Source of the DNA: Streptomyces mobaraensis NBRC 13819 = DSM 40847
Lineage (GTDB): Bacteria; Actinomycetota; Actinomycetes; Streptomycetales; Streptomycetaceae
Direction of reading: 5' to 3'
NCBI RefSeq assembly: GCF_017916255.1
Contig: NZ_CP072827.1
Location: forward strand, 6,039,501-6,103,500
DNA length: 64,000 nucleotides
The notes beneath the pieces were generated by a model. That model saw only the letters and a list, made by a program, of their open reading frames with translations, made no database searches and was not told the origin of the DNA. Shown piece after piece: positions 1 to 64,000 of this stretch. The first letter of the stretch is position 1. Every line of letters starts with the position of its first letter. The position numbers and the translations under genes are program-made.

Positions 1-569
1 CCACTGACCGTGAGTACAGCATTCGCCGGAGCGTAGAACTTCTGCAAGAAATGATCTAGCTGCTGGGGGGTGAGGGTCTCCACCCGGTCGACACCGTATC
101 CGTTATGGGTGTTTTCTGGTGCGTTGAAGGCAATTTCCGAGATCCACATCCAGGGGAACCCGCCGAACGGTTGGCCGTCAATATTGGCCCGGATTTCGTC
201 TTTGACTATCTGGACCTCTCTGCGCATCACGGCAGGTGACGTCTCCTCGACCGACATTCGCTGTGCTTCGAGCCTCAGCAGTGCTCCGACTTCCGCTTTC
301 GGTAGCACTCCGTAGTAGTCGGTGTGGTCGGCCTGGGTGGTGGCGTTCAGCATGCCACCGCTCTGGAGTATGTGGTTGACCTGCGCCTTCGGAACACCGT
401 CCCATAGCACGTGCTCGCAGAGGTGGGCGATCCCGTTGAGGTCCCTGGGCTCTGTACGGAAGCCGACGTCGTAGTGAACGGCGACGCCGACCAAGCCGTG
501 AGCGTCGTATGGATCAAGAACCACTCGCAGGCCGTTGTCGAGTTTCAGTCGTTCGAAGCCACTGGCCAT
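1..569 (-). CDS. M16-family zinc peptidase, N-terminal part (cut by window edge)
   Basis: Read from ATG at 569 leftward, the frame stays open to the window edge (189 codons). It encodes a typical M16 N-terminal domain with the inverted zinc motif HLCEH (His49, Glu52, His53) inside GIAHLCEHVLW. A downstream Glu near 118-125 is the likely third ligand. A GGAGGTG ribosome site precedes the ATG by a few bases. M16 peptidases often trim RiPP leader peptides (the PqqF and AlbF/E types). Divergent from the putative RiPP operon that starts at 684, it is a good candidate maturation protease, though the role is inferred. A partner M16 subunit may lie beyond the window. Confidence 0.9.
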   Translation of the reverse strand, partial: MASGFERLKLDNGLRVVLDPYDAHGLVGVAVHYDVGFRTEPRDLNGIAHLCEHVLWDGVPKAQVNHILQSGGMLNATTQADHTDYYGVLPKAEVGALLRLEAQRMSVEETSPAVMRREVQIVKDEIRANIDGQPFGGFPWMWISEIAFNAPENTHNGYGVDRVETLTPQQLDHFLQKFYAPANAVLTVS

Positions 570-683
570 GGCTGTCACCTCCGGGTGTATCGAGCCAAGT
601 TCCTGTACATGAAACACTCTTGACTCGTTGCTGGCTCCTGCACAAGGTGGCCCAGACATCAAACTGAAAAGCGGAGGGATCAC
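570..683. promoter_or_regulatory. Divergent intergenic region, candidate promoter
   Basis: This 114-nt gap separates the M16 gene (leftward) from the unknown gene at 684 (rightward). It holds a TTGACT box near 622, a plausible -35 for rightward transcription. The same TTGACT word occurs ahead of the precursor peptide. No convincing -10 is visible. Confidence 0.25.
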
Positions 684-1283
684 GTGACGAGCGTCCACGA
701 AAAACCGCTGCTTGCGGGTTCATTGAGGGCCAAGGACATCCAGATGGCCGCCACTGCCGATCTGGACCGGCGTGTCGTGCTCATCAGCGGTGCGATCGAC
801 GTGAACACGCACGACATCGTCGTGACCTTCGAACTGCCGGAACCCGGCAAGTGGCAGATCATCAAGAGTGAGTCGAACCTGACCGATCTGCCTTGGCTCA
901 CCTGGCAGATGACCTGTGACGAACACACCCGCTTCTCTGCCGACAGCGACGCCATGATCGTCTCGCGTCAGTTCGCCAAAACCTTCATGACGCCGGACCA
1001 GGACCGCATCACCTTCTATGACGGTGAAGTCAGGCCGGGTGAGGCGGTGTTGAAGATGTTCACGATCGAGGCTGCTCGACGACGGACGACCATCAACCAC
1101 AACCGGTTCGTTCCCCCGCCCACTGACGTGCCCGGCACGAGTCCTCAACGTCCGGAGCAGCCCACTCAGCCCCGTCCCATCAAACAACAGCTGGAGGAGC
1201 AGATCCGGCTGGTGGTGGAGAACGGGATGCCGCCGCGCCCCGCGATCGAGCTCTACATTCCTGTGACGTCGATCAAGGGATGA
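684..1283 (+). CDS. Hypothetical protein in putative RiPP locus
   Basis: The 199-residue soluble protein starts at GTG 684 behind a clear GGAGGG ribosome site. I recognise no family. There is no signal peptide or membrane segment. Residues up to about 130 look like a compact mixed alpha/beta or beta-rich domain. Residues 135-160 are Pro/Thr/Gln-rich and probably a flexible linker. The last 35 residues form a predicted helix followed by a short strand ending in ELYIPVTSIKG. A strong hairpin follows it, so it is probably a separate transcript or the distal end of one. Its place beside a peptidase, an exporter and modifying enzymes suggests a role in the same peptide pathway, such as a binding or recognition factor. 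That is inference only. Confidence 0.75.
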   Translation: MTSVHEKPLLAGSLRAKDIQMAATADLDRRVVLISGAIDVNTHDIVVTFELPEPGKWQIIKSESNLTDLPWLTWQMTCDEHTRFSADSDAMIVSRQFAKTFMTPDQDRITFYDGEVRPGEAVLKMFTIEAARRRTTINHNRFVPPPTDVPGTSPQRPEQPTQPRPIKQQLEEQIRLVVENGMPPRPAIELYIPVTSIKG

Positions 1284-1291
1284 AGGCTGAT

Positions 1292-1329
1292 GTCCTTCGG
1301 GGGGTGCGAGCAGGCACCCCCCGAAGGAC
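1292..1329 (+). terminator. Strong hairpin after the unknown gene
   Basis: A perfect 16-bp stem (arms 1292-1307 and 1314-1329) closes a 6-nt loop (GAGCAG). It lies directly after the stop codon of the gene ending at 1283 and 15 nt before the MFS start. There is no U-tract, as is common for actinomycete terminators. It could end transcription or attenuate expression of the downstream transporter. Confidence 0.75.
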
Positions 1330-1344
1330 TGACCGAGGACGTGA

Positions 1345-2577
1345 ATGAAGACCGCTTACCTTCACCGCTTTGTTGTTGCCCGCACTGTCTCCATGCTCGG
1401 CGACCGTGCCGCAGAGAGCGCACTGCCGATCATCCTGCTGCTGGTCACGGACGACCCACTGGTAGCCGGGCTGGTCACCGCCTCCAACATTCTCCCCGCA
1501 TTGCTCTTTTCCCTTCCGGTGGGCCACCTTGCTGATACCCGGGAACGCCGCGGGCTCTTGATCACGGCTGATGTGTGGCGGGCGGTTCTGGGGCTTGGGC
1601 TCGCCCTGGTCCTCCTTGCGCCCGAACCTTCCGTCGCGTTGCTGGTCAGCATCACGTTCCTCATGGGATGCGGTGACGTCCTCTTTTCCGTGGCCTCGCA
1701 CACCTATCTGCCTGCGCTTGTCCCGTCGACGCGAATCATGCGTGCCAATACCGCTCTGGAGGCCGGGGACGCGGCGGCTACGCTCACCGGCCCGGCGCTC
1801 GCCGGCGTTCTCGTCTCCCGGTTCCCGCATCCAGTCGCACTGGTGGTGAACGCCGGTTCCTTCGTCGTTTCCGCGGTATTGCTGGCTCGGCTGCCCACCG
1901 CAAGGGCCCCGCATGCCGACGACCACAGGGTAAGCAGCAACTGCCGGACCGCGCGGAGACACGGGGATGTGCTTGCCGGCTTTCGTCTGCTCATCTCCGA
2001 CCCGCTACAACGGATCCTCCAACTGGCTTGTATCTACATGCACCTGGCCGCCGCCCTGTTCGTCCTGGTGATCGTGGCAGTGTCCGTGCAGACACTGCAC
2101 ATCGGGCCTTTCCGTACCGGTCTCGTTCTCTCCGCGGCGGGGGTGGGGGGCCTCATCGTGACCTTGCTGGTTACCCGATTCGTCGAGCACCTCCCTTGGG
2201 GGCTGCTACTCGGCACGGCACTGTGCGGGCTGGCTGCGACCTTTCTGTGGCTGGCCATGGCCCAGGGATTCGTCAGCCTCTTCTTTGCAGCACTGTGCAT
2301 GGATGCATGTTCCGCTTTCGCCTTCGTCACAGCCGGCTCCGTGCGTCAGGTGTTCACTCCCGCTAAGGCGCTCGGGCGGCTCACGGCCGCTGCGGGCCTC
2401 GTCAGCGCAGCCGTGCGTGCCGCGGGCGTCCTGAGCGGCGGTGCTGTCGTGGCTTGGGCGGGTGGCCGTACAGCCGCCGTCGTCCTCGGAGTTATCGGCC
2501 TGGTATGTGCCGTGCCCCTGCTGATGGCCCGGACAGCACGCCGTCCGATCGCGGCCGACGCGACACCTGCGTCCTGA
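1345..2577 (+). CDS. MFS transporter (12 TM)
   Basis: The 410-residue integral membrane protein has about twelve hydrophobic segments and a charged central loop near residues 190-215. It resembles MFS_1/MFS_3 exporters of the enterobactin-exporter/macrolide-efflux kind, with the motif LADTRERRGLL in the loop between helices 2 and 3 (consensus GxLaDRxxRR). The start is ATG 1345 after GAGGACGTGA. It begins a rightward run of genes that continues into the flavoprotein at 2610. In this locus it is a plausible exporter of, or immunity protein for, the modified peptide. The substrate is unknown. Confidence 0.88.
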   Translation: MKTAYLHRFVVARTVSMLGDRAAESALPIILLLVTDDPLVAGLVTASNILPALLFSLPVGHLADTRERRGLLITADVWRAVLGLGLALVLLAPEPSVALLVSITFLMGCGDVLFSVASHTYLPALVPSTRIMRANTALEAGDAAATLTGPALAGVLVSRFPHPVALVVNAGSFVVSAVLLARLPTARAPHADDHRVSSNCRTARRHGDVLAGFRLLISDPLQRILQLACIYMHLAAALFVLVIVAVSVQTLHIGPFRTGLVLSAAGVGGLIVTLLVTRFVEHLPWGLLLGTALCGLAATFLWLAMAQGFVSLFFAALCMDACSAFAFVTAGSVRQVFTPAKALGRLTAAAGLVSAAVRAAGVLSGGAVVAWAGGRTAAVVLGVIGLVCAVPLLMARTARRPIAADATPAS

Positions 2578-2609
2578 CCGCACACGTTCTCTCAGTCCAG
2601 GAGACCCTT

Positions 2610-3917
2610 GTGCCCAGCACCTTCTTCCCCGCGCCGGAGGTCCTCGACAGCCCTCGCGGCCGCCAGTTCACCGGGACCATTCGCCAAGCCCTCGCAATTC
2701 CACGAACCGCGCTACCGCCCAAAGCCTCCGTCGTCATCATCGGTGGTGGACTGGCAGCCCTCACCCTTGCTGCGCAACTGTGGCACCACGGCATACGCGA
2801 CTTCCTCCTGCTGGAACGCGAACCACGCCTTACCGGACGCTTCTTCACCCGGGTCGACAACGTCGGCCAACTGGTGCTGCGCAGCCCTTACGAGCACCAC
2901 CCCGGTGCCGAAGGACACCGGGACTGCGAAATGCTGGATTTCGCCCGGCTGCACTGGTCCCAGTTGACGGAAGTGGAACAACACGAAGTCCGCATGGCGC
3001 AGTCGGGACAACGCGGTGTTGCACCCATCGACATCTTCGAGTCCTACTGCTCCCACGTCGCAGCCTCCCACGGCGTGCCTGAGAGGTCACGGCGAGCAGA
3101 GGTCCTCGAGGTGGCCGGAGCGGATGGAGGGTGGCAGGTCGTCACCGACCGCGGCACCGTTCAGGCTGCGAACGTCGTGTGGGCAGTAGGCGAACCTCGG
3201 CGTCCCGCGCCCCGAACCTGGGACACCAGTTCACCGCGGGTACGCTATTGGGACGAGCCGCAGAACAGTGATGCCCGGAAATCAACACATGCCGTCATCG
3301 GTTCAGGGCTCAGCGCCGCCCACATCGTCCATGATCTGTGTGCTCGCGGTGAACATGTGCAATGGATCTTCCGCGGTAAAGAGCACTACCAGTGTGCCGA
3401 TGTGAACGCCGCTTTCTTCCGCCCGGAAGGCCGGGCGATTTTCACTCAGAGATCACTTGCGTACCGAAGCAGGATGCTCTCGGTGGAGCGTCGTCCGACC
3501 GTCATGTTCGAGTTCCGGCCGCGTCTGCAGGCATGGGAGGAGTCCGGCCGCCTCCGGGTTTTCCGGGAGACCGAGATCGAGTACCTCAAAGACCGCGGTA
3601 CGCACGTCGAGATCGGCCTGGGAGACAGCAGCCCCATAGGAGTGGAGCAAGTCCATCTCGCCCTCGGAACCAAGGCATGCTTCGAGCCCGGACTACGGGA
3701 CACCGAGGTCCAGTTGTACGGCGGACTGCCTCTGGTCCATGAAGAGACCATGGAGCTCGCCGGCACCACCCGACTGTACGTGATGGGAGCACTGGCGTCC
3801 TTGGCGCTGGGCCCGGCGGCACGCAACATCGATGGCCACCGGGTGGCCGCTGCCCGCATCACCACCGCCCTACAGGCTCGAAATGCCGGTGCTGACCAAC
3901 CAGGATCGAACGGCTGA
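2610..3917 (+). CDS. FAD/NAD(P)-binding oxidoreductase, monooxygenase-like
   Basis: The start is GTG 2610, with GGAG about 7 nt upstream; longer in-frame starts overlap the MFS gene and lack a ribosome site. The product is 435 residues. An FAD-binding Rossmann motif (VVIIGGGLAALTLA, residues 41-54) is followed by a second dinucleotide motif (VIGSGLSAAH, middle of the protein). This two-domain layout is typical of class B flavin monooxygenases and ornithine/lysine N-hydroxylases. RSPYEHHPG after the first motif also recalls that group. In flavin N- and S-oxygenases the enzyme uses NADPH and O2. Here it probably oxidises the peptide or a small precursor. The substrate is not predictable. Confidence 0.8.
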   Translation: MPSTFFPAPEVLDSPRGRQFTGTIRQALAIPRTALPPKASVVIIGGGLAALTLAAQLWHHGIRDFLLLEREPRLTGRFFTRVDNVGQLVLRSPYEHHPGAEGHRDCEMLDFARLHWSQLTEVEQHEVRMAQSGQRGVAPIDIFESYCSHVAASHGVPERSRRAEVLEVAGADGGWQVVTDRGTVQAANVVWAVGEPRRPAPRTWDTSSPRVRYWDEPQNSDARKSTHAVIGSGLSAAHIVHDLCARGEHVQWIFRGKEHYQCADVNAAFFRPEGRAIFTQRSLAYRSRMLSVERRPTVMFEFRPRLQAWEESGRLRVFRETEIEYLKDRGTHVEIGLGDSSPIGVEQVHLALGTKACFEPGLRDTEVQLYGGLPLVHEETMELAGTTRLYVMGALASLALGPAARNIDGHRVAAARITTALQARNAGADQPGSNG

Positions 3918-3930
3918 ACAGGACGAGCGA

Positions 3931-4359
3931 ATGATCATCGTGGACTACAAGGGAGCCGAGTCGGCTCTCGAGCCTCAGCTGATCGTGCTGGGAACGGAAA
4001 GCGAACGGATCTTTGCAGCACTGGGCATGACCACCCATCTCCGGAGCCTCGGAGAAGTCATGCTCGGCGCGGAACGAGCCGAGCACACCGGCTCATGGTC
4101 CCTGAACTGGATGGAGGCGGTAGAGCGCGGCATTCACTTCTGGGAGACCTTCCGCAATCGATTCACCTCTGCCCGCTTGGACGGCATCCGTCGCAACGGA
4201 GCACCCAGGGAGAACCTGGCTCGTTGCGGGACGGCTGTTGCCACCGAGCTCGGTCTGCCCGCCGATGACCCACTCGTGGCACTGCTGGCCGTCGCAATGA
4301 TCCGCCGCGAGGAGTTCGACGACTACGTCCAGAAGAATGCGAAGGGAGCACGCACGTGA
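3931..4359 (+). CDS. Hypothetical protein, 142 aa
   Basis: The start is ATG 3931, 13 nt after the flavoprotein stop, with GGACGAG as a modest ribosome site. The 142-residue soluble protein is mostly helical and has no signal peptide. I do not recognise a family. A run with several Trp and His residues (SWSLNWMEAVERGIHFWETF) may form a ligand pocket or interface. Its stop codon overlaps the start of the JmjC gene (GTGA at 4356-4359), so the two are translationally coupled and may form a complex. Function is unknown; an accessory or substrate-binding role is only a guess from the operon position. Confidence 0.7.
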   Translation: MIIVDYKGAESALEPQLIVLGTESERIFAALGMTTHLRSLGEVMLGAERAEHTGSWSLNWMEAVERGIHFWETFRNRFTSARLDGIRRNGAPRENLARCGTAVATELGLPADDPLVALLAVAMIRREEFDDYVQKNAKGART

Positions 4360-5228
4360 GGTACCGGGGAAACCCACCAACACTGGAGCTGTCCGACGCC
4401 TTTTACGCACGCTACTGGGAACGCGGCCCAGTGCACGTTCGCAACGCTGCCCCAGGGAGATTCAAGGAGCTCTTCGACACTGCAGCCTTCGAAGAACTCT
4501 TGGACTTCGGAGCACTGCGCTCAGGTTTCGTCACCGTCATCCACCAAGGCCGGCCCGTGGCCGCAGAACTGCTCTGCCGTGAACCCCAGGACGTGGGCGG
4601 AGTTGAGCACGACGACCTCGTCGACCCGCAGGCGCTGACTCCCTACCGCGAGCAAGGCGCAACGATCATCCTCGCCTGCCTCCAGCTGTACTCCCGGCAA
4701 GTGGCGGGACTCGCTCAACGGCTGTCGGATGCCATGAGGTGCGACGTAGAGGCGCACGCATTCCATACACCGGCCAGCACTCACGGCCTGGCTCCGCATT
4801 TCGACGGTGAGCCCGGGTTCCTCCTGCAGCTGGAAGGAAGCAAGCACTGGACCCTGCATCCGCCACTCACCGACGGGCTGCCAATTCAAGGCGGCCACCC
4901 GCCGATCGACTGGCAGCCAGATGAAACCCTGACCCAGCGGTTCACTGTAGAGCCGGGTGACCTCCTGTACCTTCCTCGAGGCTGGGTCCACTATGCCGAT
5001 ACCACGGAACAGCACTCCCTCCACATAACATTCCAAGCGCTGCTCAACCTCGAACGAGACGTGATCCTTGATCGTGTCGAACGCGAAGTGGACGAGGCTG
5101 TACGCAAGGAGGACGTCCTGCCGGTGGTCCCCGAAGACGGACCGTCGGCCTTGGCTGCCCATGTCCGGGTGATATCAGCGAAGTTGGCTGCATGGGCCGA
5201 TGAACTGGAGGGCGCCGGGCCCGAGTAG
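4356..5228 (+). CDS. JmjC/cupin-type 2-oxoglutarate Fe(II) oxygenase
   Basis: This 290-residue enzyme has the JmjC (cupin-4 / ribosomal oxygenase-like) fold signature. The metal ligands are His148-x-Asp150 in LAPHFDGEPGFLLQLEGS and His212 in YLPRGWVHYADT. Lys164 in the strand GSKHWTLHPP is a likely 2-oxoglutarate contact. The region around residues 230-290 is helical, like the dimer or winged-helix parts of bacterial RoxA-type proteins but shorter. Such enzymes hydroxylate protein side chains (Arg, His, Asn, Asp) using O2 and 2-oxoglutarate. Beside a precursor peptide it is a candidate peptide hydroxylase. Its start overlaps the preceding stop. Confidence 0.88.
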   Translation: MRYRGNPPTLELSDAFYARYWERGPVHVRNAAPGRFKELFDTAAFEELLDFGALRSGFVTVIHQGRPVAAELLCREPQDVGGVEHDDLVDPQALTPYREQGATIILACLQLYSRQVAGLAQRLSDAMRCDVEAHAFHTPASTHGLAPHFDGEPGFLLQLEGSKHWTLHPPLTDGLPIQGGHPPIDWQPDETLTQRFTVEPGDLLYLPRGWVHYADTTEQHSLHITFQALLNLERDVILDRVEREVDEAVRKEDVLPVVPEDGPSALAAHVRVISAKLAAWADELEGAGPE

Positions 5229-5619
5229 CGATCCGGCACGGCCTTTGCTGTGGTCACCACAAGGTGGGGCTGGCCCTTGGGCCAGGAGCAGATCTGAGTT
5301 CTGGCGTTACCGACAGCGCCCAACACCGCAGGAATTGAAGAGCCGATACTGTCGATCAGGTTAAGGGGCACACCTGCTGGTGAGAGTCAATCGGCCAGTA
5401 TTTAGATTGACAGGTAAGTGTTCCGGTGGTCTGCAAGGAATATTGGCCCGATCCCTTTCGGCTGACACCTTGACTATGTGTCGGTATTGCTTAACCCTGG
5501 GGTGGGTCGGAGTGCCGTGTCCATGAGCGGAAACGGAATTTTCGTTGCAGCAACGGCGAATCCGGCAAATGGTGAGTCACGTAGGCCACGCTATTCCAAC
5601 TGCACTAGGAGGAGATTCC
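5229..5619 (+). promoter_or_regulatory. 391-nt intergenic region before the precursor gene
   Basis: No credible gene lies here. A TTGACT box at 5470-5475, with TAACCC at 5492-5497 (16-nt spacer), is a weak promoter candidate for the precursor gene. A GGAGGAG ribosome site ends the region. A short minus-strand reading stretch at about 5230-5371 has protein-like composition but no recognisable family. It may be a decayed fragment. Confidence 0.35.
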
Positions 5620-5787
5620 ATGAGCGAGAAAGGTGTGGAGCGGGACGACTTCGACAGTCTCGTTGCCAGCGTCTCGGCGAAGGTGACTGCCGAGCAGGTT
5701 GAGGAAGCCCAACGCGTGTCCCAGGCCCTCTCCGAATCACCGTCGGAGTTCGGCCCAGTCGTCATGTTCGCATTGGACAAGAACTGA
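5620..5787 (+). CDS. Putative RiPP precursor peptide, 55 aa
   Basis: ATG 5620 follows a near-perfect ribosome site (AGGAGGAG), the strongest in the region, as expected for a highly translated peptide. The 55-residue product has a charged, helix-forming N-terminal part (residues 1-38, rich in Glu, Asp, Val, Ala and Gln). The C-terminal tail, SEFGPVVMFALDKN (residues 42-55), is different: hydrophobic, with a Gly-Pro turn. That leader/core layout is characteristic of RiPP precursors. There is no Cys and no double-Gly site, so it is not a lanthipeptide or sactipeptide. Oxidisable core residues include Asp53, Asn55, Phe44, Phe50, Met49, Pro46 and Lys54. A hairpin separates it from five downstream genes. 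The assignment is by context and composition, not homology. Confidence 0.7.
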   Translation: MSEKGVERDDFDSLVASVSAKVTAEQVEEAQRVSQALSESPSEFGPVVMFALDKN

Positions 5788-5795
5788 TTGATCCC

Positions 5796-5826
5796 CGAGT
5801 CGTCCGCCCATCGGGCGGACGACTCG
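5796..5826 (+). terminator. Hairpin after precursor gene (attenuating terminator)
   Basis: A perfect 14-bp stem (5796-5809 and 5813-5826) with a 3-nt loop lies 8 nt after the precursor stop codon. A partial terminator here would make much precursor mRNA and little enzyme mRNA, a known arrangement in RiPP operons. The next gene begins only 16 nt later. Confidence 0.8.
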
Positions 5827-5842
5827 CCGGCCCTCGGGAGCA

Positions 5843-6730
5843 GTGTTGATCAGCACGCATGGATTGCCAGCAGTTCTCGAAACGCTGTCCGTGCTCGTTG
5901 CCTCGGACGGAACTCCCTCGGACGCCGTACCGGCGGGCTCCGCTGCCGGGCGGCTGGCGTGGCTGTGGCAGCAGTACATGCGCCGGCTCGAACCGGCGGT
6001 CCCCACGCTCGACACCGACCTCGGCGCACTTCCGGTCCACATCGGCGACACTCCCCAGGGGCAAGCCCTGCTGGACGCCTTCCACCGGGCTTGTGCCGCG
6101 GACAGTGTCTCGTACGAACGGCCACGCTACACGGCGGAGGATGCGAACCAGCTGATCCGATCCTCTGAGCAGGTATCGGACGCCCTCGACGGCTTGGCCT
6201 CTGCCTGGCCCGAAGTGCGAACGCTGTACGGGCTGCTACTTCCGATCGTGGTGCTCGCCCCATCGCGCAGCCTGGCCGGGGGGACCGCGAGCAGTTTGCC
6301 AGGGGTGCTGTGGGCCTCGGTCACACCGGCATGGACCCGGACCGATGTGCAGGAATTCCTTTTGCATGAGCTCGTGCACACCACTCTCTTCCTTGAGGAA
6401 CGCCGGTACGGCTTCTACCGCAACATGCGTCTGCTGCTCGACGAAGAAAACCTCACACCGAGCGCCATCAGGACAGATCGAAGGCCGTTGGACAAGGTCT
6501 TCCACAGTATCGTGGTAGCGACTGAGATCCTTCTGGCCAGAATCCGACTAGGAACGTCCTCTCATTCGGGTGACTCACTGCATCCGGACAGTGAAATCCT
6601 CCGGGAGAACGCACTGACCAGCATCAGGGCGGTGCAGAAATTGGACACGAGCAGGCTCCTGACGTCACGGCCGATCGAGATAATGGAAAAATGCCGGACC
6701 CATCTTCAGCAGATGGTTCCGTTCCGTTAA
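5843..6730 (+). CDS. HExxH putative peptide-modifying oxygenase, paralog 1
   Basis: This 295-residue protein starts at GTG 5843 (or TTG 5846) behind GGGAG. It shares with its two downstream neighbours an N-terminal block ending in a LxVLAS-type motif, a central HExxH motif in LLHELVHTTLFLEERRYG (His175, Glu176, His179), and RPLDKVFHSIVVATE with His221 and Glu228. This layout, including RPL-x-xVxHSxVxAxE, resembles the mod_HExxH family (TIGR04267, now alpha-ketoglutarate-HExxH peptide beta-hydroxylases) more than a metalloprotease. The family hydroxylates Asp, His or other residues in RiPP precursors, with the His residues binding iron. The similarity is distant, so a protease cannot be excluded. 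No signal peptide is present. Confidence 0.72.
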   Translation: MLISTHGLPAVLETLSVLVASDGTPSDAVPAGSAAGRLAWLWQQYMRRLEPAVPTLDTDLGALPVHIGDTPQGQALLDAFHRACAADSVSYERPRYTAEDANQLIRSSEQVSDALDGLASAWPEVRTLYGLLLPIVVLAPSRSLAGGTASSLPGVLWASVTPAWTRTDVQEFLLHELVHTTLFLEERRYGFYRNMRLLLDEENLTPSAIRTDRRPLDKVFHSIVVATEILLARIRLGTSSHSGDSLHPDSEILRENALTSIRAVQKLDTSRLLTSRPIEIMEKCRTHLQQMVPFR

Positions 6731-6739
6731 GGAGTTTTC

Positions 6740-7597
6740 ATGTACAGCCTGGTGGGCGCTCGCGCGATCACGGAGAACCTGGTGGTGCTCGCGTCGGCCG
6801 ACGGCACGCCGCCACCTCGCACGCTCAGCGAGCTGCGGACCGCCTTCCGTCGGCGGATGTATTCCTCTCGAAAGGGCTCCCCAGCGTCAATGGCCGCATT
6901 GTCGGCAGAACCGGTCGGCAATGGGGAGAGAGAGCCAAGGATCGTCGCCGGTGGAGACGAGCTGCGCAGCCTCGTGCATGGATTCGACTTACCGCGGCAC
7001 AGCAGTGACGACGTGATACCGGCTCCCGGATGGCGTGTCGAGAAGGTCGTTCTCGGCTGGCGCCAGCTATGCATGCTGGACGACACGCTTGGCGGCCTGG
7101 CGGAGGTCGTAGTCGACACTGTGTTCGTGGCCGGTGCTGGTTGGACGGGCTCGATGTCGAACAACAAGCACATTGGGGTCCTTTGGCTCATGCCCGGCCG
7201 TGAGTGGCGGAACGAGGAGGTCGTCGAAGCGTTTCTGCATGAGATCACCCACACGACGCTGTTTCTCGACGAACGCCGCTACGGCCACTTTCTGCCTGCG
7301 GCCGCTGACGTGCGCGTACGCTCCGCCATCCGGCAAGATGTCCGGGAGTACCCGGCAGTTGTGCACAGCACCCTGGTTGCGGCCGAGCTCCTGGCCTGGC
7401 GTGAGCGGCACAGCACTCCGGACATCGCCTGTCGCAGGCTGCACGGACCGACCAGGGAGCTGACGGCACGGGCTCAAGAGGCGCACGCGCAGATTGTGGC
7501 AGAAGACCTGCGACGAGGACTGCTTACACCTCGGATGCGTGAACTCGTCGAGGAGGCCGGAGAGCGGATCCGTATCAGCGCCGCATCATCGGCCTGA
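6740..7597 (+). CDS. HExxH putative peptide-modifying oxygenase, paralog 2
   Basis: ATG 6740 follows AAGGAG and lies 10 nt after the first paralog. The product has 285 residues. Conserved blocks are NLVVLAS near residue 13, FLHEITHTTLFLDERRYG with His167, Glu168 and His171, and VVHSTLVAAELL with His209 and Glu216. The spacing from HExxH to the downstream His is 38 residues, against 42 in paralogs 1 and 3. Outside the motifs the three proteins have diverged strongly. That suggests old duplication and separate target residues rather than recent copying. The predicted reaction is iron- and 2-oxoglutarate-dependent hydroxylation of the precursor peptide. Confidence 0.72.
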   Translation: MYSLVGARAITENLVVLASADGTPPPRTLSELRTAFRRRMYSSRKGSPASMAALSAEPVGNGEREPRIVAGGDELRSLVHGFDLPRHSSDDVIPAPGWRVEKVVLGWRQLCMLDDTLGGLAEVVVDTVFVAGAGWTGSMSNNKHIGVLWLMPGREWRNEEVVEAFLHEITHTTLFLDERRYGHFLPAAADVRVRSAIRQDVREYPAVVHSTLVAAELLAWRERHSTPDIACRRLHGPTRELTARAQEAHAQIVAEDLRRGLLTPRMRELVEEAGERIRISAASSA

Positions 7598-7656
7598 TAT
7601 GGCGAGCAAGGTCCCACGTTCCCTTGATCCCTGCCACCGATGGTGAGGACGTCATC

Positions 7657-8493
7657 GTGTACTACACCAGCGGGTTCCACGAGTGTCTGAGTAACCTGGT
7701 TGTCCTGGCCAGCACCCGGATGAACGGTGCCGTCCGCACCGAGCAGGACCTCGCCACGGGCCTACGGAACTTCATCGCAGCCACCAACACCACCCAGGCG
7801 GCCCCCGGGCCTCTGCACATCGTGGACGACGAGGACCGGCTTCGCACCCTGGCCCGGCAGTTCGGTCGCGAACCTGCAGACAGAAGACGGAAGTTGGCTG
7901 CACTCCCCGAGATGGTGGAACTGTTCCAGGACGCTTTGAATATCCTGCCCCCGCAGGCGCAGCGCCTCTTTCGCCTATTGGTGACCGAGGTTGCCCTGTT
8001 TGACAGCGAAGTGGTCGTCCCCGGCAGCGGAGCACTGGTAGAGCAGGTGGGTTCCATCTACATCGCCGTAGGGGCTGACTGGACAGCCTCCGACGTGGCC
8101 GAGTGTCTTGTCCACGAGATGACTCACCTGTTGTTGCGCTGCGACGAGCATCGCTACGGCCACTACGTCAACCCTGCTGACGCCGTGCGAGAGCAGAAGT
8201 TTAGTCGGACCGCCGTATCCTTGACCCAGCGGTCACCCATGGTTGCCTTTCATAGCTTGGTCGTGGCGGCCGAGATCATGGGCCTGCGCTCGCAACTGCG
8301 CGGCGGAAATCGCAACTCCCCGGCAGGGGGCGCCCATGGGCCCGACAAACTGCTGGTTCATCGGGCTCTGCAATGCGCGGACGAACTCCTGCAACGGACC
8401 GATCGGGACAATCACTACCGTGAGCGCGCCATCGTCCTCATGGAACACGCCGCCACCGGGCTCCGCTCGGCCCTCCCCGAAATGGCTCTCTGA
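7657..8493 (+). CDS. HExxH putative peptide-modifying oxygenase, paralog 3
   Basis: I chose GTG 7657 because it has GAGG about 8 nt upstream and aligns the N-terminus exactly with paralog 2; an in-frame TTG at 7624 is an alternative. The product has 278 residues. It contains NLVVLAS (residues 13-19), ECLVHEMTHLLLRCDEHRYG (His153, Glu154, His157) and AFHSLVVAAEIMGLR (His199, Glu206). The invariant xxRYGxY after the HExxH motif is shared by all three paralogs and marks them as one subfamily. It lies 2 nt before the 2-oxoglutarate oxygenase gene and is surely cotranscribed with it. The role is inferred, as for paralog 1. Confidence 0.72.
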   Translation: MYYTSGFHECLSNLVVLASTRMNGAVRTEQDLATGLRNFIAATNTTQAAPGPLHIVDDEDRLRTLARQFGREPADRRRKLAALPEMVELFQDALNILPPQAQRLFRLLVTEVALFDSEVVVPGSGALVEQVGSIYIAVGADWTASDVAECLVHEMTHLLLRCDEHRYGHYVNPADAVREQKFSRTAVSLTQRSPMVAFHSLVVAAEIMGLRSQLRGGNRNSPAGGAHGPDKLLVHRALQCADELLQRTDRDNHYRERAIVLMEHAATGLRSALPEMAL

Positions 8494-8495
8494 TC

Positions 8496-9293
8496 ATGCA
8501 GGTATCGCACAAAGGAAGCCGGTTCGTCGTTCTCGACGAGATTCTCGACCCGGCGAGTGAGTCCGCCATGTGGGCCTGGTTCCAGACTCAGTCATTCGGC
8601 ATCAGCGTACCCGGCAACTGGGGACGTCGCCCGTTCGACGGGGTCGGAGCCTATGCAAGCCCCTCTCTGGTCATCGATGCCTCCGCACCGCCGGCCGAAT
8701 TGTTGGGACGAACGCTCCTGAAAGCTGCGCAGCTGGCGCAGGACGTGGTCGGTGTGCCAGGAAAGGACTGGCGCGCCGTCAGCCGAACCTGTTGGACGTA
8801 TCCGGCTGGCGCACAACTGAGTTGGCACAATGACAGTGCTGGTGATCAGACGGGCGCGTACGTCTGGTACGTTCATCCGCAATGGGGCGCCTCCTGGGGA
8901 GGCGAGCTGCTCATCGTAGACGAGCCGGCGTCCCAACTGGTCACCAGGGCAATCGAGTCCGGGCTGGTCCGCCCTGGGGAAACCGAGTCCCCACTTGCCT
9001 CCGAAGCCGAGTCGAAAGTGCTGTTCAGTGCTCTTGATCCGGTGTGCGTTCAGGCTCGGCCCAACCGTATGGTTTTGCTCATGCGAGACACCTTCCACAC
9101 GGTGCGACGAGTCGACACTTCCGCAGGAGACCGCTCGCGTTGCTCGGTGGCCGGCTTCTTCCTGACGATGGACGGAGCAAGTCAAGTGGCCAATGAAGAG
9201 CAGCAGTCCAGGTCGACGACTGGTACTGCAGGCCTTTCGAGTCAACTGGCAGCACATCAGAGGGCTGAGGGTCGGCCGGTACAGCGTGGCTAA
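8496..9293 (+). CDS. 2-oxoglutarate/Fe(II) oxygenase, prolyl-hydroxylase-like
   Basis: This 265-residue protein has the double-stranded beta-helix oxygenase signature of the 2OG-FeII_Oxy_3 (prolyl 4-hydroxylase-like) group. The motif is His111-Asn-Asp113 in SWHNDSAGDQTG, with distal His201 in RDTFHTVRRV and Arg215 in RSRCSVAGF for 2-oxoglutarate. The segment WYVHPQWGASWGGELLIVDE is the typical strand pair after HxD. The start ATG 8496 overlaps nothing and has no clear ribosome site, so coupling to the preceding gene (stop at 8493) is likely. It is a third type of oxygenase acting in one small locus, presumably hydroxylating the same precursor. The C-terminal 40 residues look disordered. Confidence 0.85.
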   Translation: MQVSHKGSRFVVLDEILDPASESAMWAWFQTQSFGISVPGNWGRRPFDGVGAYASPSLVIDASAPPAELLGRTLLKAAQLAQDVVGVPGKDWRAVSRTCWTYPAGAQLSWHNDSAGDQTGAYVWYVHPQWGASWGGELLIVDEPASQLVTRAIESGLVRPGETESPLASEAESKVLFSALDPVCVQARPNRMVLLMRDTFHTVRRVDTSAGDRSRCSVAGFFLTMDGASQVANEEQQSRSTTGTAGLSSQLAAHQRAEGRPVQRG

Positions 9294-10545
9294 CCCCTCC
9301 GGCGGTTCCTACCGCGAAGTGTTGAGTCGCCACGCCGCCCGGCACTTGCTCGCGGCGGCAGGGCTGGCACGGCTGTCCATGGGGATGGTGGGACTTGCAC
9401 TGGTGCTCTCGGTCCGCGAAGCGACGGGGTCGTTCGCCGCGGCCGGCTTCGCGGCGGGCGCCTTCGCCCTGACCGCTGGGGTATTGGCGGCAGTACGTGG
9501 ACGGTTGATCGATCTCAAGGGCCACCGTCGCGGACTGTGGGTCCTGGGCGCCGGGTACGCCCTCGTGGGCTGTGTCCTCCTGGTACTCGTGATCACGGCG
9601 CAGAATCCGGTTGCCCTGATCGCGGCCTCGGGGATGCTGGGAGCCGTTGCCCCTCCGGTATCGGCCGCAACGAGGACTGCATGGGCTGACATGGTTGGCC
9701 GTGGACCGCTCCTGTCGACAGCCCTGTCGCTCGACACGGTAACGGAGGAACTGCTCTCCCTCGTAGGACCGGTCATCACCGGGTTCCTCGCCGCGACAGG
9801 AAGCCCGGTGATTGCTCTCACCGTAGCGATCGGCCTTGAGGTGCTGGCGGTGGGACTGTTTCCTGGCGGATCGATGCGCACCGCCGCGGCTCCCACCACC
9901 ACGACTGGGCGCGAGGGGCGGCGGCTGCACAGTTCGCTCCGGGTACTGATCGCTGCGGGCCCGGCACTCGTTCCCCTGCTGGCGGTGGGCATAGGTTTCG
10001 GCATACTCGACGTGGCGGTCCCTGCCCTGGCTCTACAGCATGGAGGCACGGCGTCGGCGGGTTGGATGTTGGCGCTCCTGCCGGCCGGTAGCACCCTGGG
10101 TGGCCTCTTCTATGGACATCGCACGTGGTCGTCTCCGCTTGCGAAGCGCTACAGATGGCTTTGCCTCATGTTGGCTGTCGGCTTTGCCCCTTTGCCTCTC
10201 ATGGCCTGGGAACCGTCGGCATTGCCGCTGTTGTTCGTCGCGGGCTTGGTCGTCGCGCCTACGGTCGTTACGTGCTACCTGTTGGTGGACGAGGTGACCC
10301 CGGACGGCCGGAAGACGGAAGCAGCCACATGGGTCAGCACTTTCAACAACACAGGGACAGCCGCCGGGTCAGCCCTTTCTGGAGCTCTCGTTGCCGGTTT
10401 CCCGCTGGTGGTGGTCTTCACCCTGCCGGCTGTTGCCGTGACCGCCACCACGCTTGGCATGGTGCTGTGGCAGTGGCACCCGGCGCGGAGTGGAGCCGCG
10501 AGCGGGTCGGTCGTACGACCGGTGCGGGTGCCCCGCCGTCACTAG
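9286..10545 (+). CDS. MFS transporter, second in locus
   Basis: The product is about 419 residues with roughly twelve hydrophobic helices. GTG 9286 overlaps the end of the oxygenase gene by 8 nt and has GAGGG upstream. An in-frame ATG at 9193 would add 31 residues and overlap by about 100 nt, which is less likely. The sequence resembles drug/peptide-efflux MFS proteins rather than sugar importers. It is unlike the MFS at 1345, so the locus has two exporters, perhaps one for the product and one for immunity. Nothing resembling the operon follows before the IS element. Confidence 0.82.
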   Translation: MANPSGGSYREVLSRHAARHLLAAAGLARLSMGMVGLALVLSVREATGSFAAAGFAAGAFALTAGVLAAVRGRLIDLKGHRRGLWVLGAGYALVGCVLLVLVITAQNPVALIAASGMLGAVAPPVSAATRTAWADMVGRGPLLSTALSLDTVTEELLSLVGPVITGFLAATGSPVIALTVAIGLEVLAVGLFPGGSMRTAAAPTTTTGREGRRLHSSLRVLIAAGPALVPLLAVGIGFGILDVAVPALALQHGGTASAGWMLALLPAGSTLGGLFYGHRTWSSPLAKRYRWLCLMLAVGFAPLPLMAWEPSALPLLFVAGLVVAPTVVTCYLLVDEVTPDGRKTEAATWVSTFNNTGTAAGSALSGALVAGFPLVVVFTLPAVAVTATTLGMVLWQWHPARSGAASGSVVRPVRVPRRH

Positions 10546-10989
10546 CCTCGCTGTTTCGGTTGGGCTCGGTTGAGCGCTGTCCCAGCGATGGCCGGCGAGG
10601 GGTGGCCGGTAGGGCGGGCCACTGGGCTGTCCGTCAATGCTGGTCGCGGGTGGACGAGCAGTCAACTCATCGTGATCCTGTCCAGAGCAGGTTCAGTGCC
10701 GGTTCGGACGAGGATTTCCGGAAGTGGTCGGGGCATGCGGTTGTGCTGGGGGCGGTGGGACGGTTGCGTGGCACTGTTCCGGGCGGGGGTCTGACTCATG
10801 ACTTCTTTGACCGAAGTGTCTTGTCACAGACATGTCGACTGTCGTTGCGGGATGGTGCCTGCTGTCACCGAGCCACAGGGCGTGTCCCAATAGGGGCCTT
10901 GCCGTCTTTCAGGCGCCGTCACGGTTCAGACCGCCCGGCCAGGCAGGTGCCAGCCACCCAGCACATCACCATGTGGGAGGCGGACCACC
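10546..10989. other. Non-coding gap upstream of the IS110 transposase
   Basis: These 444 nt contain no credible gene. The right part (from about 10890) should be the left end of the IS110 element. In this family that end encodes the bridge RNA that guides target choice. I cannot fold or align it here. The left part shows nothing recognisable and may be island debris. Confidence 0.4.
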
Positions 10990-12103
10990 ATGACGACCAG
11001 ACAGCGCAGCACTTCCTCCACCAGCACAGGCCCGCCTGCTCGGGACGAGGTCGTCCTGGGTGTGGACACGCATGGCGAGGCTCATGTCGCCGCAGTGGTC
11101 TGCCCACTGGGCCAGGTCCTGGGCACCAAGTCCTTTCCGGCCACAGCGGTCGGCTACCGTCAGCTGCTCGCCTGGGCCCGCAAGTTGGGCACGGTGCGCC
11201 GGGCCGGGGTGGAGGGCACCGGTACCTTCGGCGCGGGCTTGTCCCGCTACCTGCTGGCGCAGCACGTAGCGGTGTTCGAGGTGAACCGGCCCGACCGCTC
11301 GGCCCGCCGTCTGCTCGGGAAGTCAGACCCGCTCGACGCGCAGGCCGCCGCGCGGGCCGTGCTCAGCGGTCGCGCCCGGGCGCGGGCAAAAACTGGCAAC
11401 GGTCCGGTGCAGAGCGCCCGGATGTTCAAAGTCGCCAAGGATTCCGCGGTCAGGGCCCGTACCCAGGCGATCAACCAGCTCAAGGCCGTCCTGGTCGTAG
11501 CCGACCCGGCCCTGCGGGAACGACTGTCCGGCCTGGGCAACCGCGAACTGTTCCGCACCTGCGCACGCCTCGGCCCGCGCGAGGGTGAGGTCGGCGGGGG
11601 CGATGAGGGCACCGTAACTGACGCCACCCTCATTGCACTGAGTATGCTGGCTCAGCGCATCGAGCAGCTCACCGGACAGATCGATGAGCTGAATCAGCGA
11701 CTGACCGGGCTCGTTGAACGCCATGCCCCGCAGCTGCTCGCGCCGGTCGGCATCGGCCCGGACTCCGCTGCCACGCTCCTGATCACCATGGGCGACAATC
11801 CCGAGCGGCTGAGCACCGAGGCATCCTTCGCTGCCCTGTGCGGAGTCAGCCCCATCGAGTACTCCTCGGGCGGTCGGAGCTCGCACCGGCTCAACCATGG
11901 TGGCGACCGGCAGGCGAACGCCGCTCTGCACCGGATCGTGTTCACCCGGCTGCGCCACGACCCGCGCACCCAGGCGTACTACGAACGCCGCACCCAGGAG
12001 GGCAAAACCCGTCGTGAGATCATCCGATGCCTCAAGAGATATGCCGCCCGCGAGGTCTTCAACCTGGTCAGGGCGGTGTCTACCAACCCCCCGTTATAGG
12101 GGC
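10890..12103 (+). mobile_element. IS110-family insertion sequence, boundaries provisional
   Basis: The transposase gene is intact. IS110 elements lack clear terminal inverted repeats, so ends are hard to see. The 8-nt word ATAGGGGC occurs at 10890-10897 and again at 12096-12103, overlapping the transposase stop codon. It could mark the two recombined core sites. The element would then be about 1.2 kb. The left non-coding end would be only about 93 nt, short for a bridge RNA, so the true left boundary may be further out. Confidence 0.4.
10990..12099 (+). CDS. IS110-family transposase (recombinase)
   Basis: The 369-residue protein starts at ATG 10990 behind GGGAGG. It has the N-terminal DEDD RuvC-like domain: Asp in VLGVDTHGEAHV, Glu in AGVEGTGTFG, and Asp residues in KSDPLDAQAAAR. 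The C-terminal Transposase_20 domain follows, with LLAPVGIGPDSAATLL and SGGRSSHRLNHGGDRQANAA and its catalytic Ser region. The length is normal for the family and no frame is broken, so it could be active. IS110 transposases act with a bridge RNA from the element end to insert at chosen sites without target duplication. Its stop codon lies 30 nt before the pcaL start. Confidence 0.95.
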   Translation: MTTRQRSTSSTSTGPPARDEVVLGVDTHGEAHVAAVVCPLGQVLGTKSFPATAVGYRQLLAWARKLGTVRRAGVEGTGTFGAGLSRYLLAQHVAVFEVNRPDRSARRLLGKSDPLDAQAAARAVLSGRARARAKTGNGPVQSARMFKVAKDSAVRARTQAINQLKAVLVVADPALRERLSGLGNRELFRTCARLGPREGEVGGGDEGTVTDATLIALSMLAQRIEQLTGQIDELNQRLTGLVERHAPQLLAPVGIGPDSAATLLITMGDNPERLSTEASFAALCGVSPIEYSSGGRSSHRLNHGGDRQANAALHRIVFTRLRHDPRTQAYYERRTQEGKTRREIIRCLKRYAAREVFNLVRAVSTNPPL

Positions 12104-12131
12104 GTCCGTGACAGATGAGAGGGTCTGGCGG

Positions 12132-15100
12132 GTGACTGAGACACCGGCGAACACCCTGCAATACCGCTCTGACGGGCCAGAAGACGCCCCAGTCCTGGTA
12201 CTGGGGCCGGCGTTGGGTACCACATGGCACATGTGGGACCGGCAGGTGCCGGAACTGACCCGGCAGTGGCGCGTCTTCCGCTACGACCTCCCGGGCCACG
12301 GCGGCGCGCCCGCCCGCCCGGCGGCCACGGTCGGCGAGCTCGCCGACCGGCTGCTCGCCACCCTCGACGCCCTCGGCGTCGAGCACTTCGGCTACGCGGG
12401 CTGCTGCATCGGCGGTGCGATCGGCGCCGACCTCGCCCTGCGCGGCCCGGAGCGGCTCGGCTCCCTCGCCCTGATCGGGTCGGCCGCCCGCTTCGGCACG
12501 GCGGACGGCTGGGGCGTACGGGCCTCCGAGGCGCGCTCCCACGGCCTGGACCCCGCGGCGCGGTCCGCGCCCGAGAACTGGTTCAGCCCCGCCTTCGCCG
12601 CGGCCCAGCCCGCCATAGTGGACTGGGCCGTCCACATGGTGCGCACCACCGACGTCCCCTGCTACTCCGCCGCCTGCGAGGCGCTGGCCGCCTTCGACGT
12701 CCGCTCCGGCCTCGAACGGGTGGGCGTGCCCACGTTGGTGCTCGTCGGCGCCGAGGACCAGGTGACGCCGCCCGCCGACGCCCGCGTCCTGGTCGCCGGC
12801 ATCCACGACGCCCGCCTCGCCGTCGTCCCCGGCACCCGCCACCTCGCCCCCGTCGAGCAACCCGCCGCCGTCACCGACCTGCTGGTGAACCACTTCACGG
12901 CGGACTGGCACCGGCCGGGGGTCGCTCGGCGGGGACGCGGCCCGGGCCCCGGTACGCCGCCGCCCGCGCCCACCGCTCCGGCAGGGGCGGGCGAGCGTTC
13001 CGCCGGTGGTTCGCCCGGCGGTCCCTTTGCGGGTAGTCCTGCCGGTCAGCCGGACGTCAGCGGACCGGGTATGCCGCCCACCGGTGGTGCGTCCGGTGGG
13101 GCGGGCGTGCACGCAGGCCCCTCCGTCGGCCCGTCGTCGGGTTCCCCGGCCTCGTCCGGCGGCCCCTTCGCGGGTGGTGCGGGTGGTCCTGCCGGTCTGC
13201 CGGAGCCCAGTGGGTCGGGTGTGTCTTCCCCTGGGGGTGCGTCCGGTGGGGCGGGCGTGCACGCCGGCCCGTCTTCGGTTCCTCCGGTCACGCCCAATGG
13301 ACCGTCGGAGGCCGGCGACGCCGGTCAGTCGAAGCAGAGCGGGTCGGGTGGGCCCTCCGTCGGGGGCGCGCCCGGCGGTTCGGGCGTGCGTGCCGGTCTC
13401 TCCTCGGGTGCTTCGGGTGTTTCCACCGGCCCCTCTTCGGTTCCTCCGGTCATGTCCGGCGGCCCCTTCGCGGGCGGTCCTGCCGGTCTGCCGGACCTCA
13501 GCGGGTCGGGTGGGCCGTCCGCCGGGGGTGCGCCTGCCGGTCCGGGCCCGGCCGGTCAGGGGGTACGCGGCGGCGGCCCGTCTCCCGCCGGCGCGGGCGC
13601 GCCCGCCGGTTCGTCGCCCGCCGGCTCGTCGTCCGGTGCTCCCGCCGGCTCGTTCGCGGCCGCGCCTGCCGCGCCGCCAGGCGTGGTTTCCGGTGACGCG
13701 CCGACGGCGCTGTTGCCGCCGATCGTGCTGGAGGACGGGCCGGTGCCGTCCGCCGCCTTCGCCGAAGGGCCGCCGGAGGGCTGGCCTCCGCCGCGGGCCG
13801 CCGACGCGCCACAGGGCGTGTTCGGCCCGCCCCCGGCGAACGGAGTACCGGATTCCGCCCCGGATCCGGCTCCGTTCGGCACGGCGCCCGGGCCCTTCGG
13901 TCCCGTCGACGGCCGGCGGCCGACCGCGCCCGGGGCGGCCCACGGGCCGGAAGCCATGCTCCGCAACGGCACGTTGCGCGCCGACGTCTTCGGCCCCCCG
14001 GCGGGCCCGCCGGTCGACAGCCCGTACGCCGCCCCTGCCCCGACCTCCGTTCCCGGCTGCTCGGCCGAAGGGCCGGCCGACGCGGCTCCTCAGGGCACGC
14101 CGACGGCGTACGGCCCGCCTGCGGAAGCCGCCGCTCCGGGGGCGAGTGGCTTCGGACCGTTCCCGGGCCCGTCCCCGGCCCCCGCCACCGACGGTCGTAC
14201 CGAACGCTTCGGTCCCTCGTCCCTGCCCGGCTTCGGACACGGCGTCACCGGCCCGACGGCCCCGGCTTCCCAGGCGGGCGCGCCGGGTGCCGAAGTCCCG
14301 TACGGGACTGTGGGATTCGGCTCTCCGGCCGGCGGCCTCACCTCCCTGGAGGAGGGAGCGCCCTCCACGGCCCGGCCCGCGGCGGGCCCTTCCGCGGGAA
14401 CCGGTGCCACAGGCGCGGACGCGGCGGCATCCCAGACGGAGCGGCCCGGACAGGACGGCCCCGCCCGGGTGGACGTACCGACGACGGACATGTCCGCGCT
14501 GTCCACGCCCACTTCGGCGAGCCACCGCGAGGCCGCTGAGAAGGGGATCGGTGAGGCGGTGGCCGGTTCCGCGCGGGTGGACGTGCCCACGACCGACATG
14601 TCCGCGCTGTCCGCGCCGAGTTCGACGCGCCGTCCCGGGGCCCGGACCGGCGGGAACCACAGGACGATGACGGCGGAGACCGGCGATGCGGCACGGGTGG
14701 GCTCGGCCGGTGAGACCGGCGTGGACGTGTCCGCCGCTGACCCGTCCCCGGCGGGCGAGCGGACGCCGACGCGCCGTCACGACGGCGTCGGGGCGGGTGC
14801 CGACAAGGCGACGGCGCCGGGTTCCGGCCGCGTGGATGTGCCGACGACCGACATGTCGGTGCTTCCCGCTCCTGGCTCGGCGGCGGCTGTCGGCGACGCG
14901 CCCGGTGCGGGTGGCTCCGCCTCGGACGCTGCTCGCGTGGATGTGCCCACGACGGACATGTCGGCGCTCGCCGCGCCTGGTTCTGCGGCGGTTGTCGATG
15001 GGGCGCCTGGTGCGGGTGGTTCCGCTTCGGGTGCCGCCGGGGTGGATGTGCCGGGGGCGGACATGTCCGCGTTCGCCGCGCCTCGTTCGGTGGCGGCTGC

Positions 15101-16415
15101 CGGTGACGGGCCCGGTGGTGCGGGTGGTGCGGGTGGTTCCGGCCTGCATGCCGGCCGGGTGGATGCGTCCGCGCCCTCCGTATTCGGTTCGGCGGCTGCC
15201 GGTGACGCGCCCGGGGCGGGTGGGTCGGCATCCGGCGTTGCCCGAGCGGGTGGGCCGGGTGCCGAGGTGTCCATGGGGTCCGTATCGGGGGCGCCCGTTC
15301 GTTCGGGGGACGGCGCGGCGGATTCGGGACGGGAGGCTGCCGACGTGCCGACCACCGACATGTCCGCCGTTTCCGCGCCGAGTTCAGCCGGTCGCTCCGG
15401 GGGCCGGGCCTCGGCCGCCGAACCGGCCCGGACGGCCCCCCAGACCGCCCCCGAGACGTCCCAGAGCGACACCGGCACCGGCCGTCCGAGTGCCCGGCGT
15501 ACCTCCGGGAGGACCGGCATCGGGGTGGGCGTGGGACGGCAGGCTGCCTTTGGGGCACGGGGGCAGCGGGAGGGGGCGGATGCCCCGGCTGCCGCGACAG
15601 CCTCAGCGGCCCCGGCGGCCCCGGCCGTCGCGGCAGAGGAACGGCCCGTCGGTATGGACACCGGCACTCACCCTGGCACCAGCACTCACGCCGGCACCGG
15701 CACCCACCACCCCAGTACCGACACCCCGACCGGCCTGGGCGTCGACCCCGGCGTCAGCCCCGACACCCCCACCCCCACCCCCACAACCACCCCCTCCGAA
15801 GTCGCCCGCAGAGAAGACGTCCGGCCCGCCGGTTCCGGCACTCTGCCCGTCGCCGCGCCCGGCGCGGATGCCGCCGCGGCCGCCGACGCGCGCGCCCCGC
15901 GCGCCCGGCACCGGGCCGGGGACGCGTACTCGGCCGACGCCCTGACCGTCGTCGAACCGGGGGCGGGGGCCGACGCCGGGGGCGCGGGCGCCTCGGCGGG
16001 GGCGCTCGACGTGCGGCGGCGGGCGCTGGGGGAGGCGCACGGCGAGGCGCACGGCCAGGCGGCCGGCGCGGATCCGTTCACGCGCGAGTTCGAGGACTTC
16101 GCGGCGCGCGTCACCTGGGACGAGAGCTGGTCCCGTCCCGGCCTCGACCCGCGGACGAGGGCGCTGCTCACCCTGACCGCGCTCACCACCGGGGGGCACT
16201 TCCAGGAGCTGCCCGGCCACGCCCGGGCCGCGCTCCGGCTGGGGGTCACGCCGGGCGAGATCCAGGAGGCCCTGCGGCACACGGCCCTCTACGCCGGCCT
16301 GCCCGCGGCAAGGGCCGCCCTCGCCGCGATCCGGCCGGTCATGGGTGACGGGCAGGGCCGACCGGAACCGTCCCCCGAGGACAGCGCGCCCGGTCGTCCC
16401 GACGCGCACCCCTAG
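12132..16415 (+). CDS. pcaL: Bifunctional 3-oxoadipate enol-lactonase / 4-carboxymuconolactone decarboxylase with giant linker
   Basis: One open frame of 1,427 residues starts at GTG 12132 (GAGAGGG upstream; GTG 12108 is an alternative). Residues 1-258 are an alpha/beta-hydrolase of the PcaD type. The nucleophile elbow is GCCIGG, with Cys92 where GxSxG has Ser, as I recall for Streptomyces PcaD; the catalytic His is in GTRHLAPVEQ. The last 130 residues (DPFTREFEDFAARVTWDESW onward) are the PcaC decarboxylase domain. PcaL normally joins these with a short linker (family length about 370-430). Here about 1,020 residues of Gly/Ala/Pro/Ser-rich repeats separate them. PcaL performs two steps of the protocatechuate branch of the beta-ketoadipate pathway. 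No other pca gene is in the window. Confidence 0.88.
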   Translation: MTETPANTLQYRSDGPEDAPVLVLGPALGTTWHMWDRQVPELTRQWRVFRYDLPGHGGAPARPAATVGELADRLLATLDALGVEHFGYAGCCIGGAIGADLALRGPERLGSLALIGSAARFGTADGWGVRASEARSHGLDPAARSAPENWFSPAFAAAQPAIVDWAVHMVRTTDVPCYSAACEALAAFDVRSGLERVGVPTLVLVGAEDQVTPPADARVLVAGIHDARLAVVPGTRHLAPVEQPAAVTDLLVNHFTADWHRPGVARRGRGPGPGTPPPAPTAPAGAGERSAGGSPGGPFAGSPAGQPDVSGPGMPPTGGASGGAGVHAGPSVGPSSGSPASSGGPFAGGAGGPAGLPEPSGSGVSSPGGASGGAGVHAGPSSVPPVTPNGPSEAGDAGQSKQSGSGGPSVGGAPGGSGVRAGLSSGASGVSTGPSSVPPVMSGGPFAGGPAGLPDLSGSGGPSAGGAPAGPGPAGQGVRGGGPSPAGAGAPAGSSPAGSSSGAPAGSFAAAPAAPPGVVSGDAPTALLPPIVLEDGPVPSAAFAEGPPEGWPPPRAADAPQGVFGPPPANGVPDSAPDPAPFGTAPGPFGPVDGRRPTAPGAAHGPEAMLRNGTLRADVFGPPAGPPVDSPYAAPAPTSVPGCSAEGPADAAPQGTPTAYGPPAEAAAPGASGFGPFPGPSPAPATDGRTERFGPSSLPGFGHGVTGPTAPASQAGAPGAEVPYGTVGFGSPAGGLTSLEEGAPSTARPAAGPSAGTGATGADAAASQTERPGQDGPARVDVPTTDMSALSTPTSASHREAAEKGIGEAVAGSARVDVPTTDMSALSAPSSTRRPGARTGGNHRTMTAETGDAARVGSAGETGVDVSAADPSPAGERTPTRRHDGVGAGADKATAPGSGRVDVPTTDMSVLPAPGSAAAVGDAPGAGGSASDAARVDVPTTDMSALAAPGSAAVVDGAPGAGGSASGAAGVDVPGADMSAFAAPRSVAAAGDGPGGAGGAGGSGLHAGRVDASAPSVFGSAAAGDAPGAGGSASGVARAGGPGAEVSMGSVSGAPVRSGDGAADSGREAADVPTTDMSAVSAPSSAGRSGGRASAAEPARTAPQTAPETSQSDTGTGRPSARRTSGRTGIGVGVGRQAAFGARGQREGADAPAAATASAAPAAPAVAAEERPVGMDTGTHPGTSTHAGTGTHHPSTDTPTGLGVDPGVSPDTPTPTPTTTPSEVARREDVRPAGSGTLPVAAPGADAAAAADARAPRARHRAGDAYSADALTVVEPGAGADAGGAGASAGALDVRRRALGEAHGEAHGQAAGADPFTREFEDFAARVTWDESWSRPGLDPRTRALLTLTALTTGGHFQELPGHARAALRLGVTPGEIQEALRHTALYAGLPAARAALAAIRPVMGDGQGRPEPSPEDSAPGRPDAHP
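13010..13560 (+). repeat. Degenerate tandem repeats in pcaL linker, first block
   Basis: The translated frame repeats a module of about 45-60 residues that combines GGPFAGG-PAGLP, a short Ser/Gly stretch, and GGASGGAGVHAGPSS-like segments. At least three degenerate copies are visible. Lengths change in multiples of three, so the reading frame is kept. It looks like minisatellite growth inside a gene. Confidence 0.75.
14468..15375 (+). repeat. VDVPTTDMSAL repeats in pcaL linker, second block
   Basis: The frame encodes VDVPTTDMS-x-L/V five times with little change (starting near 14468, 14577, 14831, 14938 and 15344, the last as ADVPTTDMSAV). Decayed versions lie between (VDVPGADMSAF near 15041, VDVSAADPS near 14722). 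Spacers are about 25-100 residues of Ala/Gly/Ser. The core is conserved at the protein level while codons vary, which hints at selection on the peptide or recent gene conversion. Confidence 0.85.
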
Positions 16416-16436
16416 CCCCAGCGCCATCATGGAGAC

Positions 16437-17081
16437 ATGAAACTCACCAAGTACGGTCACGCCTGCGTCCGTCTGGAGAAGGACGGCCGCGCCCTCGTCA
16501 TCGACCCCGGCGGGTTCACGGAGGAGGACGCGGCCCTCGGGGCGGACGCCCTGCTGGTCACCCACGAGCACCCGGACCACTTCGACGCGCTCCGGTTGCG
16601 GGCCGCCTTGGAGGCCAACCCCGCCGCCGAACTGTGGACGCTGCGGAGCGTCGCCGAGCGGCTCTCCGCAGCGTTCCCGGGACGCGTGCACACCGTCGGC
16701 GAGGGGGACGCGTTCACGGCCGCCGGGTTCGACGTCGAGGTGCACGGGCAGTTGCACGCCGTGATCCACCCGGACATCGAACGGATCACCAATGTCGGCT
16801 ACTTCGTGGACGGCACCCTCTTCCACCCCGGCGACGCCCTCACCGTCCCCGGCCGGCCGGTGGACACGCTGATGGTGCCGGTGATGGCGCCGTGGAGCCG
16901 GGTCGGCGACGTCATCGACTACCTCCGCGAGGTCTCGCCGCGCCGGGCGATCGACGTCCACGACGCGCTTCTCACCGACCTGGCGCGGCCCGTCTACGAC
17001 CGGATGCTCGGCCCGGACGGCCCCGGCGTCGGCGGTGCGGAGCACTCCCGGCTGGCGCCGGGGGAGAGCGTCGAACTCTGA
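16437..17081 (+). CDS. MBL-fold metal-dependent hydrolase (UlaG-like)
   Basis: The 214-residue protein begins at ATG 16437, 21 nt after pcaL. The metallo-beta-lactamase signature THEHPDHFD (HxHxDH) lies near residue 42. The later ligands are His in QLHAVIHPD and Asp in LFHPGDALT. The domain is short and without a substrate-binding insertion, like the UlaG/YfnB-like or general MBL-fold proteins common beside housekeeping genes in Streptomyces. It is probably a cytoplasmic hydrolase of a phosphodiester or lactone substrate. The substrate is unknown. No link to pcaL is implied beyond position. Confidence 0.88.
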   Translation: MKLTKYGHACVRLEKDGRALVIDPGGFTEEDAALGADALLVTHEHPDHFDALRLRAALEANPAAELWTLRSVAERLSAAFPGRVHTVGEGDAFTAAGFDVEVHGQLHAVIHPDIERITNVGYFVDGTLFHPGDALTVPGRPVDTLMVPVMAPWSRVGDVIDYLREVSPRRAIDVHDALLTDLARPVYDRMLGPDGPGVGGAEHSRLAPGESVEL

Positions 17082-17155
17082 CCTCCAAGCCCGTGCAGTC
17101 ACCCCTCCCACCTGCGAAAACGGGCGTTGTCAGACCCTCCCGTTAGGGTGGCCGC

Positions 17156-17935
17156 ATGCGCATCGCCACCTGGAACGTGAACTCGATCACCGCCCGCCTG
17201 CCCCGGCTGCTGGCCTGGCTGGAGAGCAGCCGTCCGGACGTGCTGTGCCTCCAGGAGGTCAAGTGCGCCGCGGACGCGTTCCCCTACGAGGAACTGCGCG
17301 GCCTCGGCTACGAGGCCGCGGTCAACGCCACCGGCCGGTGGAACGGTGTGGCCGTGCTCTCCCGCGTCGGCATCGCCGACGTGGTGACCGGCCTCCCGGG
17401 CGGTCCGGACTTCGAGGGCGCGCAGGAGCCCCGGGCCATCTCGGCCACCTGCGGGCCCGCCCGCGTCTGGTCGGTCTACGTGCCGAACGGCCGGGACGTC
17501 GAGCACGACCACTACGGCTACAAGCTCCGCTGGTTCGAGGCGCTGCGCGACGCCGTGGCCGCCGACGCGGCGGGCGCCCGCCCGTTCGCCGTCCTCGGCG
17601 ACTACAACGTGGCGCCGACCGACGACGACGTCTACGACCCGGCCGTCTTCGAGGGCGCCACCCACGTGACCCCGGCCGAGCGCGCCGCCCTCGCCGCCCT
17701 GCGCGACACCGGCCTGTCCGACGTCGTGCCCCGGCCGCTGAAGTACGACCACCCGTACACCTACTGGGACTACCGGCAGCTGTGCTTCCCGAAGAACCGG
17801 GGCATGCGCATCGACCTCGTGTACGGCAACGCGGCGTTCTCGGGCGCGGTCAAGGACGCGTACGTCGACCGCGAGGAGCGCAAGGGCAAGGGCGCCTCGG
17901 ACCACGCGCCGGTCGTCGTCGACCTGGACGTTTAG
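17156..17935 (+). CDS. xth: Exodeoxyribonuclease III
   Basis: The 259-residue exonuclease III / AP endonuclease is full length. Motifs are MRIATWNVNSI at the N-terminus, LQEVK with the metal-binding Glu, YVPNGRDVEHDHY, VLGDYNVAPTDDDVYDP with the Asp-Asn pair, and the terminal SDHAPVVVDL with the catalytic Asp-His. It acts in base excision repair, cutting at abasic sites and removing 3' blocks. ATG 17156 follows a short intergenic stretch; GGGTGG serves as a weak ribosome site. Transcription is probably independent of the upstream MBL gene. Confidence 0.95.
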   Translation: MRIATWNVNSITARLPRLLAWLESSRPDVLCLQEVKCAADAFPYEELRGLGYEAAVNATGRWNGVAVLSRVGIADVVTGLPGGPDFEGAQEPRAISATCGPARVWSVYVPNGRDVEHDHYGYKLRWFEALRDAVAADAAGARPFAVLGDYNVAPTDDDVYDPAVFEGATHVTPAERAALAALRDTGLSDVVPRPLKYDHPYTYWDYRQLCFPKNRGMRIDLVYGNAAFSGAVKDAYVDREERKGKGASDHAPVVVDLDV

Positions 17936-18068
17936 ACGACCTCGACCAGACGACCTCGACGTCCGCCGTCCCGGGTGCTCGGCCGATCCGGGCACCCGGC
18001 CGATCGGGCGCCCGGGCCCTGTCGCCGCGACCACGCCCGAAGCCGGACGGACGGACGACCCGGCTCGC

Positions 18069-18518
18069 TCAGGCCAGGTTGTCGGTGACGCGCCGGAGCA
18101 CGGAGACCGCCGTCGCGTACTCCTCCTCCGTGATGTCACCGACCAGCTCCGCGCGCACCCGCGTCATGTGCTTCTTGGCCGCCGCGAGGCCGGCGTGCCC
18201 CTGGGCCGTGAGGGTCAGGCGGCCGTCCGCGTCGGCGACGAGCCAGCCCCGGTGCACGAGCACGTCGGCGGCGTTGGCCGTCACCTCGGGGTCCATGCCG
18301 TAGGGCACGTGCACGGCGCGGATTTCCTCCCGGGTGAGGCCGTGCTCGGCGCGGACGACGTTGTTGAGTGCCCACCACTGCGGCTGGGTCAGGTCGATGC
18401 GCGCCAGGGCGGCCCGCGAGTGCCGCAGGATCGCCTCGACGGCGCGCCAGGCGACGAGGGCGATGGGGGGTTGGGCGGATGTGGCGGTGCCGCTTCGCGA
18501 AGTGCTCACGTTCGTCAT
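18069..18518 (-). CDS. MarR-type winged-helix transcriptional regulator
   Basis: The product has 149 residues from ATG 18518; an in-frame GTG at 18524 is possible. The domain pattern is a dimerisation helix, then LTQPQWWALNNVVRAEHGLTREEI (recognition region) and a wing with GWLVADADGRLTLTAQG, typical of MarR proteins. The first 25 residues are disordered. An unusual promoter upstream (-35 and -10 boxes 19 bp apart around a dyad) suggests control by a MerR/SoxR-type activator, with transcription starting at or next to the ATG, so the mRNA may be leaderless. Targets of this regulator are not evident in the neighbourhood. Confidence 0.85.
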   Translation of the reverse strand: MTNVSTSRSGTATSAQPPIALVAWRAVEAILRHSRAALARIDLTQPQWWALNNVVRAEHGLTREEIRAVHVPYGMDPEVTANAADVLVHRGWLVADADGRLTLTAQGHAGLAAAKKHMTRVRAELVGDITEEEYATAVSVLRRVTDNLA

Positions 18519-18525
18519 GATCACG

Positions 18526-18556
18526 AAGCTAGGACCTCAAGTGCGGTTGAGGGCAA
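18526..18556 (-). promoter_or_regulatory. MerR/SoxR-type promoter ahead of marR
   Basis: On the minus strand TTGCCC (18551-18556) and TAGCTT (18526-18531) are 19 bp apart, the over-long spacing that MerR-family activators such as SoxR correct by twisting DNA. The overlapping 18-bp dyad CCTCAAGTGCGGTTGAGG (18535-18552) matches the SoxR-box form CCTCAAG-N4-(C)TTGAGG at the outer positions. The -10 lies about 7 nt from the ATG. Confidence 0.65.
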
Positions 18557-18764
18557 GGCCGGTGTCGACGCCGACGCACCGCGCCACGCACCGCCGCCCG
18601 CACCCTCGTCGACGACGGCCGAGTGGGCCGCGCTGCTCTGGGGCGGCCCCCCACCCCGGAGGAGCCGACGGCCGGCGGCGGTGCGGCACTCGCCGGCGCG
18701 AGTGCGGCGCCCGGCCCCGCCGCCGGCGCCTCCCGGGACGAGCGCCGCACCGAGCCGACCGCTG
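18557..18764. other. Intergenic region between marR and the GDSL hydrolase
   Basis: This region separates the marR promoter from the end of the leftward GDSL hydrolase gene. It is high-GC and holds no gene I can support. It presumably contains the hydrolase transcription terminator. Confidence 0.4.
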
Positions 18765-20621
18765 TCAGCCCACCAGCCGCCGCAGGTCCACCGCGTCGGC
18801 GAACGCCTTCATCCCCGCGTCGTTCGGGTGCAGATGGTCCCCGCCGTCGAAGCGCGGCAGCATGCGTTCCGGGTGCTGCGGGTCGCGGATGGCGGCGTCG
18901 AAGTCGAAGACCGCGTCGTACAGGCCGCCGTTCTGCCGGATGTGCCGGTTGATCGCCGTCCGCTGGGCGTCGGCCGTCGCCGTGCAGTCGTAGAAGCCGC
19001 CGCAGGGCGCGATGGTCGCCGCGACGACCCGCAGGCCGCGCTCGTGCGCGCGTTCCGCGATCGACCGCAGGGCGGCGATCACCTGGGTGGCGGTGGTGCC
19101 GGCCCGGATGTCGTTGACGCCCTCGAAGACGATCACGGTCCGGACCTGGGACTGCGCCAGCACGTCGCGTTCCAGCCGGTGGCCGGCGCTGACGCCGCTG
19201 AGCGTGGTGCTCGGGCCGCTGCCCTGGTAGCGGTCGTCGACCACCCGGTTGCCGGAGATCCCGCTGTTGAGCACGCCGTACGCGGGCACCGCGTGCTGGG
19301 CGCGCAGCCGCCGGGACAGCAGGTCGGGCCAGCGCCCGTTGGCCTCGGGGGTGGACCGTTCGCCGTCGGTGATCGAGTCGCCGAGCGCGACCACCGACCC
19401 GGGGCCGCCGCCGACGTCGACGCCGGTGAGCAGCGGCCAGGTGGCGAGCGTCCCGGTGTACGCGCCCGCGTCCCGGTCGGCGGTGCGGTCGCCGCCGCCG
19501 TCGGCGGTCAGGAAGGACCGCTGGTTGGTGTAGTTGTGCACGGGCAACGCCCGTACGGTGCCGGGCAGGTGAATGCTCACCAGGAGGCTGGTGTCCGGCG
19601 GCACGGTGAACCCGAGCGGGTCGCTGAACCGCTGCGTCCCGGCCGGCAGCACGACCGCCTGCTTTCCCCCGAACGTGAGCGTCCGGGGCGCGGCCGCGGC
19701 CGTCGCGCCCTTCCTCTGTACGGCGACGGTCGCGTGGCCGATCCGCACCGGCTCGGCCGCGAACGTGTTCTCCAGCCGGATCCGGGTGCGCGGCCCGCCC
19801 GCGCTCCCGTGCACCACCAGCCGCAGCGTCCGGTCCTTCCACGGTCCGACGGCCGTGTACCCGGACGTGGGAGCCGCCCAACTGCCGGTCCACTCGTTCG
19901 TGGGAGCGCGCAGCGCCATGGAGAAGACGTGCAGCCCGGTCGCCGCGCGGGGGGCCTGCGGCAGGACGACCGACTCCACGTCCCGGCCCCGGGCGACCGG
20001 CACGGTCACCGCGTGCAGCCGGGTGGTCTCCGTACGCCGCCCGCCGGGGGTGTTGAGGTGCGGGAGGCCGACGGCCTTGGTGGTCAGCGGGCCGCGACGC
20101 CAGTCGGGGGCGGTCAGCCGGTACGTGGTGCGGGAACCGTCGCGGTAGCGGACGGTCCCGGTGCCGCTGACGTCACCGCCCGGCCCGGCCGCCGCGCTCC
20201 CCGCGACGAGGAAGGTGAGCGCGTCGCCCCGGCCGCGCAGCCGGACCGTCTGGCCGGCCGCCCGGACGTTGTCGGGCGTGCCCGGCGCCGAGCGCGGCCA
20301 GCGGAGCGCGGAGCCGTCGATCGGCAGTTCCTTGCCGGGGGTCCAGCCCGCCGCGGCGAGGTCCTGGGCGGAGAAGGAGCCGCCGGCTCCGTCGAAGTCC
20401 GCCTCCCGGGGCCGGGCGTCGTCGCTCACCGCCTTGTTGTCGAAGAGCCGCTCCAGAGGGAGCGGCTCCTTCGCCGGTTCGGCCGGTGCGGCGGGGCGGG
20501 CGAGCGCCGGGGCGTTCGCGAAGGCGACGGCGCACACCGCCCCCACCACGACGGTTCCCGCCGCCGCCCGCCGTCTGTGCCGCCGTTCCGTGTGTGCCGT
20601 GCCGTGCGCTGTCCGGAGCAT
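18765..20621 (-). CDS. Secreted SGNH/GDSL-family hydrolase
   Basis: The product is 618 residues from ATG 20621, chosen because GGGAGG sits 10 nt upstream; an ATG at 20630 is too close to it. A signal peptide is clear: Arg-rich start, hydrophobic core, cleavage likely after APALA near residue 38. The N-terminal half (to about residue 320) is a beta-rich region of unknown role. The C-terminal half is an SGNH hydrolase with VVALGDSITDG (block I Ser), an FEGVNDI block and the Asp/His pair in GDHLHPNDAG. The family includes esterases, lipases and carbohydrate deacetylases. Being exported, it probably acts on cell-wall or plant polysaccharide esters. Confidence 0.9.
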   Translation of the reverse strand: MLRTAHGTAHTERRHRRRAAAGTVVVGAVCAVAFANAPALARPAAPAEPAKEPLPLERLFDNKAVSDDARPREADFDGAGGSFSAQDLAAAGWTPGKELPIDGSALRWPRSAPGTPDNVRAAGQTVRLRGRGDALTFLVAGSAAAGPGGDVSGTGTVRYRDGSRTTYRLTAPDWRRGPLTTKAVGLPHLNTPGGRRTETTRLHAVTVPVARGRDVESVVLPQAPRAATGLHVFSMALRAPTNEWTGSWAAPTSGYTAVGPWKDRTLRLVVHGSAGGPRTRIRLENTFAAEPVRIGHATVAVQRKGATAAAAPRTLTFGGKQAVVLPAGTQRFSDPLGFTVPPDTSLLVSIHLPGTVRALPVHNYTNQRSFLTADGGGDRTADRDAGAYTGTLATWPLLTGVDVGGGPGSVVALGDSITDGERSTPEANGRWPDLLSRRLRAQHAVPAYGVLNSGISGNRVVDDRYQGSGPSTTLSGVSAGHRLERDVLAQSQVRTVIVFEGVNDIRAGTTATQVIAALRSIAERAHERGLRVVAATIAPCGGFYDCTATADAQRTAINRHIRQNGGLYDAVFDFDAAIRDPQHPERMLPRFDGGDHLHPNDAGMKAFADAVDLRRLVG

Positions 20622-20770
20622 GCTTCTCATGCCTCCCGTGATTCCCCACGCCGAATGTGGCGGGATGAAGTTAGGGAGACCACGGAACCACGTCAAGGAG
20701 GCCGCCAGGCCACGTCGTCCTGCCGCGTGCGGGTGGTGGGGCCATCTGCACGAGTGCGATCCTTGCCGGT

Positions 20771-21211
20771 ATGAACATTCCCTTTTTGGACGGCTGGCGC
20801 AGGCGGCACGACGCGGCACGCGGGGGCGCCGCGCACGGCACGGCCGACTGGGACCCGGAGGGCCTGGCCGAGCTGCTGTCGGAGTGCGAACTGCTGCGCG
20901 CCCAGGCGGAGTCGGCGGGCGTGGCGCTCGACGACGGGCCGTCCTCCCTGGAGGCCCTCGACCAGCTGCAGCCGCGCTGGCGCGGCGACGAGGAGCTCCA
21001 GTCCTGGCTGGGCAACGACGCGGGGCTGTACCTGGGGACGGTGCTGGTCCGCACGGTCGGCGGCGCGGCCTGGCAGATCCGCTCCGACGGCCAGCCGGTG
21101 GTCCGGCTCGCCGGCGGGCGCGAGGTGGACGTGGTCGAGACCGGGCACGCCTGGGCGGAGGACGGCGCTCCGGAGCTCTCCCAGGTGTACGCCGAGCTGT
21201 CCGAGAACTGA
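20771..21211 (+). CDS. Conserved actinomycete protein (DUF6278-like)
   Basis: The 146-residue acidic soluble protein starts MNIPFLDGWRRRH. From memory this matches a small streptomycete family, DUF6278, with the conserved blocks ELLSECELLRAQA, LEALDQL, RW, WLGNDAGLYLGTVLVRT and GREVDVVETG. Function is unknown. There is no signal peptide or membrane helix. It is divergent from the GDSL hydrolase with a 149-nt gap between them. A ribosome site is not obvious before ATG 20771, so it may be weakly translated. I assign no role. Confidence 0.75.
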   Translation: MNIPFLDGWRRRHDAARGGAAHGTADWDPEGLAELLSECELLRAQAESAGVALDDGPSSLEALDQLQPRWRGDEELQSWLGNDAGLYLGTVLVRTVGGAAWQIRSDGQPVVRLAGGREVDVVETGHAWAEDGAPELSQVYAELSEN

Positions 21212-21636
21212 CGCCGAAACGCGGCGGGTGCCGGACGCCGGGCCGGACGCCGCGCGTCGGGCACCGGGTCGGGCGCGCCGCCGGACCGACGCACCCGGCC
21301 GGCCCGTCGGACCGCCGCAGCGAGCCCGCGCGGCGCGTCGCGGTGGCATGACGAACCCCGGTGCCGGGCCGCACGGCGGTCCCCGCGCCCGGCGCCCGGC
21401 TCGCTGGTGGCGGCCGGTGTCGCCACCGCACCCGCCCGCCTCATCTCGCAGCCGCCCAGGGCCGCCCCACCCGAGCCCGTCCTGCCCGCGGCTGTCTCGG
21501 TGGCACCCCCGCAGCCGCGGCTGTCTCGGTGCTTCCGCAGCGTTGCCGAGCCCGTCCTGCCCGCGGCTGTCTCGGTGCCACCCGCAGCCGCAGCTGTCCC
21601 GGCCCCTCGCAGCCACCCCCCCCCGGGGTACGACCC
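21212..21636. repeat. Non-coding gap with a 37-nt direct repeat
   Basis: No gene is seen in these 425 nt between two convergent genes. A direct repeat beginning CCGAGCCCGTCCTGCC occurs at 21471-21507 and about 21546-21583, with a shorter piece (GCAGCCGCGGCTGTCTCGG) between the two. The sequence is GC-rich and probably contains the terminators of the flanking genes. Confidence 0.6.
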
Positions 21637-22599
21637 TCACCCCGTGAACGGAATCACGTACTCCAACCGCCACCGATCCGCCCGCACCACCAGGTCGGAC
21701 GTCTCCACCGCGCGCCCGTCGCCGTCGAAATGCGTCCGTTCGACGACCGTGACGCACTGCCCGGCCGCGCAGCCCAGTGCCTCCGCCTCCGGTGTGGTGG
21801 CCGGTCGGGAGCCGACCAGTTCGCGGGCCCGGACGACCCGTACGCCGATGGCGGCCAGCCGGCCGCGCACGCCCCGGCGGGCGTACGGACCGCGTTCGGG
21901 GTGGACGACGTCGGTGCCGGCGGTGACGGCCAGCGGCTCCCAGCTCGTGGCGAGCTGCACCGGGCGGCGGTCGGCCAGGTACTCGTACTCCGTGCACACC
22001 ACCGGATCGCCCGGGGCGATGCCCAGCCGCTCCGCGATCCGTGCCGGCGCGGGCGCCTCGGCGGAGGTCGCCTCCCAGGTCAGTGAGGTTCCCCCGGACG
22101 GGTGACCGCACGGCGGGTGCTGGTCCCGGATCGGGTGGCCGTCCTGGTCCGGCCGCCGGTTCCGCTCCCGCTCGCGCTCCCGATCCTGATCCCCGTCCCG
22201 GTCCGGCCGCTGGTCCCGGTCCGGCCGCCAGTCCCCGTTCGGCCGCGGGTCCCGCGTCGGCGGCCGACCCCACGTCAGGTGCGGGGCCCGCACCGGATGC
22301 CGGTCCCGGACCGTGCGGATCTCCGCCGCGAACGGTGTGTCGACCGCACCGGTCGTACGCAGCAGCGTGCCCAGCGGCGCCCGGTCGGCGACGAACACCC
22401 CGCGGCCGAACTGCCCCTCCGCGTACCCCGCGGCCTTGAGCACCCGGACCGCCCGGTCGACGGTCTGGTCGCTGGCCGCGTAGGCCCGTTTGAGCTCGGA
22501 GCGGGAGGGGATCCGGGCGCCGACGGTCAGTGAGCCGTCGTCGATGCGCCGCCGCAGGTCGTCCGCGATGCGCAGGTATACGGGCCTGCTGTCGGCCAC
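21637..22599 (-). CDS. GntR/UTRA-family regulator with low-complexity insert
   Basis: The 320-residue protein starts at GTG 22599, with GGGAG 8 nt upstream. Residues 1-75 are a GntR winged helix (YLRIADDLRRRIDDGSLTVG, then SRSELKRAYAASDQTV). The C-terminal part is a UTRA ligand domain (GDPVVCTEYEYLADRRP onward to VVRADRWRLEYVIPFTG). Between them, around residues 110-165, lies an Arg/Asp/Pro/Gln-rich tract of short repeats (RPDRDQRPDRD-like, then a run of ERER) not expected in the family. Typical GntR/UTRA proteins have about 240-260 residues, so the insert explains the extra length. The dyad at 22650 is a likely autoregulatory operator. Confidence 0.88.
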   Translation of the reverse strand: MADSRPVYLRIADDLRRRIDDGSLTVGARIPSRSELKRAYAASDQTVDRAVRVLKAAGYAEGQFGRGVFVADRAPLGTLLRTTGAVDTPFAAEIRTVRDRHPVRAPHLTWGRPPTRDPRPNGDWRPDRDQRPDRDGDQDRERERERNRRPDQDGHPIRDQHPPCGHPSGGTSLTWEATSAEAPAPARIAERLGIAPGDPVVCTEYEYLADRRPVQLATSWEPLAVTAGTDVVHPERGPYARRGVRGRLAAIGVRVVRARELVGSRPATTPEAEALGCAAGQCVTVVERTHFDGDGRAVETSDLVVRADRWRLEYVIPFTG

Positions 22600-22649
22600 T
22601 CCGGGCTCCCTTCCCCCTGGTTCCCCGTTCCCCCATTCGGACCCACAGG

Positions 22650-22680
22650 CTAGGTACCCAGGCTGGGTCTGTGTACCTAG
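22650..22680. promoter_or_regulatory. Nested inverted repeats, candidate GntR operator
   Basis: Outer arms CTAGGTAC (22650-22657) and GTACCTAG (22673-22680) flank a second perfect dyad, ACCCAGGCTGGGT (22656-22668). It lies 50 nt upstream of the GntR start and between that gene and gluA. Autoregulation is likely; control of glu genes is possible. Confidence 0.65.
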
Positions 22681-22825
22681 GAAAGCCCAGGTGACCCCCG
22701 ATGCGGGGTGGGGGAGAGGAGCGGGTGCGCCGGAGGAAATGTCGGCCTGGTGCCGTTCCGTACGCGTGTCGCCGGTGACGTCCCGGAACGCCCCTGGATA
22801 GGTTGCTCCGACCGGCCGGTGCGGG

Positions 22826-22930
22826 CCTCCGGACAAGGGTCAGCCTCCGGACAGGGGCCAGCCTCCGGACAGGGGCCAGCCTCCGGACAGGGGTGACCCT
22901 CCAGGCAGGGCGGGCCTCCGGACAGGGCGA
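22826..22930. repeat. Six 18-bp tandem repeats before gluA
   Basis: The unit CCTCCGGACAGGGGCCAG starts at 22826, 22844, 22862, 22880, 22898 and 22915; the fifth copy is diverged. The block ends 19 nt before the gluA start codon, in its 5' leader or promoter. The unit holds no long dyad. It may be a simple minisatellite or a multi-copy binding site. Confidence 0.8.
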
Positions 22931-22948
22931 GAGTGAGTTGGGCAGAGC

Positions 22949-23692
<744 letters not shown>

Positions 23693-23696
23693 GCGG

Positions 23697-24644
23697 GTGA
23701 CGCAGCACATGGCACACCGCACCGCCGGCCGGGTCCTGAGCGTCCTCGCCGCCCTTGCCGCCCTCGCCCTGCTCACCGCCGCCTGCGGCAAGGAGGGCAG
23801 CCCGCCGATCAAGGGTCCCGCGCCCGGGGAACTCCCCGCGTACCACGTCGCCACCGGCTTCTCGCTGCCCGGCTCGCCCACCTGGCGCGCGGCCAAGGGG
23901 CGCGGCCACCTCACCGTCGGCGTCAAGGAGGACCAGCCCTACCTGGGCGAGAAGGACCCCGCCACCGGCGCGTACTCCGGTTTCGACATCGAGATCGCCC
24001 GGATGATGTCCGCCTCGCTCGGCTTCGACCCCAAGACCCTCGCCTTCCGCACCATCGCCTCCGCCAACCGCGAGACGGCCCTGCAAAACGGCCAGATCGA
24101 CTACTACGTCGGTACGTACACCATCAACGACCTGCGCAAACGCCAGGTCGGCTTCGCCGGCCCGTACTACGTCGCCGGGCAGTCGCTGCTCGTCCGGAAG
24201 AACGAGAACGACATCCAGGGCCCGCAGGACCTCGACGGCAAGCGGGTCTGCTCGGTCGCCGGGTCCACTCCGCTCCAGCGCCTCCAGCGGGAGTTCCCCA
24301 AGGCCCAGGCCGTCGCCTACGACACGTACTCCATCTGCGTCGACAACCTCCTCAGCCTCCAGGTCTCCGCCGTCACCACCGACGACACCATCCTCATGGG
24401 CTTCGCCGCCAAGGCCCCGGACGAGCTGAAGATCGCCGGCCAGCCGTTCTCCAAGGAGCCCTACGGCATCGGCGTCCCGCGCGGCGACACCGCGCTGCGG
24501 CTGGCCCTCGACGACGCCATCGAGGAGCACGAGCGGAACGGCGACTGGAAGAAGGCGTACGACGCGACGCTCGGCCGGTCCGGCGTCCCCGCGCCGAAGC
24601 CGCCGGCCGTCGACCGCTACGGCACCGGGAGGTCCACCCCGTGA
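23697..24644 (+). CDS. gluB: Glutamate-binding lipoprotein of ABC importer
   Basis: The 315-residue protein starts at GTG 23697, 4 nt after gluA. A lipoprotein signal with lipobox LTAAC (Cys30) anchors it outside the membrane. The mature part is a family 3 solute-binding protein: GHLTVGVKEDQPYLGEKD, GFDIEIARMM, YYVGTYTINDLRKRQVGFAGPYY and GIGVPRGD. It captures glutamate or a similar amino acid and delivers it to GluCD. The stop codon overlaps the gluC start (GTGA), so the operon is tightly coupled. Confidence 0.92.
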   Translation: MTQHMAHRTAGRVLSVLAALAALALLTAACGKEGSPPIKGPAPGELPAYHVATGFSLPGSPTWRAAKGRGHLTVGVKEDQPYLGEKDPATGAYSGFDIEIARMMSASLGFDPKTLAFRTIASANRETALQNGQIDYYVGTYTINDLRKRQVGFAGPYYVAGQSLLVRKNENDIQGPQDLDGKRVCSVAGSTPLQRLQREFPKAQAVAYDTYSICVDNLLSLQVSAVTTDDTILMGFAAKAPDELKIAGQPFSKEPYGIGVPRGDTALRLALDDAIEEHERNGDWKKAYDATLGRSGVPAPKPPAVDRYGTGRSTP

Positions 24645-25285
24645 ACGTTCTGACCGACAACCTCTCCCTCTACGGCGAGGGCCTCCTCGGGACCATCGAA
24701 CTCACCGTCTACGGCTCGCTGCTGGCCCTCGCCCTCGGCTTCCTGATGGCGTCCTTCCGCGTCGCTCCCGTCGCCTCGCTGCGCGCCTTCGGCACCGTGT
24801 GGGTGACGGTCCTGCGGAACACGCCGTTGACGCTGCTGTTCTTCGCGGTGGTGCTGGGCCTGCCGCGGTTCGGCGTGGTGCTGCCGTTCCAGCTCTTCGC
24901 GGTGCTCGCGCTCGGCTGCTACACCTCGGCGTTCATCTGCGAGGCCGTCCGCTCGGGCATCAACACCGTGCCCGTCGGCCAGGGCGAGGCCGCCCGCAGC
25001 CTCGGCATGACCTTCGGGCAGACGCTCGCCACGGTGATCCTGCCGCAGGCGTTCCGCTCGGTGATCCCGCCGATCGGCTCCACCCTCATCGCCCTCGCCA
25101 AGAACTCGGCCATCGCCGGCTCCTTCAGCGTCACCGAGCTCCTGGGCACCTACAAGACGCTCAACGAACTCGGCTACAGCATCATCTGGACGTTCGTCTG
25201 GATCGCCGTCGGCTATCTGATCGTGACCCTGACCATCAGCGCGATCTTCAATGTGATGGAGAAGCGGTGGGGAGTGGCCCGGTGA
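24641..25285 (+). CDS. gluC: Glutamate ABC importer permease
   Basis: The 214-residue inner-membrane permease of the HisM type starts at GTG 24641, overlapping the gluB stop. It has about five helices and the EAA loop EAARSLGMTFGQTLATVILPQAF that contacts the ATPase. It forms the translocation pore with GluD. The length is normal for the family. Confidence 0.92.
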   Translation: MNVLTDNLSLYGEGLLGTIELTVYGSLLALALGFLMASFRVAPVASLRAFGTVWVTVLRNTPLTLLFFAVVLGLPRFGVVLPFQLFAVLALGCYTSAFICEAVRSGINTVPVGQGEAARSLGMTFGQTLATVILPQAFRSVIPPIGSTLIALAKNSAIAGSFSVTELLGTYKTLNELGYSIIWTFVWIAVGYLIVTLTISAIFNVMEKRWGVAR

Positions 25286-26154
25286 CCGGAACCGCCCTGT
25301 ACGACATCCCCGGCCCGCACGCCCGCCGGCGCCACCGCCTCTACGGCCTGATCGCGAGCGTCGCGATCGCGGCCCTCGTCGGCTGGGTGGTCTACCTCCT
25401 CTTCGACACCGGGCAGTTCACCGCGCAGAAGTGGACGCCGTTCGAGTACGTCGGCATCCAGGAGATGCTGCTGCGCGGGCTCGCCAACACCCTCCGCGCC
25501 TTCGGCTACGCCGCCGTGTTCTCGCTCGTCCTCGGCGGGCTGCTGGCGGCCGGGCGGCTCTCCGACCACCGGCCGCTGCGCTGGGCGGCCACCGTGATCG
25601 TGGAGTTCTTCCGGGCCATGCCCGTGCTGGTGATGATCTTCTTCGTCTTCGTCGCCCTCAAGGTCCAGCCGCTGCCCGCCCTCGTCACCGGCCTCACCCT
25701 CTACAACGGGTCGGTGCTCGCGGAGGTCTTCCGCACCGGCGTCGACTCCGTCGAGCGCGGCCAGCGGGAGGCCGCCTACGCGCTGGGGATGCACAAGACG
25801 CAGGTCATGACGTACGTCCTGGTGCCGCAGGCGGTCCGGGCGATGCTGCCGACGATCATCAGCCAGCTCGTCGTCGCCCTGAAGGACACCTCGCTCGGCT
25901 TCCTGATCACCTACGAGGAGTTCCTGCACGCCGGCAAGCTGATCGCGGGGAACCTGGACTACGGGCTGCCGTTCATCCCCGTCGTCATGATCATCTCGCC
26001 GGTGTACATCGGGATGTGCATGCTGCTGTCCTGGCTGGCCACCTGGGTCGCCAAGCGGCAGCGGCGCAGCGTCAAGACGGAGGCGGTGGAGGTGGCGCCG
26101 GCCGAGCCGGGGACGCTGCTCCCCGGTCCGGCCGGCCACCCCCCGCCGCACTAG
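25282..26154 (+). CDS. gluD: Glutamate ABC importer permease
   Basis: The 290-residue permease starts at GTG 25282, overlapping the gluC stop. The N-terminal 40 residues are a cytoplasmic tail plus the first helix. The EAA motif is EAAYALGMHKTQVMTYVLVPQAV. The last 35 residues are a Pro/Glu-rich cytoplasmic extension, as in other actinomycete GluD proteins. It ends 6 nt from the stop of the convergent hmp gene, so any terminator must lie within the neighbouring reading frame. Confidence 0.92.
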   Translation: MTGTALYDIPGPHARRRHRLYGLIASVAIAALVGWVVYLLFDTGQFTAQKWTPFEYVGIQEMLLRGLANTLRAFGYAAVFSLVLGGLLAAGRLSDHRPLRWAATVIVEFFRAMPVLVMIFFVFVALKVQPLPALVTGLTLYNGSVLAEVFRTGVDSVERGQREAAYALGMHKTQVMTYVLVPQAVRAMLPTIISQLVVALKDTSLGFLITYEEFLHAGKLIAGNLDYGLPFIPVVMIISPVYIGMCMLLSWLATWVAKRQRRSVKTEAVEVAPAEPGTLLPGPAGHPPPH

Positions 26155-26160
26155 CGCCCG

Positions 26161-27351
26161 TCAGGCGTCCGCGCCCAGCCACAGGTCGGGGCCGAACACC
26201 TCGTAGTGCAGGTCCGCCGCGGCGACGCCCGCCGCCAGCAGCTGCGCCCGCGCCGCCCGCATGAAGGGGAGCGGACCGCACAGGTACACCACCGCGTCGG
26301 CCGGGACGTCGATCGCCGACAGATCCGCGTAGCCGGTGCGCTCGGCCGGCCACTCGCCCTCCGGGCGCTCGTACCAGACGTGCGCCTCGGCGTCCGGCAG
26401 CTTCTCGACGAGCCGGCGCACGTCCTCGCGGAACGCGTGGTCCGCCTCGCTGCGGTCGGCGTGGACGGCGATCACGCGGCGGGTCGAGCCGGTCGCGGCC
26501 AGGTGGGCGAGCATGCCGACCATCGGGGTGCAGCCGATGCCCGCGGAGACGAGCACGACCGGACGGTCGCCGTCCGCCAGCACCACGTCGCCGAAGGGAA
26601 GGCTGACCCGGAGCACCGCGCCGACGTCCACGTGGTCGTGGAGGTGGTTCGAGACCTCGCCCGCCGGGTCGCCCGGGACGCGCTTCACGGAGAAGCGGAG
26701 GGCGTCGTCCGGCCAACCGGAGAGGCTGTACTGGCGGATCTGCCGGGCGCCGTCGGGCAGTTCGACACGGACGGAGACGTACTGGCCGGGCCGGCCGGCG
26801 GGCAGCTCCCGGCCGTCGAGCGGGCGGATCTCGAAGGTGGCGACGTCCGCGGTCTCCCGGTGGCGGGCCACGACGCGGCAGGGCACGAAGACCTCGCCCG
26901 CCGGGACGCCCGCGTCCTCGTACAGCCGGGCCTCCAGGGCGATCAGCGCGTTGGCCATCAGCCAGTAGACCTCGTCCCAGGCGGCGGCGACCTCGGGGGT
27001 GACGGCCTCGCCCAGCACCTCGGCTATCGCGGCGAACAGGTGCCGCCGCACCAGCTCGTACTGCTCCGCCGTCACGCCGAGCGCGGCGTGCTTGTGCGCG
27101 ATACGGGACAGCATCGCGTCCGGGCGGACGTCCGGGTGCTCCACCAGCGCGGTGGCGAACGCGGCGATGGCGCCCGCGAGGGCCTGGCGCTGGCTGCCGT
27201 TGGCCTGGTTGCCGCGGTTGAAGAGGTCCCGCAGCAGGTCGGGACGCTCGGCGAACATCTTGTCGTAGAAGAGCGGGGTGATCTCGCCGATGGCCCCGCC
27301 CACGGCGGGCAGGGTCGCGCGGACGATCTCGGTCGACTTCGGGGACAGCAC
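26161..27351 (-). CDS. hmp: Flavohemoglobin (NO dioxygenase)
   Basis: The 396-residue protein starts at GTG 27351, with AAGGAG 5 nt upstream, and has the family length exactly. Residues 1-140 are a globin with the distal Tyr in LFYDKMF and proximal His in IAHKHAALGV. The FAD domain carries RQYSLSGWP. The NAD domain has SAGIGCTPMVGML and the terminal YEVFGPDLW. It converts nitric oxide to nitrate with O2 and NADH in the cytoplasm. The nsrR gene lies upstream in the same direction. A dyad at 27385-27407 between them is a likely NsrR operator, so expression should rise with NO. Confidence 0.95.
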   Translation of the reverse strand: MLSPKSTEIVRATLPAVGGAIGEITPLFYDKMFAERPDLLRDLFNRGNQANGSQRQALAGAIAAFATALVEHPDVRPDAMLSRIAHKHAALGVTAEQYELVRRHLFAAIAEVLGEAVTPEVAAAWDEVYWLMANALIALEARLYEDAGVPAGEVFVPCRVVARHRETADVATFEIRPLDGRELPAGRPGQYVSVRVELPDGARQIRQYSLSGWPDDALRFSVKRVPGDPAGEVSNHLHDHVDVGAVLRVSLPFGDVVLADGDRPVVLVSAGIGCTPMVGMLAHLAATGSTRRVIAVHADRSEADHAFREDVRRLVEKLPDAEAHVWYERPEGEWPAERTGYADLSAIDVPADAVVYLCGPLPFMRAARAQLLAAGVAAADLHYEVFGPDLWLGADA

Positions 27352-27384
27352 GGCGGCTCCTTGCGTTTCGCGCCCCGGACGGAT

Positions 27385-27407
27385 AATGCGCATCCAGGAC
27401 TCGCATT
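27385..27407. promoter_or_regulatory. Candidate NsrR operator upstream of hmp
   Basis: The 23-bp site is an 11-1-11 inverted repeat: AATGCGCATCC, one base, GGACTCGCATT. Nine of eleven arm positions are symmetric. NsrR operators have this 11-1-11 form. It lies 34 nt upstream of the hmp start codon. Confidence 0.7.
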
Positions 27408-27450
27408 TCAGGGTGTGCGGACGCCGTGTGGCGTGCGGCGCCGGTTGTGA

Positions 27451-27921
27451 TCAGGGGTGTGGGTCGGGTCCGTCCTCGGGCCTGGCGGTCAGGCTCAGCA
27501 GGACCGGTCCGGTCGGCTGCCGGACCAGGTCCTGGACGGTGATCGGGTCGAGGGCGGCGAAGAACGCCTCCTGCGCGTCGCGCAACGCCCCCCGCAGTCG
27601 GCAGGCCCCGCGCAGCGGGCACGGCGGATCGTCCTCGCAGCCGACGACGTCCCCCGAGCCCTCCAGGGCGCGCACCAGCCGGCCCACCGAGCCCGTCAGC
27701 CCCAGGGTGGTGAGCGCCAGCCCGCCGCCCCGGCCCCGCCGGGTCTCCACGACCCCCAGGTGCGTCATGCGGCTGACCACTTTGGCCGCGTGCGTGTACG
27801 GCACTCCCACCGCGGCCGCCACCTCGCGGGTGGTGGGCGCGGTGGTCTCGGCACCGCCGGACGTCACGGCCAGGCGCATGGCGATGCGCAGGGCGATGTC
27901 CGTGCTCTTGGTCAGTCGCAC
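27451..27921 (-). CDS. nsrR: Rrf2-family nitric-oxide-sensing repressor NsrR
   Basis: The 156-residue protein starts at GTG 27921 as MRLTKSTDIALRIAMRLA, the usual NsrR opening. The winged helix includes TREVAAAVGVPYTHAAKVVSRM. The three cysteines that hold the [4Fe-4S] cluster are visible in VGCEDDPPCPLRGACRLR. NO destroys the cluster and releases the repressor. It is encoded immediately upstream of its classical target hmp. A second copy of the operator-like sequence lies 16 nt before its own start, consistent with autoregulation. Confidence 0.93.
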   Translation of the reverse strand: MRLTKSTDIALRIAMRLAVTSGGAETTAPTTREVAAAVGVPYTHAAKVVSRMTHLGVVETRRGRGGGLALTTLGLTGSVGRLVRALEGSGDVVGCEDDPPCPLRGACRLRGALRDAQEAFFAALDPITVQDLVRQPTGPVLLSLTARPEDGPDPHP

Positions 27922-27936
27922 AGTTGTACTTTACCT

Positions 27937-27959
27937 AATCGGAGTTTTGGAGTCGCATT
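27937..27959. promoter_or_regulatory. Second, weaker NsrR-like site at nsrR
   Basis: On the minus strand AATGCGACTCC opens a 23-bp element ending CCGATT. The left arm matches the hmp site arm (AATGCGAGTCC) at 10 of 11 positions. The right arm is less symmetric (6 of 11). It lies just upstream of the nsrR GTG. Confidence 0.5.
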
Positions 27960-28357
27960 AGGGGGGTGGGGTGGGGCTGGGGGTGCTCGGTGTGACTTGC
28001 CCCGGGGCCGGGTGCGTGGCGCTGCGTGGCGCTGTGTGGCGCGGATCCTGCCGACGGACGCGGAGCCACTGACCCCGCGTCACCATCACCATGCCGCCCG
28101 CCCGCGTACCCCCGGCCCGCGTACGCTCGCCCGCCTACGCCCCACCCGATGTCGCGATCAGCGGAACGGCCGCCCGAGCGGCGCCCGTTCGCTACGTGCG
28201 GTCGAGTGACGGCCGGTACCAGTGGTACGGGGAAAGCCTCGTGAGATTGACAGACGGTCAACGCGAGGCGAGTCTGACTGCCGTGTTCGACGGCCCCCGG
28301 CGACCTTTCCCGGGGCGCGGTCGGCCTGGAACCATCACCGATTCTCCGGAGGCAGTA
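27960..28357 (+). promoter_or_regulatory. Long leader region before GDSL hydrolase with stacked hairpins
   Basis: No gene is supported here. From 28215 four hairpins follow each other: GTACC/GGTAC (28216-28228), CCTCG..TTGAC/GTCAA..CGAGG (28237-28268), GCCGT/ACGGC (28280-28294) and CCCCGG/CCGGGG (28295-28315). If transcribed they would form a structured 5' leader ending 34 nt before the ribosome site. I cannot match it to a known riboswitch. Confidence 0.4.
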
Positions 28358-29248
28358 GTGGCAGACGCAGGCGCACACGGCGGGCGGTACGGCAAGGTGC
28401 TGGCGGCGGTCGGCGCCGCCACGGCCCTGGCGGCGGGGGCCGCCGCCCCCGCCACGGCCGCCACCCCGGCCCACGGCGGCGAGCGCTACGTCGCCCTCGG
28501 CGACTCGTACACCTCCGCGCCCGGCGTGCCCACCCAGAGCGGCGGCGACTGCGCCCGCTCCAGCGTCAACTACCCGTCGCTCACCGCGAAGGCGCTGCAC
28601 CAGAAGTCGTTCAAGGACGTCAGCTGCAGCGGCGCCAAGACCGACGACATGTGGCGCGCGCAGGGCGCCAACGCCCCGCAGCTGAACGCCCTCGGCAAGA
28701 AGACCCGTCTGGTCACCCTCGGCATCGGCGGCAACGACATCGGCTTCGGCGAGATCATCGGCACCTGCGCCCAGCTCTCCGTCTCCGACCCGGCCGGCGC
28801 CCCTTGCCGCAAGAAGTACACCGCGGCCGACGGCGGCGACCTGCTGAACAAGCGCATCGCCGACGCCGCGCCCAAGGTGGCCCGCGTCCTCAAGGCCGTG
28901 CACCAGCGCGCCCCGCACGCCCGCGTCGTCCTCGTCGGCTACCCGTCGATCATGCCGGACAGCGGTGTCGGCTGCTTCCCCGACGTCCCGATCGCGGCCG
29001 GGGACACCCCGTACCTGCGGGACACCGAGAAGAAGCTCAACGCCATGCTGAAGCAGCAGGCGCGCAAGGCCCACGTCCGGTACGCCGACACCTACCGCGC
29101 GACCGTCGGCCACGACGTCTGCCGCCCGCAGGCCGACCGCTGGATCGAGGGCGCCCAGCCGGCCCGTCCCGCCGCGCCCTTCCACCCGAACGCCGACGGC
29201 GAGCGGGCGATGGCCAAGCCGGTGATCACCCAGGCGCGGGGCCGCTGA
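28358..29248 (+). CDS. Secreted SGNH/GDSL lipase-like hydrolase
   Basis: The 296-residue protein starts at GTG 28358, with GGAGG 5 nt upstream. A signal peptide (residues 1-35, cleavage near PATAA) precedes a single SGNH domain. Motifs are YVALGDSYTSAPG (Ser), GIGGNDIGF (Gly-Asn) and the closing PFHPNADGERAMA (His). Six Cys residues probably form three disulfides, as in the Streptomyces secreted lipases of this family (for example S. rimosus lipase and S. coelicolor homologs), which cleave fatty esters. It is monocistronic with a long, possibly structured leader. Confidence 0.92.
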   Translation: MADAGAHGGRYGKVLAAVGAATALAAGAAAPATAATPAHGGERYVALGDSYTSAPGVPTQSGGDCARSSVNYPSLTAKALHQKSFKDVSCSGAKTDDMWRAQGANAPQLNALGKKTRLVTLGIGGNDIGFGEIIGTCAQLSVSDPAGAPCRKKYTAADGGDLLNKRIADAAPKVARVLKAVHQRAPHARVVLVGYPSIMPDSGVGCFPDVPIAAGDTPYLRDTEKKLNAMLKQQARKAHVRYADTYRATVGHDVCRPQADRWIEGAQPARPAAPFHPNADGERAMAKPVITQARGR

Positions 29249-29263
29249 CCGACGGCGGAGCAC

Positions 29264-29332
29264 GGACCGGCCGGCAGCCGGAGCACGGACCGGCCGGCAG
29301 CCGGAGCACGGGCCGGCCGGCAGCCGGAAACG
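29264..29332. repeat. Three 23-bp tandem repeats
   Basis: The unit GGACCGGCCGGCAGCCGGAG (plus CAC) starts at 29264, 29287 and 29310, the last copy slightly diverged. It lies between the lipase stop and ggt. The unit holds a GGCCGGC palindrome, so the run could form alternative hairpins or act as a terminator zone. Confidence 0.8.
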
Positions 29333-29470
29333 CCAAGGCGGTCGACACGCCGGAACGACAAGGCGGCCGACAGCCCGAGCGGATCCCCGGCCGGGTGCCG
29401 TGTCGCGCCCTGTCGGCGGAGGAGTCCGGCGAGTAGGGTCCGGGGCCTCTCAGCCGACAGGGAGGTACCC

Positions 29471-31300
29471 ATGGCAAGACCGCCAGCGCGCCGGCGAACG
29501 ACCGTGCTCTGCGCGACGGCCGCACTCGTGGCCGGACTCGGCATCATGCCGGCCGCCGCTCAGGCCGGCCCCGACACCGCTCAAGGCGCCGGCCGCGCCC
29601 CCGCCAAGACCCCGCTGGCCGTGGGCCGCGGCGGTGCCGTGGCCAGTGTCGACGCCGACGCGTCCGCCGCCGGCATCGAGGTGCTCAAGGGCGGCGGCAA
29701 CGCCGTCGACGCGGCGGTGGCCACGGCCGCCGCCCTCGGCGTCACCGAGCCGTACTCCGGCGGCATCGGCGGCGGCGGCTACTTCGTGTACTACGACGCG
29801 AAGGCCCGCAAGGTCTTCACCATCGACGGCCGCGAGCGGGCGCCGCTCAGCGCGGACAAGAACCTGTTCGTCGAGAAGGGCCACGCGATCCCCTTCGAGG
29901 AGGCCGTCACCAGCGGACGCGCCGTCGGCGTCCCCGGCGCCCCCGCCACCTGGGACGCGGCCCTGCGGTCCTGGGGCAGCAGGTCGCTCGGCCAGGTGCT
30001 GAAGCCCGCCGAGCGGCTGGCCCGCAAGGGCTTCACCGTCGACGAGACCTTCCGGCAGCAGACCGCCGACAACGAGAAGCGCTTCCGCGACTTCCCCGCC
30101 ACCGCCCGCCTGTTCCTGCCGGGCGGCAGGCTCCCGGCCGTCGGCTCCACCCTCAAGAACCCGGACCTCGCCCGCACTTACGAACTGGTGGGCAAGCGCG
30201 GCATCGGCGCGATGTACGGCGGGGACCTGGGCCGCGACGTGGTCCGTACCGTCCGCACACCACCCGTCGCTCCCGGCGCGCACCGCGTCGTACGCGCCGG
30301 TGACCTCACCCAACGCGACCTGCGCGCGTACGCGGTCAAGCGTCCCGGTCCCACCCACACCACCTACCGGGGGCTCGACGTCTACGGGATGGCCCCTTCG
30401 TCGTCCGGCGGGATCGCCGTCGCCGAGGCGCTGAACATCCTGGAGAAGGGCGACCTCCGCAAGCTCGACGACACCACGTACCTGCACCGCTACCTGGAGG
30501 CGAGCCGGATCGCGTTCGCCGACCGCAACCGGTGGATCGGCGACCCCGCGCAGGAGAAGGTGCCCACGGCGGCGCTGACGTCCAAGCGGTTCGCGGCCTC
30601 GCGGGCCTGCCTGATCAAGGGCGGCCGGGCGCTGATCAGTCCGCTCGCCCCCGGCGACCCCCGGCACCCCAAGCCCTGCGGCACGACGGGCCGTGCCGCC
30701 CCCACCCCGTACGAGGGGCAGCAGACCACCCATATGACGGTGGCCGACAAGTGGGGGAACGTCGTCTCCTACACCTTCACCATCGAGCAGACCGGCGGCA
30801 GCGGCATCACCGTGCCCGGCCGCGGCTTCCTGCTCAACAACGAGCTGACCGACTTCTCGTTCACCCCGGTCAGCCCGGGCGTCCACGACCCGAACCTGCC
30901 CGGCCCGGGCAAGCGCCCGCGCTCGTCGATCTCGCCGACGATCGTCCTCGACCACGGGAAGCTGAAGTTCGCGCTGGGCTCGCCGGGCGGGGCGACGATC
31001 ATCACCACCGTCCTCCAGACGCTGCTCAACCACGTCGACCGCGGGATGCCGCTGGTCGACGCCATCGCCGCACCGCGCGCCAGCCAGCGCAACGCCGCGA
31101 CGACGGACGTGGAGCAGGCGCTGTGGGACGGCTCCGTACGCCACCGGCTGGAGGCGAAGGGGCATGTGTTCAAGCTGAACCCGTCCTTCATCGGCGCCGC
31201 GACGGGCGTCGAACAGCTGCCGGACGGGCGGTGGCTGGCCGCCGCCGAGAAGGTCCGGCGCGGTGGCGGGTCCGCGATGGTGGTGCGGCCGGGGCGGTGA
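29471..31300 (+). CDS. ggt: Gamma-glutamyltransferase (secreted)
   Basis: The 609-residue proenzyme starts at ATG 29471 behind GGGAGG. A signal peptide (to about residue 32, ending AQA) exports it. The substrate-binding motif DGRERAP is near residue 120. Autoprocessing at Thr in QTTHMTVAD splits large and small subunits and exposes the catalytic Thr. The small-subunit motifs SGITVPGRGFLLNNE and GSPGGATI follow. The enzyme removes or transfers gamma-glutamyl groups from glutathione-like peptides or glutamine. Streptomycetes make mycothiol rather than glutathione, so scavenging or secondary peptides are likelier substrates. Confidence 0.94.
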   Translation: MARPPARRRTTVLCATAALVAGLGIMPAAAQAGPDTAQGAGRAPAKTPLAVGRGGAVASVDADASAAGIEVLKGGGNAVDAAVATAAALGVTEPYSGGIGGGGYFVYYDAKARKVFTIDGRERAPLSADKNLFVEKGHAIPFEEAVTSGRAVGVPGAPATWDAALRSWGSRSLGQVLKPAERLARKGFTVDETFRQQTADNEKRFRDFPATARLFLPGGRLPAVGSTLKNPDLARTYELVGKRGIGAMYGGDLGRDVVRTVRTPPVAPGAHRVVRAGDLTQRDLRAYAVKRPGPTHTTYRGLDVYGMAPSSSGGIAVAEALNILEKGDLRKLDDTTYLHRYLEASRIAFADRNRWIGDPAQEKVPTAALTSKRFAASRACLIKGGRALISPLAPGDPRHPKPCGTTGRAAPTPYEGQQTTHMTVADKWGNVVSYTFTIEQTGGSGITVPGRGFLLNNELTDFSFTPVSPGVHDPNLPGPGKRPRSSISPTIVLDHGKLKFALGSPGGATIITTVLQTLLNHVDRGMPLVDAIAAPRASQRNAATTDVEQALWDGSVRHRLEAKGHVFKLNPSFIGAATGVEQLPDGRWLAAAEKVRRGGGSAMVVRPGR

Positions 31301-31313
31301 GCCGCGGCGGGCC

Positions 31314-31341
31314 GGTGGGGCGCCTTCCCGGGCGTCCCACC
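31314..31341 (+). terminator. Bidirectional terminator-like hairpin
   Basis: Arms GGTGGGGCGCC (31314-31324) and GGGCGTCCCACC (31330-31341), with a TTCCC loop, pair at ten of eleven positions. It lies between the convergent ggt and cysteine-hydrolase-like genes and could serve both. Confidence 0.7.
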
Positions 31342-31346
31342 GGGCG

Positions 31347-31898
31347 TCATACGAGCAGGTGGAGGACCGCCTCCGTCGTATCCGTCTCGCCCAGCAGCGG
31401 GAACACCCGCTCGACGGCGTTCCGGTGCCGTTCCGGATCGACGTCCGTGACCGAGTCCGTCACCACCGTCACGTGGTAGCCGTGTTCGTGCGCCGCCCGG
31501 GCCGTGGACTCCACGCCCAGGCCGGTGGCGATCCCGGCCAGGACGAGCTGGGTGACGCCGTGCCGGCGCAGCCGCTCGTCTAGGCCGGTGCCGTGGAAGG
31601 CGCCCCAGGTGCGCTTGAGGACGACGATGTCGTCGTCCGCGCGGCCGAGTTCGGGGCGCGGGTCCGCGAAGTCGGCGGGGTGTTCGCCGGTGCGGCGCCC
31701 GGCCTCCGTACGGCCGGGTGCCGCGCCGACGACGCGGACCAGGACGACGGGGAGGCGGCGGGCACGGAAGGCCGCGGCCAGCCGGGCCGCGCGGGCGACG
31801 ACCTCGTCGGCGGGGCGCGCGGTCGGCAGGGCGGTGATGCCCTTCTGGAGGTCGACGAGGACGAGGGCGGTCCGCGGGTCGAGCGTGGTGGCAGGCAT
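31347..31898 (-). CDS. Isochorismatase-fold hydrolase lacking the catalytic Cys
   Basis: The 183-residue protein starts at ATG 31898. The cysteine-hydrolase (isochorismatase) fold is clear: the Asp of the triad is in ALVLVDLQKGI, and the Lys is in VLKRTWGAFHGTGL. The nucleophile motif, usually TNICVEST, reads TGLGVEST, so the Cys is Gly. PhzD, a true isochorismatase, also lacks the Cys and works by acid chemistry, so the protein may act on a vinyl ether or have lost amidase activity. It is divergent from the pyrimidine-degradation operon, with a perfect 9-bp dyad between them. Confidence 0.88.
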   Translation of the reverse strand: MPATTLDPRTALVLVDLQKGITALPTARPADEVVARAARLAAAFRARRLPVVLVRVVGAAPGRTEAGRRTGEHPADFADPRPELGRADDDIVVLKRTWGAFHGTGLDERLRRHGVTQLVLAGIATGLGVESTARAAHEHGYHVTVVTDSVTDVDPERHRNAVERVFPLLGETDTTEAVLHLLV

Positions 31899-31917
31899 GT
31901 CCTCACCCTAGGCGGTG

Positions 31918-31945
31918 AACAGCCAAACTGACAAGGTTGGCTGTT
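31918..31945. promoter_or_regulatory. 9-bp inverted repeat operator candidate
   Basis: Arms AACAGCCAA (31918-31926) and TTGGCTGTT (31937-31945) are perfect, separated by 10 nt. The site lies between divergent genes: 20 nt from the isochorismatase-fold start and about 150 nt from the operon start. A TetR- or GntR-type repressor site for both promoters is plausible. Confidence 0.65.
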
Positions 31946-32093
31946 TAGTGCTGGCGGCATCGAAAGGGTGGTCCGAAGGTCGCGTCGGTCTTGCCTCGGC
32001 GGGTGGCGGGTCATACGGTCGCAGTCCACGCGGATCTTCGCGCGTAGCCCGGCGTCCCGTATGCCGGATCACGCCCCGGCGGAGGAGCAGCTC

Positions 32094-32936
32094 ATGACCA
32101 CTGTTGTGCGCGCCGCACTGGTCCAGGCCGGCTGGACCGGTGACACCGAATCGATGATCGCCAAACACGAGGAGCACGCCCGCGCCGCCGCCGCGCAGGG
32201 CGCCCGGGTGATCGGCTTCCAGGAAGTCTTCAACGCCCCCTACTTCTGCCAGGTCCAGGACAGCGAGCACTACCGCTGGGCCGAACCGGTCCCCGACGGG
32301 CCGACCGTCCGCCGGATGCGCGAACTCGCCCGGGAGACGGGCATGGTGATCGTCGTCCCGGTCTTCGAGATCGAGCAGTCCGGCTTCTACTACAACACCG
32401 CCGCCGTCATCGACGCCGACGGCAGCTACCTCGGCAAGTACCGCAAGCACCACATCCCGCAGGTCAAGGGCTTCTGGGAGAAGTACTACTTCAAGCCCGG
32501 CAACCTCGGCTGGCCGGTCTTCGACACCGCCGCCGGCCGGATCGGCGTCTACATCTGCTACGACCGCCACTTCCCGGAGGGCTGGCGGCAACTCGGCCTG
32601 GCCGGCGCCCAGCTCGTCTACAACCCCTCGGCCACCTCCCGCGGCCTCTCCGCGTACCTCTGGAAGCTCGAACAGCCCGCCGCCGCCGTCGCCAACGAGT
32701 ACTTCGTCGCCGCGATCAACCGCGTCGGGCGGGAGGAGTACGGCGACAACGACTTCTACGGCACGTCGTACTTCGTCGACCCGCGCGGGCAGTTCGTCGG
32801 CGACGTCGCCAGCGACACCAAGGAGGAACTGGTCGTCCGGGACCTGGACTTCTCGCTGATCGACGAGGTGCGGCAGCAGTGGGCCTTCTACCGCGACCGG
32901 CGCCCCGACGCGTACGAGGGGCTGGTGCGGCCGTGA
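32094..32936 (+). CDS. Nitrilase-superfamily amidohydrolase, likely beta-ureidopropionase
   Basis: The 280-residue enzyme starts at ATG 32094 with GGAGGAG upstream. The carbon-nitrogen hydrolase triad is visible: Glu in GFQEVFNAP, Lys in YRKHHIPQ and Cys in YICYDRHFPEG. In reductive pyrimidine degradation the enzyme turns N-carbamoyl-beta-alanine into beta-alanine, CO2 and NH3. The assignment rests on the neighbours: an aminotransferase, a dihydropyrimidinase and an F420-type enzyme follow in one operon. N-carbamoyl amino acid or other amides remain possible. Its TGA overlaps the next start by 3 nt (GTGA). Confidence 0.88.
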   Translation: MTTVVRAALVQAGWTGDTESMIAKHEEHARAAAAQGARVIGFQEVFNAPYFCQVQDSEHYRWAEPVPDGPTVRRMRELARETGMVIVVPVFEIEQSGFYYNTAAVIDADGSYLGKYRKHHIPQVKGFWEKYYFKPGNLGWPVFDTAAGRIGVYICYDRHFPEGWRQLGLAGAQLVYNPSATSRGLSAYLWKLEQPAAAVANEYFVAAINRVGREEYGDNDFYGTSYFVDPRGQFVGDVASDTKEELVVRDLDFSLIDEVRQQWAFYRDRRPDAYEGLVRP

Positions 32937-34246
32937 GCGCCCCCGGCCCGGCCGTCACCCCGGGCCTCCACGCCCGCCACCGTGCCGTCCTCCCCTCCTG
33001 GCTGTCCCTCTACTACGCCGAGCCCATCGAACTCACCCACGGCGAGGGCCGCTACGTCCGGGACGCCGAAGGCCGCCGCTACCTCGACTTCTTCGGCGGC
33101 ATCCTCACCACCATGACCGCCCACGCGCTGCCCGAGGTCACCAAGGCGGTCGCCGAACAGGCCGGCCGGATCCTCCACACGTCCACCCTCTACCTCGACC
33201 GGCACATGGTCGAACTGGCCGAGCGCATCGCCGCCTTGAGCGGCATCCCCGACGCCCGCGTCTTCTTCACCACCTCCGGCACCGAGGCCAACGACGCCGC
33301 GCTGCTGCTGGCCACGACGTACCGGCGCTCCAACCAGATCCTGGCCATGCGCAACAGCTACCACGGCCGTTCCTTCTCCACCGTGGGCATCACCGGGAAC
33401 ACCGCCTGGTCGCCCACCAGCCTCTCGCCGCTCCAGACGCTCTACGTGCACGGCGCCGTCCGCTCCCAGGGCCCCTACGCGCACCTCTCCGACGCGGCGT
33501 TCACCGCCGCCTGCGTCCGCGACCTGGAGGACATGCTCGGCCAGGCGCACGGGACGGTGGCCGCGCTGATCGCCGAACCGGTGCAGGGCGTCGGCGGGTT
33601 CACCGCGCCGCCCGACGGGCTCTACGCGGCCTTCCGTGAGGTGCTGAACCGGCACGGCATCCTCTGGATCAGCGACGAGGTGCAGACCGGCTGGGGCCGC
33701 ACCGGCGACCACTTCTGGGGCTGGCAGGCCCACGCCGAGAACGGCCCGCCCGACCTGCTCACCTTCGCCAAGGGCATCGGCAACGGCATGTCCGTCGGCG
33801 GCGTCGTCGCCCGCGCCGAGGTGATGGACTGCCTGGAGGCCAACTCCATCTCCACCTTCGGCGGCAGCCCGGTCACCATGGCCGCCGGCCTCGCCAACCT
33901 CACCTACCTCCTCGAACACGACCTCCAGGGCAACGCCCGGCGCGTCGGCGGCCTGCTGATCGAACGGCTCCGGGCCGTCGCCGCCGGCCTGCCCGTCGTC
34001 CGGGAGGTACGCGGCCGGGGCCTGATGATCGGCGTCGAGCTCACCTCGTCCGACGCCGCGGCGGCTGCCCTCGAACGGGCTCGCGAGGAGGGCCTGTTGA
34101 TCGGCAAGGGCGGCCGGGACGGCTCCGTCCTGCGCATCGCCCCGCCGCTGACCCTCACCGTCGCGGAGGCGGAGGAGGGCGCGGCGGCGCTGGAACGGGC
34201 GCTGCGGCGGGTGTGGGACGCGTCGGGGAAGGAGGAACACCGGTGA
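32933..34246 (+). CDS. Class III PLP aminotransferase
   Basis: The 437-residue enzyme starts at GTG 32933, overlapping the nitrilase stop. It has the omega-amino-acid transaminase signature. SGTEANDAALLLA binds the PLP phosphate, ILWISDEVQTGWGRTG holds the Asp that contacts the pyridine N, and TFAKGIGNGMSVGG holds the Schiff-base Lys. In this operon it should deaminate beta-alanine (or beta-aminoisobutyrate) to the semialdehyde with pyruvate or 2-oxoglutarate. The stop overlaps the hydantoinase start, so both are cotranslated. Confidence 0.92.
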   Translation: MSAPGPAVTPGLHARHRAVLPSWLSLYYAEPIELTHGEGRYVRDAEGRRYLDFFGGILTTMTAHALPEVTKAVAEQAGRILHTSTLYLDRHMVELAERIAALSGIPDARVFFTTSGTEANDAALLLATTYRRSNQILAMRNSYHGRSFSTVGITGNTAWSPTSLSPLQTLYVHGAVRSQGPYAHLSDAAFTAACVRDLEDMLGQAHGTVAALIAEPVQGVGGFTAPPDGLYAAFREVLNRHGILWISDEVQTGWGRTGDHFWGWQAHAENGPPDLLTFAKGIGNGMSVGGVVARAEVMDCLEANSISTFGGSPVTMAAGLANLTYLLEHDLQGNARRVGGLLIERLRAVAAGLPVVREVRGRGLMIGVELTSSDAAAAALERAREEGLLIGKGGRDGSVLRIAPPLTLTVAEAEEGAAALERALRRVWDASGKEEHR

Positions 34247-35643
34247 CCAGGACCCTCGTCCAGGGCGGCCTCGTCGTCACCGCCGCCGAGGAGACGTACG
34301 CCGATGTCCTCGTCGAGGACGGGAAGGTGGCCGCGCTGGCGGCGGCCGGCAGCTCGGTCGCCCGGGGCTGGACGGCCGACCGGGTGATCGACGCGACCGG
34401 CAGGTACGTCGTACCGGGCGGCGTGGACGCCCATACCCACTTCGACTTCCCCTTCGGCGGCACGTCGTCCTCCGACACCTTCGAGACCGGCACCCGGGCC
34501 GCGGCCTGGGGCGGCACCACGACCGTCGTCGACTTCGCGGTGCAGACGCGCGGCCGGGCGCTGCGCGAGGGGCTCGACGCGTGGCACGCCAAGGCGGAGG
34601 GGAAGTGCGCGGTCGACTACGCCTTCCACATGATCCTCTCCGACGTGAACGAGGACACTCTGAAGGAGATGGATCTCCTCGTGGGCGAGGGGCTGACCTC
34701 GTTCAAGCTCTTCATGGCCTACCCGGGGGTCTTCTACAGCGACGACGGGCAGATCCTGCGGGCCATGCAGCGCGCCGCCGGCAACGGCGGGCTGGTCATG
34801 ATGCACGCGGAGAACGGCATCGCGATCGACGTCCTCGTCCAACAGGCCCTGGCGGCGGGCAGGACGGCCCCCCGGTACCACGGCGAGGTCCGCAGGGCCC
34901 TGCTGGAGGCCGAGGCCACCCACCGCGCGATCCAGCTCGCGCGGGTCGCCGGCAGCCCGCTGTACGTCGTCCACGTCTCGGCGGAGGAGGCGGTCGCGGA
35001 GCTGGCGGCGGCCCGGGACAAGGGACTCCCGGTCTTCGGCGAGACCTGCCCCCAGTACCTCTTCCTGTCGACCGACAACCTGGCGGAACCCGGCTTCGAG
35101 GGCGCGAAGTACGTGTGCTCGACGCCGCTGCGCCCGCGCGAGCACCAGGCGGCCCTCTGGCGCGGGCTGCGCACGGACGACCTCCAGGTCGTCTCCACCG
35201 ACCACTGCCCGTTCTGCTTCTCCGGCCAGAAGGAGCTGGGCCGCGGCGACTTCTCGAAGATCCCCAACGGCCTGCCGGGCGTGGAGCACCGGATGGACCT
35301 CCTCCACCAGGCGGTCGTCGACGGCCACATCACCCGCCGCCGCTGGATCGAGCTCGCGTGCGCCGCCCCGGCCCGGATGTTCGGCCTGGCGCCGCACAAG
35401 GGCACCATCGCCCCCGGCGCCGACGCCGACCTCGTCGTCTACGACCCGCGGGCCACACAGGTCCTCTCCGCCACCACGCACCACATGAACGTCGACTACT
35501 CGGCGTACGAGGGGAAGGAGATCACCGGCCGCGTCGAGACGGTCCTGTCCCGCGGCGAGATCGTCATCGACGAACGGCGGTTCACGGGCCGGACGGGCCA
35601 CGGCCGCTACGTACCGCGGACCACCTGCCAGTACCTCGCGTAA
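34243..35643 (+). CDS. hydA: Dihydropyrimidinase / D-hydantoinase
   Basis: The 466-residue cyclic amidohydrolase starts at GTG 34243, after GGAGG. Metal ligands are DAHTHFD, the carboxylated Lys in TSFKLFMAYPG, His in LVMMHAENG and YVVHVS, and Asp in VSTDHCPF. It opens 5,6-dihydrouracil or hydantoin rings to give the substrate for the nitrilase. The gene order nitrilase, aminotransferase, hydantoinase and LLM oxidoreductase is a known actinomycete set for reductive pyrimidine or hydantoin catabolism. No dihydropyrimidine dehydrogenase is seen, so the ring-reducing step is encoded elsewhere or the true substrate is a hydantoin. Confidence 0.92.
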   Translation: MTRTLVQGGLVVTAAEETYADVLVEDGKVAALAAAGSSVARGWTADRVIDATGRYVVPGGVDAHTHFDFPFGGTSSSDTFETGTRAAAWGGTTTVVDFAVQTRGRALREGLDAWHAKAEGKCAVDYAFHMILSDVNEDTLKEMDLLVGEGLTSFKLFMAYPGVFYSDDGQILRAMQRAAGNGGLVMMHAENGIAIDVLVQQALAAGRTAPRYHGEVRRALLEAEATHRAIQLARVAGSPLYVVHVSAEEAVAELAAARDKGLPVFGETCPQYLFLSTDNLAEPGFEGAKYVCSTPLRPREHQAALWRGLRTDDLQVVSTDHCPFCFSGQKELGRGDFSKIPNGLPGVEHRMDLLHQAVVDGHITRRRWIELACAAPARMFGLAPHKGTIAPGADADLVVYDPRATQVLSATTHHMNVDYSAYEGKEITGRVETVLSRGEIVIDERRFTGRTGHGRYVPRTTCQYLA

Positions 35644-35679
35644 CTCGCCGTACCTCGCGTCGTCTTAAGGAGCACAGCT

Positions 35680-36687
35680 TTGGACTTCGGCCTCGTCCTG
35701 CAAACCGACCCGCCCGCCACCGCCGTCGTCGAGCTGATGCGCCGCGCCGAGCGCCGCGGCTTCCGGTACGGCTGGACGTTCGACTCCGCCGTGCTGTGGC
35801 AGGAGCCGTTCGTCATCCACAGCCGCATCCTGGAGCACACCGAACGGCTCATCGTGGGGCCGATGGTCACCAACCCCTCCACCCGCACCCCGGAAGTCAC
35901 GGCCTCCACGTTCGCCACGCTCAACGACATGTACGGCAACCGCACGGTCTGCGGCATCGGGCGCGGCGACTCGGCGATGCGGGTGGCCGGCCGCCGCCCC
36001 AACACCCTGGCCGCGCTGAGCGAATCGATGCGGATCATCCGCGACCTCGCCGAGGGCCGCGAAACGGACGCCGGCGGCACGCCGCTGCGGCTGCCCTGGG
36101 TACGGGACGGCCGGCTCCCGGTCTGGATGGCGGCCTACGGCCCCAAGGCCCTCGCCCTGGCCGGCCGCGAGGCCGACGGCTTCATCCTCCAGCTCGCCGA
36201 CCCCTTCCTCACCGAGTGGATGGTCAAGGCGGTACGCGGCGCGGCGGAGGAGGCCGGCCGCGACCCGTCGTCCGTCACGGTCTGCGTCGCGGCCCCCGCC
36301 TACGTCGGCGACGACCTCGCCCACGCCCGCGAACAGTGCCGCTGGTTCGGCGGCATGGTGGGCAACCACGTCGCCGACCTCGTCACCCGCTACGGCGCCC
36401 ACTCGGGCCTCGTCCCCGAGGCCCTCACCGCGTACATCGAGCGGCGCCAGGGCTACGACTACAGCCACCACGGCCGCGCGGGCAACCCGTCGACGGACTT
36501 CGTCCCGGACGAGATCGTCGACCGCTTCTGCCTCCTCGGCCCGGCGGAGGCGCACGTGGCACGCCTGGAGGAGCTACGGGCGCTGGGCGTCGACCAGTTC
36601 GCGGTGTACGCGATGCACGACGCGAAGGAGACGACGATCGACACGTACGGGGAACGGGTGATCCCGGCCCTGACGGAGGCGGCCTGA
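35680..36687 (+). CDS. LLM-class flavin/F420-dependent oxidoreductase (TIGR03842-like)
   Basis: The 335-residue protein starts at TTG 35680, with AAGGAG 10 nt upstream. It has the luciferase-like TIM-barrel pattern with GWTFDSAVLWQEPFV, a GPMVTNPSTRTPE strand, GIGRGDSAMRVAGRRP (phosphate or F420 contact) and WMAAYGPKALALAG. The family TIGR03842 is typically next to dihydropyrimidinase genes, as here. Its exact reaction in pyrimidine metabolism is not known to me. The enzyme may reduce or oxidise the ring with F420 or FMN. It ends 8 nt before the stop of the convergent HxlR gene. Confidence 0.88.
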   Translation: MDFGLVLQTDPPATAVVELMRRAERRGFRYGWTFDSAVLWQEPFVIHSRILEHTERLIVGPMVTNPSTRTPEVTASTFATLNDMYGNRTVCGIGRGDSAMRVAGRRPNTLAALSESMRIIRDLAEGRETDAGGTPLRLPWVRDGRLPVWMAAYGPKALALAGREADGFILQLADPFLTEWMVKAVRGAAEEAGRDPSSVTVCVAAPAYVGDDLAHAREQCRWFGGMVGNHVADLVTRYGAHSGLVPEALTAYIERRQGYDYSHHGRAGNPSTDFVPDEIVDRFCLLGPAEAHVARLEELRALGVDQFAVYAMHDAKETTIDTYGERVIPALTEAA

Positions 36688-36694
36688 CTCGTTG

Positions 36695-37042
36695 CTACCC
36701 GACCCGCCGCCGCCCCACCTCCCCATACGCCTCCCGCGCGTCGAGCAGCTCCTCCCAGTGCTCACCGGCCCAGGCGCAGGCGACCTCCAACGGCCCGAGC
36801 AGACCGCGCCCGAGCGGGGTCAACGCGTACTCGACGCGCGGCAGGGAACCGGGATACACCGCCCGCTCGACGAACCCGTCCCGCTCCAGCGCCCGCAGCG
36901 AGGCGGTGAGCACCTTGGGCATGACGCGCCGCAGGGGAACCCGCAACTCGGAGAACCGGCGCGGCGCGCCCTCAAGACACCGAATGATCAAAGGCGACCA
37001 TTTGTCCCCGAACCGGATCGGATTGAGCGAGGAAGGGCACAA
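36695..37042 (-). CDS. HxlR-family transcriptional regulator
   Basis: The protein is 115 residues from TTG 37042; a stop codon just upstream in frame excludes a longer form. The winged helix has the HxlR pattern CPSSLNPIRFGDKWSPLIIRCL, RFSELRVPLRRVMPKVLTASL and RVEYALTPLGRGL. The Cys near the N-terminus is the redox or electrophile-sensing residue in many members. It is divergent from a NAD(P)-binding protein gene, a common HxlR target arrangement for quinone or aldehyde stress. That target gene is broken by the CRISPR array. No good ribosome site is seen before the TTG. Confidence 0.87.
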   Translation of the reverse strand: MCPSSLNPIRFGDKWSPLIIRCLEGAPRRFSELRVPLRRVMPKVLTASLRALERDGFVERAVYPGSLPRVEYALTPLGRGLLGPLEVACAWAGEHWEELLDAREAYGEVGRRRVG

Positions 37043-37189
37043 CTAATCGAACATGTCGGCAGGCAGGGGTTCCCTCATAGCGTCACGATAGCCGCCCGCG
37101 GACCGGTATCCGGGAGGTAACCGGTGCGGTGGCTACGGTCACGGCACCGGCCGGGGCGAAGGGCTCCGGCCCCGCTGAGAGGCATCCCC
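37043..37189. promoter_or_regulatory. Divergent promoter region of hxlR and the broken gene
   Basis: A candidate operator of two ACCGGT words (37102-37107 and 37120-37125) lies 65-90 nt before the ATG of the rightward gene. HxlR proteins usually bind imperfect dyads in such divergent regions. No clear -10/-35 pair stands out. Confidence 0.3.
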
Positions 37190-37529
37190 ATGAAGATCGT
37201 GATCTTCGGCGCGGGCGGCAGGACGGGCCGTCACCTGGTGGCGGAGGCGACCCGCCGGGGCCACACCGTCACCGCCGTGGTCCGCGACCCGTCCCGCCAC
37301 CGCGACCTGCCACCACAGGCCCGGGTGGAGGCGGGTGACGTCACCGACGAGGCGGCCGTGGAACGCCTGGCCGCGGGCCATGATGCCGCTATCTCGGCGG
37401 CCGTCGACCTGTCCGGTTCCCCGCACGACTTCTTCACGACGTCGACCCGAGCCCTGACCGAGGGCCTACGGAAGGCCGGCGTCCGCCGCCTGATCGTCGT
37501 CGGCCTCGCCTCCGTCCTCCGCGGCCCGT
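37190..37529 (+). pseudogene. NAD(P)H-binding (NmrA/SDR-like) protein, 3' part lost at CRISPR array
   Basis: ATG 37190 opens a clean Rossmann start (MKIVIFGAGGRTGRHLVAEA) with GHTVTAVVRDP and VEAGDVTDEAAV. It runs about 113 residues to RLIVVGLASVL. There the recognisable sequence stops where the first, degenerate CRISPR repeat begins. The same frame continues through the array to 38023 without a stop, giving a nonsense tail. Family members have about 200-220 residues, so the C-terminal substrate-binding half is missing. I find no trace of it after array 2. The CRISPR-Cas block probably integrated here or replaced the 3' end. Confidence 0.8.
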
Positions 37530-37922
37530 CCGGCACCCTGCGCGTGCGAGGACGACGACCACTCCAAGCCCGGAGCCTGGCCGCTGTACGAGCTACCCCC
37601 GCGCGTGCGGGGACGACGCGGTGGCCGACGGCGCGAAGTCCTGGGCACCGGAGCTACCCCCGCGCGTGCGGGGACGACCTGGAGCGGCTGCGCGGCACGA
37701 TGGAGGCCGGGGAGCTACCCCCGCGCGTGCGGGGACGACCTGCATGTCTCCGGTCTCGATACGCGCACGCCAGAGCTACCCCCGCGCGTGCGGGGACGAC
37801 GGTAGCGGGTGTGTCCGCCGGGGTGGACTGGACGAGCTACCCCCGCGCGTGCGGGGACGACGCCGCACCGAAGCGGCGGGTGCGGCGCTCGGCCGAGCTA
37901 CCCCCGCGCGTGCGGGGACGAC
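37529..37922 (-). CRISPR. Type I-E CRISPR array 1: 7 repeats, 6 spacers
   Basis: Six identical 28-nt repeats (on + strand GAGCTACCCCCGCGCG...GGGGACGAC) start at 37590, 37651, 37712, 37773, 37834 and 37895. A diverged repeat (19 of 28 matches) lies at 37529-37556. Spacers are all 33 nt, giving a strict 61-nt period. The canonical strand (GTCGTCCCCGC first) is minus, so the leader is at the right, next to cas2, and the degenerate repeat is the old trailer end. The palindromic core fits Cas6e cleavage. Confidence 0.97.
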
Positions 37923-37973
37923 ACTTCCTGACCTGCGGCGTTCTCAGGCGCTGGGCCGTTTTTCCTTCACCTC
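37923..37973 (-). promoter_or_regulatory. Array 1 leader core, overlapping cas2
   Basis: Reading toward the array, GAGGTGAAGGAAAAACGG begins 51 nt before the first repeat and CCGCAGGTCAGGAAGT abuts it. Array 2 has the same two blocks at the same spacing. The first block encodes the last cas2 codons (stop at 37944-37946). An adaptation or promoter signal thus shares sequence with coding DNA. Confidence 0.75.
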
Positions 37974-38291
37974 CTTCCCAGGTCGCCACGGCTCACCCGC
38001 GCCCCCGCGCGGCCGGGCCATAAGGGTGAGGCCGTCGAAGTCCGTGGGGGTCCAGCGTTCGCGGCCGCACGTGCGGGCCGACCAGCCCTGTTCGGTTGCC
38101 GCGGGCTCGATCATCACAGCTTGGCCGTCGCGGATGCGGTCGGAGAGGAGGGACCAGAGGCGGTCGCGGATGCGGGCGTTGGGAGATCCCACGTAGACGC
38201 CCGGAGCGGCCTCGATGAACCAGCGGGTGAGGTGGCCGCGGAGTCCCGGGGGCGCGGCGATGAGGACGACCACCGTTGTGCCGGCGCTCAT
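37944..38291 (-). CDS. cas2: CRISPR-associated endoribonuclease-fold protein Cas2e
   Basis: The 115-residue protein is the type I-E Cas2 (CT1978 kind): MSAGTTVVVLIAAPPGLRGHLTRWFIEAAPGVYVGSPNARIRDRLW. ATG 38291 overlaps the cas1 stop (ATGA). With Cas1 it forms the integrase that adds spacers next to the leader. The C-terminal tail EVKEKRPSA is encoded by leader DNA of array 1. That tail is a few residues longer than I would expect. Cas2 itself looks intact. Confidence 0.93.
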   Translation of the reverse strand: MSAGTTVVVLIAAPPGLRGHLTRWFIEAAPGVYVGSPNARIRDRLWSLLSDRIRDGQAVMIEPAATEQGWSARTCGRERWTPTDFDGLTLMARPRGGAGEPWRPGKEVKEKRPSA

Positions 38292-39294
38292 CCGCTCGTT
38301 TCCGAGGTCGGGCCGGTGTCCGGAGCGGGCGGAGGTGGCGGGATGACGTCCAAGTGGGTGTCGGAGGCGAAGGGGTCACCCCAGTTGCGCCCCCCGGTGA
38401 CGACCGTGTCGCCATCATCCCAGAGGCCGTTCAGCTCCTCGGCAGGAAGGCCCGCGTTGCCGGGGGAGAGAAGGTGCTTGACGTCGGTGACGATCCGAGG
38501 GAGGAGCTTGCCCTGTACGACGGCGTCGCGGAGGGCGGTTCGAGCGTCCCGTTCCGACGTCAGACCCTTTGCGGCGAGGTCGAAGGCGAGGGGGATGGTG
38601 AATTCGGCCTTGTACAGGTCGGCGACGTCCAGGACGAACGACAGGGCGGAACCCGTGTGAACGAAGCCGAGCGCGGGACTGACGCCGAGGCCGGTGACGA
38701 CGGCGTGGCAGATGCCGTAGAGCGCCGCGTTGGCCGCTGAAAGCAGTCGGTTGACGTCGTCGCCTGCAGCGAAGGCGTCGCCCGCTTTGTAGTCGCGTTT
38801 GACCCAGGGCACCCCGGTGCGGCGGGAATGCTCCACGTACAGCCTCCGGACACGGGTGCCTTCTCGGCCGCGTAGCTGCTGAAGGGTCAGCCGTGCCGTG
38901 TCCTCACCCGGGAAACGGAGGTCGTACATGCGGCGGGCGACCGCCGTACGCTCCTTGGGCCGGGTGACGAGCCACGCCTGCCGCAGTTGGAGCCCGGCAC
39001 CGCGGGCCGTGCTCAGGCCGGCGGCGTACAGGCGCACCCCGTGTTCGCCGACCCAGCAAACGGAGGTGGCCGAGTCGGCGAGCAGGGCCACGGCGGCGTG
39101 GGTGATGCGGCTGCCGGGGCCGATAAGGAGTACGGCGAGGTACGCGGCGGGGACGTGAACCACCGGGCCCTGTTGACCAACACGATCGCGTTGTCGTCCC
39201 GGTCGATGTGGCATCGCTCGACGTAAAGGCTGGAGACACGGTCCTCGACGCGGTGAACGTCCTGTGGCCCCGCCTTCCACCAGGGCTCAGGCAC
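38288..39294 (-). pseudogene. cas1: Cas1e gene with a frameshift
   Basis: The N-terminal part (GTG 39294, VEDRVSSLYVERCHIDRDDNAIVLVN) and the rest (QQGPVVHVPAAYLAVLLIGPG onward) lie in different frames. The break is at about 39160-39180, around GGTCAACAGGGCCCGG. One base appears missing. The remainder is complete, with catalytic residues Glu in RRLYVEHSRR, His in LGFVHTGSA and Asp in SFVLDVADLYK. No proper -1 slippery heptamer sits in the upstream frame. Either the gene is freshly inactivated or the base is a sequencing error. Without Cas1 no new spacers can be acquired. The gene starts 8 nt inside the cas6e end. Confidence 0.88.
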
Positions 39295-40069
39295 GCGGCA
39301 CCGCCGCGGGCACCGGGGCCAGGGTGAGCAGGCCCTGGCCGTACCCCTTGGCGGGGCCGATGCCGTTCAGGAGGGCCGTACGCAGCGCTTCCGCGTCGGT
39401 GACGCGCAGACGGCCCTGGAAGGTGGCGGTGGAGATGGTGACGCGTGGCCCGTTCTGCTTTTTGCGGAAGCGCAGGATGTCGCGGGACACGAGGGAGACG
39501 GCGGGGGCGGGAACGGGCGGGGTGTCGGGTTCGAGGCCCGGAGCAGGGGCGGCCGCGGGGTCCACGGGCGGAATGGTGAAGCCGTGGCGCTTGGCCTGGC
39601 GGAACAGCCAGTCGAGCTGCTGGGCGGTGGTGCGGTGGGCGACGCGGACACCGCGGGGCCATCGCCGGCCGTCCGCCGGGGCTGCGAGGCGGCGATTCTG
39701 TTCCGGGCTGGGCTTCGAGGGCTGCAGAACGGACTGCACCGGGTTGGCGGTCAGTCGAAAGGCAAACTCCTGCTCTTCCACGACACGGTGGAGCAGCGGC
39801 GAGTAATCGGCGATCAGGGGCTCGCCCCCGTCCGCTCCCGGCCAGCCGGCATCTTCCACCAAGCCTTGCCAGGAGGGGCGGCTCTGGGTGAGTACCAGGA
39901 TCTCGGCGCGATGAGGGGTGTTCGTCTCCAGGCGCCACAGGACGCGTTCCGTCACGGGCTGGTGGGCGAGACCGTTCATGACGGCGGCGTGCAGGCAGTG
40001 CGGATTGGCCAGCAGGGCCACCGCGCCCCGGCGGCGCGGGTTGAGAGCGATCTTCGACAGGTATGGCAT
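39287..40069 (-). CDS. cas6e: crRNA-processing endoribonuclease Cas6e
   Basis: The 260-residue protein starts at ATG 40069, 4 nt after cas5. MPYLSKIALNPRRRGAVALLANPHCLHAAVMNGLA contains the CasE opening, with the catalytic His region in NPHCLHAAV. The glycine-rich loop GIGPAKGYGQGLLTLAP near the C-terminus is diagnostic. A Pro/Ala-rich stretch near residue 175 is an insertion. It cleaves the repeat hairpin and stays bound to the 3' handle of the crRNA in Cascade. Confidence 0.94.
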   Translation of the reverse strand: MPYLSKIALNPRRRGAVALLANPHCLHAAVMNGLAHQPVTERVLWRLETNTPHRAEILVLTQSRPSWQGLVEDAGWPGADGGEPLIADYSPLLHRVVEEQEFAFRLTANPVQSVLQPSKPSPEQNRRLAAPADGRRWPRGVRVAHRTTAQQLDWLFRQAKRHGFTIPPVDPAAAPAPGLEPDTPPVPAPAVSLVSRDILRFRKKQNGPRVTISTATFQGRLRVTDAEALRTALLNGIGPAKGYGQGLLTLAPVPAAVPRA

Positions 40070-40073
40070 CGGG

Positions 40074-40889
40074 TCACCAGCCCAGGAGGGCGAAGGGGTC
40101 GTGGCCGGGGTCGGCCCCGGCGGCAGGGATGTCGGAGGCGGGGGAGGCGGGGGAGTCGCCAGAGTTGGCGGCGTCATGGCCCGTGGGAATGCGGACCCAC
40201 AGATGACGCACGGCTCGTTGGCCGAACGCGGTACCGGTCTTGAGGTCGTAGGTGTCCGGTACGTCGGCGGCGAGCACCTCTCCCGCGGGATCCTCGACTG
40301 TGGCCTCCAGAGTGACTTCGGAACCGCGGATACGTCGGCGATGGTGTTCGGCCGCTTCCCAGGGAACCGTCCCGAGGACGGCCGTCAGGTCGGCGTCGTG
40401 ATGCAGTCCGAGGCTCACACGGCCGGTCGGCGGACAGGAGCGACGCCCGAGCGAGAGAGGGAAGGCCGGGTGACGGACAGCGCGTTCCAGACCGGCCAGC
40501 AAGGGAGCGGAGCCGCGCAGGGCGACGACGAACACCGCGTCCTGGAGGTAGTAGCGCTGCGTAACCCCCGTGTACTTGGCGGGAGTCGTCCTCTTCTGCA
40601 CCCTCTTGCCGTCGACCTTTGCGGAGGGCAGGGCCAGGCCCCGGTGATCACTCACGGTGTGGTAGTCGCGCAGCAGGGTGCCCGGCTGGTCGACGCGAAC
40701 GCCCATGTCCAGGTCGACGAGGTCGGCGATGGACGCCTCGCGGGGGCGGCCCTCGGCGGCCGCCAGCAGGCCGAGGACTCCCGACTTGGTGGGCTGCGGA
40801 AGGGTCTCCCGGCGGTTGTAGCGGGAGGGCCCGCCCCAGGACTGCAGGGGAGCGGCCAGCCGCAGCACGAGAATGGCCTGGTCGGTCAT
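40074..40889 (-). CDS. cas5: Cascade subunit Cas5e
   Basis: The 271-residue protein starts at ATG 40889, overlapping the cas7 stop (ATGA). MTDQAILVLRLAAPLQSWGGPSRYNRRETLPQPTKSGVLGLLAAA is the classic CasD N-terminus. It binds the 5' handle of crRNA. The last 35 residues (after VRIPTGHDA) are Ala/Pro/Ser/Asp-rich and probably disordered. Confidence 0.95.
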   Translation of the reverse strand: MTDQAILVLRLAAPLQSWGGPSRYNRRETLPQPTKSGVLGLLAAAEGRPREASIADLVDLDMGVRVDQPGTLLRDYHTVSDHRGLALPSAKVDGKRVQKRTTPAKYTGVTQRYYLQDAVFVVALRGSAPLLAGLERAVRHPAFPLSLGRRSCPPTGRVSLGLHHDADLTAVLGTVPWEAAEHHRRRIRGSEVTLEATVEDPAGEVLAADVPDTYDLKTGTAFGQRAVRHLWVRIPTGHDAANSGDSPASPASDIPAAGADPGHDPFALLGW

Positions 40890-42064
40890 CGCCCGTCGTC
40901 CTCTGCGGCGATCGGCAGGAGGGGCTTCCCGGCGAGCCACGTTTCGAGGAGGTCGTCCACCTCGTCCAGAAGCTCGGGGAAGAGGCGCGACGGCCCGAAT
41001 GCCGCCTCGAGCTCCTTCTCTCCCAGGGCATAGGTCGCCAGAGTGCGCAGCGGGACGGTACCCCAGGACGTGCCGACGGCACGCAGTTCCTCCGCCAGCC
41101 TCACCGCGGACTCGGAGGCCAGTCCGGAGGTTCCGGTGACGGGCTTCTCGAAGGCCGAGACGAGGTTGACCGGCTGGTCCGCCCGCAGGGTGACGAGCAC
41201 CAGGTGCGGGAGCGTGCGGTGGGCGAAGGAGTTCTGGTGCCCGGTGGGCATCGAGCGGGTGAAGGCGTCGAGGAAGCGCTTCGCCGCGTCGCGGGTGGCT
41301 TCGGGGGAGGAGAGGTTGTCGCGCAGCTGGTGCACCCCGAGAACGGCGTACCGGTAGAGGGTGGAGGAGTTGAACTCCACGGTACCGATCATGCCGGCGC
41401 CGCTGTCCTCGACGTTCTCGTCGTCCACGGCGGTGTAGTAGTCGAACTCCGTGCGCACCGCGTGGGTCGAGAGGGCGTGGGCGACCTGGACGGCAGCATC
41501 CACATTCAGCTTCGGCAGGTCGGCGACCATGCGGCCGAAGAGGGCCACTTCGGCAGGGTGTCCGGTGGCCAGGGCCTCCACCACGGGCAGCTTCTTGACC
41601 TCGTTCTTCAGATCGGCGTCCGGAAGGGCGGCAAGTTGCGCGCCGCGCCCGTCAAGGGAGGCGACGAGGGTGTCGAGCTGGCGCTTTCCGAAGAACAGCA
41701 GGTAGGCGGACTGCTCGTCCTTCTTGGTGGACTTGGCGATGCCGAGCTCACCGACCAGTGCGGTGGCCAGTCGCTCGGACTGAGCGGTGTCCAGGCCCGC
41801 ACCGCCGTCGGTGGCGGGCCGAGCGAGCCGCTCGGTCAGCAGGGCCGCGATCCGCTTCGTGCGGGTCGCCTGGTCCCCGGCCGGCTGGTCTTTGGCGAAC
41901 TCGATACGCGTCGCACGCTTCCACGCCTGGGAGGAGACCCGGGCCCGGCGTGCGCCACCGTACAGCGCCTGCTTCGGGGTGCCCGAATCATCCCGGTTGA
42001 TATTGGAAGGCGGCAGGCTCTGGAGGATGTGGATCTCGACGAAGAGGTTGGGCTGGTGGGGCAT
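40886..42064 (-). CDS. cas7: Cascade backbone subunit Cas7e (Cse4)
   Basis: The 392-residue protein starts at ATG 42064 with AAGGAG 7 nt upstream. The N-terminal FVEIHILQSLPPSNINRDDSGTPK and ARRARVSSQAWKRATR are hallmark Cas7e motifs; HQNSFAHRTLPHLVLV lies in the C-terminal half. Six copies form the helical backbone along the crRNA spacer. It has its own good ribosome site and a 169-nt gap from cse2, so its expression may be set separately, as suits a six-copy subunit. Confidence 0.95.
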   Translation of the reverse strand: MPHQPNLFVEIHILQSLPPSNINRDDSGTPKQALYGGARRARVSSQAWKRATRIEFAKDQPAGDQATRTKRIAALLTERLARPATDGGAGLDTAQSERLATALVGELGIAKSTKKDEQSAYLLFFGKRQLDTLVASLDGRGAQLAALPDADLKNEVKKLPVVEALATGHPAEVALFGRMVADLPKLNVDAAVQVAHALSTHAVRTEFDYYTAVDDENVEDSGAGMIGTVEFNSSTLYRYAVLGVHQLRDNLSSPEATRDAAKRFLDAFTRSMPTGHQNSFAHRTLPHLVLVTLRADQPVNLVSAFEKPVTGTSGLASESAVRLAEELRAVGTSWGTVPLRTLATYALGEKELEAAFGPSRLFPELLDEVDDLLETWLAGKPLLPIAAEDDGR

Positions 42065-42233
42065 GGCAGGGCTCCTTCGGTATGAGCGCCGCAGAGCGGT
42101 ACGAAGAGGAAAAGAAGAGAGGGTGGCCCAGGCTTGGGGTGCAGGGGGTACATGAGGGCACGAGCGCCCGCGAGCCGATCGCGGGGCGTGCCACTTCCCC
42201 CGGAGACCGTCGGCGCACCGGCTGACGGGTGGT

Positions 42234-43472
42234 TCAGACCTTGGATGACTCGCGATGGAAGTCGCGTTCCCACTTGGCGCGCCACCGCGACTGCGCGTCC
42301 GGCCGGTACGGATCGTCCCAGTCGCGCACGGCCTGGCGGACACCGTCGTAGTCGAGACCGATATCGGCCTTCCTCAGCAGGGGAACCAGGCCGCGGAGGT
42401 GGTGGGCCAGCTCATCGGCGCTGAGCGAAGTGAGCAGGGTGCCCAGCCGGCGTTCCACCGCGACGCGGTCGGGGCCTCCGTCCTGCGCGAGAAGACGCCG
42501 GCAGGCGGCCCCGGGAGTGGCCCCGGGCGTGTGCAACGAGCGCTTCCTGCCCTGCTGGTGAAGGCCGAAGAGGGTGAGAGCGGTGTGCTCGGCGGTGAGA
42601 TCTCGGGTGAGCGCGCCGCGGTCCCGCAGCTCGTTGCTCATTCGGAGGCGGTGGAACGCCCACATGGCAGGGACTGTGCCCGGCTCCTCGCTCAGACCGG
42701 ACCGCAGCGCGGCCAGTTCGGCGGCGGCGTGGGGCCGGTCGGGGTCGAAGCCTGCCCAGTACGCGGGCGGGGAGCCGGATTTCCCCTTCGCGCCCTCTGC
42801 TCCCTCGGGGGCGGGGGCGTTGTACTGGAGGCCCCAGGCGCGCAGGACCCGGCCGTGCCGAGGGGTCTGCCAGTCACACAGGTCGCAGTGGAGCCGGGTG
42901 TAGTCCAGCCCGACGCCCGCTTGGCGCATCAGGGGAAGGAGAGACCGGAGATGGTGCACCAGCTCGTCGAGATCCAGGGCGGTCGACACGGCGAACAGGC
43001 GGCGGCCGACAGTGTCCTTGAAGAGCAGGGATTGTGACCCGTTGGTCCCCCCTTCCTGATCGGACCGCCGGCGCTCGACCTCCTCCATCTCCTTTGTTTC
43101 CCGCAGGAGATGGAGACGCAGGGAGTGGCAGGCCGTGCCGATGCCGATGCCCGGCCGGTGCACGGGCTCGGCAGCCCCGTGCTGATGGAGGCCGAAGAGG
43201 GTCAGCGCAGCGTGCTCGGCCTCATAGGACCGGGGTAGGCGTTCCGCGTTCCGCTTCTCGTCCGTCAGCTCCACCCGGTGCAGATACCGCATGCCGGCCA
43301 CGCTGCCGGGCTCCCGGCCGAGCCCTTCCCGCACGGCTCGGAGGCCGTGTTCGGCCCAGGCGGGGAGGCCGCGCCTGCCCTGCTCGGCCGGGCCGGACGG
43401 CCAACCGGAACACACTTCCTCCCAGAAGTACGGCCGACGGCGTTTGCCACCGGTGGTGGCTGCGGAACTCAT
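42234..43472 (-). CDS. cse2: Cascade small subunit Cse2, tandem fusion of two domains
   Basis: The 412-residue protein starts at ATG 43472, overlapping the cas8e stop (ATGA). Cse2/CasB usually has about 160-200 residues. Here two Cse2 domains follow each other. Domain 1 (about 35-215) has AEHAALTLFGLHQHG and LDELVHHLRSLLPLM; domain 2 (about 236-407) has AEHTALTLFGLHQQG and ADELAHHLRGLVPLL. A 20-residue Gly/Pro/Lys linker joins them, and domain 1 holds about 25 extra charged residues (126-157). Cascade contains two Cse2 copies, so the fusion would encode the whole dimer in one chain. The frame is intact and both halves keep basic surfaces. Confidence 0.93.
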   Translation of the reverse strand: MSSAATTGGKRRRPYFWEEVCSGWPSGPAEQGRRGLPAWAEHGLRAVREGLGREPGSVAGMRYLHRVELTDEKRNAERLPRSYEAEHAALTLFGLHQHGAAEPVHRPGIGIGTACHSLRLHLLRETKEMEEVERRRSDQEGGTNGSQSLLFKDTVGRRLFAVSTALDLDELVHHLRSLLPLMRQAGVGLDYTRLHCDLCDWQTPRHGRVLRAWGLQYNAPAPEGAEGAKGKSGSPPAYWAGFDPDRPHAAAELAALRSGLSEEPGTVPAMWAFHRLRMSNELRDRGALTRDLTAEHTALTLFGLHQQGRKRSLHTPGATPGAACRRLLAQDGGPDRVAVERRLGTLLTSLSADELAHHLRGLVPLLRKADIGLDYDGVRQAVRDWDDPYRPDAQSRWRAKWERDFHRESSKV

Positions 43473-45166
43473 GCCGCTCCCCCCTCTGCCAGGCGCGCCT
43501 CCGCAGTGCGCCACAGCGTCTCGTTCAGCCGGTTGTAGAAGAGGCCGGCGGCCTTGCCGCTCCGAAAAGTGACCTCCTTGCCGTTCACTTTCTCCGTGCG
43601 GCCGATCATGGCACGGGGCGGGACGGCGGACAGCAGACTGCTTGCCTCCTCCCTGGCGGCCCGTCGCAGCGTCAACTCCCAGCATTCCAGCGCTTTGTCC
43701 AGCAAGTCGTAGTCATCCCCGACGGTGCGCAAGCCTGCGAGGAGGCGTCGCATCCTGCCGTCCACGGCGTGCAGGAAGCGGGCCGAGGGCCGTTCGCCCT
43801 TGTCCCGGGGCAGTGGTTCGCCGCCGGAGGCCCGGCGGAGATCGGCGTGGAGGCCGTCCAGCGCGCGGGCCACCCGGTCGGCCTGTTCGGCGCACTGCAG
43901 AATTTCCTGACGGAGTCCGTTCTCCCCGGACAGCAGCGAGGCGACGGGCAACGGCAAACTGTCGGCGATGGCGTTTTCCACGACGGCTGACTGGTTGCCG
44001 TACTCCAGGCCGCTGATCTGCACGTTCAGGGGGTAAGTGGCGGAAAGACCGTCGTCGTTGAGCAGGCCGTCCACTTGACGCAGCAGCAAGGAAGTGTACG
44101 GGCCGTCACCGTCCTCGGGGACCGCGAGCGCGAGCAGTGAACCCAGCCCTTGCCAGGCCGCACGGCCGGAGGCGTGGCGACGGGGACGTTGGTGCGGCTG
44201 ACCGGCCTTGGGCTTGGCCGTGTGATTCCAAGCGGTGTGCGGCTCTTCCTGGGGAGTGGAGGTGAGCCGGTCACCGGCGCAGACGATCACCTGTCGCACT
44301 CGGAGGCCATGGTCGGTCTCGGTCGGGATCAGGCGGATCCGGCGGGCCTGGAAGGTGAGGAGGTCGAGCAGGCCGCCTGCGGGGCGGGTGGACCACTCGG
44401 GGCCGGCCGGGGACTTCCAGGCGAGGGAGCTCGGCCGCTCGTCCCAGGCCCACTGTGGGAGATCGTCGGGATCCAGGCCGCTCGGGTAGATCGGCGTGTT
44501 GAGCAGCAGCGTCTCGTACAGGGTGCGGCCGGTTGGGACGATGACGCCGAGCTGGCCCAGCGGGGAGGTCGGGTTACCCGTCGTCTTCCCTGCCTTCGCC
44601 TGCAGATCGCCCACGGCGCCTGTCTTGATGGCGGCGGTGTCCCAGCAGTGTGCGTGCAACAGCCACAACGCCGCGTCCGCCGGTGTGAGATCCAGGTGGT
44701 CGGCATCGGTGAGGGTACTGAACAAGGGGACGTTGTTGCCCGACGCGATGGAAGGGACGAGCAGGGTGGACGGCTTGGTATCACCGCTGAGCGCCGTCAG
44801 GCCGGCGGCTTGCGCGAACGGTCGTTCCGTGGAGGAGAACAGATGGAATCGCTTGCCGTATCGGGGACCGAGGTAGTCGGCAATCTCCTGTGCTTCGGCG
44901 TCGGAGAACTGACCTCGTTCGAACCGCTCGGCCCACTCCTTGGGCGTCCGTGGCACACCGAGGGCGTGCAACATGATCGGCATCAGGAGCTGGCGCAGGA
45001 CGGCGGGCAGCATGGTCGGGGCCGGCAGGTCCAGCCGCAGGATGGTGTGGGCCCGCGTGAGCGCTTCGAGAAGCCCGACCTCGGACTTCTCACACTCGCC
45101 CTTGGGCTTATCGCACCTGAGAACGGGTAACCAGCCGTCCCGGACGAGATCTCCTGTTACTTCCAT
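43469..45166 (-). CDS. cas8e: Cascade large subunit Cas8e (Cse1)
   Basis: The product is 565 residues from ATG 45166, preceded by GAGAGGA; this start gives the family opening VRDGWLPVLR near the N-terminus. It shows the Cse1 pattern: GLLEALTRAHTIL, LRQLLMPIMLHALG, a tall alpha/beta domain and a C-terminal four-helix bundle (residues about 420-560). Cse1 recognises the PAM and recruits Cas3. It is the first gene of the Cascade operon running leftward. A 336-nt gap separates its start from the cas3 stop, with the operon promoter and a lone CRISPR repeat inside. Confidence 0.94.
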   Translation of the reverse strand: MEVTGDLVRDGWLPVLRCDKPKGECEKSEVGLLEALTRAHTILRLDLPAPTMLPAVLRQLLMPIMLHALGVPRTPKEWAERFERGQFSDAEAQEIADYLGPRYGKRFHLFSSTERPFAQAAGLTALSGDTKPSTLLVPSIASGNNVPLFSTLTDADHLDLTPADAALWLLHAHCWDTAAIKTGAVGDLQAKAGKTTGNPTSPLGQLGVIVPTGRTLYETLLLNTPIYPSGLDPDDLPQWAWDERPSSLAWKSPAGPEWSTRPAGGLLDLLTFQARRIRLIPTETDHGLRVRQVIVCAGDRLTSTPQEEPHTAWNHTAKPKAGQPHQRPRRHASGRAAWQGLGSLLALAVPEDGDGPYTSLLLRQVDGLLNDDGLSATYPLNVQISGLEYGNQSAVVENAIADSLPLPVASLLSGENGLRQEILQCAEQADRVARALDGLHADLRRASGGEPLPRDKGERPSARFLHAVDGRMRRLLAGLRTVGDDYDLLDKALECWELTLRRAAREEASSLLSAVPPRAMIGRTEKVNGKEVTFRSGKAAGLFYNRLNETLWRTAEARLAEGGAA

Positions 45167-45446
45167 CGGTCCTCTCGCTTCGTGGCGCATGTTCTTCGGA
45201 ATATGCGGGGGTGACAGCTCAACGCCGTTGATCGGAGCAGGGGTTGGTGGATCGAACCGTGTGGAGAAGATTTTCACACAAGGCTTGTCATTTACAAGCG
45301 GTTTCGGCTTCTCTACCGCTTCCTACGCGACGAACTACGCGATGAACATCACGGAGTCGCTCCGGCGGTCGGCGGGTACGCTGCCGATGTCGCGGCGTCC
45401 CCGCCTCCCCGTGGTGGTGCGGGGGTGTTCCGGCTTGTCACTTGAT
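45167..45446 (-). promoter_or_regulatory. Promoter region of the Cascade operon
   Basis: The region is AT-richer than its surroundings. A 6-bp dyad GCTTGT-CATTT-ACAAGC at 45283-45299 lies 117 nt before the cas8e start. The half site GGCTTGTCA recurs at about 45432. A repressor of cas expression could bind here. No certain -35/-10 pair is visible. Confidence 0.5.
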
Positions 45447-45474
45447 GTCGTCCCCGCACGGGCGGGGAGCAGAT
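45447..45474 (+). repeat. Solitary CRISPR-like repeat between cas3 and cas8e
   Basis: GTCGTCCCCGCACGGGCGGG matches the first 20 nt of the canonical repeat with one mismatch. The 3' eight bases differ. It is on the + strand, antisense to the cas genes, without a second repeat at the 61-nt period or the shared leader blocks. It may be an array relic or a crRNA-like regulatory RNA. Confidence 0.7.
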
Positions 45475-45502
45475 CCGGCTCGGGGCGCCGCTTCGGATCT
45501 TC

Positions 45503-48397
45503 TCAGTCTCGCGCGACCAGCAGGCCGATTTCGGGTTCGTACGAGAGCCGGTTGGTACCCAGGATGGCCGCGCCGTCGTCCAGGACCAGCGCGCGGGCGT
45601 AGCGGAGCCAAGGGTCGCCGGCCCAGCCCGGCAGCGCGCCCAAAGTCTTCTCGGCTTCCTCCGACAGCCGGCCGGGCAGCCGGACGCTGCCGCCCAGCAG
45701 GCGTTCGACCACCGATTCGTCCGGTGCCTCGCCGTGCGCGCCGAGGCGCGTTCCGTCAAGTGCCGTGTATCCGTTGGCAAGGCGGTGTACGAGAACGACT
45801 TCGACGCCGAGCTCCCCGTCCCGCACTACGGCGTCGAGGTCCTCCTCCTTGGGCGTCGCGGCACCGGCGTAGTGCAGGCCCTCCAGGGTGGGCGCCGCCC
45901 AGTTCCGGGGGCGCGTGAGGACGTATTTACCTGCGGCCTCCTGGCGATTCGCCTCCTCGGCCCGCCAGGCCTCCAGTGCGGATGGCTCCTGCCACTCCGG
46001 AGGGCACACGTCGGCCTCCCCGTACGCGCGAGCGACCAGGGTCGGCACGTCCGACGGAATGCTCCAGGGAACTCCGCCCGCCCTGTCGGCTGTACCGTTG
46101 GCCAGCAGCGGACCTGCCGCTTCGGCCACCAGGGCTGTCGCGCGGAGCAGCGGCCACTGTCCGTAAACCTTCTGGGAGGCCGGGAGGAAACGGGGGCGTC
46201 CCTGTTCGGAACCGGCAGCTACACCGGTCACGATCACCCTCGGTGTTGTGTGTGCCCGTGGCCTGGCCGTTCCGGCGTGCCGGTGCAGTCGGCCGATGCG
46301 CTGCAACAAGAGGTCCACCGGGGCCAAGTCGGTGATCAGGAGATCCGCGTCGACGTCGAACGACTGTTCTGCGAGCTGCGTGGCGATCAGCACCATGCGC
46401 TTGGGCCGGGAACCGCCTGCTGCCGGGCCCAGGAGACGCAGGCACTCCTCCGTCCGGTCGGCCCGGTCCTTGGCGCACAACTGTCCGTGGAGAAGGTGGA
46501 CTGTGCCTTCGACGCCCTCCCTGCGCAGTGCCTCGTAGATCGCCTGTGCGCGAGCCACCTGGTTGACGACCACGAGAACGACCCCGCCGTCCGCCACCTC
46601 CTCCCGCACCTTCGCGGCGACCGCCGACCCGTCGCTTTCGACGTCCGGGAGCCACGAGAGCCGCACGGGCGTGGACGAACGCCAGGACGGTGTGGGCAGC
46701 CGCGAACTTTCCGCCACCGGCTGCCCCGACACCGCATAAGCAGCGGTCACACACGGGTATCCGGCGGGTTGGGGTACCGGCTGCCGCACGTCCTCGTCGG
46801 CGAGGGCTCCCGAGAGGTACGCGTCGACGAAAGCCTGCCGCTGAGCCGGCGGCAGCGTTGCCGACAGGAGCACCACCGGCACCCCGGCCTGCCCCAGCCA
46901 CCGCAGGGCCTCCAACAGGAACTGCCTCATGTAGACGTCGGCCGCGTGCACCTCGTCCACGATCACGACCTTGCCCGCCAGCCCGGCGAATCTGAGCATT
47001 ACGTGGCGGGTGCGTGTCGCGGCGTAGAGCAGGTGGTCTACGGTGCCGACGGCGAAGGGGGTGAGCAAGCCGCGCTTGCCGCCCAGGAGCCACTGGGGAG
47101 GTCCGGTGCGATCGATGTCGTCCGCGCCCGCCGGACCGCTGGGGCCGCCGAACTCGTCGTCCTCATCGATCGCCCCATAGACCTCCCAGGGGTCGGCCAA
47201 CGTCCCGTCGCTGCCGTCGGTTCCGGTCGGCCGGATCCCTTCCCAGATCTCACGCCATAGTGCGTTGTAGCGTCGCTTGCCGTGCAGTAGTGCGACATGC
47301 TGTTCCAAGATTGGGTCGAACGACCCAACCCACGACACTACTTGGGCATACATGGGATCGCATGTCGCCTGCGTAGGCATGGCCACGAAAACACCGTCGC
47401 AGCCGAAACGCGCCGCGAGCACCTCTGCCGCGGCCAGCGCCGCCTTGGTCTTGCCCTCACCCATGGGGGCCTCGGCGATGAGCAACCCGGGCGCCGGTAT
47501 CGACCAGGCCCGTTCCACCAGCTCCCGTTGCGAGGCACGGGGGCGCACGCCCAGCCGTTCCGTCAGCGGAGCCATGGGACTCTTCGGCAGGGCGAGCTGC
47601 CTCCAACCGCCCCGCAGCCCCAGAGCTTTCCAGGCGGTCGCCGCTCTCCGGCACGCCTGGGCAGGCGAGACGCCCTGGGCGTCCGCAATACCCGCGAAGT
47701 GCCGGTGGTCGCTGGCGATCCAGTCCGCCATCACGACCAGCCCCGACAACGTCAGCTGCTCGGCTTTCCGTAAGGCCGAGACCGGCCTGGCCGCTGCCAC
47801 GCTCTCGAATCCCACCGCGCGTGTGAACACGTCGACGAGCACTCGCTGGGTCTCGGCCCAAGCAGGTCCCGTACCTTGTGCGTCCTGGGACGGCGGCTTC
47901 TTCTTCGAGGGGAACTTCCCATGATGCCCGGCCACCAGGGGCAGCACCCACGCGACGGCTTCGTCTCTCTGCCACTCCTCCCGCAGTCGGGGCAGAAGCA
48001 TCGCCGCTCCTGCCACGTCGTGACGCCACTTGACGCTCCTGGGCAAGCGGCGCCACGTCAAACCGGCCGCCCGCACCGGGGATGCCTCTGCCGGGTCCAA
48101 TCCCTGGAAGGACGGACTTGCCTTGCCGCAGTCGTGAATGCCGCACATCCACATGAACCAGGTGCGTCCCCGCCCGTTGCTGATCTCGTCCAACCGCTTG
48201 CGGATCGAGGGCGCCAGGTACTCGTCCCACATCACCCCCGCCACAGCGGCGGTATCCAGCAGATGCCCGATCAGCAGATGAGTCCGCCCGCCGTTCCGCG
48301 CGGCGGACTTACCCCACAGCCGCGCCACTCGGGTCACGGTCTCCTGCGGTACCCCCATCGACCGCATCAGGCTGACGACGGACTCCTCGCTACGCAC
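45503..48397 (-). CDS. cas3: CRISPR helicase-nuclease Cas3
   Basis: The product is 964 residues from GTG 48397, with GGGGAGGGG 8 nt upstream; longer starts lack a ribosome site. An N-terminal HD nuclease domain (HLLIGHLLDTAAVAGVMW, MCGIHDCGKASPSFQ, RHDVAGAAMLL, VAGHHGKFP) is followed by a superfamily 2 helicase. Helicase motifs include Walker A APMGEGKTKAAL, VIVDEVHAADVYM and a motif VI QRIGRLHRH. It unwinds and degrades target DNA after Cascade binding. It is transcribed leftward from the region shared with the array 2 leader. The frame is complete, so interference could work even if adaptation does not. Confidence 0.95.
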   Translation of the reverse strand: MRSEESVVSLMRSMGVPQETVTRVARLWGKSAARNGGRTHLLIGHLLDTAAVAGVMWDEYLAPSIRKRLDEISNGRGRTWFMWMCGIHDCGKASPSFQGLDPAEASPVRAAGLTWRRLPRSVKWRHDVAGAAMLLPRLREEWQRDEAVAWVLPLVAGHHGKFPSKKKPPSQDAQGTGPAWAETQRVLVDVFTRAVGFESVAAARPVSALRKAEQLTLSGLVVMADWIASDHRHFAGIADAQGVSPAQACRRAATAWKALGLRGGWRQLALPKSPMAPLTERLGVRPRASQRELVERAWSIPAPGLLIAEAPMGEGKTKAALAAAEVLAARFGCDGVFVAMPTQATCDPMYAQVVSWVGSFDPILEQHVALLHGKRRYNALWREIWEGIRPTGTDGSDGTLADPWEVYGAIDEDDEFGGPSGPAGADDIDRTGPPQWLLGGKRGLLTPFAVGTVDHLLYAATRTRHVMLRFAGLAGKVVIVDEVHAADVYMRQFLLEALRWLGQAGVPVVLLSATLPPAQRQAFVDAYLSGALADEDVRQPVPQPAGYPCVTAAYAVSGQPVAESSRLPTPSWRSSTPVRLSWLPDVESDGSAVAAKVREEVADGGVVLVVVNQVARAQAIYEALRREGVEGTVHLLHGQLCAKDRADRTEECLRLLGPAAGGSRPKRMVLIATQLAEQSFDVDADLLITDLAPVDLLLQRIGRLHRHAGTARPRAHTTPRVIVTGVAAGSEQGRPRFLPASQKVYGQWPLLRATALVAEAAGPLLANGTADRAGGVPWSIPSDVPTLVARAYGEADVCPPEWQEPSALEAWRAEEANRQEAAGKYVLTRPRNWAAPTLEGLHYAGAATPKEEDLDAVVRDGELGVEVVLVHRLANGYTALDGTRLGAHGEAPDESVVERLLGGSVRLPGRLSEEAEKTLGALPGWAGDPWLRYARALVLDDGAAILGTNRLSYEPEIGLLVARD

Positions 48398-48554
48398 GAT
48401 GCAACCCCTCCCCGAGTCACTTCTGTCTGCTGACGAGCTGACGAGGTGAAGGGTAGGGGGACCCACTGACAACGCCGGTCGGGGCAGGAAGCCGGTGGTG
48501 AACGAGGTAAAGGAAAACGGGCAATCGTGCTAGCGTCACCGCAGGTCAGGAAGT
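48398..48554 (+). promoter_or_regulatory. Array 2 leader and divergent cas3 promoter
   Basis: GAGGTAAAGGAAAACGG begins at 48504, 51 nt before the first repeat. CCGCAGGTCAGGAAGT (48539-48554) abuts it. Both blocks match the array 1 leader at identical spacing. A further GAGGTGAAGGG lies at 48443, exactly 61 nt upstream of the first block, the length of one repeat-spacer unit. Confidence 0.75.
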
Positions 48555-48880
48555 GTCGTCCCCGCACGCGCGGGGGTAGCTCACGGACTTTCGTTCCCGG
48601 CCGGGGGGCGTTGATGTCGTCCCCGCACGCGCGGGGGTAGCTCGACCGTCTGACGCTTCAGGTCGTAGAACCCCTCGTCGTCCCCGCACGCGCGGGGGTA
48701 GCTCGTGCGCGCTGCGGGTGAGCGCGCCCGTGTAGGCGTCGTCCCCGCACGCGCGGGGGTAGCTCGGAGCCCCGCCATGACCGCTGACGACCCGTGGAGT
48801 CGTCCCCGCACGCGCGGGGGTAGCTCCGACGCCTTCAACACCTACTTAGAGTGGTCGTCCCCGCACGTGCGGGGTAGCTC
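48555..48880 (+). CRISPR. Type I-E CRISPR array 2: 6 repeats, 5 spacers
   Basis: Five identical 28-nt repeats (GTCGTCCCCGC...GGGGGTAGCTC) start at 48555, 48616, 48677, 48738 and 48799, with 33-nt spacers. The sixth (48854-48880) is 27 nt and degenerate (GCACGTGCGGGG core) and follows a spacer of only 27 nt. Canonical orientation is plus, so the leader is on the left, facing cas3. Both arrays thus point away from the cas genes. Confidence 0.97.
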
Positions 48881-48943
48881 CCCGATACAGGCCTTGCTGA
48901 TGCTGAGCAGCCAGTCGTACCGCACGTGCCGGTGCGTCCCTCC

Positions 48944-49999
48944 CTACGGCACCCGCGCCGTCCACCCCTCCGACGCGAACTTCGTCTCCGCCAGTTCGAC
49001 CGCGCGGGTCATCTCCTCCTCCGTCGCCGCGCCCGTTGTCAGGCCGTAGCGGGTGCGGAAGGAGGTGATCATGCGGTCGATGACGGTGGCGCGGGGAAGG
49101 CCGGTTTGGCGGCGGAGGGGGTCTACTCGCTTTTTGGCGCTCTTGGTGCCCTTGTCGGAGAGCTTTTCGCGGCCGATGCGGAGGACGTCGAGCATTTTGT
49201 CGGCGTCGATGTCGTAGGCCATGGTCACGTGGTGCAGGACGGCGCCGTCGCCGGAGACCACGCGCTTCTGGGCGGCGCCGGCGATTTTGCCGGCCTCGGT
49301 GGCGATGTCGTTGAGGGGCTGGTACCAGGCCTTGATGCCCATGTCCCCGAGGGCGCCGAGGACCCAGTCGTCGAGGTAGGCGTAGCTGTCCGCGAAGGAC
49401 AGTCCCTGCACGAGGGAGTCCGGTACGTAGAGGGAGTAAGTGATCGTACTTTGGGGTTCTACGAACATAGCCCCACCGCCACTGATGCGCCGGACCACCG
49501 TCATGCCGTGGCGTGCAGCCGATTCCGTGTCCACCTCGTTGCGGAGGGACTGGAAGCTGCCGATGATCACGGCCGGGGACGCCCATTCCCAGACGCGCAG
49601 CGTGGGCGGGCGGCGGCCGGCGGCCACTTCGGTGGTGAGGACCTCGTCCAGGGCCATGTGCAGGGCGGGCGACTGGGGGCCGTCGTGGATCAGCTGCCAG
49701 TCGTAGTGGTGCCAGTCCGTCGCGTTCGCGAGGGCCCGGCGGACCGCCACGCCCACGGCCTCCGAGGTGAGGCCGAACATCACCGTGCCCCGCGGGAGCG
49801 CCGCGTCGACGCGGGTGGCGAGTTCCTGCGCGGACAGGTCGGCGCTCGCGCCTTCCAGCGCTCGGTTGATGTCGAACAGCGCCTCGTCGGGTTCGAGGAA
49901 GAAGTCACCGGCGACGCGGACGTCGCGCAGCACCCCGTCCCGTTCCTCCAGGTCCACGACGACGAGCTTGCCGCCCGGCACCTTGTACTCACCGTGCAC
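48944..49999 (-). CDS. lplA: Lipoate-protein ligase A
   Basis: The 351-residue protein starts at GTG 49999 behind GGAGGG. Residues 1-90 form an accessory domain (MHGEYKVPGGKLVVVDLEER, LEGASADLSAQELATRVDAA) usually found at the C-terminus of LplA or as a separate protein. The ligase domain follows, with HMALDEVLTTEVAAGRRPPTLRVWEW, VVRRISGGGAMFVEPQSTITYS and KIAGAAQKRV (lipoyl-AMP binding Lys). It attaches lipoate to 2-oxoacid dehydrogenase E2 and GcvH. The accessory-first order is known in actinomycetes. It is unrelated to the CRISPR locus that ends 64 nt away. Confidence 0.92.
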   Translation of the reverse strand: MHGEYKVPGGKLVVVDLEERDGVLRDVRVAGDFFLEPDEALFDINRALEGASADLSAQELATRVDAALPRGTVMFGLTSEAVGVAVRRALANATDWHHYDWQLIHDGPQSPALHMALDEVLTTEVAAGRRPPTLRVWEWASPAVIIGSFQSLRNEVDTESAARHGMTVVRRISGGGAMFVEPQSTITYSLYVPDSLVQGLSFADSYAYLDDWVLGALGDMGIKAWYQPLNDIATEAGKIAGAAQKRVVSGDGAVLHHVTMAYDIDADKMLDVLRIGREKLSDKGTKSAKKRVDPLRRQTGLPRATVIDRMITSFRTRYGLTTGAATEEEMTRAVELAETKFASEGWTARVP

Positions 50000-50310
50000 G
50001 ACGCACCCTCCTGAAACATCCCGCCGGGCCGGTCCCGGTGGCGGACACCGTCACGTTACGTGCTGGGGGCACCCAGTGTCCCCACGGGTGGTCCTGCTCC
50101 TGCTGTGTGGTGTGGGGCTTTCGGGGGTGAACCGGTCTCGAATTCCTCGCCTTTCACTCGGGTTCCGGCGTGGCAATCTCCGGCGGCACATGGGACATGG
50201 CGCTTTTTCACCTCACCATGTGCGGGATTCGGCGGATAAGTTCCCAGCCGTGCCGAGAACGCGTCGCCGGGTATCCGGGGCGCTCATCACGTCTGAAAGG
50301 GGTTTCAGAG
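50000..50310 (+). promoter_or_regulatory. 311-nt gap with two hairpins before an unknown gene
   Basis: No gene is seen. A perfect 8-bp dyad GCACATGG/CCATGTGC (50186-50193 and 50216-50223) lies about 90 nt before the next start. A second, TCTGAAA-GGGG-TTTCAGA (50292-50309), has its loop formed by the likely ribosome site GGGG, 1 nt from the GTG start. It could hide or display the site. Confidence 0.55.
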
Positions 50311-50805
50311 GTGGATGAAACGACGTACCTCACCGACGAGCTGCGCCCGGTCGCCGAATGGGTCGGAGAAGACGTCTCCGACCTCGTGAAGAAGTACGAG
50401 GCCGCCGTCGCGGAGCACCCCGAACCTCGGTTCGTGGAGGTCGCCAGGGCCGAGCCCGACACCCGGGTCGCGGCCGACTTCCACAAGGAGTACAACCTCA
50501 CCATCGTCCCGCGCGTCCTCGTCCTGAAGGTCTCGGTGGACGCGCAGACCGGTGCGGACTGGCACGCGAAGGTGGAGGTCACGCCCACGGTCTTCGGCTA
50601 CAAGCTGAAGAGCTCGGGCTTCGAACTCTCCCGCCTCAACAGCAGCATCACGATCCACCCGGCCATATCGGTGGCCGGCGCAGATCTGACGCTCGGTTTC
50701 TACGGACCGAAGCTCTGCTTCGGGGTGAGCGGCGACGTCTGGTACTGGGCCCTGAAGAAGCACAAGAAACCGATCGACGCATCGAACCTCTTCTGCCTCA
50801 TGTGA
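50311..50805 (+). CDS. Hypothetical protein, 164 aa
   Basis: The start is GTG 50311 with AAAGGGG upstream. The 164-residue soluble protein has an acidic helical N-terminal 40 residues. A beta-rich remainder includes KVEVTPTVFGYKLKSSGFEL and ADLTLGFYGPKLCFGVSG. I recognise no family. It has no signal peptide and ends in ASNLFCLM. The last codons plus the stop (CTGCCTCATGTGA) are duplicated immediately after the gene. The product could be a small carrier or sheath-like protein, but there is no evidence beyond composition. It is monocistronic, with structured flanks. Confidence 0.65.
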   Translation: MDETTYLTDELRPVAEWVGEDVSDLVKKYEAAVAEHPEPRFVEVARAEPDTRVAADFHKEYNLTIVPRVLVLKVSVDAQTGADWHAKVEVTPTVFGYKLKSSGFELSRLNSSITIHPAISVAGADLTLGFYGPKLCFGVSGDVWYWALKKHKKPIDASNLFCLM

Positions 50806-50818
50806 TCTGCCTCATGTG

Positions 50819-50912
50819 AGTTCTCGTGCGGTTACCGCGCGGTTCTCGCAGGGGTTCTCATGGAGTTCTCATGGGGTTCTCACACGGGTTTTCGCGCACG
50901 TTCCCGTGTGAG
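50819..50912 (+). repeat. GGTTCTCATGG-like short repeats ending in a hairpin
   Basis: Four to five copies of a 12-14 nt unit around GGTTCTCATGG run from about 50819 to 50882. They merge into a perfect 10-bp stem CTCACACGGG/CCCGTGTGAG (50879-50888 and 50903-50912) with a 14-nt loop. The hairpin may terminate the unknown gene. Confidence 0.6.
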
Positions 50913-50995
50913 TTCTTCCGGTATTCGAAGGAAGCCGGAAGAGGTCGGGTGATCCGCCCTGCCGGTGCCGACCGCAGGGTGGATCGCCCGTTTTC

Positions 50996-51037
50996 GGGTG
51001 CCGTCCCGGCCGTGCGGCTTCGGCCGGGACGGCACCC
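50996..51037 (+). terminator. Strong hairpin, 16-bp perfect stem
   Basis: GGGTGCCGTCCCGGCC (50996-51011) pairs perfectly with 51022-51037 around a 10-nt loop. It lies between the unknown gene and the phosphatase-like gene and is the best transcription end point in this gap. Confidence 0.8.
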
Positions 51038-51132
51038 GGGTCGAGTAGGCCCCGCACCGCCGTTCACCTGCCCGTCTCCGCCCGGCCACCTCCCCGGCCC
51101 CGGTTGTCGGTGGGGCATGATTCGATGGGCGT

Positions 51133-51954
51133 ATGATCGATGACTTTCTCGCAGGGGACCTGACCGACGTCGAGGAGGCGGTGCGCAAGGCCGCCGCAGC
51201 CGAGATCATGCCGCGCTTCCGGCAGCTCGCCGCCCACGAGGTCGTCGAGAAGAAGGGGCCGCACGATCTGGTGACGGTCGCCGACCGGCTGGCCGAGGAG
51301 CACCTGACGGCGTCGCTCACCGCGCTGCTGCCCGGGTCGCGGGTGGTCGGGGAGGAGGGCGTGCACGCGAATCCGGCCGCCCTGGACGCGCTGCACGGGG
51401 ACGACCCGGTGTGGATCGTGGACCCGGTCGACGGCACCCGGCAGTTCGTCCACGGCGACCCCGGCTTCGCCACGCTCGTCTGCCTCGCGCACCGCGGCGA
51501 GCTGCTCGCCTCCTGGACGTACGCGCCCGCGCTGGACGAGATGGCGACCGCCCGCCGGGGAGCGGGGGCCTTCCTCGACGGGAAGCCGCTGCGTCCCGGG
51601 GCCGCCGCGCCCGACGCCGAGCTCCGGGTGGCGATATCCCACTACGACTTCACCGACGACCACGAGAAGCGCGTGCTCGCGCGGCTCGACACGCCCGGCG
51701 TCGTGCCGCGGCCGTGCGGCTCGGCGGGCCTGGAGTACCTGAACGTGGCGCGGGGGGCGGCCGACGCGATCGCCTTCACGTGGCCCAACGCCTGGGACCA
51801 TGCCGCCGGGCTGCTGCTGGTCGCCGAGGCGGGCGGGGCGAGTGCGACGGTGGCGGGCGAACCGTTCCGGATCGGCGGGGGCAACACGATGCCGTTCTCC
51901 GCCGCGCGGGACGCCGGCACGCTCGCCCGTATTCTGGGGCTCCTGGCGGCCTGA
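51133..51954 (+). CDS. Inositol-monophosphatase-family phosphatase
   Basis: The 273-residue protein starts at ATG 51133. It carries the FIG superfamily motifs: GEEG (metal Glu), [15 protein letters not shown] (DPxDGT) and the late [15 protein letters not shown]. It hydrolyses a phosphomonoester with Mg2+, such as inositol 1-phosphate, histidinol phosphate or 3'-phosphoadenosine phosphate. The early [13 protein letters not shown] is typical. The genomic context (a flavoprotein next) gives no clue to the substrate. There is no clear ribosome site, so translation may be weak or leaderless. Confidence 0.9.
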
Positions 51955-52013
51955 ACAGCAGTCACAGGAGAGCCGCCGCGCCCCGGTCCACGCGCTCAGA
52001 GGGGAGTCCGCCG

Positions 52014-53462
52014 GTGCCCACCATGCTCGACGCCGTCGTCGTAGGGGCCGGCCCCAACGGGCTGACCGCCGCCGTGGAACTGGCCCGCCGCGGCCTGTCC
52101 GTCGAGGTCTTCGAGGCGGCCGACGGCATCGGCGGCGGCGCCCGGACCGAGGAGCTGACCCTCCCCGGCTTCCGCCACGACCCGTGCTCCGCCGTGCACC
52201 CGCTCGGCGTCGGTTCGCCCGCGTTCGCGGACATGCCGCTGGCCCGGCACGGCCTGGAGTGGCTCCACCCCGAGCTGCCGATGGCGCACCCGTTCCCCGA
52301 CGGGTCCGCCGCCGTCCTCTCCCGGCGCGTGGGCGAGACGGCCGCCTCCCTCGGCGAGCACGACGCGGGCGCGTACCGCCGGGCGGTCGAGCCCTTCCAC
52401 GGGAAGTGGGACACCCTCGCCCGGGACTTCCTGCGCACCCAGTGGGACGGGCTGCCCGGCGACCCGGTGGGCTACGCCCGGTTCGGGCTGTCGGCGGCCC
52501 TGCCCGCGGCCGTGTACGTGCGCCGGTTCCGCGACGCCAAGGCGCGGGCGCTGTTCGCCGGGCTCGCCGCGCACGGCATCGCGCCGCTCACCGGCCTCGG
52601 CACGGCCGGCATGGCCCTGATCTTCGCCCTCGCCGCGCACGAACGCGGCTGGCCCGTGCCGCGCGGCGGCTCCCAGGCCATCGCCGACGCGCTCGCCTCG
52701 TACCTGCGTGAGCGCGGCGGCGCGGTCCACACCGGCTTCGAGGTGCGACGGCTCGACGACCTGCCGCCCGCCCGCGCCTACGTCTTCGACACCTCGCCGA
52801 CCGCCCTCGCCCGGATCGCCGGGCTCGGCGACGCCTACCGGGGCTTCCGCTACGGGCCGTCCGTCTTCAAGATCGACTACGCGCTGTCCGGGCCGGTGCC
52901 GTGGCGCGCCGAGGCCGCGCGCCGGGCCGGGACGGTGCACGTCGGCCCGACGTACGGGGAGATCCGCGAGGCGCTGAGCGCCGCCATGCATGGACGGGAC
53001 CCCTCCGTTCCCTTTCTCATCACCGCCCAGCCCAGCATCGTCGATCCCAGTCGGGCGCCCGAGGGGAAGCACACGTTCTGGGTGTACGGGCATGTGCCCA
53101 ACGGCTGGCGCGGTGACGCGACGGAGGTGATCGAGCGTCAGATCGAACGGTTCGCGCCCGGCTTCCGCGACCTGGTGCTGGCCCGGGCCGTCGCCGGGCC
53201 GCCGGCGCTCGCCGCCCGCAACGCCAACTATGTCGGCGGCGATATCGCTTGTGGCTCGGTGGCCGGGTTGCGGCTGCTCGTTCGGCCCAAGCTCGCCCGG
53301 GTGCCGTACGCGACCGCCCATCCCGCCGTCTTCCTCTGCTCGTCGGCGACGCCGCCGGGGCCGGGGGTGCACGGGATGTCGGGGCATCATGCGGCTCGGG
53401 CGGTGTGGCGGAGGTTGCGGGGCGGACGGTACGGAGCCGCGGGCCGTCCGGCGGAGGGGTGA
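52014..53462 (+). CDS. Phytoene-dehydrogenase-like FAD oxidoreductase
   Basis: The 482-residue protein starts at GTG 52014, with GGGGAG 8 nt upstream. The N-terminal FAD motif [28 protein letters not shown] is followed by GGGARTEEL, as in CrtI/PDH-like amine oxidases. The end motif [17 protein letters not shown] closes the FAD site. Nothing in the neighbourhood suggests carotenoid synthesis. Such proteins (the human PYROXD2 type) are widespread orphan oxidoreductases. It may share a transcript with the phosphatase 59 nt upstream. Confidence 0.9.
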
Positions 53463-53686
53463 CCGCGCCCGCCGGACGTCGGTGGCCTGATCCTTCCGAT
53501 CGCCCGGGAAGCGTGAGCGGCGCGTTGCCGCCAGTACGCCCGCGACCTGAGTGATCTCGGGGCTCCCGGGCAAGGCTGCGGCGGGTGGTGCCGCGTGCCC
53601 TCCGCTTGCCGGCGGGGCCGTGGAGCCGCCCGGGGGAGCCGCCACCCGGCGCTCCCTCCGGGGAACGCGAGAGAAACGGGTCCGTG

Positions 53687-54145
53687 ATGAGACGAGCACT
53701 CGTGGCGGGGACACTGGCGCTGGGGCTGGCCGCGGCCGTGCCGGTCCTGGCCGCCACCCCCGCTTCGGCCCTGGACGCCTTCGAGATCCGCAACGACCGC
53801 AGCGGCAAGTGCCTGACCGTGAACGGCGACAACGTCGAGATCCGCACCTGCGGCAACGGTTCGTCGCAGTGGTGGATGTGGGACGGCAAGAAGCTCCGCA
53901 GCCTCGCGAACATGCACTGCCTCGACGTCCGCAACGGCGGCATCAACGAGGCCGTCCAGGCGGTCGGGGACTGTCACGGCAACGCCAACCAGCGCTGGTT
54001 CTTCTGGAACCGCGAGCTCCACACCGATCTGAACGGACAGATCGCCCAGGTCCAGCGGGCGGACGACACCTGGGACGGTGCGGGGATCAACATGCACGAC
54101 CCCAACGGCGGCTCCTGGCAGCACTGGTACACCACCCAGGTCTGA
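53687..54145 (+). CDS. Secreted ricin-type beta-trefoil lectin
   Basis: The 152-residue protein starts at ATG 53687 (GTG 53684 adjacent). A signal peptide ends near ASA (residue 28). The rest is one beta-trefoil domain with three QxW-type repeats: SSQWWMWDG, NANQRWFFWN and GGSWQHWYTTQV. Four Cys residues can form two disulfides. It has no catalytic domain, so it is a free-standing carbohydrate-binding protein, probably for cell-wall or plant glycans. It is monocistronic. Confidence 0.92.
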   Translation: MRRALVAGTLALGLAAAVPVLAATPASALDAFEIRNDRSGKCLTVNGDNVEIRTCGNGSSQWWMWDGKKLRSLANMHCLDVRNGGINEAVQAVGDCHGNANQRWFFWNRELHTDLNGQIAQVQRADDTWDGAGINMHDPNGGSWQHWYTTQV

Positions 54146-54285
54146 TCACGAGGGCGTGACCACGAGGGCACGACCACAAGGGGCTGCCCGCGCCGGGCGC
54201 GCCCGGACGGGCCGCCCCGCTCCCGCCCGCGGGGCCGCCGGCCGGTCCCTCGCCCGGTCGGCGGCCCGCCGTCGTACGGACGCCG

Positions 54286-54891
54286 TCACGCCGCCGGCCG
54301 CAGGTGGGCGAGCAGGTCGGCGCGGAGCGCCTCCGGGGCGGTGCCCAGGGCCCGGAGCACCTTCACCGTCGACGGGTGGTCGAGGGTCAGGACGCCGAGG
54401 ACGATGTGCTAGGTGCCGATCCAGTTCTCCTTGCGGGCGAGCGCCTCCCTCAGGGACTGTTCCAGCGCCCGCTTGGCCTCCGCGGCGAACGGGACGTGCG
54501 GCCGGGACCCCTTCGGGGAGCGGAACGGCCACCACCGGGACGCCGTCTCGTCGGCCCCACCCGCCCCACTCGTGCCGCTCACCCCACGGTCCAGCGCCCC
54601 CGGCCCGAAGGCCCGCTCGGCGCGGGCCCGTACGGCCGACAGGTCGATGCCCAGCGAGCGCAGCGCCTCCGCGTCGTCCTCGTCCAGGGATCCCGTCGAC
54701 CGGATCGCCTCCCGGCACGCCTCGGGGGTGATGCCGAGACGGAAGAGGGCGGCGCCGCCCAGGGACTGCGGGCGGCCGGCGACGGCGGCGAGCAGGTGCT
54801 CGGCGCCGATTCGGGAGTGGCGGAGGAGGCGCGCCTCCTCCTGGGCGCCGATCACCGCGAACCGGGCTTCCTTGGTGAACCTTTCGAACAT
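54286..54891 (-). pseudogene. Clp-N domain protein with internal amber codon
   Basis: MFERFTKEARFAVIGAQEEARLLRHSRIGAEHLL begins at 54891 and shows the Clp N-terminal (ClpC/ClpA) double repeat. At 54409-54411 a TAG interrupts the reading after KENWIGT. The same frame continues as HIVLGVLTLDHPSTVKVLRAL to a normal TGA at 54286. Family members read GTEHIVLGVL here, so a GAG to TAG change explains it. The truncated product has 160 residues and lacks about 40 C-terminal ones, including most of the last helices. It is cotranscribed with the HTH gene upstream (6-nt gap). Confidence 0.88.
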
Positions 54892-54897
54892 CGCCGT

Positions 54898-55122
54898 CTA
54901 CCTCCGGGCGTGCTTCTTGTGGACTGCCTGCCTGCTCACACCGAGTTGGGCGCCGATCTCCTCCCACGACCAGCCCAGCCTGCGGGCGTTGTCGACCTGG
55001 AGTGCCTCGAGTCGTTCGACCAGCCGCCGCAGCGCGGCGACGGCGCGCAGCCCCACGCGGGGGTCGGTGTCCATGGCGGCCTCGGTGGTGCCGACCGCGT
55101 CTTTCGCGTCTGTTCCGGCCAT
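54898..55122 (-). CDS. Small helix-turn-helix protein
   Basis: The 74-residue protein starts at ATG 55122. The C-terminal part NARRLGWSWEEIGAQLGVSRQAVHKKHARR is a clear helix-turn-helix, similar to small actinomycete HTH proteins encoded beside Clp-N proteins. The N-terminal half is a helix for dimerisation. It probably regulates its own two-gene operon. The pairing with the Clp-N gene is conserved in streptomycetes as far as I remember, but the targets are unknown. Confidence 0.85.
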   Translation of the reverse strand: MAGTDAKDAVGTTEAAMDTDPRVGLRAVAALRRLVERLEALQVDNARRLGWSWEEIGAQLGVSRQAVHKKHARR

Positions 55123-55241
55123 ATGTCAACCATGGATGACGCGACCGCCGCCTGTCAGCCATCATTGACACGCTCCCGCGGTCGACGCCCATGTCGGATT
55201 TCCGCCAGCCCCGGGCGCCGCCGGCACCGATGCTTGACCGC

Positions 55242-56753
55242 ATGCACACCGACTTCGACCGTTGCGTACGGGCCGCGCGGTCCAAGGACCCCCGCTTCGA
55301 CGGCTGGTTCTTCACCGCCGTCCTCACCACCCGTATCTACTGCCGTCCCAGCTGCCCCGCGGTCCTGCCCAAGGACCGGAACATGAGCTTCTACCCGAGC
55401 GCCGCCGCCGCGCAGCAGGCCGGGTTCCGGGCCTGCAAGCGCTGCCGGCCCGACGCGAGCCCCGGCTCGCCGCGCTGGAACGAGCGGGCCGACGTCGTCG
55501 CCCGCGCCATGCGGCTGATCGCCGACGGGACGGTCGACCGCGAGGGCGTGCCCGGCCTCGCGGCCCGCCTCGGCTACAGCGCCCGCCAGATCGAACGCCA
55601 GCTCCTCGCCGAACTCGGCGCCGGGCCGCTCGCCCTCGCCCGCGCCCAGCGTGCGCAGACCGCCCGCGTCCTCATCGAGACCAGTGAACTCCCCATGGCG
55701 GACGTCGCGTTCGCCGCCGGCTTCGCGTCGGTCCGCGCCTTCAACGAGACCGTGCGGGCCGTCTTCGCCCTGACGCCCACCGCGCTCCGGGCCCGCGCCG
55801 GACGCGGCCGGCCGGCCGCCGCGCCGGGCACGCTCACCCTCCGCCTGCCGTTCCGGGCCCCGTTCACCCCCGACAACCTCTTCGGCCACCTCGCCGCCAC
55901 CGCCGTCCCCGGCGTGGAGGAGTGGCGCGACGGCGCGTACCACCGCACCCTGCGCCTGCCCTACGGCCACGGCACCGTCAGCCTCCGCCCGCTGCCCGAC
56001 CACATCGCCTGCCGCCTCGCCCTCTCCGACCAGCGCGACCTCGCCGGGGCCATCAGCCGCTGCCGGCGCCTGCTCGACCTGGACGCCGACCCGGAGGCCG
56101 TCGACGCGCTGCTGGGCACCGACCCGCACCTCGCGCCGCTGATCGACAAGGCGCCGGGACGCAGGGTGCCGCGCACGGTCGACGCCGAGGAACTGGCCCT
56201 GCGGGCCGTCCTCGGACAGCAGGTCTCCACGGCCGCGGCCCGCACCCTGGCCGCCCGGCTGGTCACCGCCCACGGCACACCCGTCGAGACGTCCGCCCCG
56301 GCCGGCGGGCGGCCCCCGGGCGGGCTCACCCACCTGTTCCCGACCACCGAGGCCCTCGCCGCCCTCGACCCCGCGTCCCTGGCCATGCCGGCCGGCCGCC
56401 GCGCCGCCTTCACCCGCCTGGTCACCGCCCTCGCCACCGGCGACCTCGACCTCGGCGTCGGCAGCGACTGGAACCGCGCCCGCGCCCGGCTTGCCGGGAT
56501 ACCCGGCATCGGCCCCTGGACCGCCGACATCATCGCCATGCGCGGCCTCGGCGACCCCGACGCCTTCCTGCCGACGGACCTGGGCGTCCGCCGGGCGGCG
56601 GCCGGCCTCGGCCTGCCGGCCACCCCCGGCGCCCTCACCCGCCACGCGGCGGCCTGGCGGCCTTGGCGTGCCTACGCCGTCCAGTACCTGTGGTCGACGG
56701 ACGACCACCCGGCGGCCCGGATGCCGGGGCGCCCCCGAGAGGGGCGCGTGTGA
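55242..56753 (+). CDS. alkA: AdaA/AlkA fusion: regulator and 3-methyladenine DNA glycosylase
   Basis: The product has 503 residues from ATG 55242, chosen because MHTDFDRCVRAARSKDPRFDGWFF is the usual family opening; ATG 55230 is also possible. Residues 1-80 are the Ada zinc domain (YCRPSCP with CKRC), whose Cys takes a methyl group from DNA phosphotriesters. Residues 90-200 form an AraC helix-turn-helix domain. The C-terminal half is an AlkA glycosylase with the helix-hairpin-helix IPGIGPWTADIIAMRGLGD and catalytic Asp in FLPTDLGV. It senses and removes alkylated bases. The ogt gene follows about 430 nt later. Confidence 0.92.
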   Translation: MHTDFDRCVRAARSKDPRFDGWFFTAVLTTRIYCRPSCPAVLPKDRNMSFYPSAAAAQQAGFRACKRCRPDASPGSPRWNERADVVARAMRLIADGTVDREGVPGLAARLGYSARQIERQLLAELGAGPLALARAQRAQTARVLIETSELPMADVAFAAGFASVRAFNETVRAVFALTPTALRARAGRGRPAAAPGTLTLRLPFRAPFTPDNLFGHLAATAVPGVEEWRDGAYHRTLRLPYGHGTVSLRPLPDHIACRLALSDQRDLAGAISRCRRLLDLDADPEAVDALLGTDPHLAPLIDKAPGRRVPRTVDAEELALRAVLGQQVSTAAARTLAARLVTAHGTPVETSAPAGGRPPGGLTHLFPTTEALAALDPASLAMPAGRRAAFTRLVTALATGDLDLGVGSDWNRARARLAGIPGIGPWTADIIAMRGLGDPDAFLPTDLGVRRAAAGLGLPATPGALTRHAAAWRPWRAYAVQYLWSTDDHPAARMPGRPREGRV

Positions 56754-57180
56754 CGGGGGTGGGGTGCTGGGGGTGTGTGGTGTGCCCCGGTCCCTCCCTT
56801 TCACCGTTTCTTCCAGGGCTCCGCCCCGGACCCCGGCGCCACGGGCTTCCGCGCCGCGGCATCCGGGCGGGCGGGCCCGCGCCTGCGACGGCCCGGCTCC
56901 GCCGAGGGCCGTACGTACCGGAACCGGCTCCGCCGAGGGCTGTACGTACCGGAACCGGCTCCGCCGAGGGCTGTACGTACCGGAACCGGGTCCGCTGCCC
57001 TGCCGCGTCCCCGGCAGCAGGGCCTTCCTCCGAAGCCGTCGGCCGCCCGCCGGAACGCGACGCGGGGCCGGGGCCCGGCGCCCGGCCCGACGGCGTACCC
57101 TCCGGCAGTACGAGCCCCAGCCGCCCGCCCCGGGAGTCACCCCCACCCACCCATCGAAACGGAAGCGAACGGATCACTCC
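56754..57180. repeat. Intergenic region with three 31-bp tandem repeats
   Basis: Three units (GGCTCCGCCGAGGGC, then GTACGTACCGGAACC) start at 56895, 56926 and 56957 and end at 56987. Each contains the palindrome GTACGTAC. No gene is seen in this 427-nt gap between alkA and ogt. The repeats could be multi-copy regulator sites for adaptive response genes, or selfish GC repeats. Confidence 0.8.
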
Positions 57181-57711
57181 ATGTCCGCCGTAGACACCGT
57201 CGCCGTACACACCGTCATCGACAGCCCCTACGGGCCCCTCACCCTGGTGGCCGCCGACGGCGCCACGCTCTCCGGGCTCTACGTCCTCGACCAGCGGCAC
57301 CGGCCGGGGGACGAGGGGTTCGGGCATCCCGACCCCGCGCCGTTCACCGAGGTCGCGCGCCAGATCGCGGCGTACTTCGAGGGGCGGCTCACCCGCTTCG
57401 ACGTGCCGCTGGACCTGCGCGGAACCCCGTTCCAGCGCCGGGTCTGGGCCGGGCTCCTGGAGATCCCCTACGGGGAGACGATGTCCTACGGGGAGCTGGC
57501 GCGGCACATCGGCGCGCCCAGCGCCTCCCGCGCGGTCGGACTGGCGAACGGGAAGAACCCCGTGTCGATCATCGTGCCCTGCCACCGGGTGATCGGCGCC
57601 GACGGCAGCCTCACCGGCTACGGCGGCGGGCTGGAGCGGAAGCGGCGCCTGCTGGAACTGGAGGGGGCGCTGCCGTCAGGGGCGGGGGACCGGCAGGACG
57701 CGCTGTTCTGA
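57181..57711 (+). CDS. ogt: Methylated-DNA-protein-cysteine methyltransferase
   Basis: The 176-residue protein starts at ATG 57181. It has the complete alkyltransferase signature: FQRRVWAGLLEIPYGETMSYGELARHIG, then SRAVGLANGKNPVSIIVPCHRVIGADG. The active-site Cys in PCHRV accepts methyl or ethyl groups from O6-alkylguanine and is used once. With the AdaA/AlkA protein upstream this completes a small alkylation-repair module. The last 12 residues are variable. Confidence 0.95.
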   Translation: MSAVDTVAVHTVIDSPYGPLTLVAADGATLSGLYVLDQRHRPGDEGFGHPDPAPFTEVARQIAAYFEGRLTRFDVPLDLRGTPFQRRVWAGLLEIPYGETMSYGELARHIGAPSASRAVGLANGKNPVSIIVPCHRVIGADGSLTGYGGGLERKRRLLELEGALPSGAGDRQDALF

Positions 57712-57751
57712 GGCCGGGACGCGCGGGTCCGCGACCGCGCGACGGCGGGCG

Positions 57752-60676
57752 TCACCGCGCCGGGAGCGGTATCAGATCGTCGACGACGAGGTCCGGGCTC
57801 TCCGCCGGGCCGGTGTCCGCCCTGATCAGGCGGTCCAGGAAGGCGACGACCCCCGCCGTCCCGGTGGCGAAGTCGGCGCTCTCGCGGAGCGCCTGCTCCC
57901 CGGGGAAGCCCGTGCCCTCCGCGCTGTCCACCCGGAAGAGGAGGACGCCCTCCGCCACCTTCCAGGCCGCTTCCCGGTAGCGCGGCTCGCCGGTGAACCG
58001 CCACACGTCGAGCAGCGCGTTGCCCATCCCCGACAGCCCGTGGAAGAACTGCGGCAGGACGGCGTACTTGTGGTGGACGTTCTCGACGAGGGGGGCGAGC
58101 CACCGCTCGAGTTCGTCGTCGGGCCGCACGGCCAGGTAGCGGACCAGTGTGGTGAGGACGCCCGCCGAGCCGAAGTCCCAGTAGCACCGCGCCACGATGG
58201 AGGCGTCCGCTTCCGTCTCCAGGGGCACCATGGCCGGGAAGCCCTCGAACTCCGTCCCGTGCCGGACCGCGTACGCCAGGTCGTGCCCGAGGGCGGAGCG
58301 GCCGAGGGCGAAGGCGCGTTCGTCGTGCGCCGCCTGCGACAGGCAGAGGAGGAACAGCGCGATCCCGCTGCCGCCGCTCGCGTAGCCCAGCGGTACATTC
58401 CCTTCCGCGTCCGGCCAGTACGGGCCCCGGGGGCCGTGGAGGCGGGTCTCGGCGAGCCGTTCGCCGGCCCGGACGGCGGCGTCGAGGAAGTCGTCGCCGT
58501 ACCCGTCGCGCCAGAACCGGAGGCAGGCGGTCCCGTACCCCGCCAGGCCGTGCAGCACGTCGGCCGAGGCGTCGAGCAGCGGGTGCCGCCCGGCCCGTCG
58601 CAGGAGTTCGGCGGCGGCCTCGGGCCGGCCCAGCTCGCGCAGGACCCAGGCGATGCCGGCCTGCCCGAGGTAGAGGCCCGGCGGGTACGCGTCGTCGGTG
58701 ATGCTCCGGTCGGCCATCCAGGCGGTCAGTCGCGCCGGGACCGCGTCCGCGCCCCCGGCGTGGTGCAGCGTGTGCAGGACGCCCGCGGCACCGTAGGCGA
58801 CGGAGAGGGGATTGGTCTCGAAGACGGCGGGGTCCGCGGGGAACAGTCGGTCGTCGCGCTCCGGCGTGGCGGTGCGTTCGAGGTAGCGGAGGGCGGAGTT
58901 CCGCGTCTCCCGGGCGAGTTCGCGCGTGCCGCGTCGCGGTGGCTCCGGTGACCCCGGTGATCCCGGTGGCTCCGATGGTCCCGGCGACGCCGGTGATGCC
59001 GGGGACGGGTGGGGCGCGGGGCGACCGGCCGCCGGGTCCGGAGCGGGGGTTCGGACCGGAGCCGACACCGAACCGGAAGCCGCAGCCGGGCCGGAGGCCG
59101 TGGCCTGAGCCGACTCCGGGCCGGAGGCTGGAACCGGGCCGGAGGCCGCAATCGGAGCCTGAACCGGTGCCGTGACGGGCAAGGTGGCCAAGGCCGCGGC
59201 GACGTCGTCGATGTCGGGCGCGCGCCCGGACCCCGGCTGCTCCATGAGCGTGTCCAGCAGCTCGACGAAGGGACCGGACAGCCCCAGTTCCGCGGTGAGG
59301 TCGTCGAGGAACCGGCGGCGCGACGGCGCGTACAGCTCGGTCATCGCGTTCGCCAGCATGACGCTCCCGAACACCACCGCACCCAGCGCGTAAAGGTCGT
59401 TGGCCCGGTCGGCGCCCCCCGACCGCACCGCCTCGGGCATCGCCATGCCCGGCGTGTGAAGGCCGACGGGCGGGTCCACTCCTTCCTCGACGGCGCATTC
59501 GAGGTCGATGACGCGGATTCCGCCCTCGTTCGGGACGATGACGTTGTTGAAGGAGAGGTCCCCCAGGACGATGCCATGGCGGTGGGCTGCCCCGATCGCC
59601 CGGGCCAGCCGCACCCAGTGGGGGCGGAGGCCGGAGAAGTAGTCGTCCAGAGCGGTCCGGGTGGTCCCCGCCCGGTAGAGCGGATTCGTCCGGATGGTGT
59701 GGCGGCCCAGGTGCTCGCCCGGCAGATATTCCTCGACGAGGAAGGTGTGTCCGCCCTCCTCGAAGATCTCGACCGGACGCACGAAGAAGCCGCAGTCGAA
59801 GAGGGCGCGCAGGATGCGGTACTCCTTCTCCAGCAGCTCTACGGCGTCGAGGCGGCCGGATCCCACCTCGATGTGCGGCCGGGCTTCCTTCAGCACGACG
59901 GGCCGGCCGGTGGACCGGTCGTCGGCGAGGTAGACCCCGCCGCGATTGGAGAAGCCGAATGCCGACGTCACGCGGAACCGCCCGTCGCGGAGTGCCGGCG
60001 CCGTCCCGGTCCCCGCCGCAGGCGGTCCGTCCGGGGCGAGCGGGTCGGTCAGCCACTCCGGGAGGTGCCAGTACGGGAGCCGGACGTCGGAGACGTACGA
60101 TCCGTCGCGGTCGGCGATGACGTACCGGCGGCTGCCGTCCGGCCGCAGCAGCGTCCGTGGGCTGAAGCCGCCGTACCGGTAGTAGACGCACGAGGAACGC
60201 GGCCACCTCCGGTCCGAGAGGACGTACGGGCCCTGGAAACCGTCGAGTTCGGCCGCCAGGACGTCTCCGAGACGGAGGAACGCCCGGTCGTCGGGCGGGT
60301 AGAAGGTCATGAACTTCCCGCCGGAAGCCCGGGGCCACAGCTTGCCGTTGACCTCGGCCACCGTCCGGGCGTCCAGCAGGAACTTGAACGGCACGGCGGC
60401 GTCCACGGCGCATCCGGCCGCTCGCTCCAGGCACGCGGGGGAATCCTGGGAGCGCACCGCCACGTGGATCTTCCAGCCCTGCTCGGGGGCCGTCGCCGAC
60501 GTGGCGCGCGGCGACTCGGCGACGTACCAGAGGCCGCTGCGGCGGAGCGTCCAGCCGGGGGGCGCGAGGGCCTCGAACACCCCGGCGTGCTCCGGGCCCG
60601 GCGTGTACGCGTCCGCGCTCTCGAACCACCTGGGGTGGTACTGCGCGTAGGCGTTGAGGACTGCCCAGTCGTGCAT
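57752..60676 (-). CDS. lanKC: Class III lanthipeptide synthetase LanKC
   Basis: The product has 974 residues from ATG 60676. The N-terminal lyase region (about 1-200, WFESADAYTPG) precedes a Ser/Thr kinase-like domain: VYLADDRSTGRPVVLKEA with Lys, HRHGIVLGDLSFNNVIV with the catalytic Asp, and RVIDLECAVEE with DLE in place of DFG. A Pro/Ala/Ser linker of about 100 residues leads to a LanC-like cyclase. The cyclase lacks the zinc Cys-Cys-His set: ARCYWDFGSAGV and FFHGLSGMGNAL occupy the ligand positions, so it is class III, not IV. It phosphorylates Ser/Thr, eliminates to dehydroamino acids and forms labionin or lanthionine rings on the peptide at 60822. Confidence 0.93.
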   Translation of the reverse strand: MHDWAVLNAYAQYHPRWFESADAYTPGPEHAGVFEALAPPGWTLRRSGLWYVAESPRATSATAPEQGWKIHVAVRSQDSPACLERAAGCAVDAAVPFKFLLDARTVAEVNGKLWPRASGGKFMTFYPPDDRAFLRLGDVLAAELDGFQGPYVLSDRRWPRSSCVYYRYGGFSPRTLLRPDGSRRYVIADRDGSYVSDVRLPYWHLPEWLTDPLAPDGPPAAGTGTAPALRDGRFRVTSAFGFSNRGGVYLADDRSTGRPVVLKEARPHIEVGSGRLDAVELLEKEYRILRALFDCGFFVRPVEIFEEGGHTFLVEEYLPGEHLGRHTIRTNPLYRAGTTRTALDDYFSGLRPHWVRLARAIGAAHRHGIVLGDLSFNNVIVPNEGGIRVIDLECAVEEGVDPPVGLHTPGMAMPEAVRSGGADRANDLYALGAVVFGSVMLANAMTELYAPSRRRFLDDLTAELGLSGPFVELLDTLMEQPGSGRAPDIDDVAAALATLPVTAPVQAPIAASGPVPASGPESAQATASGPAAASGSVSAPVRTPAPDPAAGRPAPHPSPASPASPGPSEPPGSPGSPEPPRRGTRELARETRNSALRYLERTATPERDDRLFPADPAVFETNPLSVAYGAAGVLHTLHHAGGADAVPARLTAWMADRSITDDAYPPGLYLGQAGIAWVLRELGRPEAAAELLRRAGRHPLLDASADVLHGLAGYGTACLRFWRDGYGDDFLDAAVRAGERLAETRLHGPRGPYWPDAEGNVPLGYASGGSGIALFLLCLSQAAHDERAFALGRSALGHDLAYAVRHGTEFEGFPAMVPLETEADASIVARCYWDFGSAGVLTTLVRYLAVRPDDELERWLAPLVENVHHKYAVLPQFFHGLSGMGNALLDVWRFTGEPRYREAAWKVAEGVLLFRVDSAEGTGFPGEQALRESADFATGTAGVVAFLDRLIRADTGPAESPDLVVDDLIPLPAR

Positions 60677-60821
60677 GACACCGCCTCGCGGTCGGCCAGG
60701 GGCGAACGTGCGTCGTGGTGCCGGTCGCGGTCGGGCGGCGCCGCTCGCGTGGGACGGCACCGGGACCGGGAACGCCGCGTTCGCGACGGCGGTCGGGGAC
60801 GCCGTCCCATGGTGGGCACGG

Positions 60822-61010
60822 TCACTTCAGGGTGGGTCCGGCGCAGCTGTTCTGGTAGCAGGAGGTGAGGCTCACGTAGCCCCTGATCTCCTGGGCGTCA
60901 CGGCCGCCTCCCGCGTGCGCGAGAAGTACCCTCTGCAGTTCGAGAACCGAGGGCATCACCTGCTGGGCGAGTTCGCCCGCCGTCGTTCCCGACGTGGTCG
61001 GTTCCGTCAT
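60822..61010 (-). CDS. lanA: Class III lanthipeptide precursor
   Basis: The 62-residue peptide starts at ATG 61010. The leader contains SVLELQRVLL, which matches the class III recognition helix (LxLQ-type motif). The C-terminal core GYVSLTSCYQNSCAGPTLK includes Ser-x2-Ser-x5-Cys (SLTSCYQNSC), the labionin-forming arrangement, plus a second Cys and Thr. It precedes lanKC by 145 nt on the same strand, the usual order. The weak ribosome site GGAAG is a few bases upstream. No dedicated transporter or protease gene is adjacent. Confidence 0.9.
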   Translation of the reverse strand: MTEPTTSGTTAGELAQQVMPSVLELQRVLLAHAGGGRDAQEIRGYVSLTSCYQNSCAGPTLK

Positions 61011-61216
61011 GTCGTCCACTTCCCGACATCCGACGAATCTCTTGAATGGTGCACCGATGTTGGTCGGTCCGGTGGCACACGGCCCTTCCGGCGGTCGGCG
61101 GCTCACCGGCCTCCTGGCCGAGCGCTCGACAGGTACGGATCACCGCATAGAGCGCGGCATCATTTCCAGCGTGCGCCGTGTCGTCCGCGCCCGCAATTCG
61201 CGCCACGCGCGCTCCC
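61011..61216. promoter_or_regulatory. Intergenic region upstream of lanA
   Basis: The promoter for lanA-lanKC and the terminator of the sirtuin gene must lie here. The sequence is mildly AT-rich for the region. I see no clear promoter boxes or dyad. Confidence 0.35.
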
Positions 61217-61957
61217 TCAACTCTCCGGGCTCCCCTCCCACCGCCGCAGCAGCGCCGGCAGCGCCGTCCCGATCGGCTCCCGGATCACCTCGTCCGCCCG
61301 TTCGTCGTACGGCGTCGGCTCGGCGTTGACGATGACCAGCCGGGCGCCGTGGTCGGCCGCCACCCCGGCGAGCGCCGCCGCCGGGTTGACCATCAGGCTC
61401 GTCCCGACGGCGAGGAAGACGTCGCACGCCTTGGTCACCGTCAGGGCGTCGCCGAGCACGGCGGGGTCCAGCGGCTGCCCGAACATGACCGTCGCCGACT
61501 TCAGGATGCCGCCGCACTCCTCGCACGCCGGGTCCGGTTCACCCGCCGCGACGCGCTCCAGCGCGGCCTCCATCGCCGACCGCGCGCCGCACTCCGTGCA
61601 GACCACCGACCGGGCGGAGCCGTGCAGTTCGAGCACCTTGCGGTCGGGCAGACCGGCCGCCTGGTGGAGGCCGTCCACGTTCTGGGTGATGACGCGGACG
61701 GGGGTCCCCGAGCGTTCCAGCCGCACGATCGCCTCGTGGGCGGCGTTCGGGCGGGCCCGGAGGGTGGGGGCGTCGCGGCGCATCAGCCAGGAGCGGCGGC
61801 GGATCTCCGGATCGTTCATGTAGTACTCGTAGGTGACGAGCTTCTCCGCCTCCGGGTCCCGGCGCCAGAGGCCGTCGGGGCCGCGGTAGTCGGGGATGCC
61901 GGAGTCCGTGGAGACGCCTGCGCCGGTGAGGATCGCCACCAGGGGGTTCTTCGCCAT
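61217..61957 (-). CDS. Sir2-family NAD-dependent protein deacylase
   Basis: The 246-residue protein starts at ATG 61957. MAKNPLVAILTGAGVSTDSGIPDYRGPDGLW is the sirtuin signature for NAD binding. ITQNVDGLHQAAG follows, with catalytic His in VLELHGSARS. Zinc is held by CTEC and CEEC. GTSLMVNPAA and VNAEPTPYD close the fold. It removes acetyl or longer acyl groups from Lys and makes O-acyl-ADP-ribose. The gene is unlinked in function to the lanthipeptide pair, as far as can be seen. Confidence 0.94.
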   Translation of the reverse strand: MAKNPLVAILTGAGVSTDSGIPDYRGPDGLWRRDPEAEKLVTYEYYMNDPEIRRRSWLMRRDAPTLRARPNAAHEAIVRLERSGTPVRVITQNVDGLHQAAGLPDRKVLELHGSARSVVCTECGARSAMEAALERVAAGEPDPACEECGGILKSATVMFGQPLDPAVLGDALTVTKACDVFLAVGTSLMVNPAAALAGVAADHGARLVIVNAEPTPYDERADEVIREPIGTALPALLRRWEGSPES

Positions 61958-62046
61958 GCGGCGAGGGTACGCAGTGGTGCCGCGCGGGGCGAGCGGAATT
62001 CGTCCGGCCGCCCCCGCGCCCCCGGAGCGCCCGGCGGGCGCCGCCC

Positions 62047-63375
62047 TCAAGCGCCCGCGGGCCCGGAGTCGTCCGCCGGCAGGCTGTCCATGAACGAACT
62101 CACCGAGAACACCGCCCGCCCCGGCCCCGCCGGTCCGTACCCGGGCGGCGACGTCAGGCCGAACTCGTCCATCGTCGCCCGGTAGGTCTGCAGCAGCCGG
62201 ATGTGGTACTCGAGCGGCGCGCCCTGCGGGTTGGAGCGGCCGAGCGGGGTCGTGGGCTCCGGGCACCAGGTGGTGAAGCGCGGGGTGATGCCACGCGACA
62301 TGAAGAACCGCAGCCCCTCCGCCGTCGAGTCGACGGCCTCGCCGACCGTCGCGAACCCGGCCGGTGCCGCCATCTCCACGCCCGCCACGAAGTTGGGGAT
62401 GACGTTCCGCGGGCCGAAGACCTCGGCCGAGTCCAGGATGCGGCGGTGCCACTCGTCCCGGCCGACGTAGCGCTCCTTGCCCGGGCAGTACAGCTCGAAC
62501 AACCGCCGGTCCCACACCTCGTAGTTGGGGTGGTAGATGCGGATCCCGTAGTCGTGGAACCGCTGGACGTCCGCCTTCGGCAGCGCCTGGGCGACGACCT
62601 TCCCGGTCCAGCGCCCGGGGAAGCGCTCCTCGATCGCCTGCGCGTAACGGCCGTAGAAGTCCGCCTCGGTGAGCCCGTCCACCCGCGAGGTGATGGAACC
62701 TCCGGTGAGGGTGTACGCGCGCGAGGCGCCGGCCGTGTCGTGCTTGTCGATGATCTCCAGCGCCTCCAGTACCTCCTCCACCGACTTCACGCCCGTGTAC
62801 GGGCGGCCGGCCGCCTTGTGCTGGCGCCAGTTGTGGTTGATGTCGCAGTACTGGCACTCCTCCTTGGCACCGAAGTACTGGCAGACCCGGAAGACCGTCA
62901 GGTAGATGAGGTAGCCCCACTGGATGGTCGGGGCGACCTCCATCACCGACTTCCCGTTGGCGAGCGTGTGGCGGTAGTAGTCCGGCATCGGCGGCAGGCC
63001 CACGTCCGCGATGTGCCGGCCGTCCAGCATCAGGCCGAGCGCACCCTCAGGGGTGACCCCGACGCGGTACGGGGACTGGGGATTGACCCGTACGGAGACG
63101 ACGGTGCGCCGCAGCCCGTAGGGGCCGCCGGTCAGCACGATCTCCTCCGGCGGCCGGCGCAGCGCGGCGGCGCCCAGCTCGGGGAGGGTGCGGTGGTCGA
63201 AGGAGAAGATGAAGTAGGACTTCGGTTTGACGTCGCCGCCCTCCTCCCCGGCGAGCGCGGACTCGTCGAAGGCGATCCCGCCGCGCAGCAGGTCCTCCTT
63301 GATGACGGCTTCCCGCGGCACCCCGGGGAAGCGGTCCATCAGGTCCTCGACCTCTTCCGTACGGCTGCGTCCCAT
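62047..63375 (-). CDS. Radical SAM protein with CX8CX2C motif
   Basis: The product has 442 residues from ATG 63375, with GGGAG 7 nt upstream. The iron-sulfur motif is CQYFGAKEECQYC: Cys165, Cys174 and Cys177, spaced CX8CX2C instead of the canonical CX3CX2C. A TLTGGSITSRVDG segment is the GGE-like SAM motif. The rest fits a TIM barrel (YHPNYEVWDRRLFELYCPG, NVIPNFVAGVEM). The N-terminal 150 residues form an accessory domain. I know Elp3 uses CX9CX2C, so longer first loops occur, but this family is not one I can name. The substrate is unknown. Confidence 0.82.
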   Translation of the reverse strand: MGRSRTEEVEDLMDRFPGVPREAVIKEDLLRGGIAFDESALAGEEGGDVKPKSYFIFSFDHRTLPELGAAALRRPPEEIVLTGGPYGLRRTVVSVRVNPQSPYRVGVTPEGALGLMLDGRHIADVGLPPMPDYYRHTLANGKSVMEVAPTIQWGYLIYLTVFRVCQYFGAKEECQYCDINHNWRQHKAAGRPYTGVKSVEEVLEALEIIDKHDTAGASRAYTLTGGSITSRVDGLTEADFYGRYAQAIEERFPGRWTGKVVAQALPKADVQRFHDYGIRIYHPNYEVWDRRLFELYCPGKERYVGRDEWHRRILDSAEVFGPRNVIPNFVAGVEMAAPAGFATVGEAVDSTAEGLRFFMSRGITPRFTTWCPEPTTPLGRSNPQGAPLEYHIRLLQTYRATMDEFGLTSPPGYGPAGPGRAVFSVSSFMDSLPADDSGPAGA

Positions 63376-63782
63376 GACCGCTCCCTCTCCGCGTCCGTCC
63401 CTCGTGTCCCGCACCGCCCCGGCCGACCGGTTTCCCTGGCCGGATCGAGCCGGATCGAGCCGGATCGAGCCGGATCGAGCCGGATCGATCCGGTTCAGGC
63501 CGGGAAGTCACCGCCCCGGCGCGGGCAACGACGCGCAACGGAGTGCGCCGGGGCGGCACTTGCGCCGCCCGGAACGGCCTCGCGGCATCCCTCGGAAGCC
63601 CCGGCGCCGACCGGGCAGCACCCCGCCGATGCTAGCGCGCGGGCACGGGACGCCCGGGTCCTAGGTCTTTCGGCCGGCATGGCCGGCATGGCCGACACGG
63701 CGGACACGGCGGACACGACGGACGGGACGGACAGGACGGGTAGGACAAGGCACTACGAGCGCGGCGGGCACCGGCCCATCCG
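63376..63782. repeat. Non-coding gap with 10-bp tandem repeats
   Basis: Five copies of CGGATCGAGC-like units run from 63439 to 63490. A second run of GGCATGGCC and then GACACGGCG units lies around 63676-63740. No gene is supported in the 407 nt between the radical SAM start and the peroxiredoxin stop. Confidence 0.75.
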
Positions 63783-64000
63783 TCACCGAACCGCGCTCCC
63801 GGTCCCCGGCACCGGCACCTCGCCCCCCGCCGGGGCCCCCTCCCGCAGGGGACGGTGGTGCAGCCAGTCCAGTACCTGCTCCGCGTGGCGGTCCGGCGGG
63901 AACACCGGGTAGAAGACGTGCTCCACCCGCCCGTCCAGTACCACCAGCGTCAGCCGGGTGAACAGCCGTTGCCCGCCCGCCTCGAAGGTGGGCAGCCGCA
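63783..64000 (-). CDS. Peroxiredoxin, C-terminal end only
   Basis: Reading leftward from the window edge gives RLPTFEAGGQRLFTRLTLVV, then RVEHVFYPVFPPDRHAEQVLDW, ending at TGA 63783-63785. This resembles the C-terminal part of streptomycete peroxiredoxins (AhpC/TSA-like thiol peroxidases), where LPTF, VFYPVFPPDRHAE and VLDWL recur. The catalytic Cys region lies outside the window, so class cannot be judged. Confidence 0.7.
   Translation of the reverse strand, partial: RLPTFEAGGQRLFTRLTLVVLDGRVEHVFYPVFPPDRHAEQVLDWLHHRPLREGAPAGGEVPVPGTGSAVR

What the first reader, a model, noticed from the sequence alone, without database searches (positions are those of the whole stretch)
1..10545. Oxygenase-rich putative RiPP locus of a type I do not recognise
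A 55-aa precursor-like peptide is surrounded by a JmjC oxygenase, three HExxH proteins, a 2-oxoglutarate/Fe(II) oxygenase and a flavin monooxygenase-like protein, plus two MFS exporters and an M16 peptidase. No class-defining RiPP enzyme (LanM, radical SAM, YcaO, ATP-grasp) is present. Six possible oxygenases for one short peptide would suggest a densely hydroxylated product. The link between peptide and enzymes is by context.
Basis: partly seen in the sequence, partly recalled or inferred. Interest (0 to 1): 0.88.

Follow-up and report, generated by a model that had tools for sequence, protein, structure and literature searches.

The report
Small peptide with three HExxH hydroxylases
A soil-bacterium gene cluster that appears to make a small peptide whose tail is oxidised by three copies of a recently recognised iron enzyme; the peptide belongs to an apparently undescribed family that shares one short tail motif in very different bacteria, while two of the six oxygenases first counted probably belong to a neighbouring, separate gene set.

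The parts
5620..5787 (+). 55-aa precursor peptide gene; C-terminus FGPVVMFALDKN with the M-[FIV]-A-x-D motif at residues 49-53
   Evidence: RBS AGGAGG; orthologue in S. milbemycinicus, dN/dS well under 1; relatives with the motif; no Pfam or NCBIfam match
5797..5825 (+). stem-loop between precursor and first HExxH gene, possible attenuator or mRNA stabiliser
   Evidence: sequence; conserved with two two-sided base changes in S. milbemycinicus; z -4.2 against dinucleotide shuffles; hairpins with z -3.2 or lower in 6 of 7 loci tested
5843..6730 (+). H1, aKG-HExxH-type peptide beta-hydroxylase (HELVH at residue 175, His221)
6740..7597 (+). H2, aKG-HExxH-type peptide beta-hydroxylase (HEITH at 167)
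   Evidence: TIGR04267 85.6 bits; motif positions
7624..8493 (+). H3, aKG-HExxH-type peptide beta-hydroxylase (HEMTH at 164); exact start uncertain
   Evidence: TIGR04267 75.4 bits; motif positions
8496..9293 (+). 2OG-Fe(II) oxygenase (HND at 111, further His at 201)
   Evidence: PF13640 and PF13661 over cut-off; residues; 85% identical gene at the same place in S. milbemycinicus; no relative in the PDB by sequence at E 0.1
9286..10545 (+). MFS2, probable exporter of the peptide; ORF opens at 9193, start at 9286 inferred
   Evidence: PF07690; 76% identical in S. milbemycinicus; sequence of the start region
726..1283 (+). DUF6423 protein, neighbouring module A (ORF from 684; start inferred)
   Evidence: PF19987 8.9e-61; 65% identical in G178
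1345..2577 (+). MFS1, neighbouring module A
   Evidence: PF07690; 37% identical in G178
2595..3917 (+). flavin monooxygenase-like protein, module A (ORF from 2454; start inferred)
   Evidence: PF13738 4.5e-16; in the same gene row as DUF6423 in G178 and next to it in five further sampled genomes
3931..4359 (+). DUF6187 protein, module A (start inferred)
   Evidence: PF19685 1.6e-10; after the flavoprotein in G178 and five further genomes
4356..5228 (+). JmjC_2 oxygenase, module A (HFD at 148)
   Evidence: PF08007 2.2e-22; NO66/MINA-like in the PDB by sequence; beside DUF6187 in G178
3..698 (-). M16 peptidase, start of the gene (continues outside the window; second M16-type gene beyond it), module A
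   Evidence: PF00675 and PF05193; the second gene matches PF05193 only; both have relatives in G178

Best explanation
Window 5620-10545 is a compact RiPP operon: precursor, three aKG-HExxH hydroxylases, one canonical 2OG-Fe(II) oxygenase and an MFS exporter. The N-terminal part of the 55-aa peptide acts as leader. The HExxH enzymes oxidise C-H bonds in the conserved C-terminal core around M-phi-A-x-D (here FGPVVMFALDKN). H1, whose relatives stand alone in single-enzyme clusters of other phyla, acts on the invariant M-phi-A-x-D part. H2, H3 and the 2OG oxygenase add further hydroxylations. The product is trimmed and exported. Genes 3-5228 are a different conserved biosynthetic module set beside it. 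Shown: gene content, family membership, predicted fold of H1, recurrence of peptide with enzyme, the motif, and that the two modules occur apart. Inferred: leader/core division, which residue each enzyme attacks, export, and that the product is hydroxylated at all.
Against: No chemistry was measured. The motif was defined on the same loci used in the control, and the profile favours sequences that carry it; 7 of its 20 hits were in the profile or near-copies. P0016 lacks the motif and P0020 is weak (E 2.9). In the Acinetobacter peptide the Asp position is Glu. The 17 at 39-48% identity (P0031-P0047) have none; small ORFs may be unannotated, but their surroundings could not be read. The third HExxH of G322 scores under the family cut-off (34.2 against 40), and the third of G322 and of G181 have Gln at the place of His221. 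No M16 match lies in the S. milbemycinicus stretch held, so its trimming peptidase is unknown.
Confidence: 0.77

Rival explanations
1. At least one HExxH enzyme (most likely H1) oxidatively cleaves the backbone at the invariant Ala of M-phi-A-x-D by alpha-carbon hydroxylation, leaving a C-terminal amide (...FGPVVMF-NH2), while the other enzymes beta-hydroxylate the residues before it. This refines the best explanation and does not exclude it.
For: PosC cleaves at the Ala of ARMD; there small residues (Ala, Gly) led to alpha-hydroxylation and cleavage, larger ones to beta-hydroxylation, and the motif need not be at the very end (PMC12636437 sections 11 and 13). The Ala is kept in all 8 rows of A2 and 19 of 20 of A4, and in the Acinetobacter peptide, while the tail after it varies in length and sequence.
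Against: Analogy only; Met is as conserved as Ala and Asp nearly so, so the motif may be a recognition element; PosC itself was not compared with H1 here.
Confidence: 0.35
2. All six oxygenases act on the one peptide; module A was added to module B in this strain and extends the product.
For: The two blocks are adjacent on one low-GC stretch, with 391 bases between JmjC and peptide. JmjC and HExxH enzymes meet in biphenomycin clusters, and HExxH with two M16 peptidases in nitrilobacillin clusters (passages of PMC12707348, PMC12257519, PMC13060819).
Against: In the 392 genomes searched with both, only the own genome matched DUF6423 and H1. The S. milbemycinicus draft gave no match to DUF6423, DUF6187 or JmjC. 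G181 and G077 gave no JmjC match at 1e-5, and G322 only a weak one (E 3.3e-6) on another contig. Module A genes occur in G178 and partly elsewhere without the peptide.
Confidence: 0.13
3. The HExxH proteins are ordinary zinc proteases that trim the peptide.
For: HExxH is a zincin motif; PflC shows proteolytic activity when the leader is absent (abstract of PMC12636437).
Confidence: 0.06
4. The 55-aa ORF is a regulatory leader ORF before a hairpin attenuator, not a product precursor.
For: A strong hairpin follows it in 6 of 7 loci tested.
Against: Selection acts on the amino acids, most of all residues 18-54; the C-terminal motif is conserved across phyla.
Confidence: 0.04

Closest known systems
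aKG-HExxH peptide beta-hydroxylases (TIGR04267; ChlBH, PflC/PosC, BipH/BpmH, PesO)
   Same: Family model, HExxH motif, predicted fold of H1
   Different: Three paralogues in a row, without MNIO or radical SAM partner among the locus genes; precursor with M-phi-A-x-D tail
pfl/pos RiPPs of Pseudomonas (PMC12636437)
   Same: HExxH enzyme plus precursor with a conserved C-terminal motif that contains Ala
   Different: No MNIO-nitroreductase fusion or GNAT; tail is MxAxD, not a Gln run before ARMD; no family match for the peptide
Biphenomycin clusters (PMC12707348, PMC12257519)
   Same: HExxH hydroxylase; a JmjC protein is nearby in this genome
   Different: No MNIO, B12 radical SAM, arginase or TldD among the locus genes; JmjC here belongs to the separable module A
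Nitrilobacillins (PMC13060819)
   Same: HExxH hydroxylase; two M16 peptidases near
   Different: No MNIO or asparagine-synthetase-like enzyme among the locus genes; M16 pair goes with module A

Membership tests
aKG-HExxH peptide beta-hydroxylase (TIGR04267) | score over the curated cut-off of 40 bits | tested here: met
   H1 93.0, H2 85.6, H3 75.4
aKG-HExxH peptide beta-hydroxylase (TIGR04267) | HExxH metal motif | tested here: met
   HELVH, HEITH, HEMTH
aKG-HExxH peptide beta-hydroxylase (TIGR04267) | ChlBH-type fold | tested here: met
aKG-HExxH peptide beta-hydroxylase (TIGR04267) | Fe(II)- and aKG-dependent oxidation of a peptide | not testable with these tools
   needs enzyme assay
RiPP | genetically encoded precursor next to and conserved with its modifying enzymes | tested here: met
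RiPP | modified and processed product | not testable with these tools
   needs mass spectrometry
Biphenomycin-type RiPP | MNIO and B12-dependent radical SAM in the cluster | tested here: not met
   no such match among the locus genes given to Pfam and NCBIfam
pfl/pos-type RiPP | MNIO-nitroreductase fusion and C-terminal ARMD | tested here: not met
   no such gene; C-terminus is MFALDKN
Nitrilobacillin-type RiPP | asparagine-synthetase-like nitrile synthetase and MNIO | tested here: not met
   no such match among the locus genes

The most novel reading that the evidence does not exclude
A phylum-spanning RiPP class defined by the stand-alone H1-type aKG-HExxH enzyme and an M-phi-A-x-D tail, in which the invariant Ala is the site of oxidative backbone scission to a C-terminal amide, elaborated in some actinomycetes into tandem hydroxylase sets (three HExxH, in two genomes also a 2OG oxygenase) that oxidise the residues before it.
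Probability: 0.3. Interest if true: 0.78.

Novelty: new variant of a known kind. Interest (0 to 1): 0.62.

Why it matters
The aKG-HExxH enzymes were recognised as oxygenases only recently, and in the cases met in the papers read here they come with an MNIO or radical SAM partner. Here they seem to be the main modifying enzymes, with a precursor family that no Pfam or NCBIfam model matched in the member tested, and a sharply conserved tail that makes the reaction site predictable. Single-enzyme versions offer a minimal two-gene system to test what the enzyme does, and the triple version to test how paralogues divide the work. It also corrects gene-cluster reading: neighbouring oxygenases need not serve the same peptide.

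Tried and rejected
A second precursor for module A was looked for by eye in the ORF lists of the JmjC-to-peptide gap and of G178 downstream of JmjC and none stood out. Rfam gave nothing over its gathering scores in window 1-12000; no sigma-70-like promoter or T-tailed terminator by the consensus scan of 5200-5900; no tRNA in L001. The tree of HExxH paralogues puts H2 and H3 of the four triple clusters in one group (98/99) but does not resolve H2 from H3 (66/43, 63/59), and the H1 rows do not form one group; so one ancient triplication is possible but not shown. Broader sampling with H1 at E 1e-15 gave only one further genome (G420, two HExxH genes): 2 of 394 genomes of the class and 2 of 120 relatives, own genome counted in each. 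Literature: ten searches of the held open library listed no paper whose title or shown start of abstract describes an M-phi-A-x-D precursor or tandem HExxH sets; DUF6423 and DUF6187 had 0 papers. Subscription papers, among them the ChlBH paper (seen only as a reference), were not read.
Full report
Observation. The window is bases 6039501-6103500 of a 7.57 Mb single-contig genome. Its genus is most likely Streptomyces: G322 and G077, told as same genus, have contigs of the lengths listed for Streptomyces sp. SID12501 and A1136 (inference). Window 1-10000 has GC 0.62-0.65 and the 2.5 kb before it 0.63-0.66, against 0.70-0.78 in the flanks (L001 11000-14999, window 12001-24000). An IS110-family transposase follows at 10990-12099. 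This looks like acquired DNA. Added by me: DUF6423, DUF6187 and a second M16-type gene just outside the window.

The peptide. The 55-aa ORF 5620-5787 follows ctAGGAGGagattcc-ATG. Its orthologue in S. milbemycinicus (78%) differs at 9, 7 and 20 sites in codon positions 1, 2 and 3; dS 0.77, dN 0.16, and dN 0.07 over residues 18-54. A 29-base stem-loop after the stop codon (5797-5825) keeps its pairing in S. milbemycinicus through two two-sided changes; z is -4.2 and -3.2 against dinucleotide shuffles. Hairpins in the same place reach z -5.7, -6.1, -6.1 and -4.1 in G322, G181, G077 and Acinetobacter, but -1.1 in Photorhabdus. The Aerophobetes gap is too short to test.

Recurrence. The single genome-collection scan, with H1, returned four loci. 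S. milbemycinicus has peptide, H1, H2, H3, 2OG oxygenase and MFS2 at 76, 82, 81, 81, 85 and 76%. In 392 genomes of the genus, H1 matched in 11 at E 1e-10 or better, own genome included. Of the other ten, G322 and G181 have three HExxH genes in a row with an MFS gene and a small peptide gene before them, and G077 has one HExxH with a peptide gene. The other seven have one H1 match each of another sort; five of their loci show a peptide ending in MMGGW plus a short tail, and two (L104, L107) showed none with the filter used. Photorhabdus (two loci with the same peptide), Ca. Aerophobetes and an Acinetobacter plasmid have one HExxH gene in the stretch held, with a small peptide gene before it.

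The motif. The eight aligned precursors share only Met1, Met49, Ala51 and Asp53 of the window numbering; the Acinetobacter peptide, found later, has Glu at the last place. A profile search of 5.8 billion proteins gave 20 hits up to E 10. Nineteen of 20 end in M[FIV]AxD plus 0-3 residues; the exception is P0016. Hits bear names of Streptomyces, Kitasatospora, Nocardia, Photorhabdus and Xenorhabdus. P0001-P0004, P0006 and P0011 were in the profile (P0002 with one residue changed) and P0005 is a near-copy, so 13 are new and 12 of these carry the motif; the profile favours such hits. Contig lengths (363961, 6871, 2546 and 772994 bases) pair precursors P0010, P0013, P0007 and P0002 with H1 relatives P0027, P0029, P0023 and P0022 (inferred). 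The other 22 of the 26 H1 relatives P0022-P0047 do not pair in this way. As control, among 4,423 distinct ORFs of 25-100 aa in the loci then held and the window, 7 match M[FIV]A.D within 4 residues of the end, and all 7 are the precursor genes; a looser pattern adds only the Acinetobacter peptide. The pattern was drawn from the same loci, so this gives background frequency, not an independent test.

Two modules. G178 carries M16a, DUF6423, MFS1, flavoprotein, DUF6187 and JmjC homologues in the order and orientation of window 3-5228, with the second M16 relative beyond. JmjC was searched in the same 392 genomes: 144 matched at 1e-10, and in the rows shown none besides the own genome is above 38% identity. 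DUF6423 occurs in 7 of 392 genomes, and all six besides the own genome have the flavoprotein and DUF6187 in the same gene row. A Salimicrobium plasmid has DUF6423-MFS-flavoprotein plus a 115-aa protein. The S. milbemycinicus draft gave no match to DUF6423 or DUF6187 at 0.001 or JmjC at 1e-5; nothing rang at all, but the same family model rang in 7 genomes. In one search, G181 and G077 had no JmjC match and G322 only one at 3.3e-6 on another contig. Among the 392 genomes only the own one matched both DUF6423 and H1. Thus peptide plus HExxH persists without module A, and module A without the peptide.

Mechanism. Papers seen in part show what the family does. ChlBH beta-hydroxylates Asp and His; PflC and PosC beta-hydroxylate Gln and cleave oxidatively at the Ala of ARMD to leave an amide; PesO hydroxylates Pro; BipH hydroxylates late in biphenomycin biosynthesis. 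I therefore take residues 44-55 as core, H1 as the enzyme of the invariant motif, and H2, H3 and the 2OG oxygenase as further hydroxylases. The invariant Ala with a variable tail after it resembles the PosC case and leads to the testable mass change of -542.27 Da plus 15.995 per hydroxylation. None of this was shown here.

Novelty. The enzymes are known; the precursor family, the tandem triple set and the lack of an MNIO or radical SAM partner were not met in the ten literature searches of the held library (listed under Tried and rejected), which lacks most subscription papers. I therefore rate it a new variant of a known kind.

Noticed in passing
L101 8791-8967, L102 10255-10626 (end of the ORF, - strand), L103 9374-9598, L105 8966-9109, L106 9023-9193: Small peptides ending in MMGGW plus a short tail (CMMGGWTS and the like) directly before a single stand-alone HExxH gene in five of seven loci examined; a second possible HExxH precursor family.
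   Followed up: partly
L001 2295-9088 (8-15 kb before the window): A YcaO gene with a TfuA-related one (under its NCBIfam cut-off) and, on the other strand, a SagD-like YcaO with a TOMM leader-binding domain: an azole- or thioamide-type RiPP cluster close by.
   Followed up: partly
window 684-5228; L032, L046-L050, L111, L113: Conserved unknown operon DUF6423, flavoprotein, DUF6187, with MFS, JmjC, M16 pair or a CMD-family protein in some loci, seen in Streptomyces and in divergent form in Salimicrobium.
   Followed up: partly
window 12027-16415: 1462-aa ORF: alpha/beta hydrolase at the N-terminus, carboxymuconolactone decarboxylase at the C-terminus, joined by about 1000 low-complexity residues.
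   Followed up: partly
L114 (G420): Two HExxH genes on opposite strands around a tryptophan-halogenase-like gene, with methyltransferase-like, MFS-like and B12/radical-SAM-like ORFs by eye; no MxAxD peptide found.
   Followed up: partly
L035 11742-13121 and L110 5877-7217: Single-HExxH clusters of Photorhabdus and Acinetobacter each carry a gene for a hydrophobic protein with a C-terminal ATP-binding part, perhaps a divergent ABC exporter.
   Followed up: no
one search hits H3, H5, H6: HExxH peptide-modification genes on staphylococcal plasmids; seen in the listing only.
   Followed up: no
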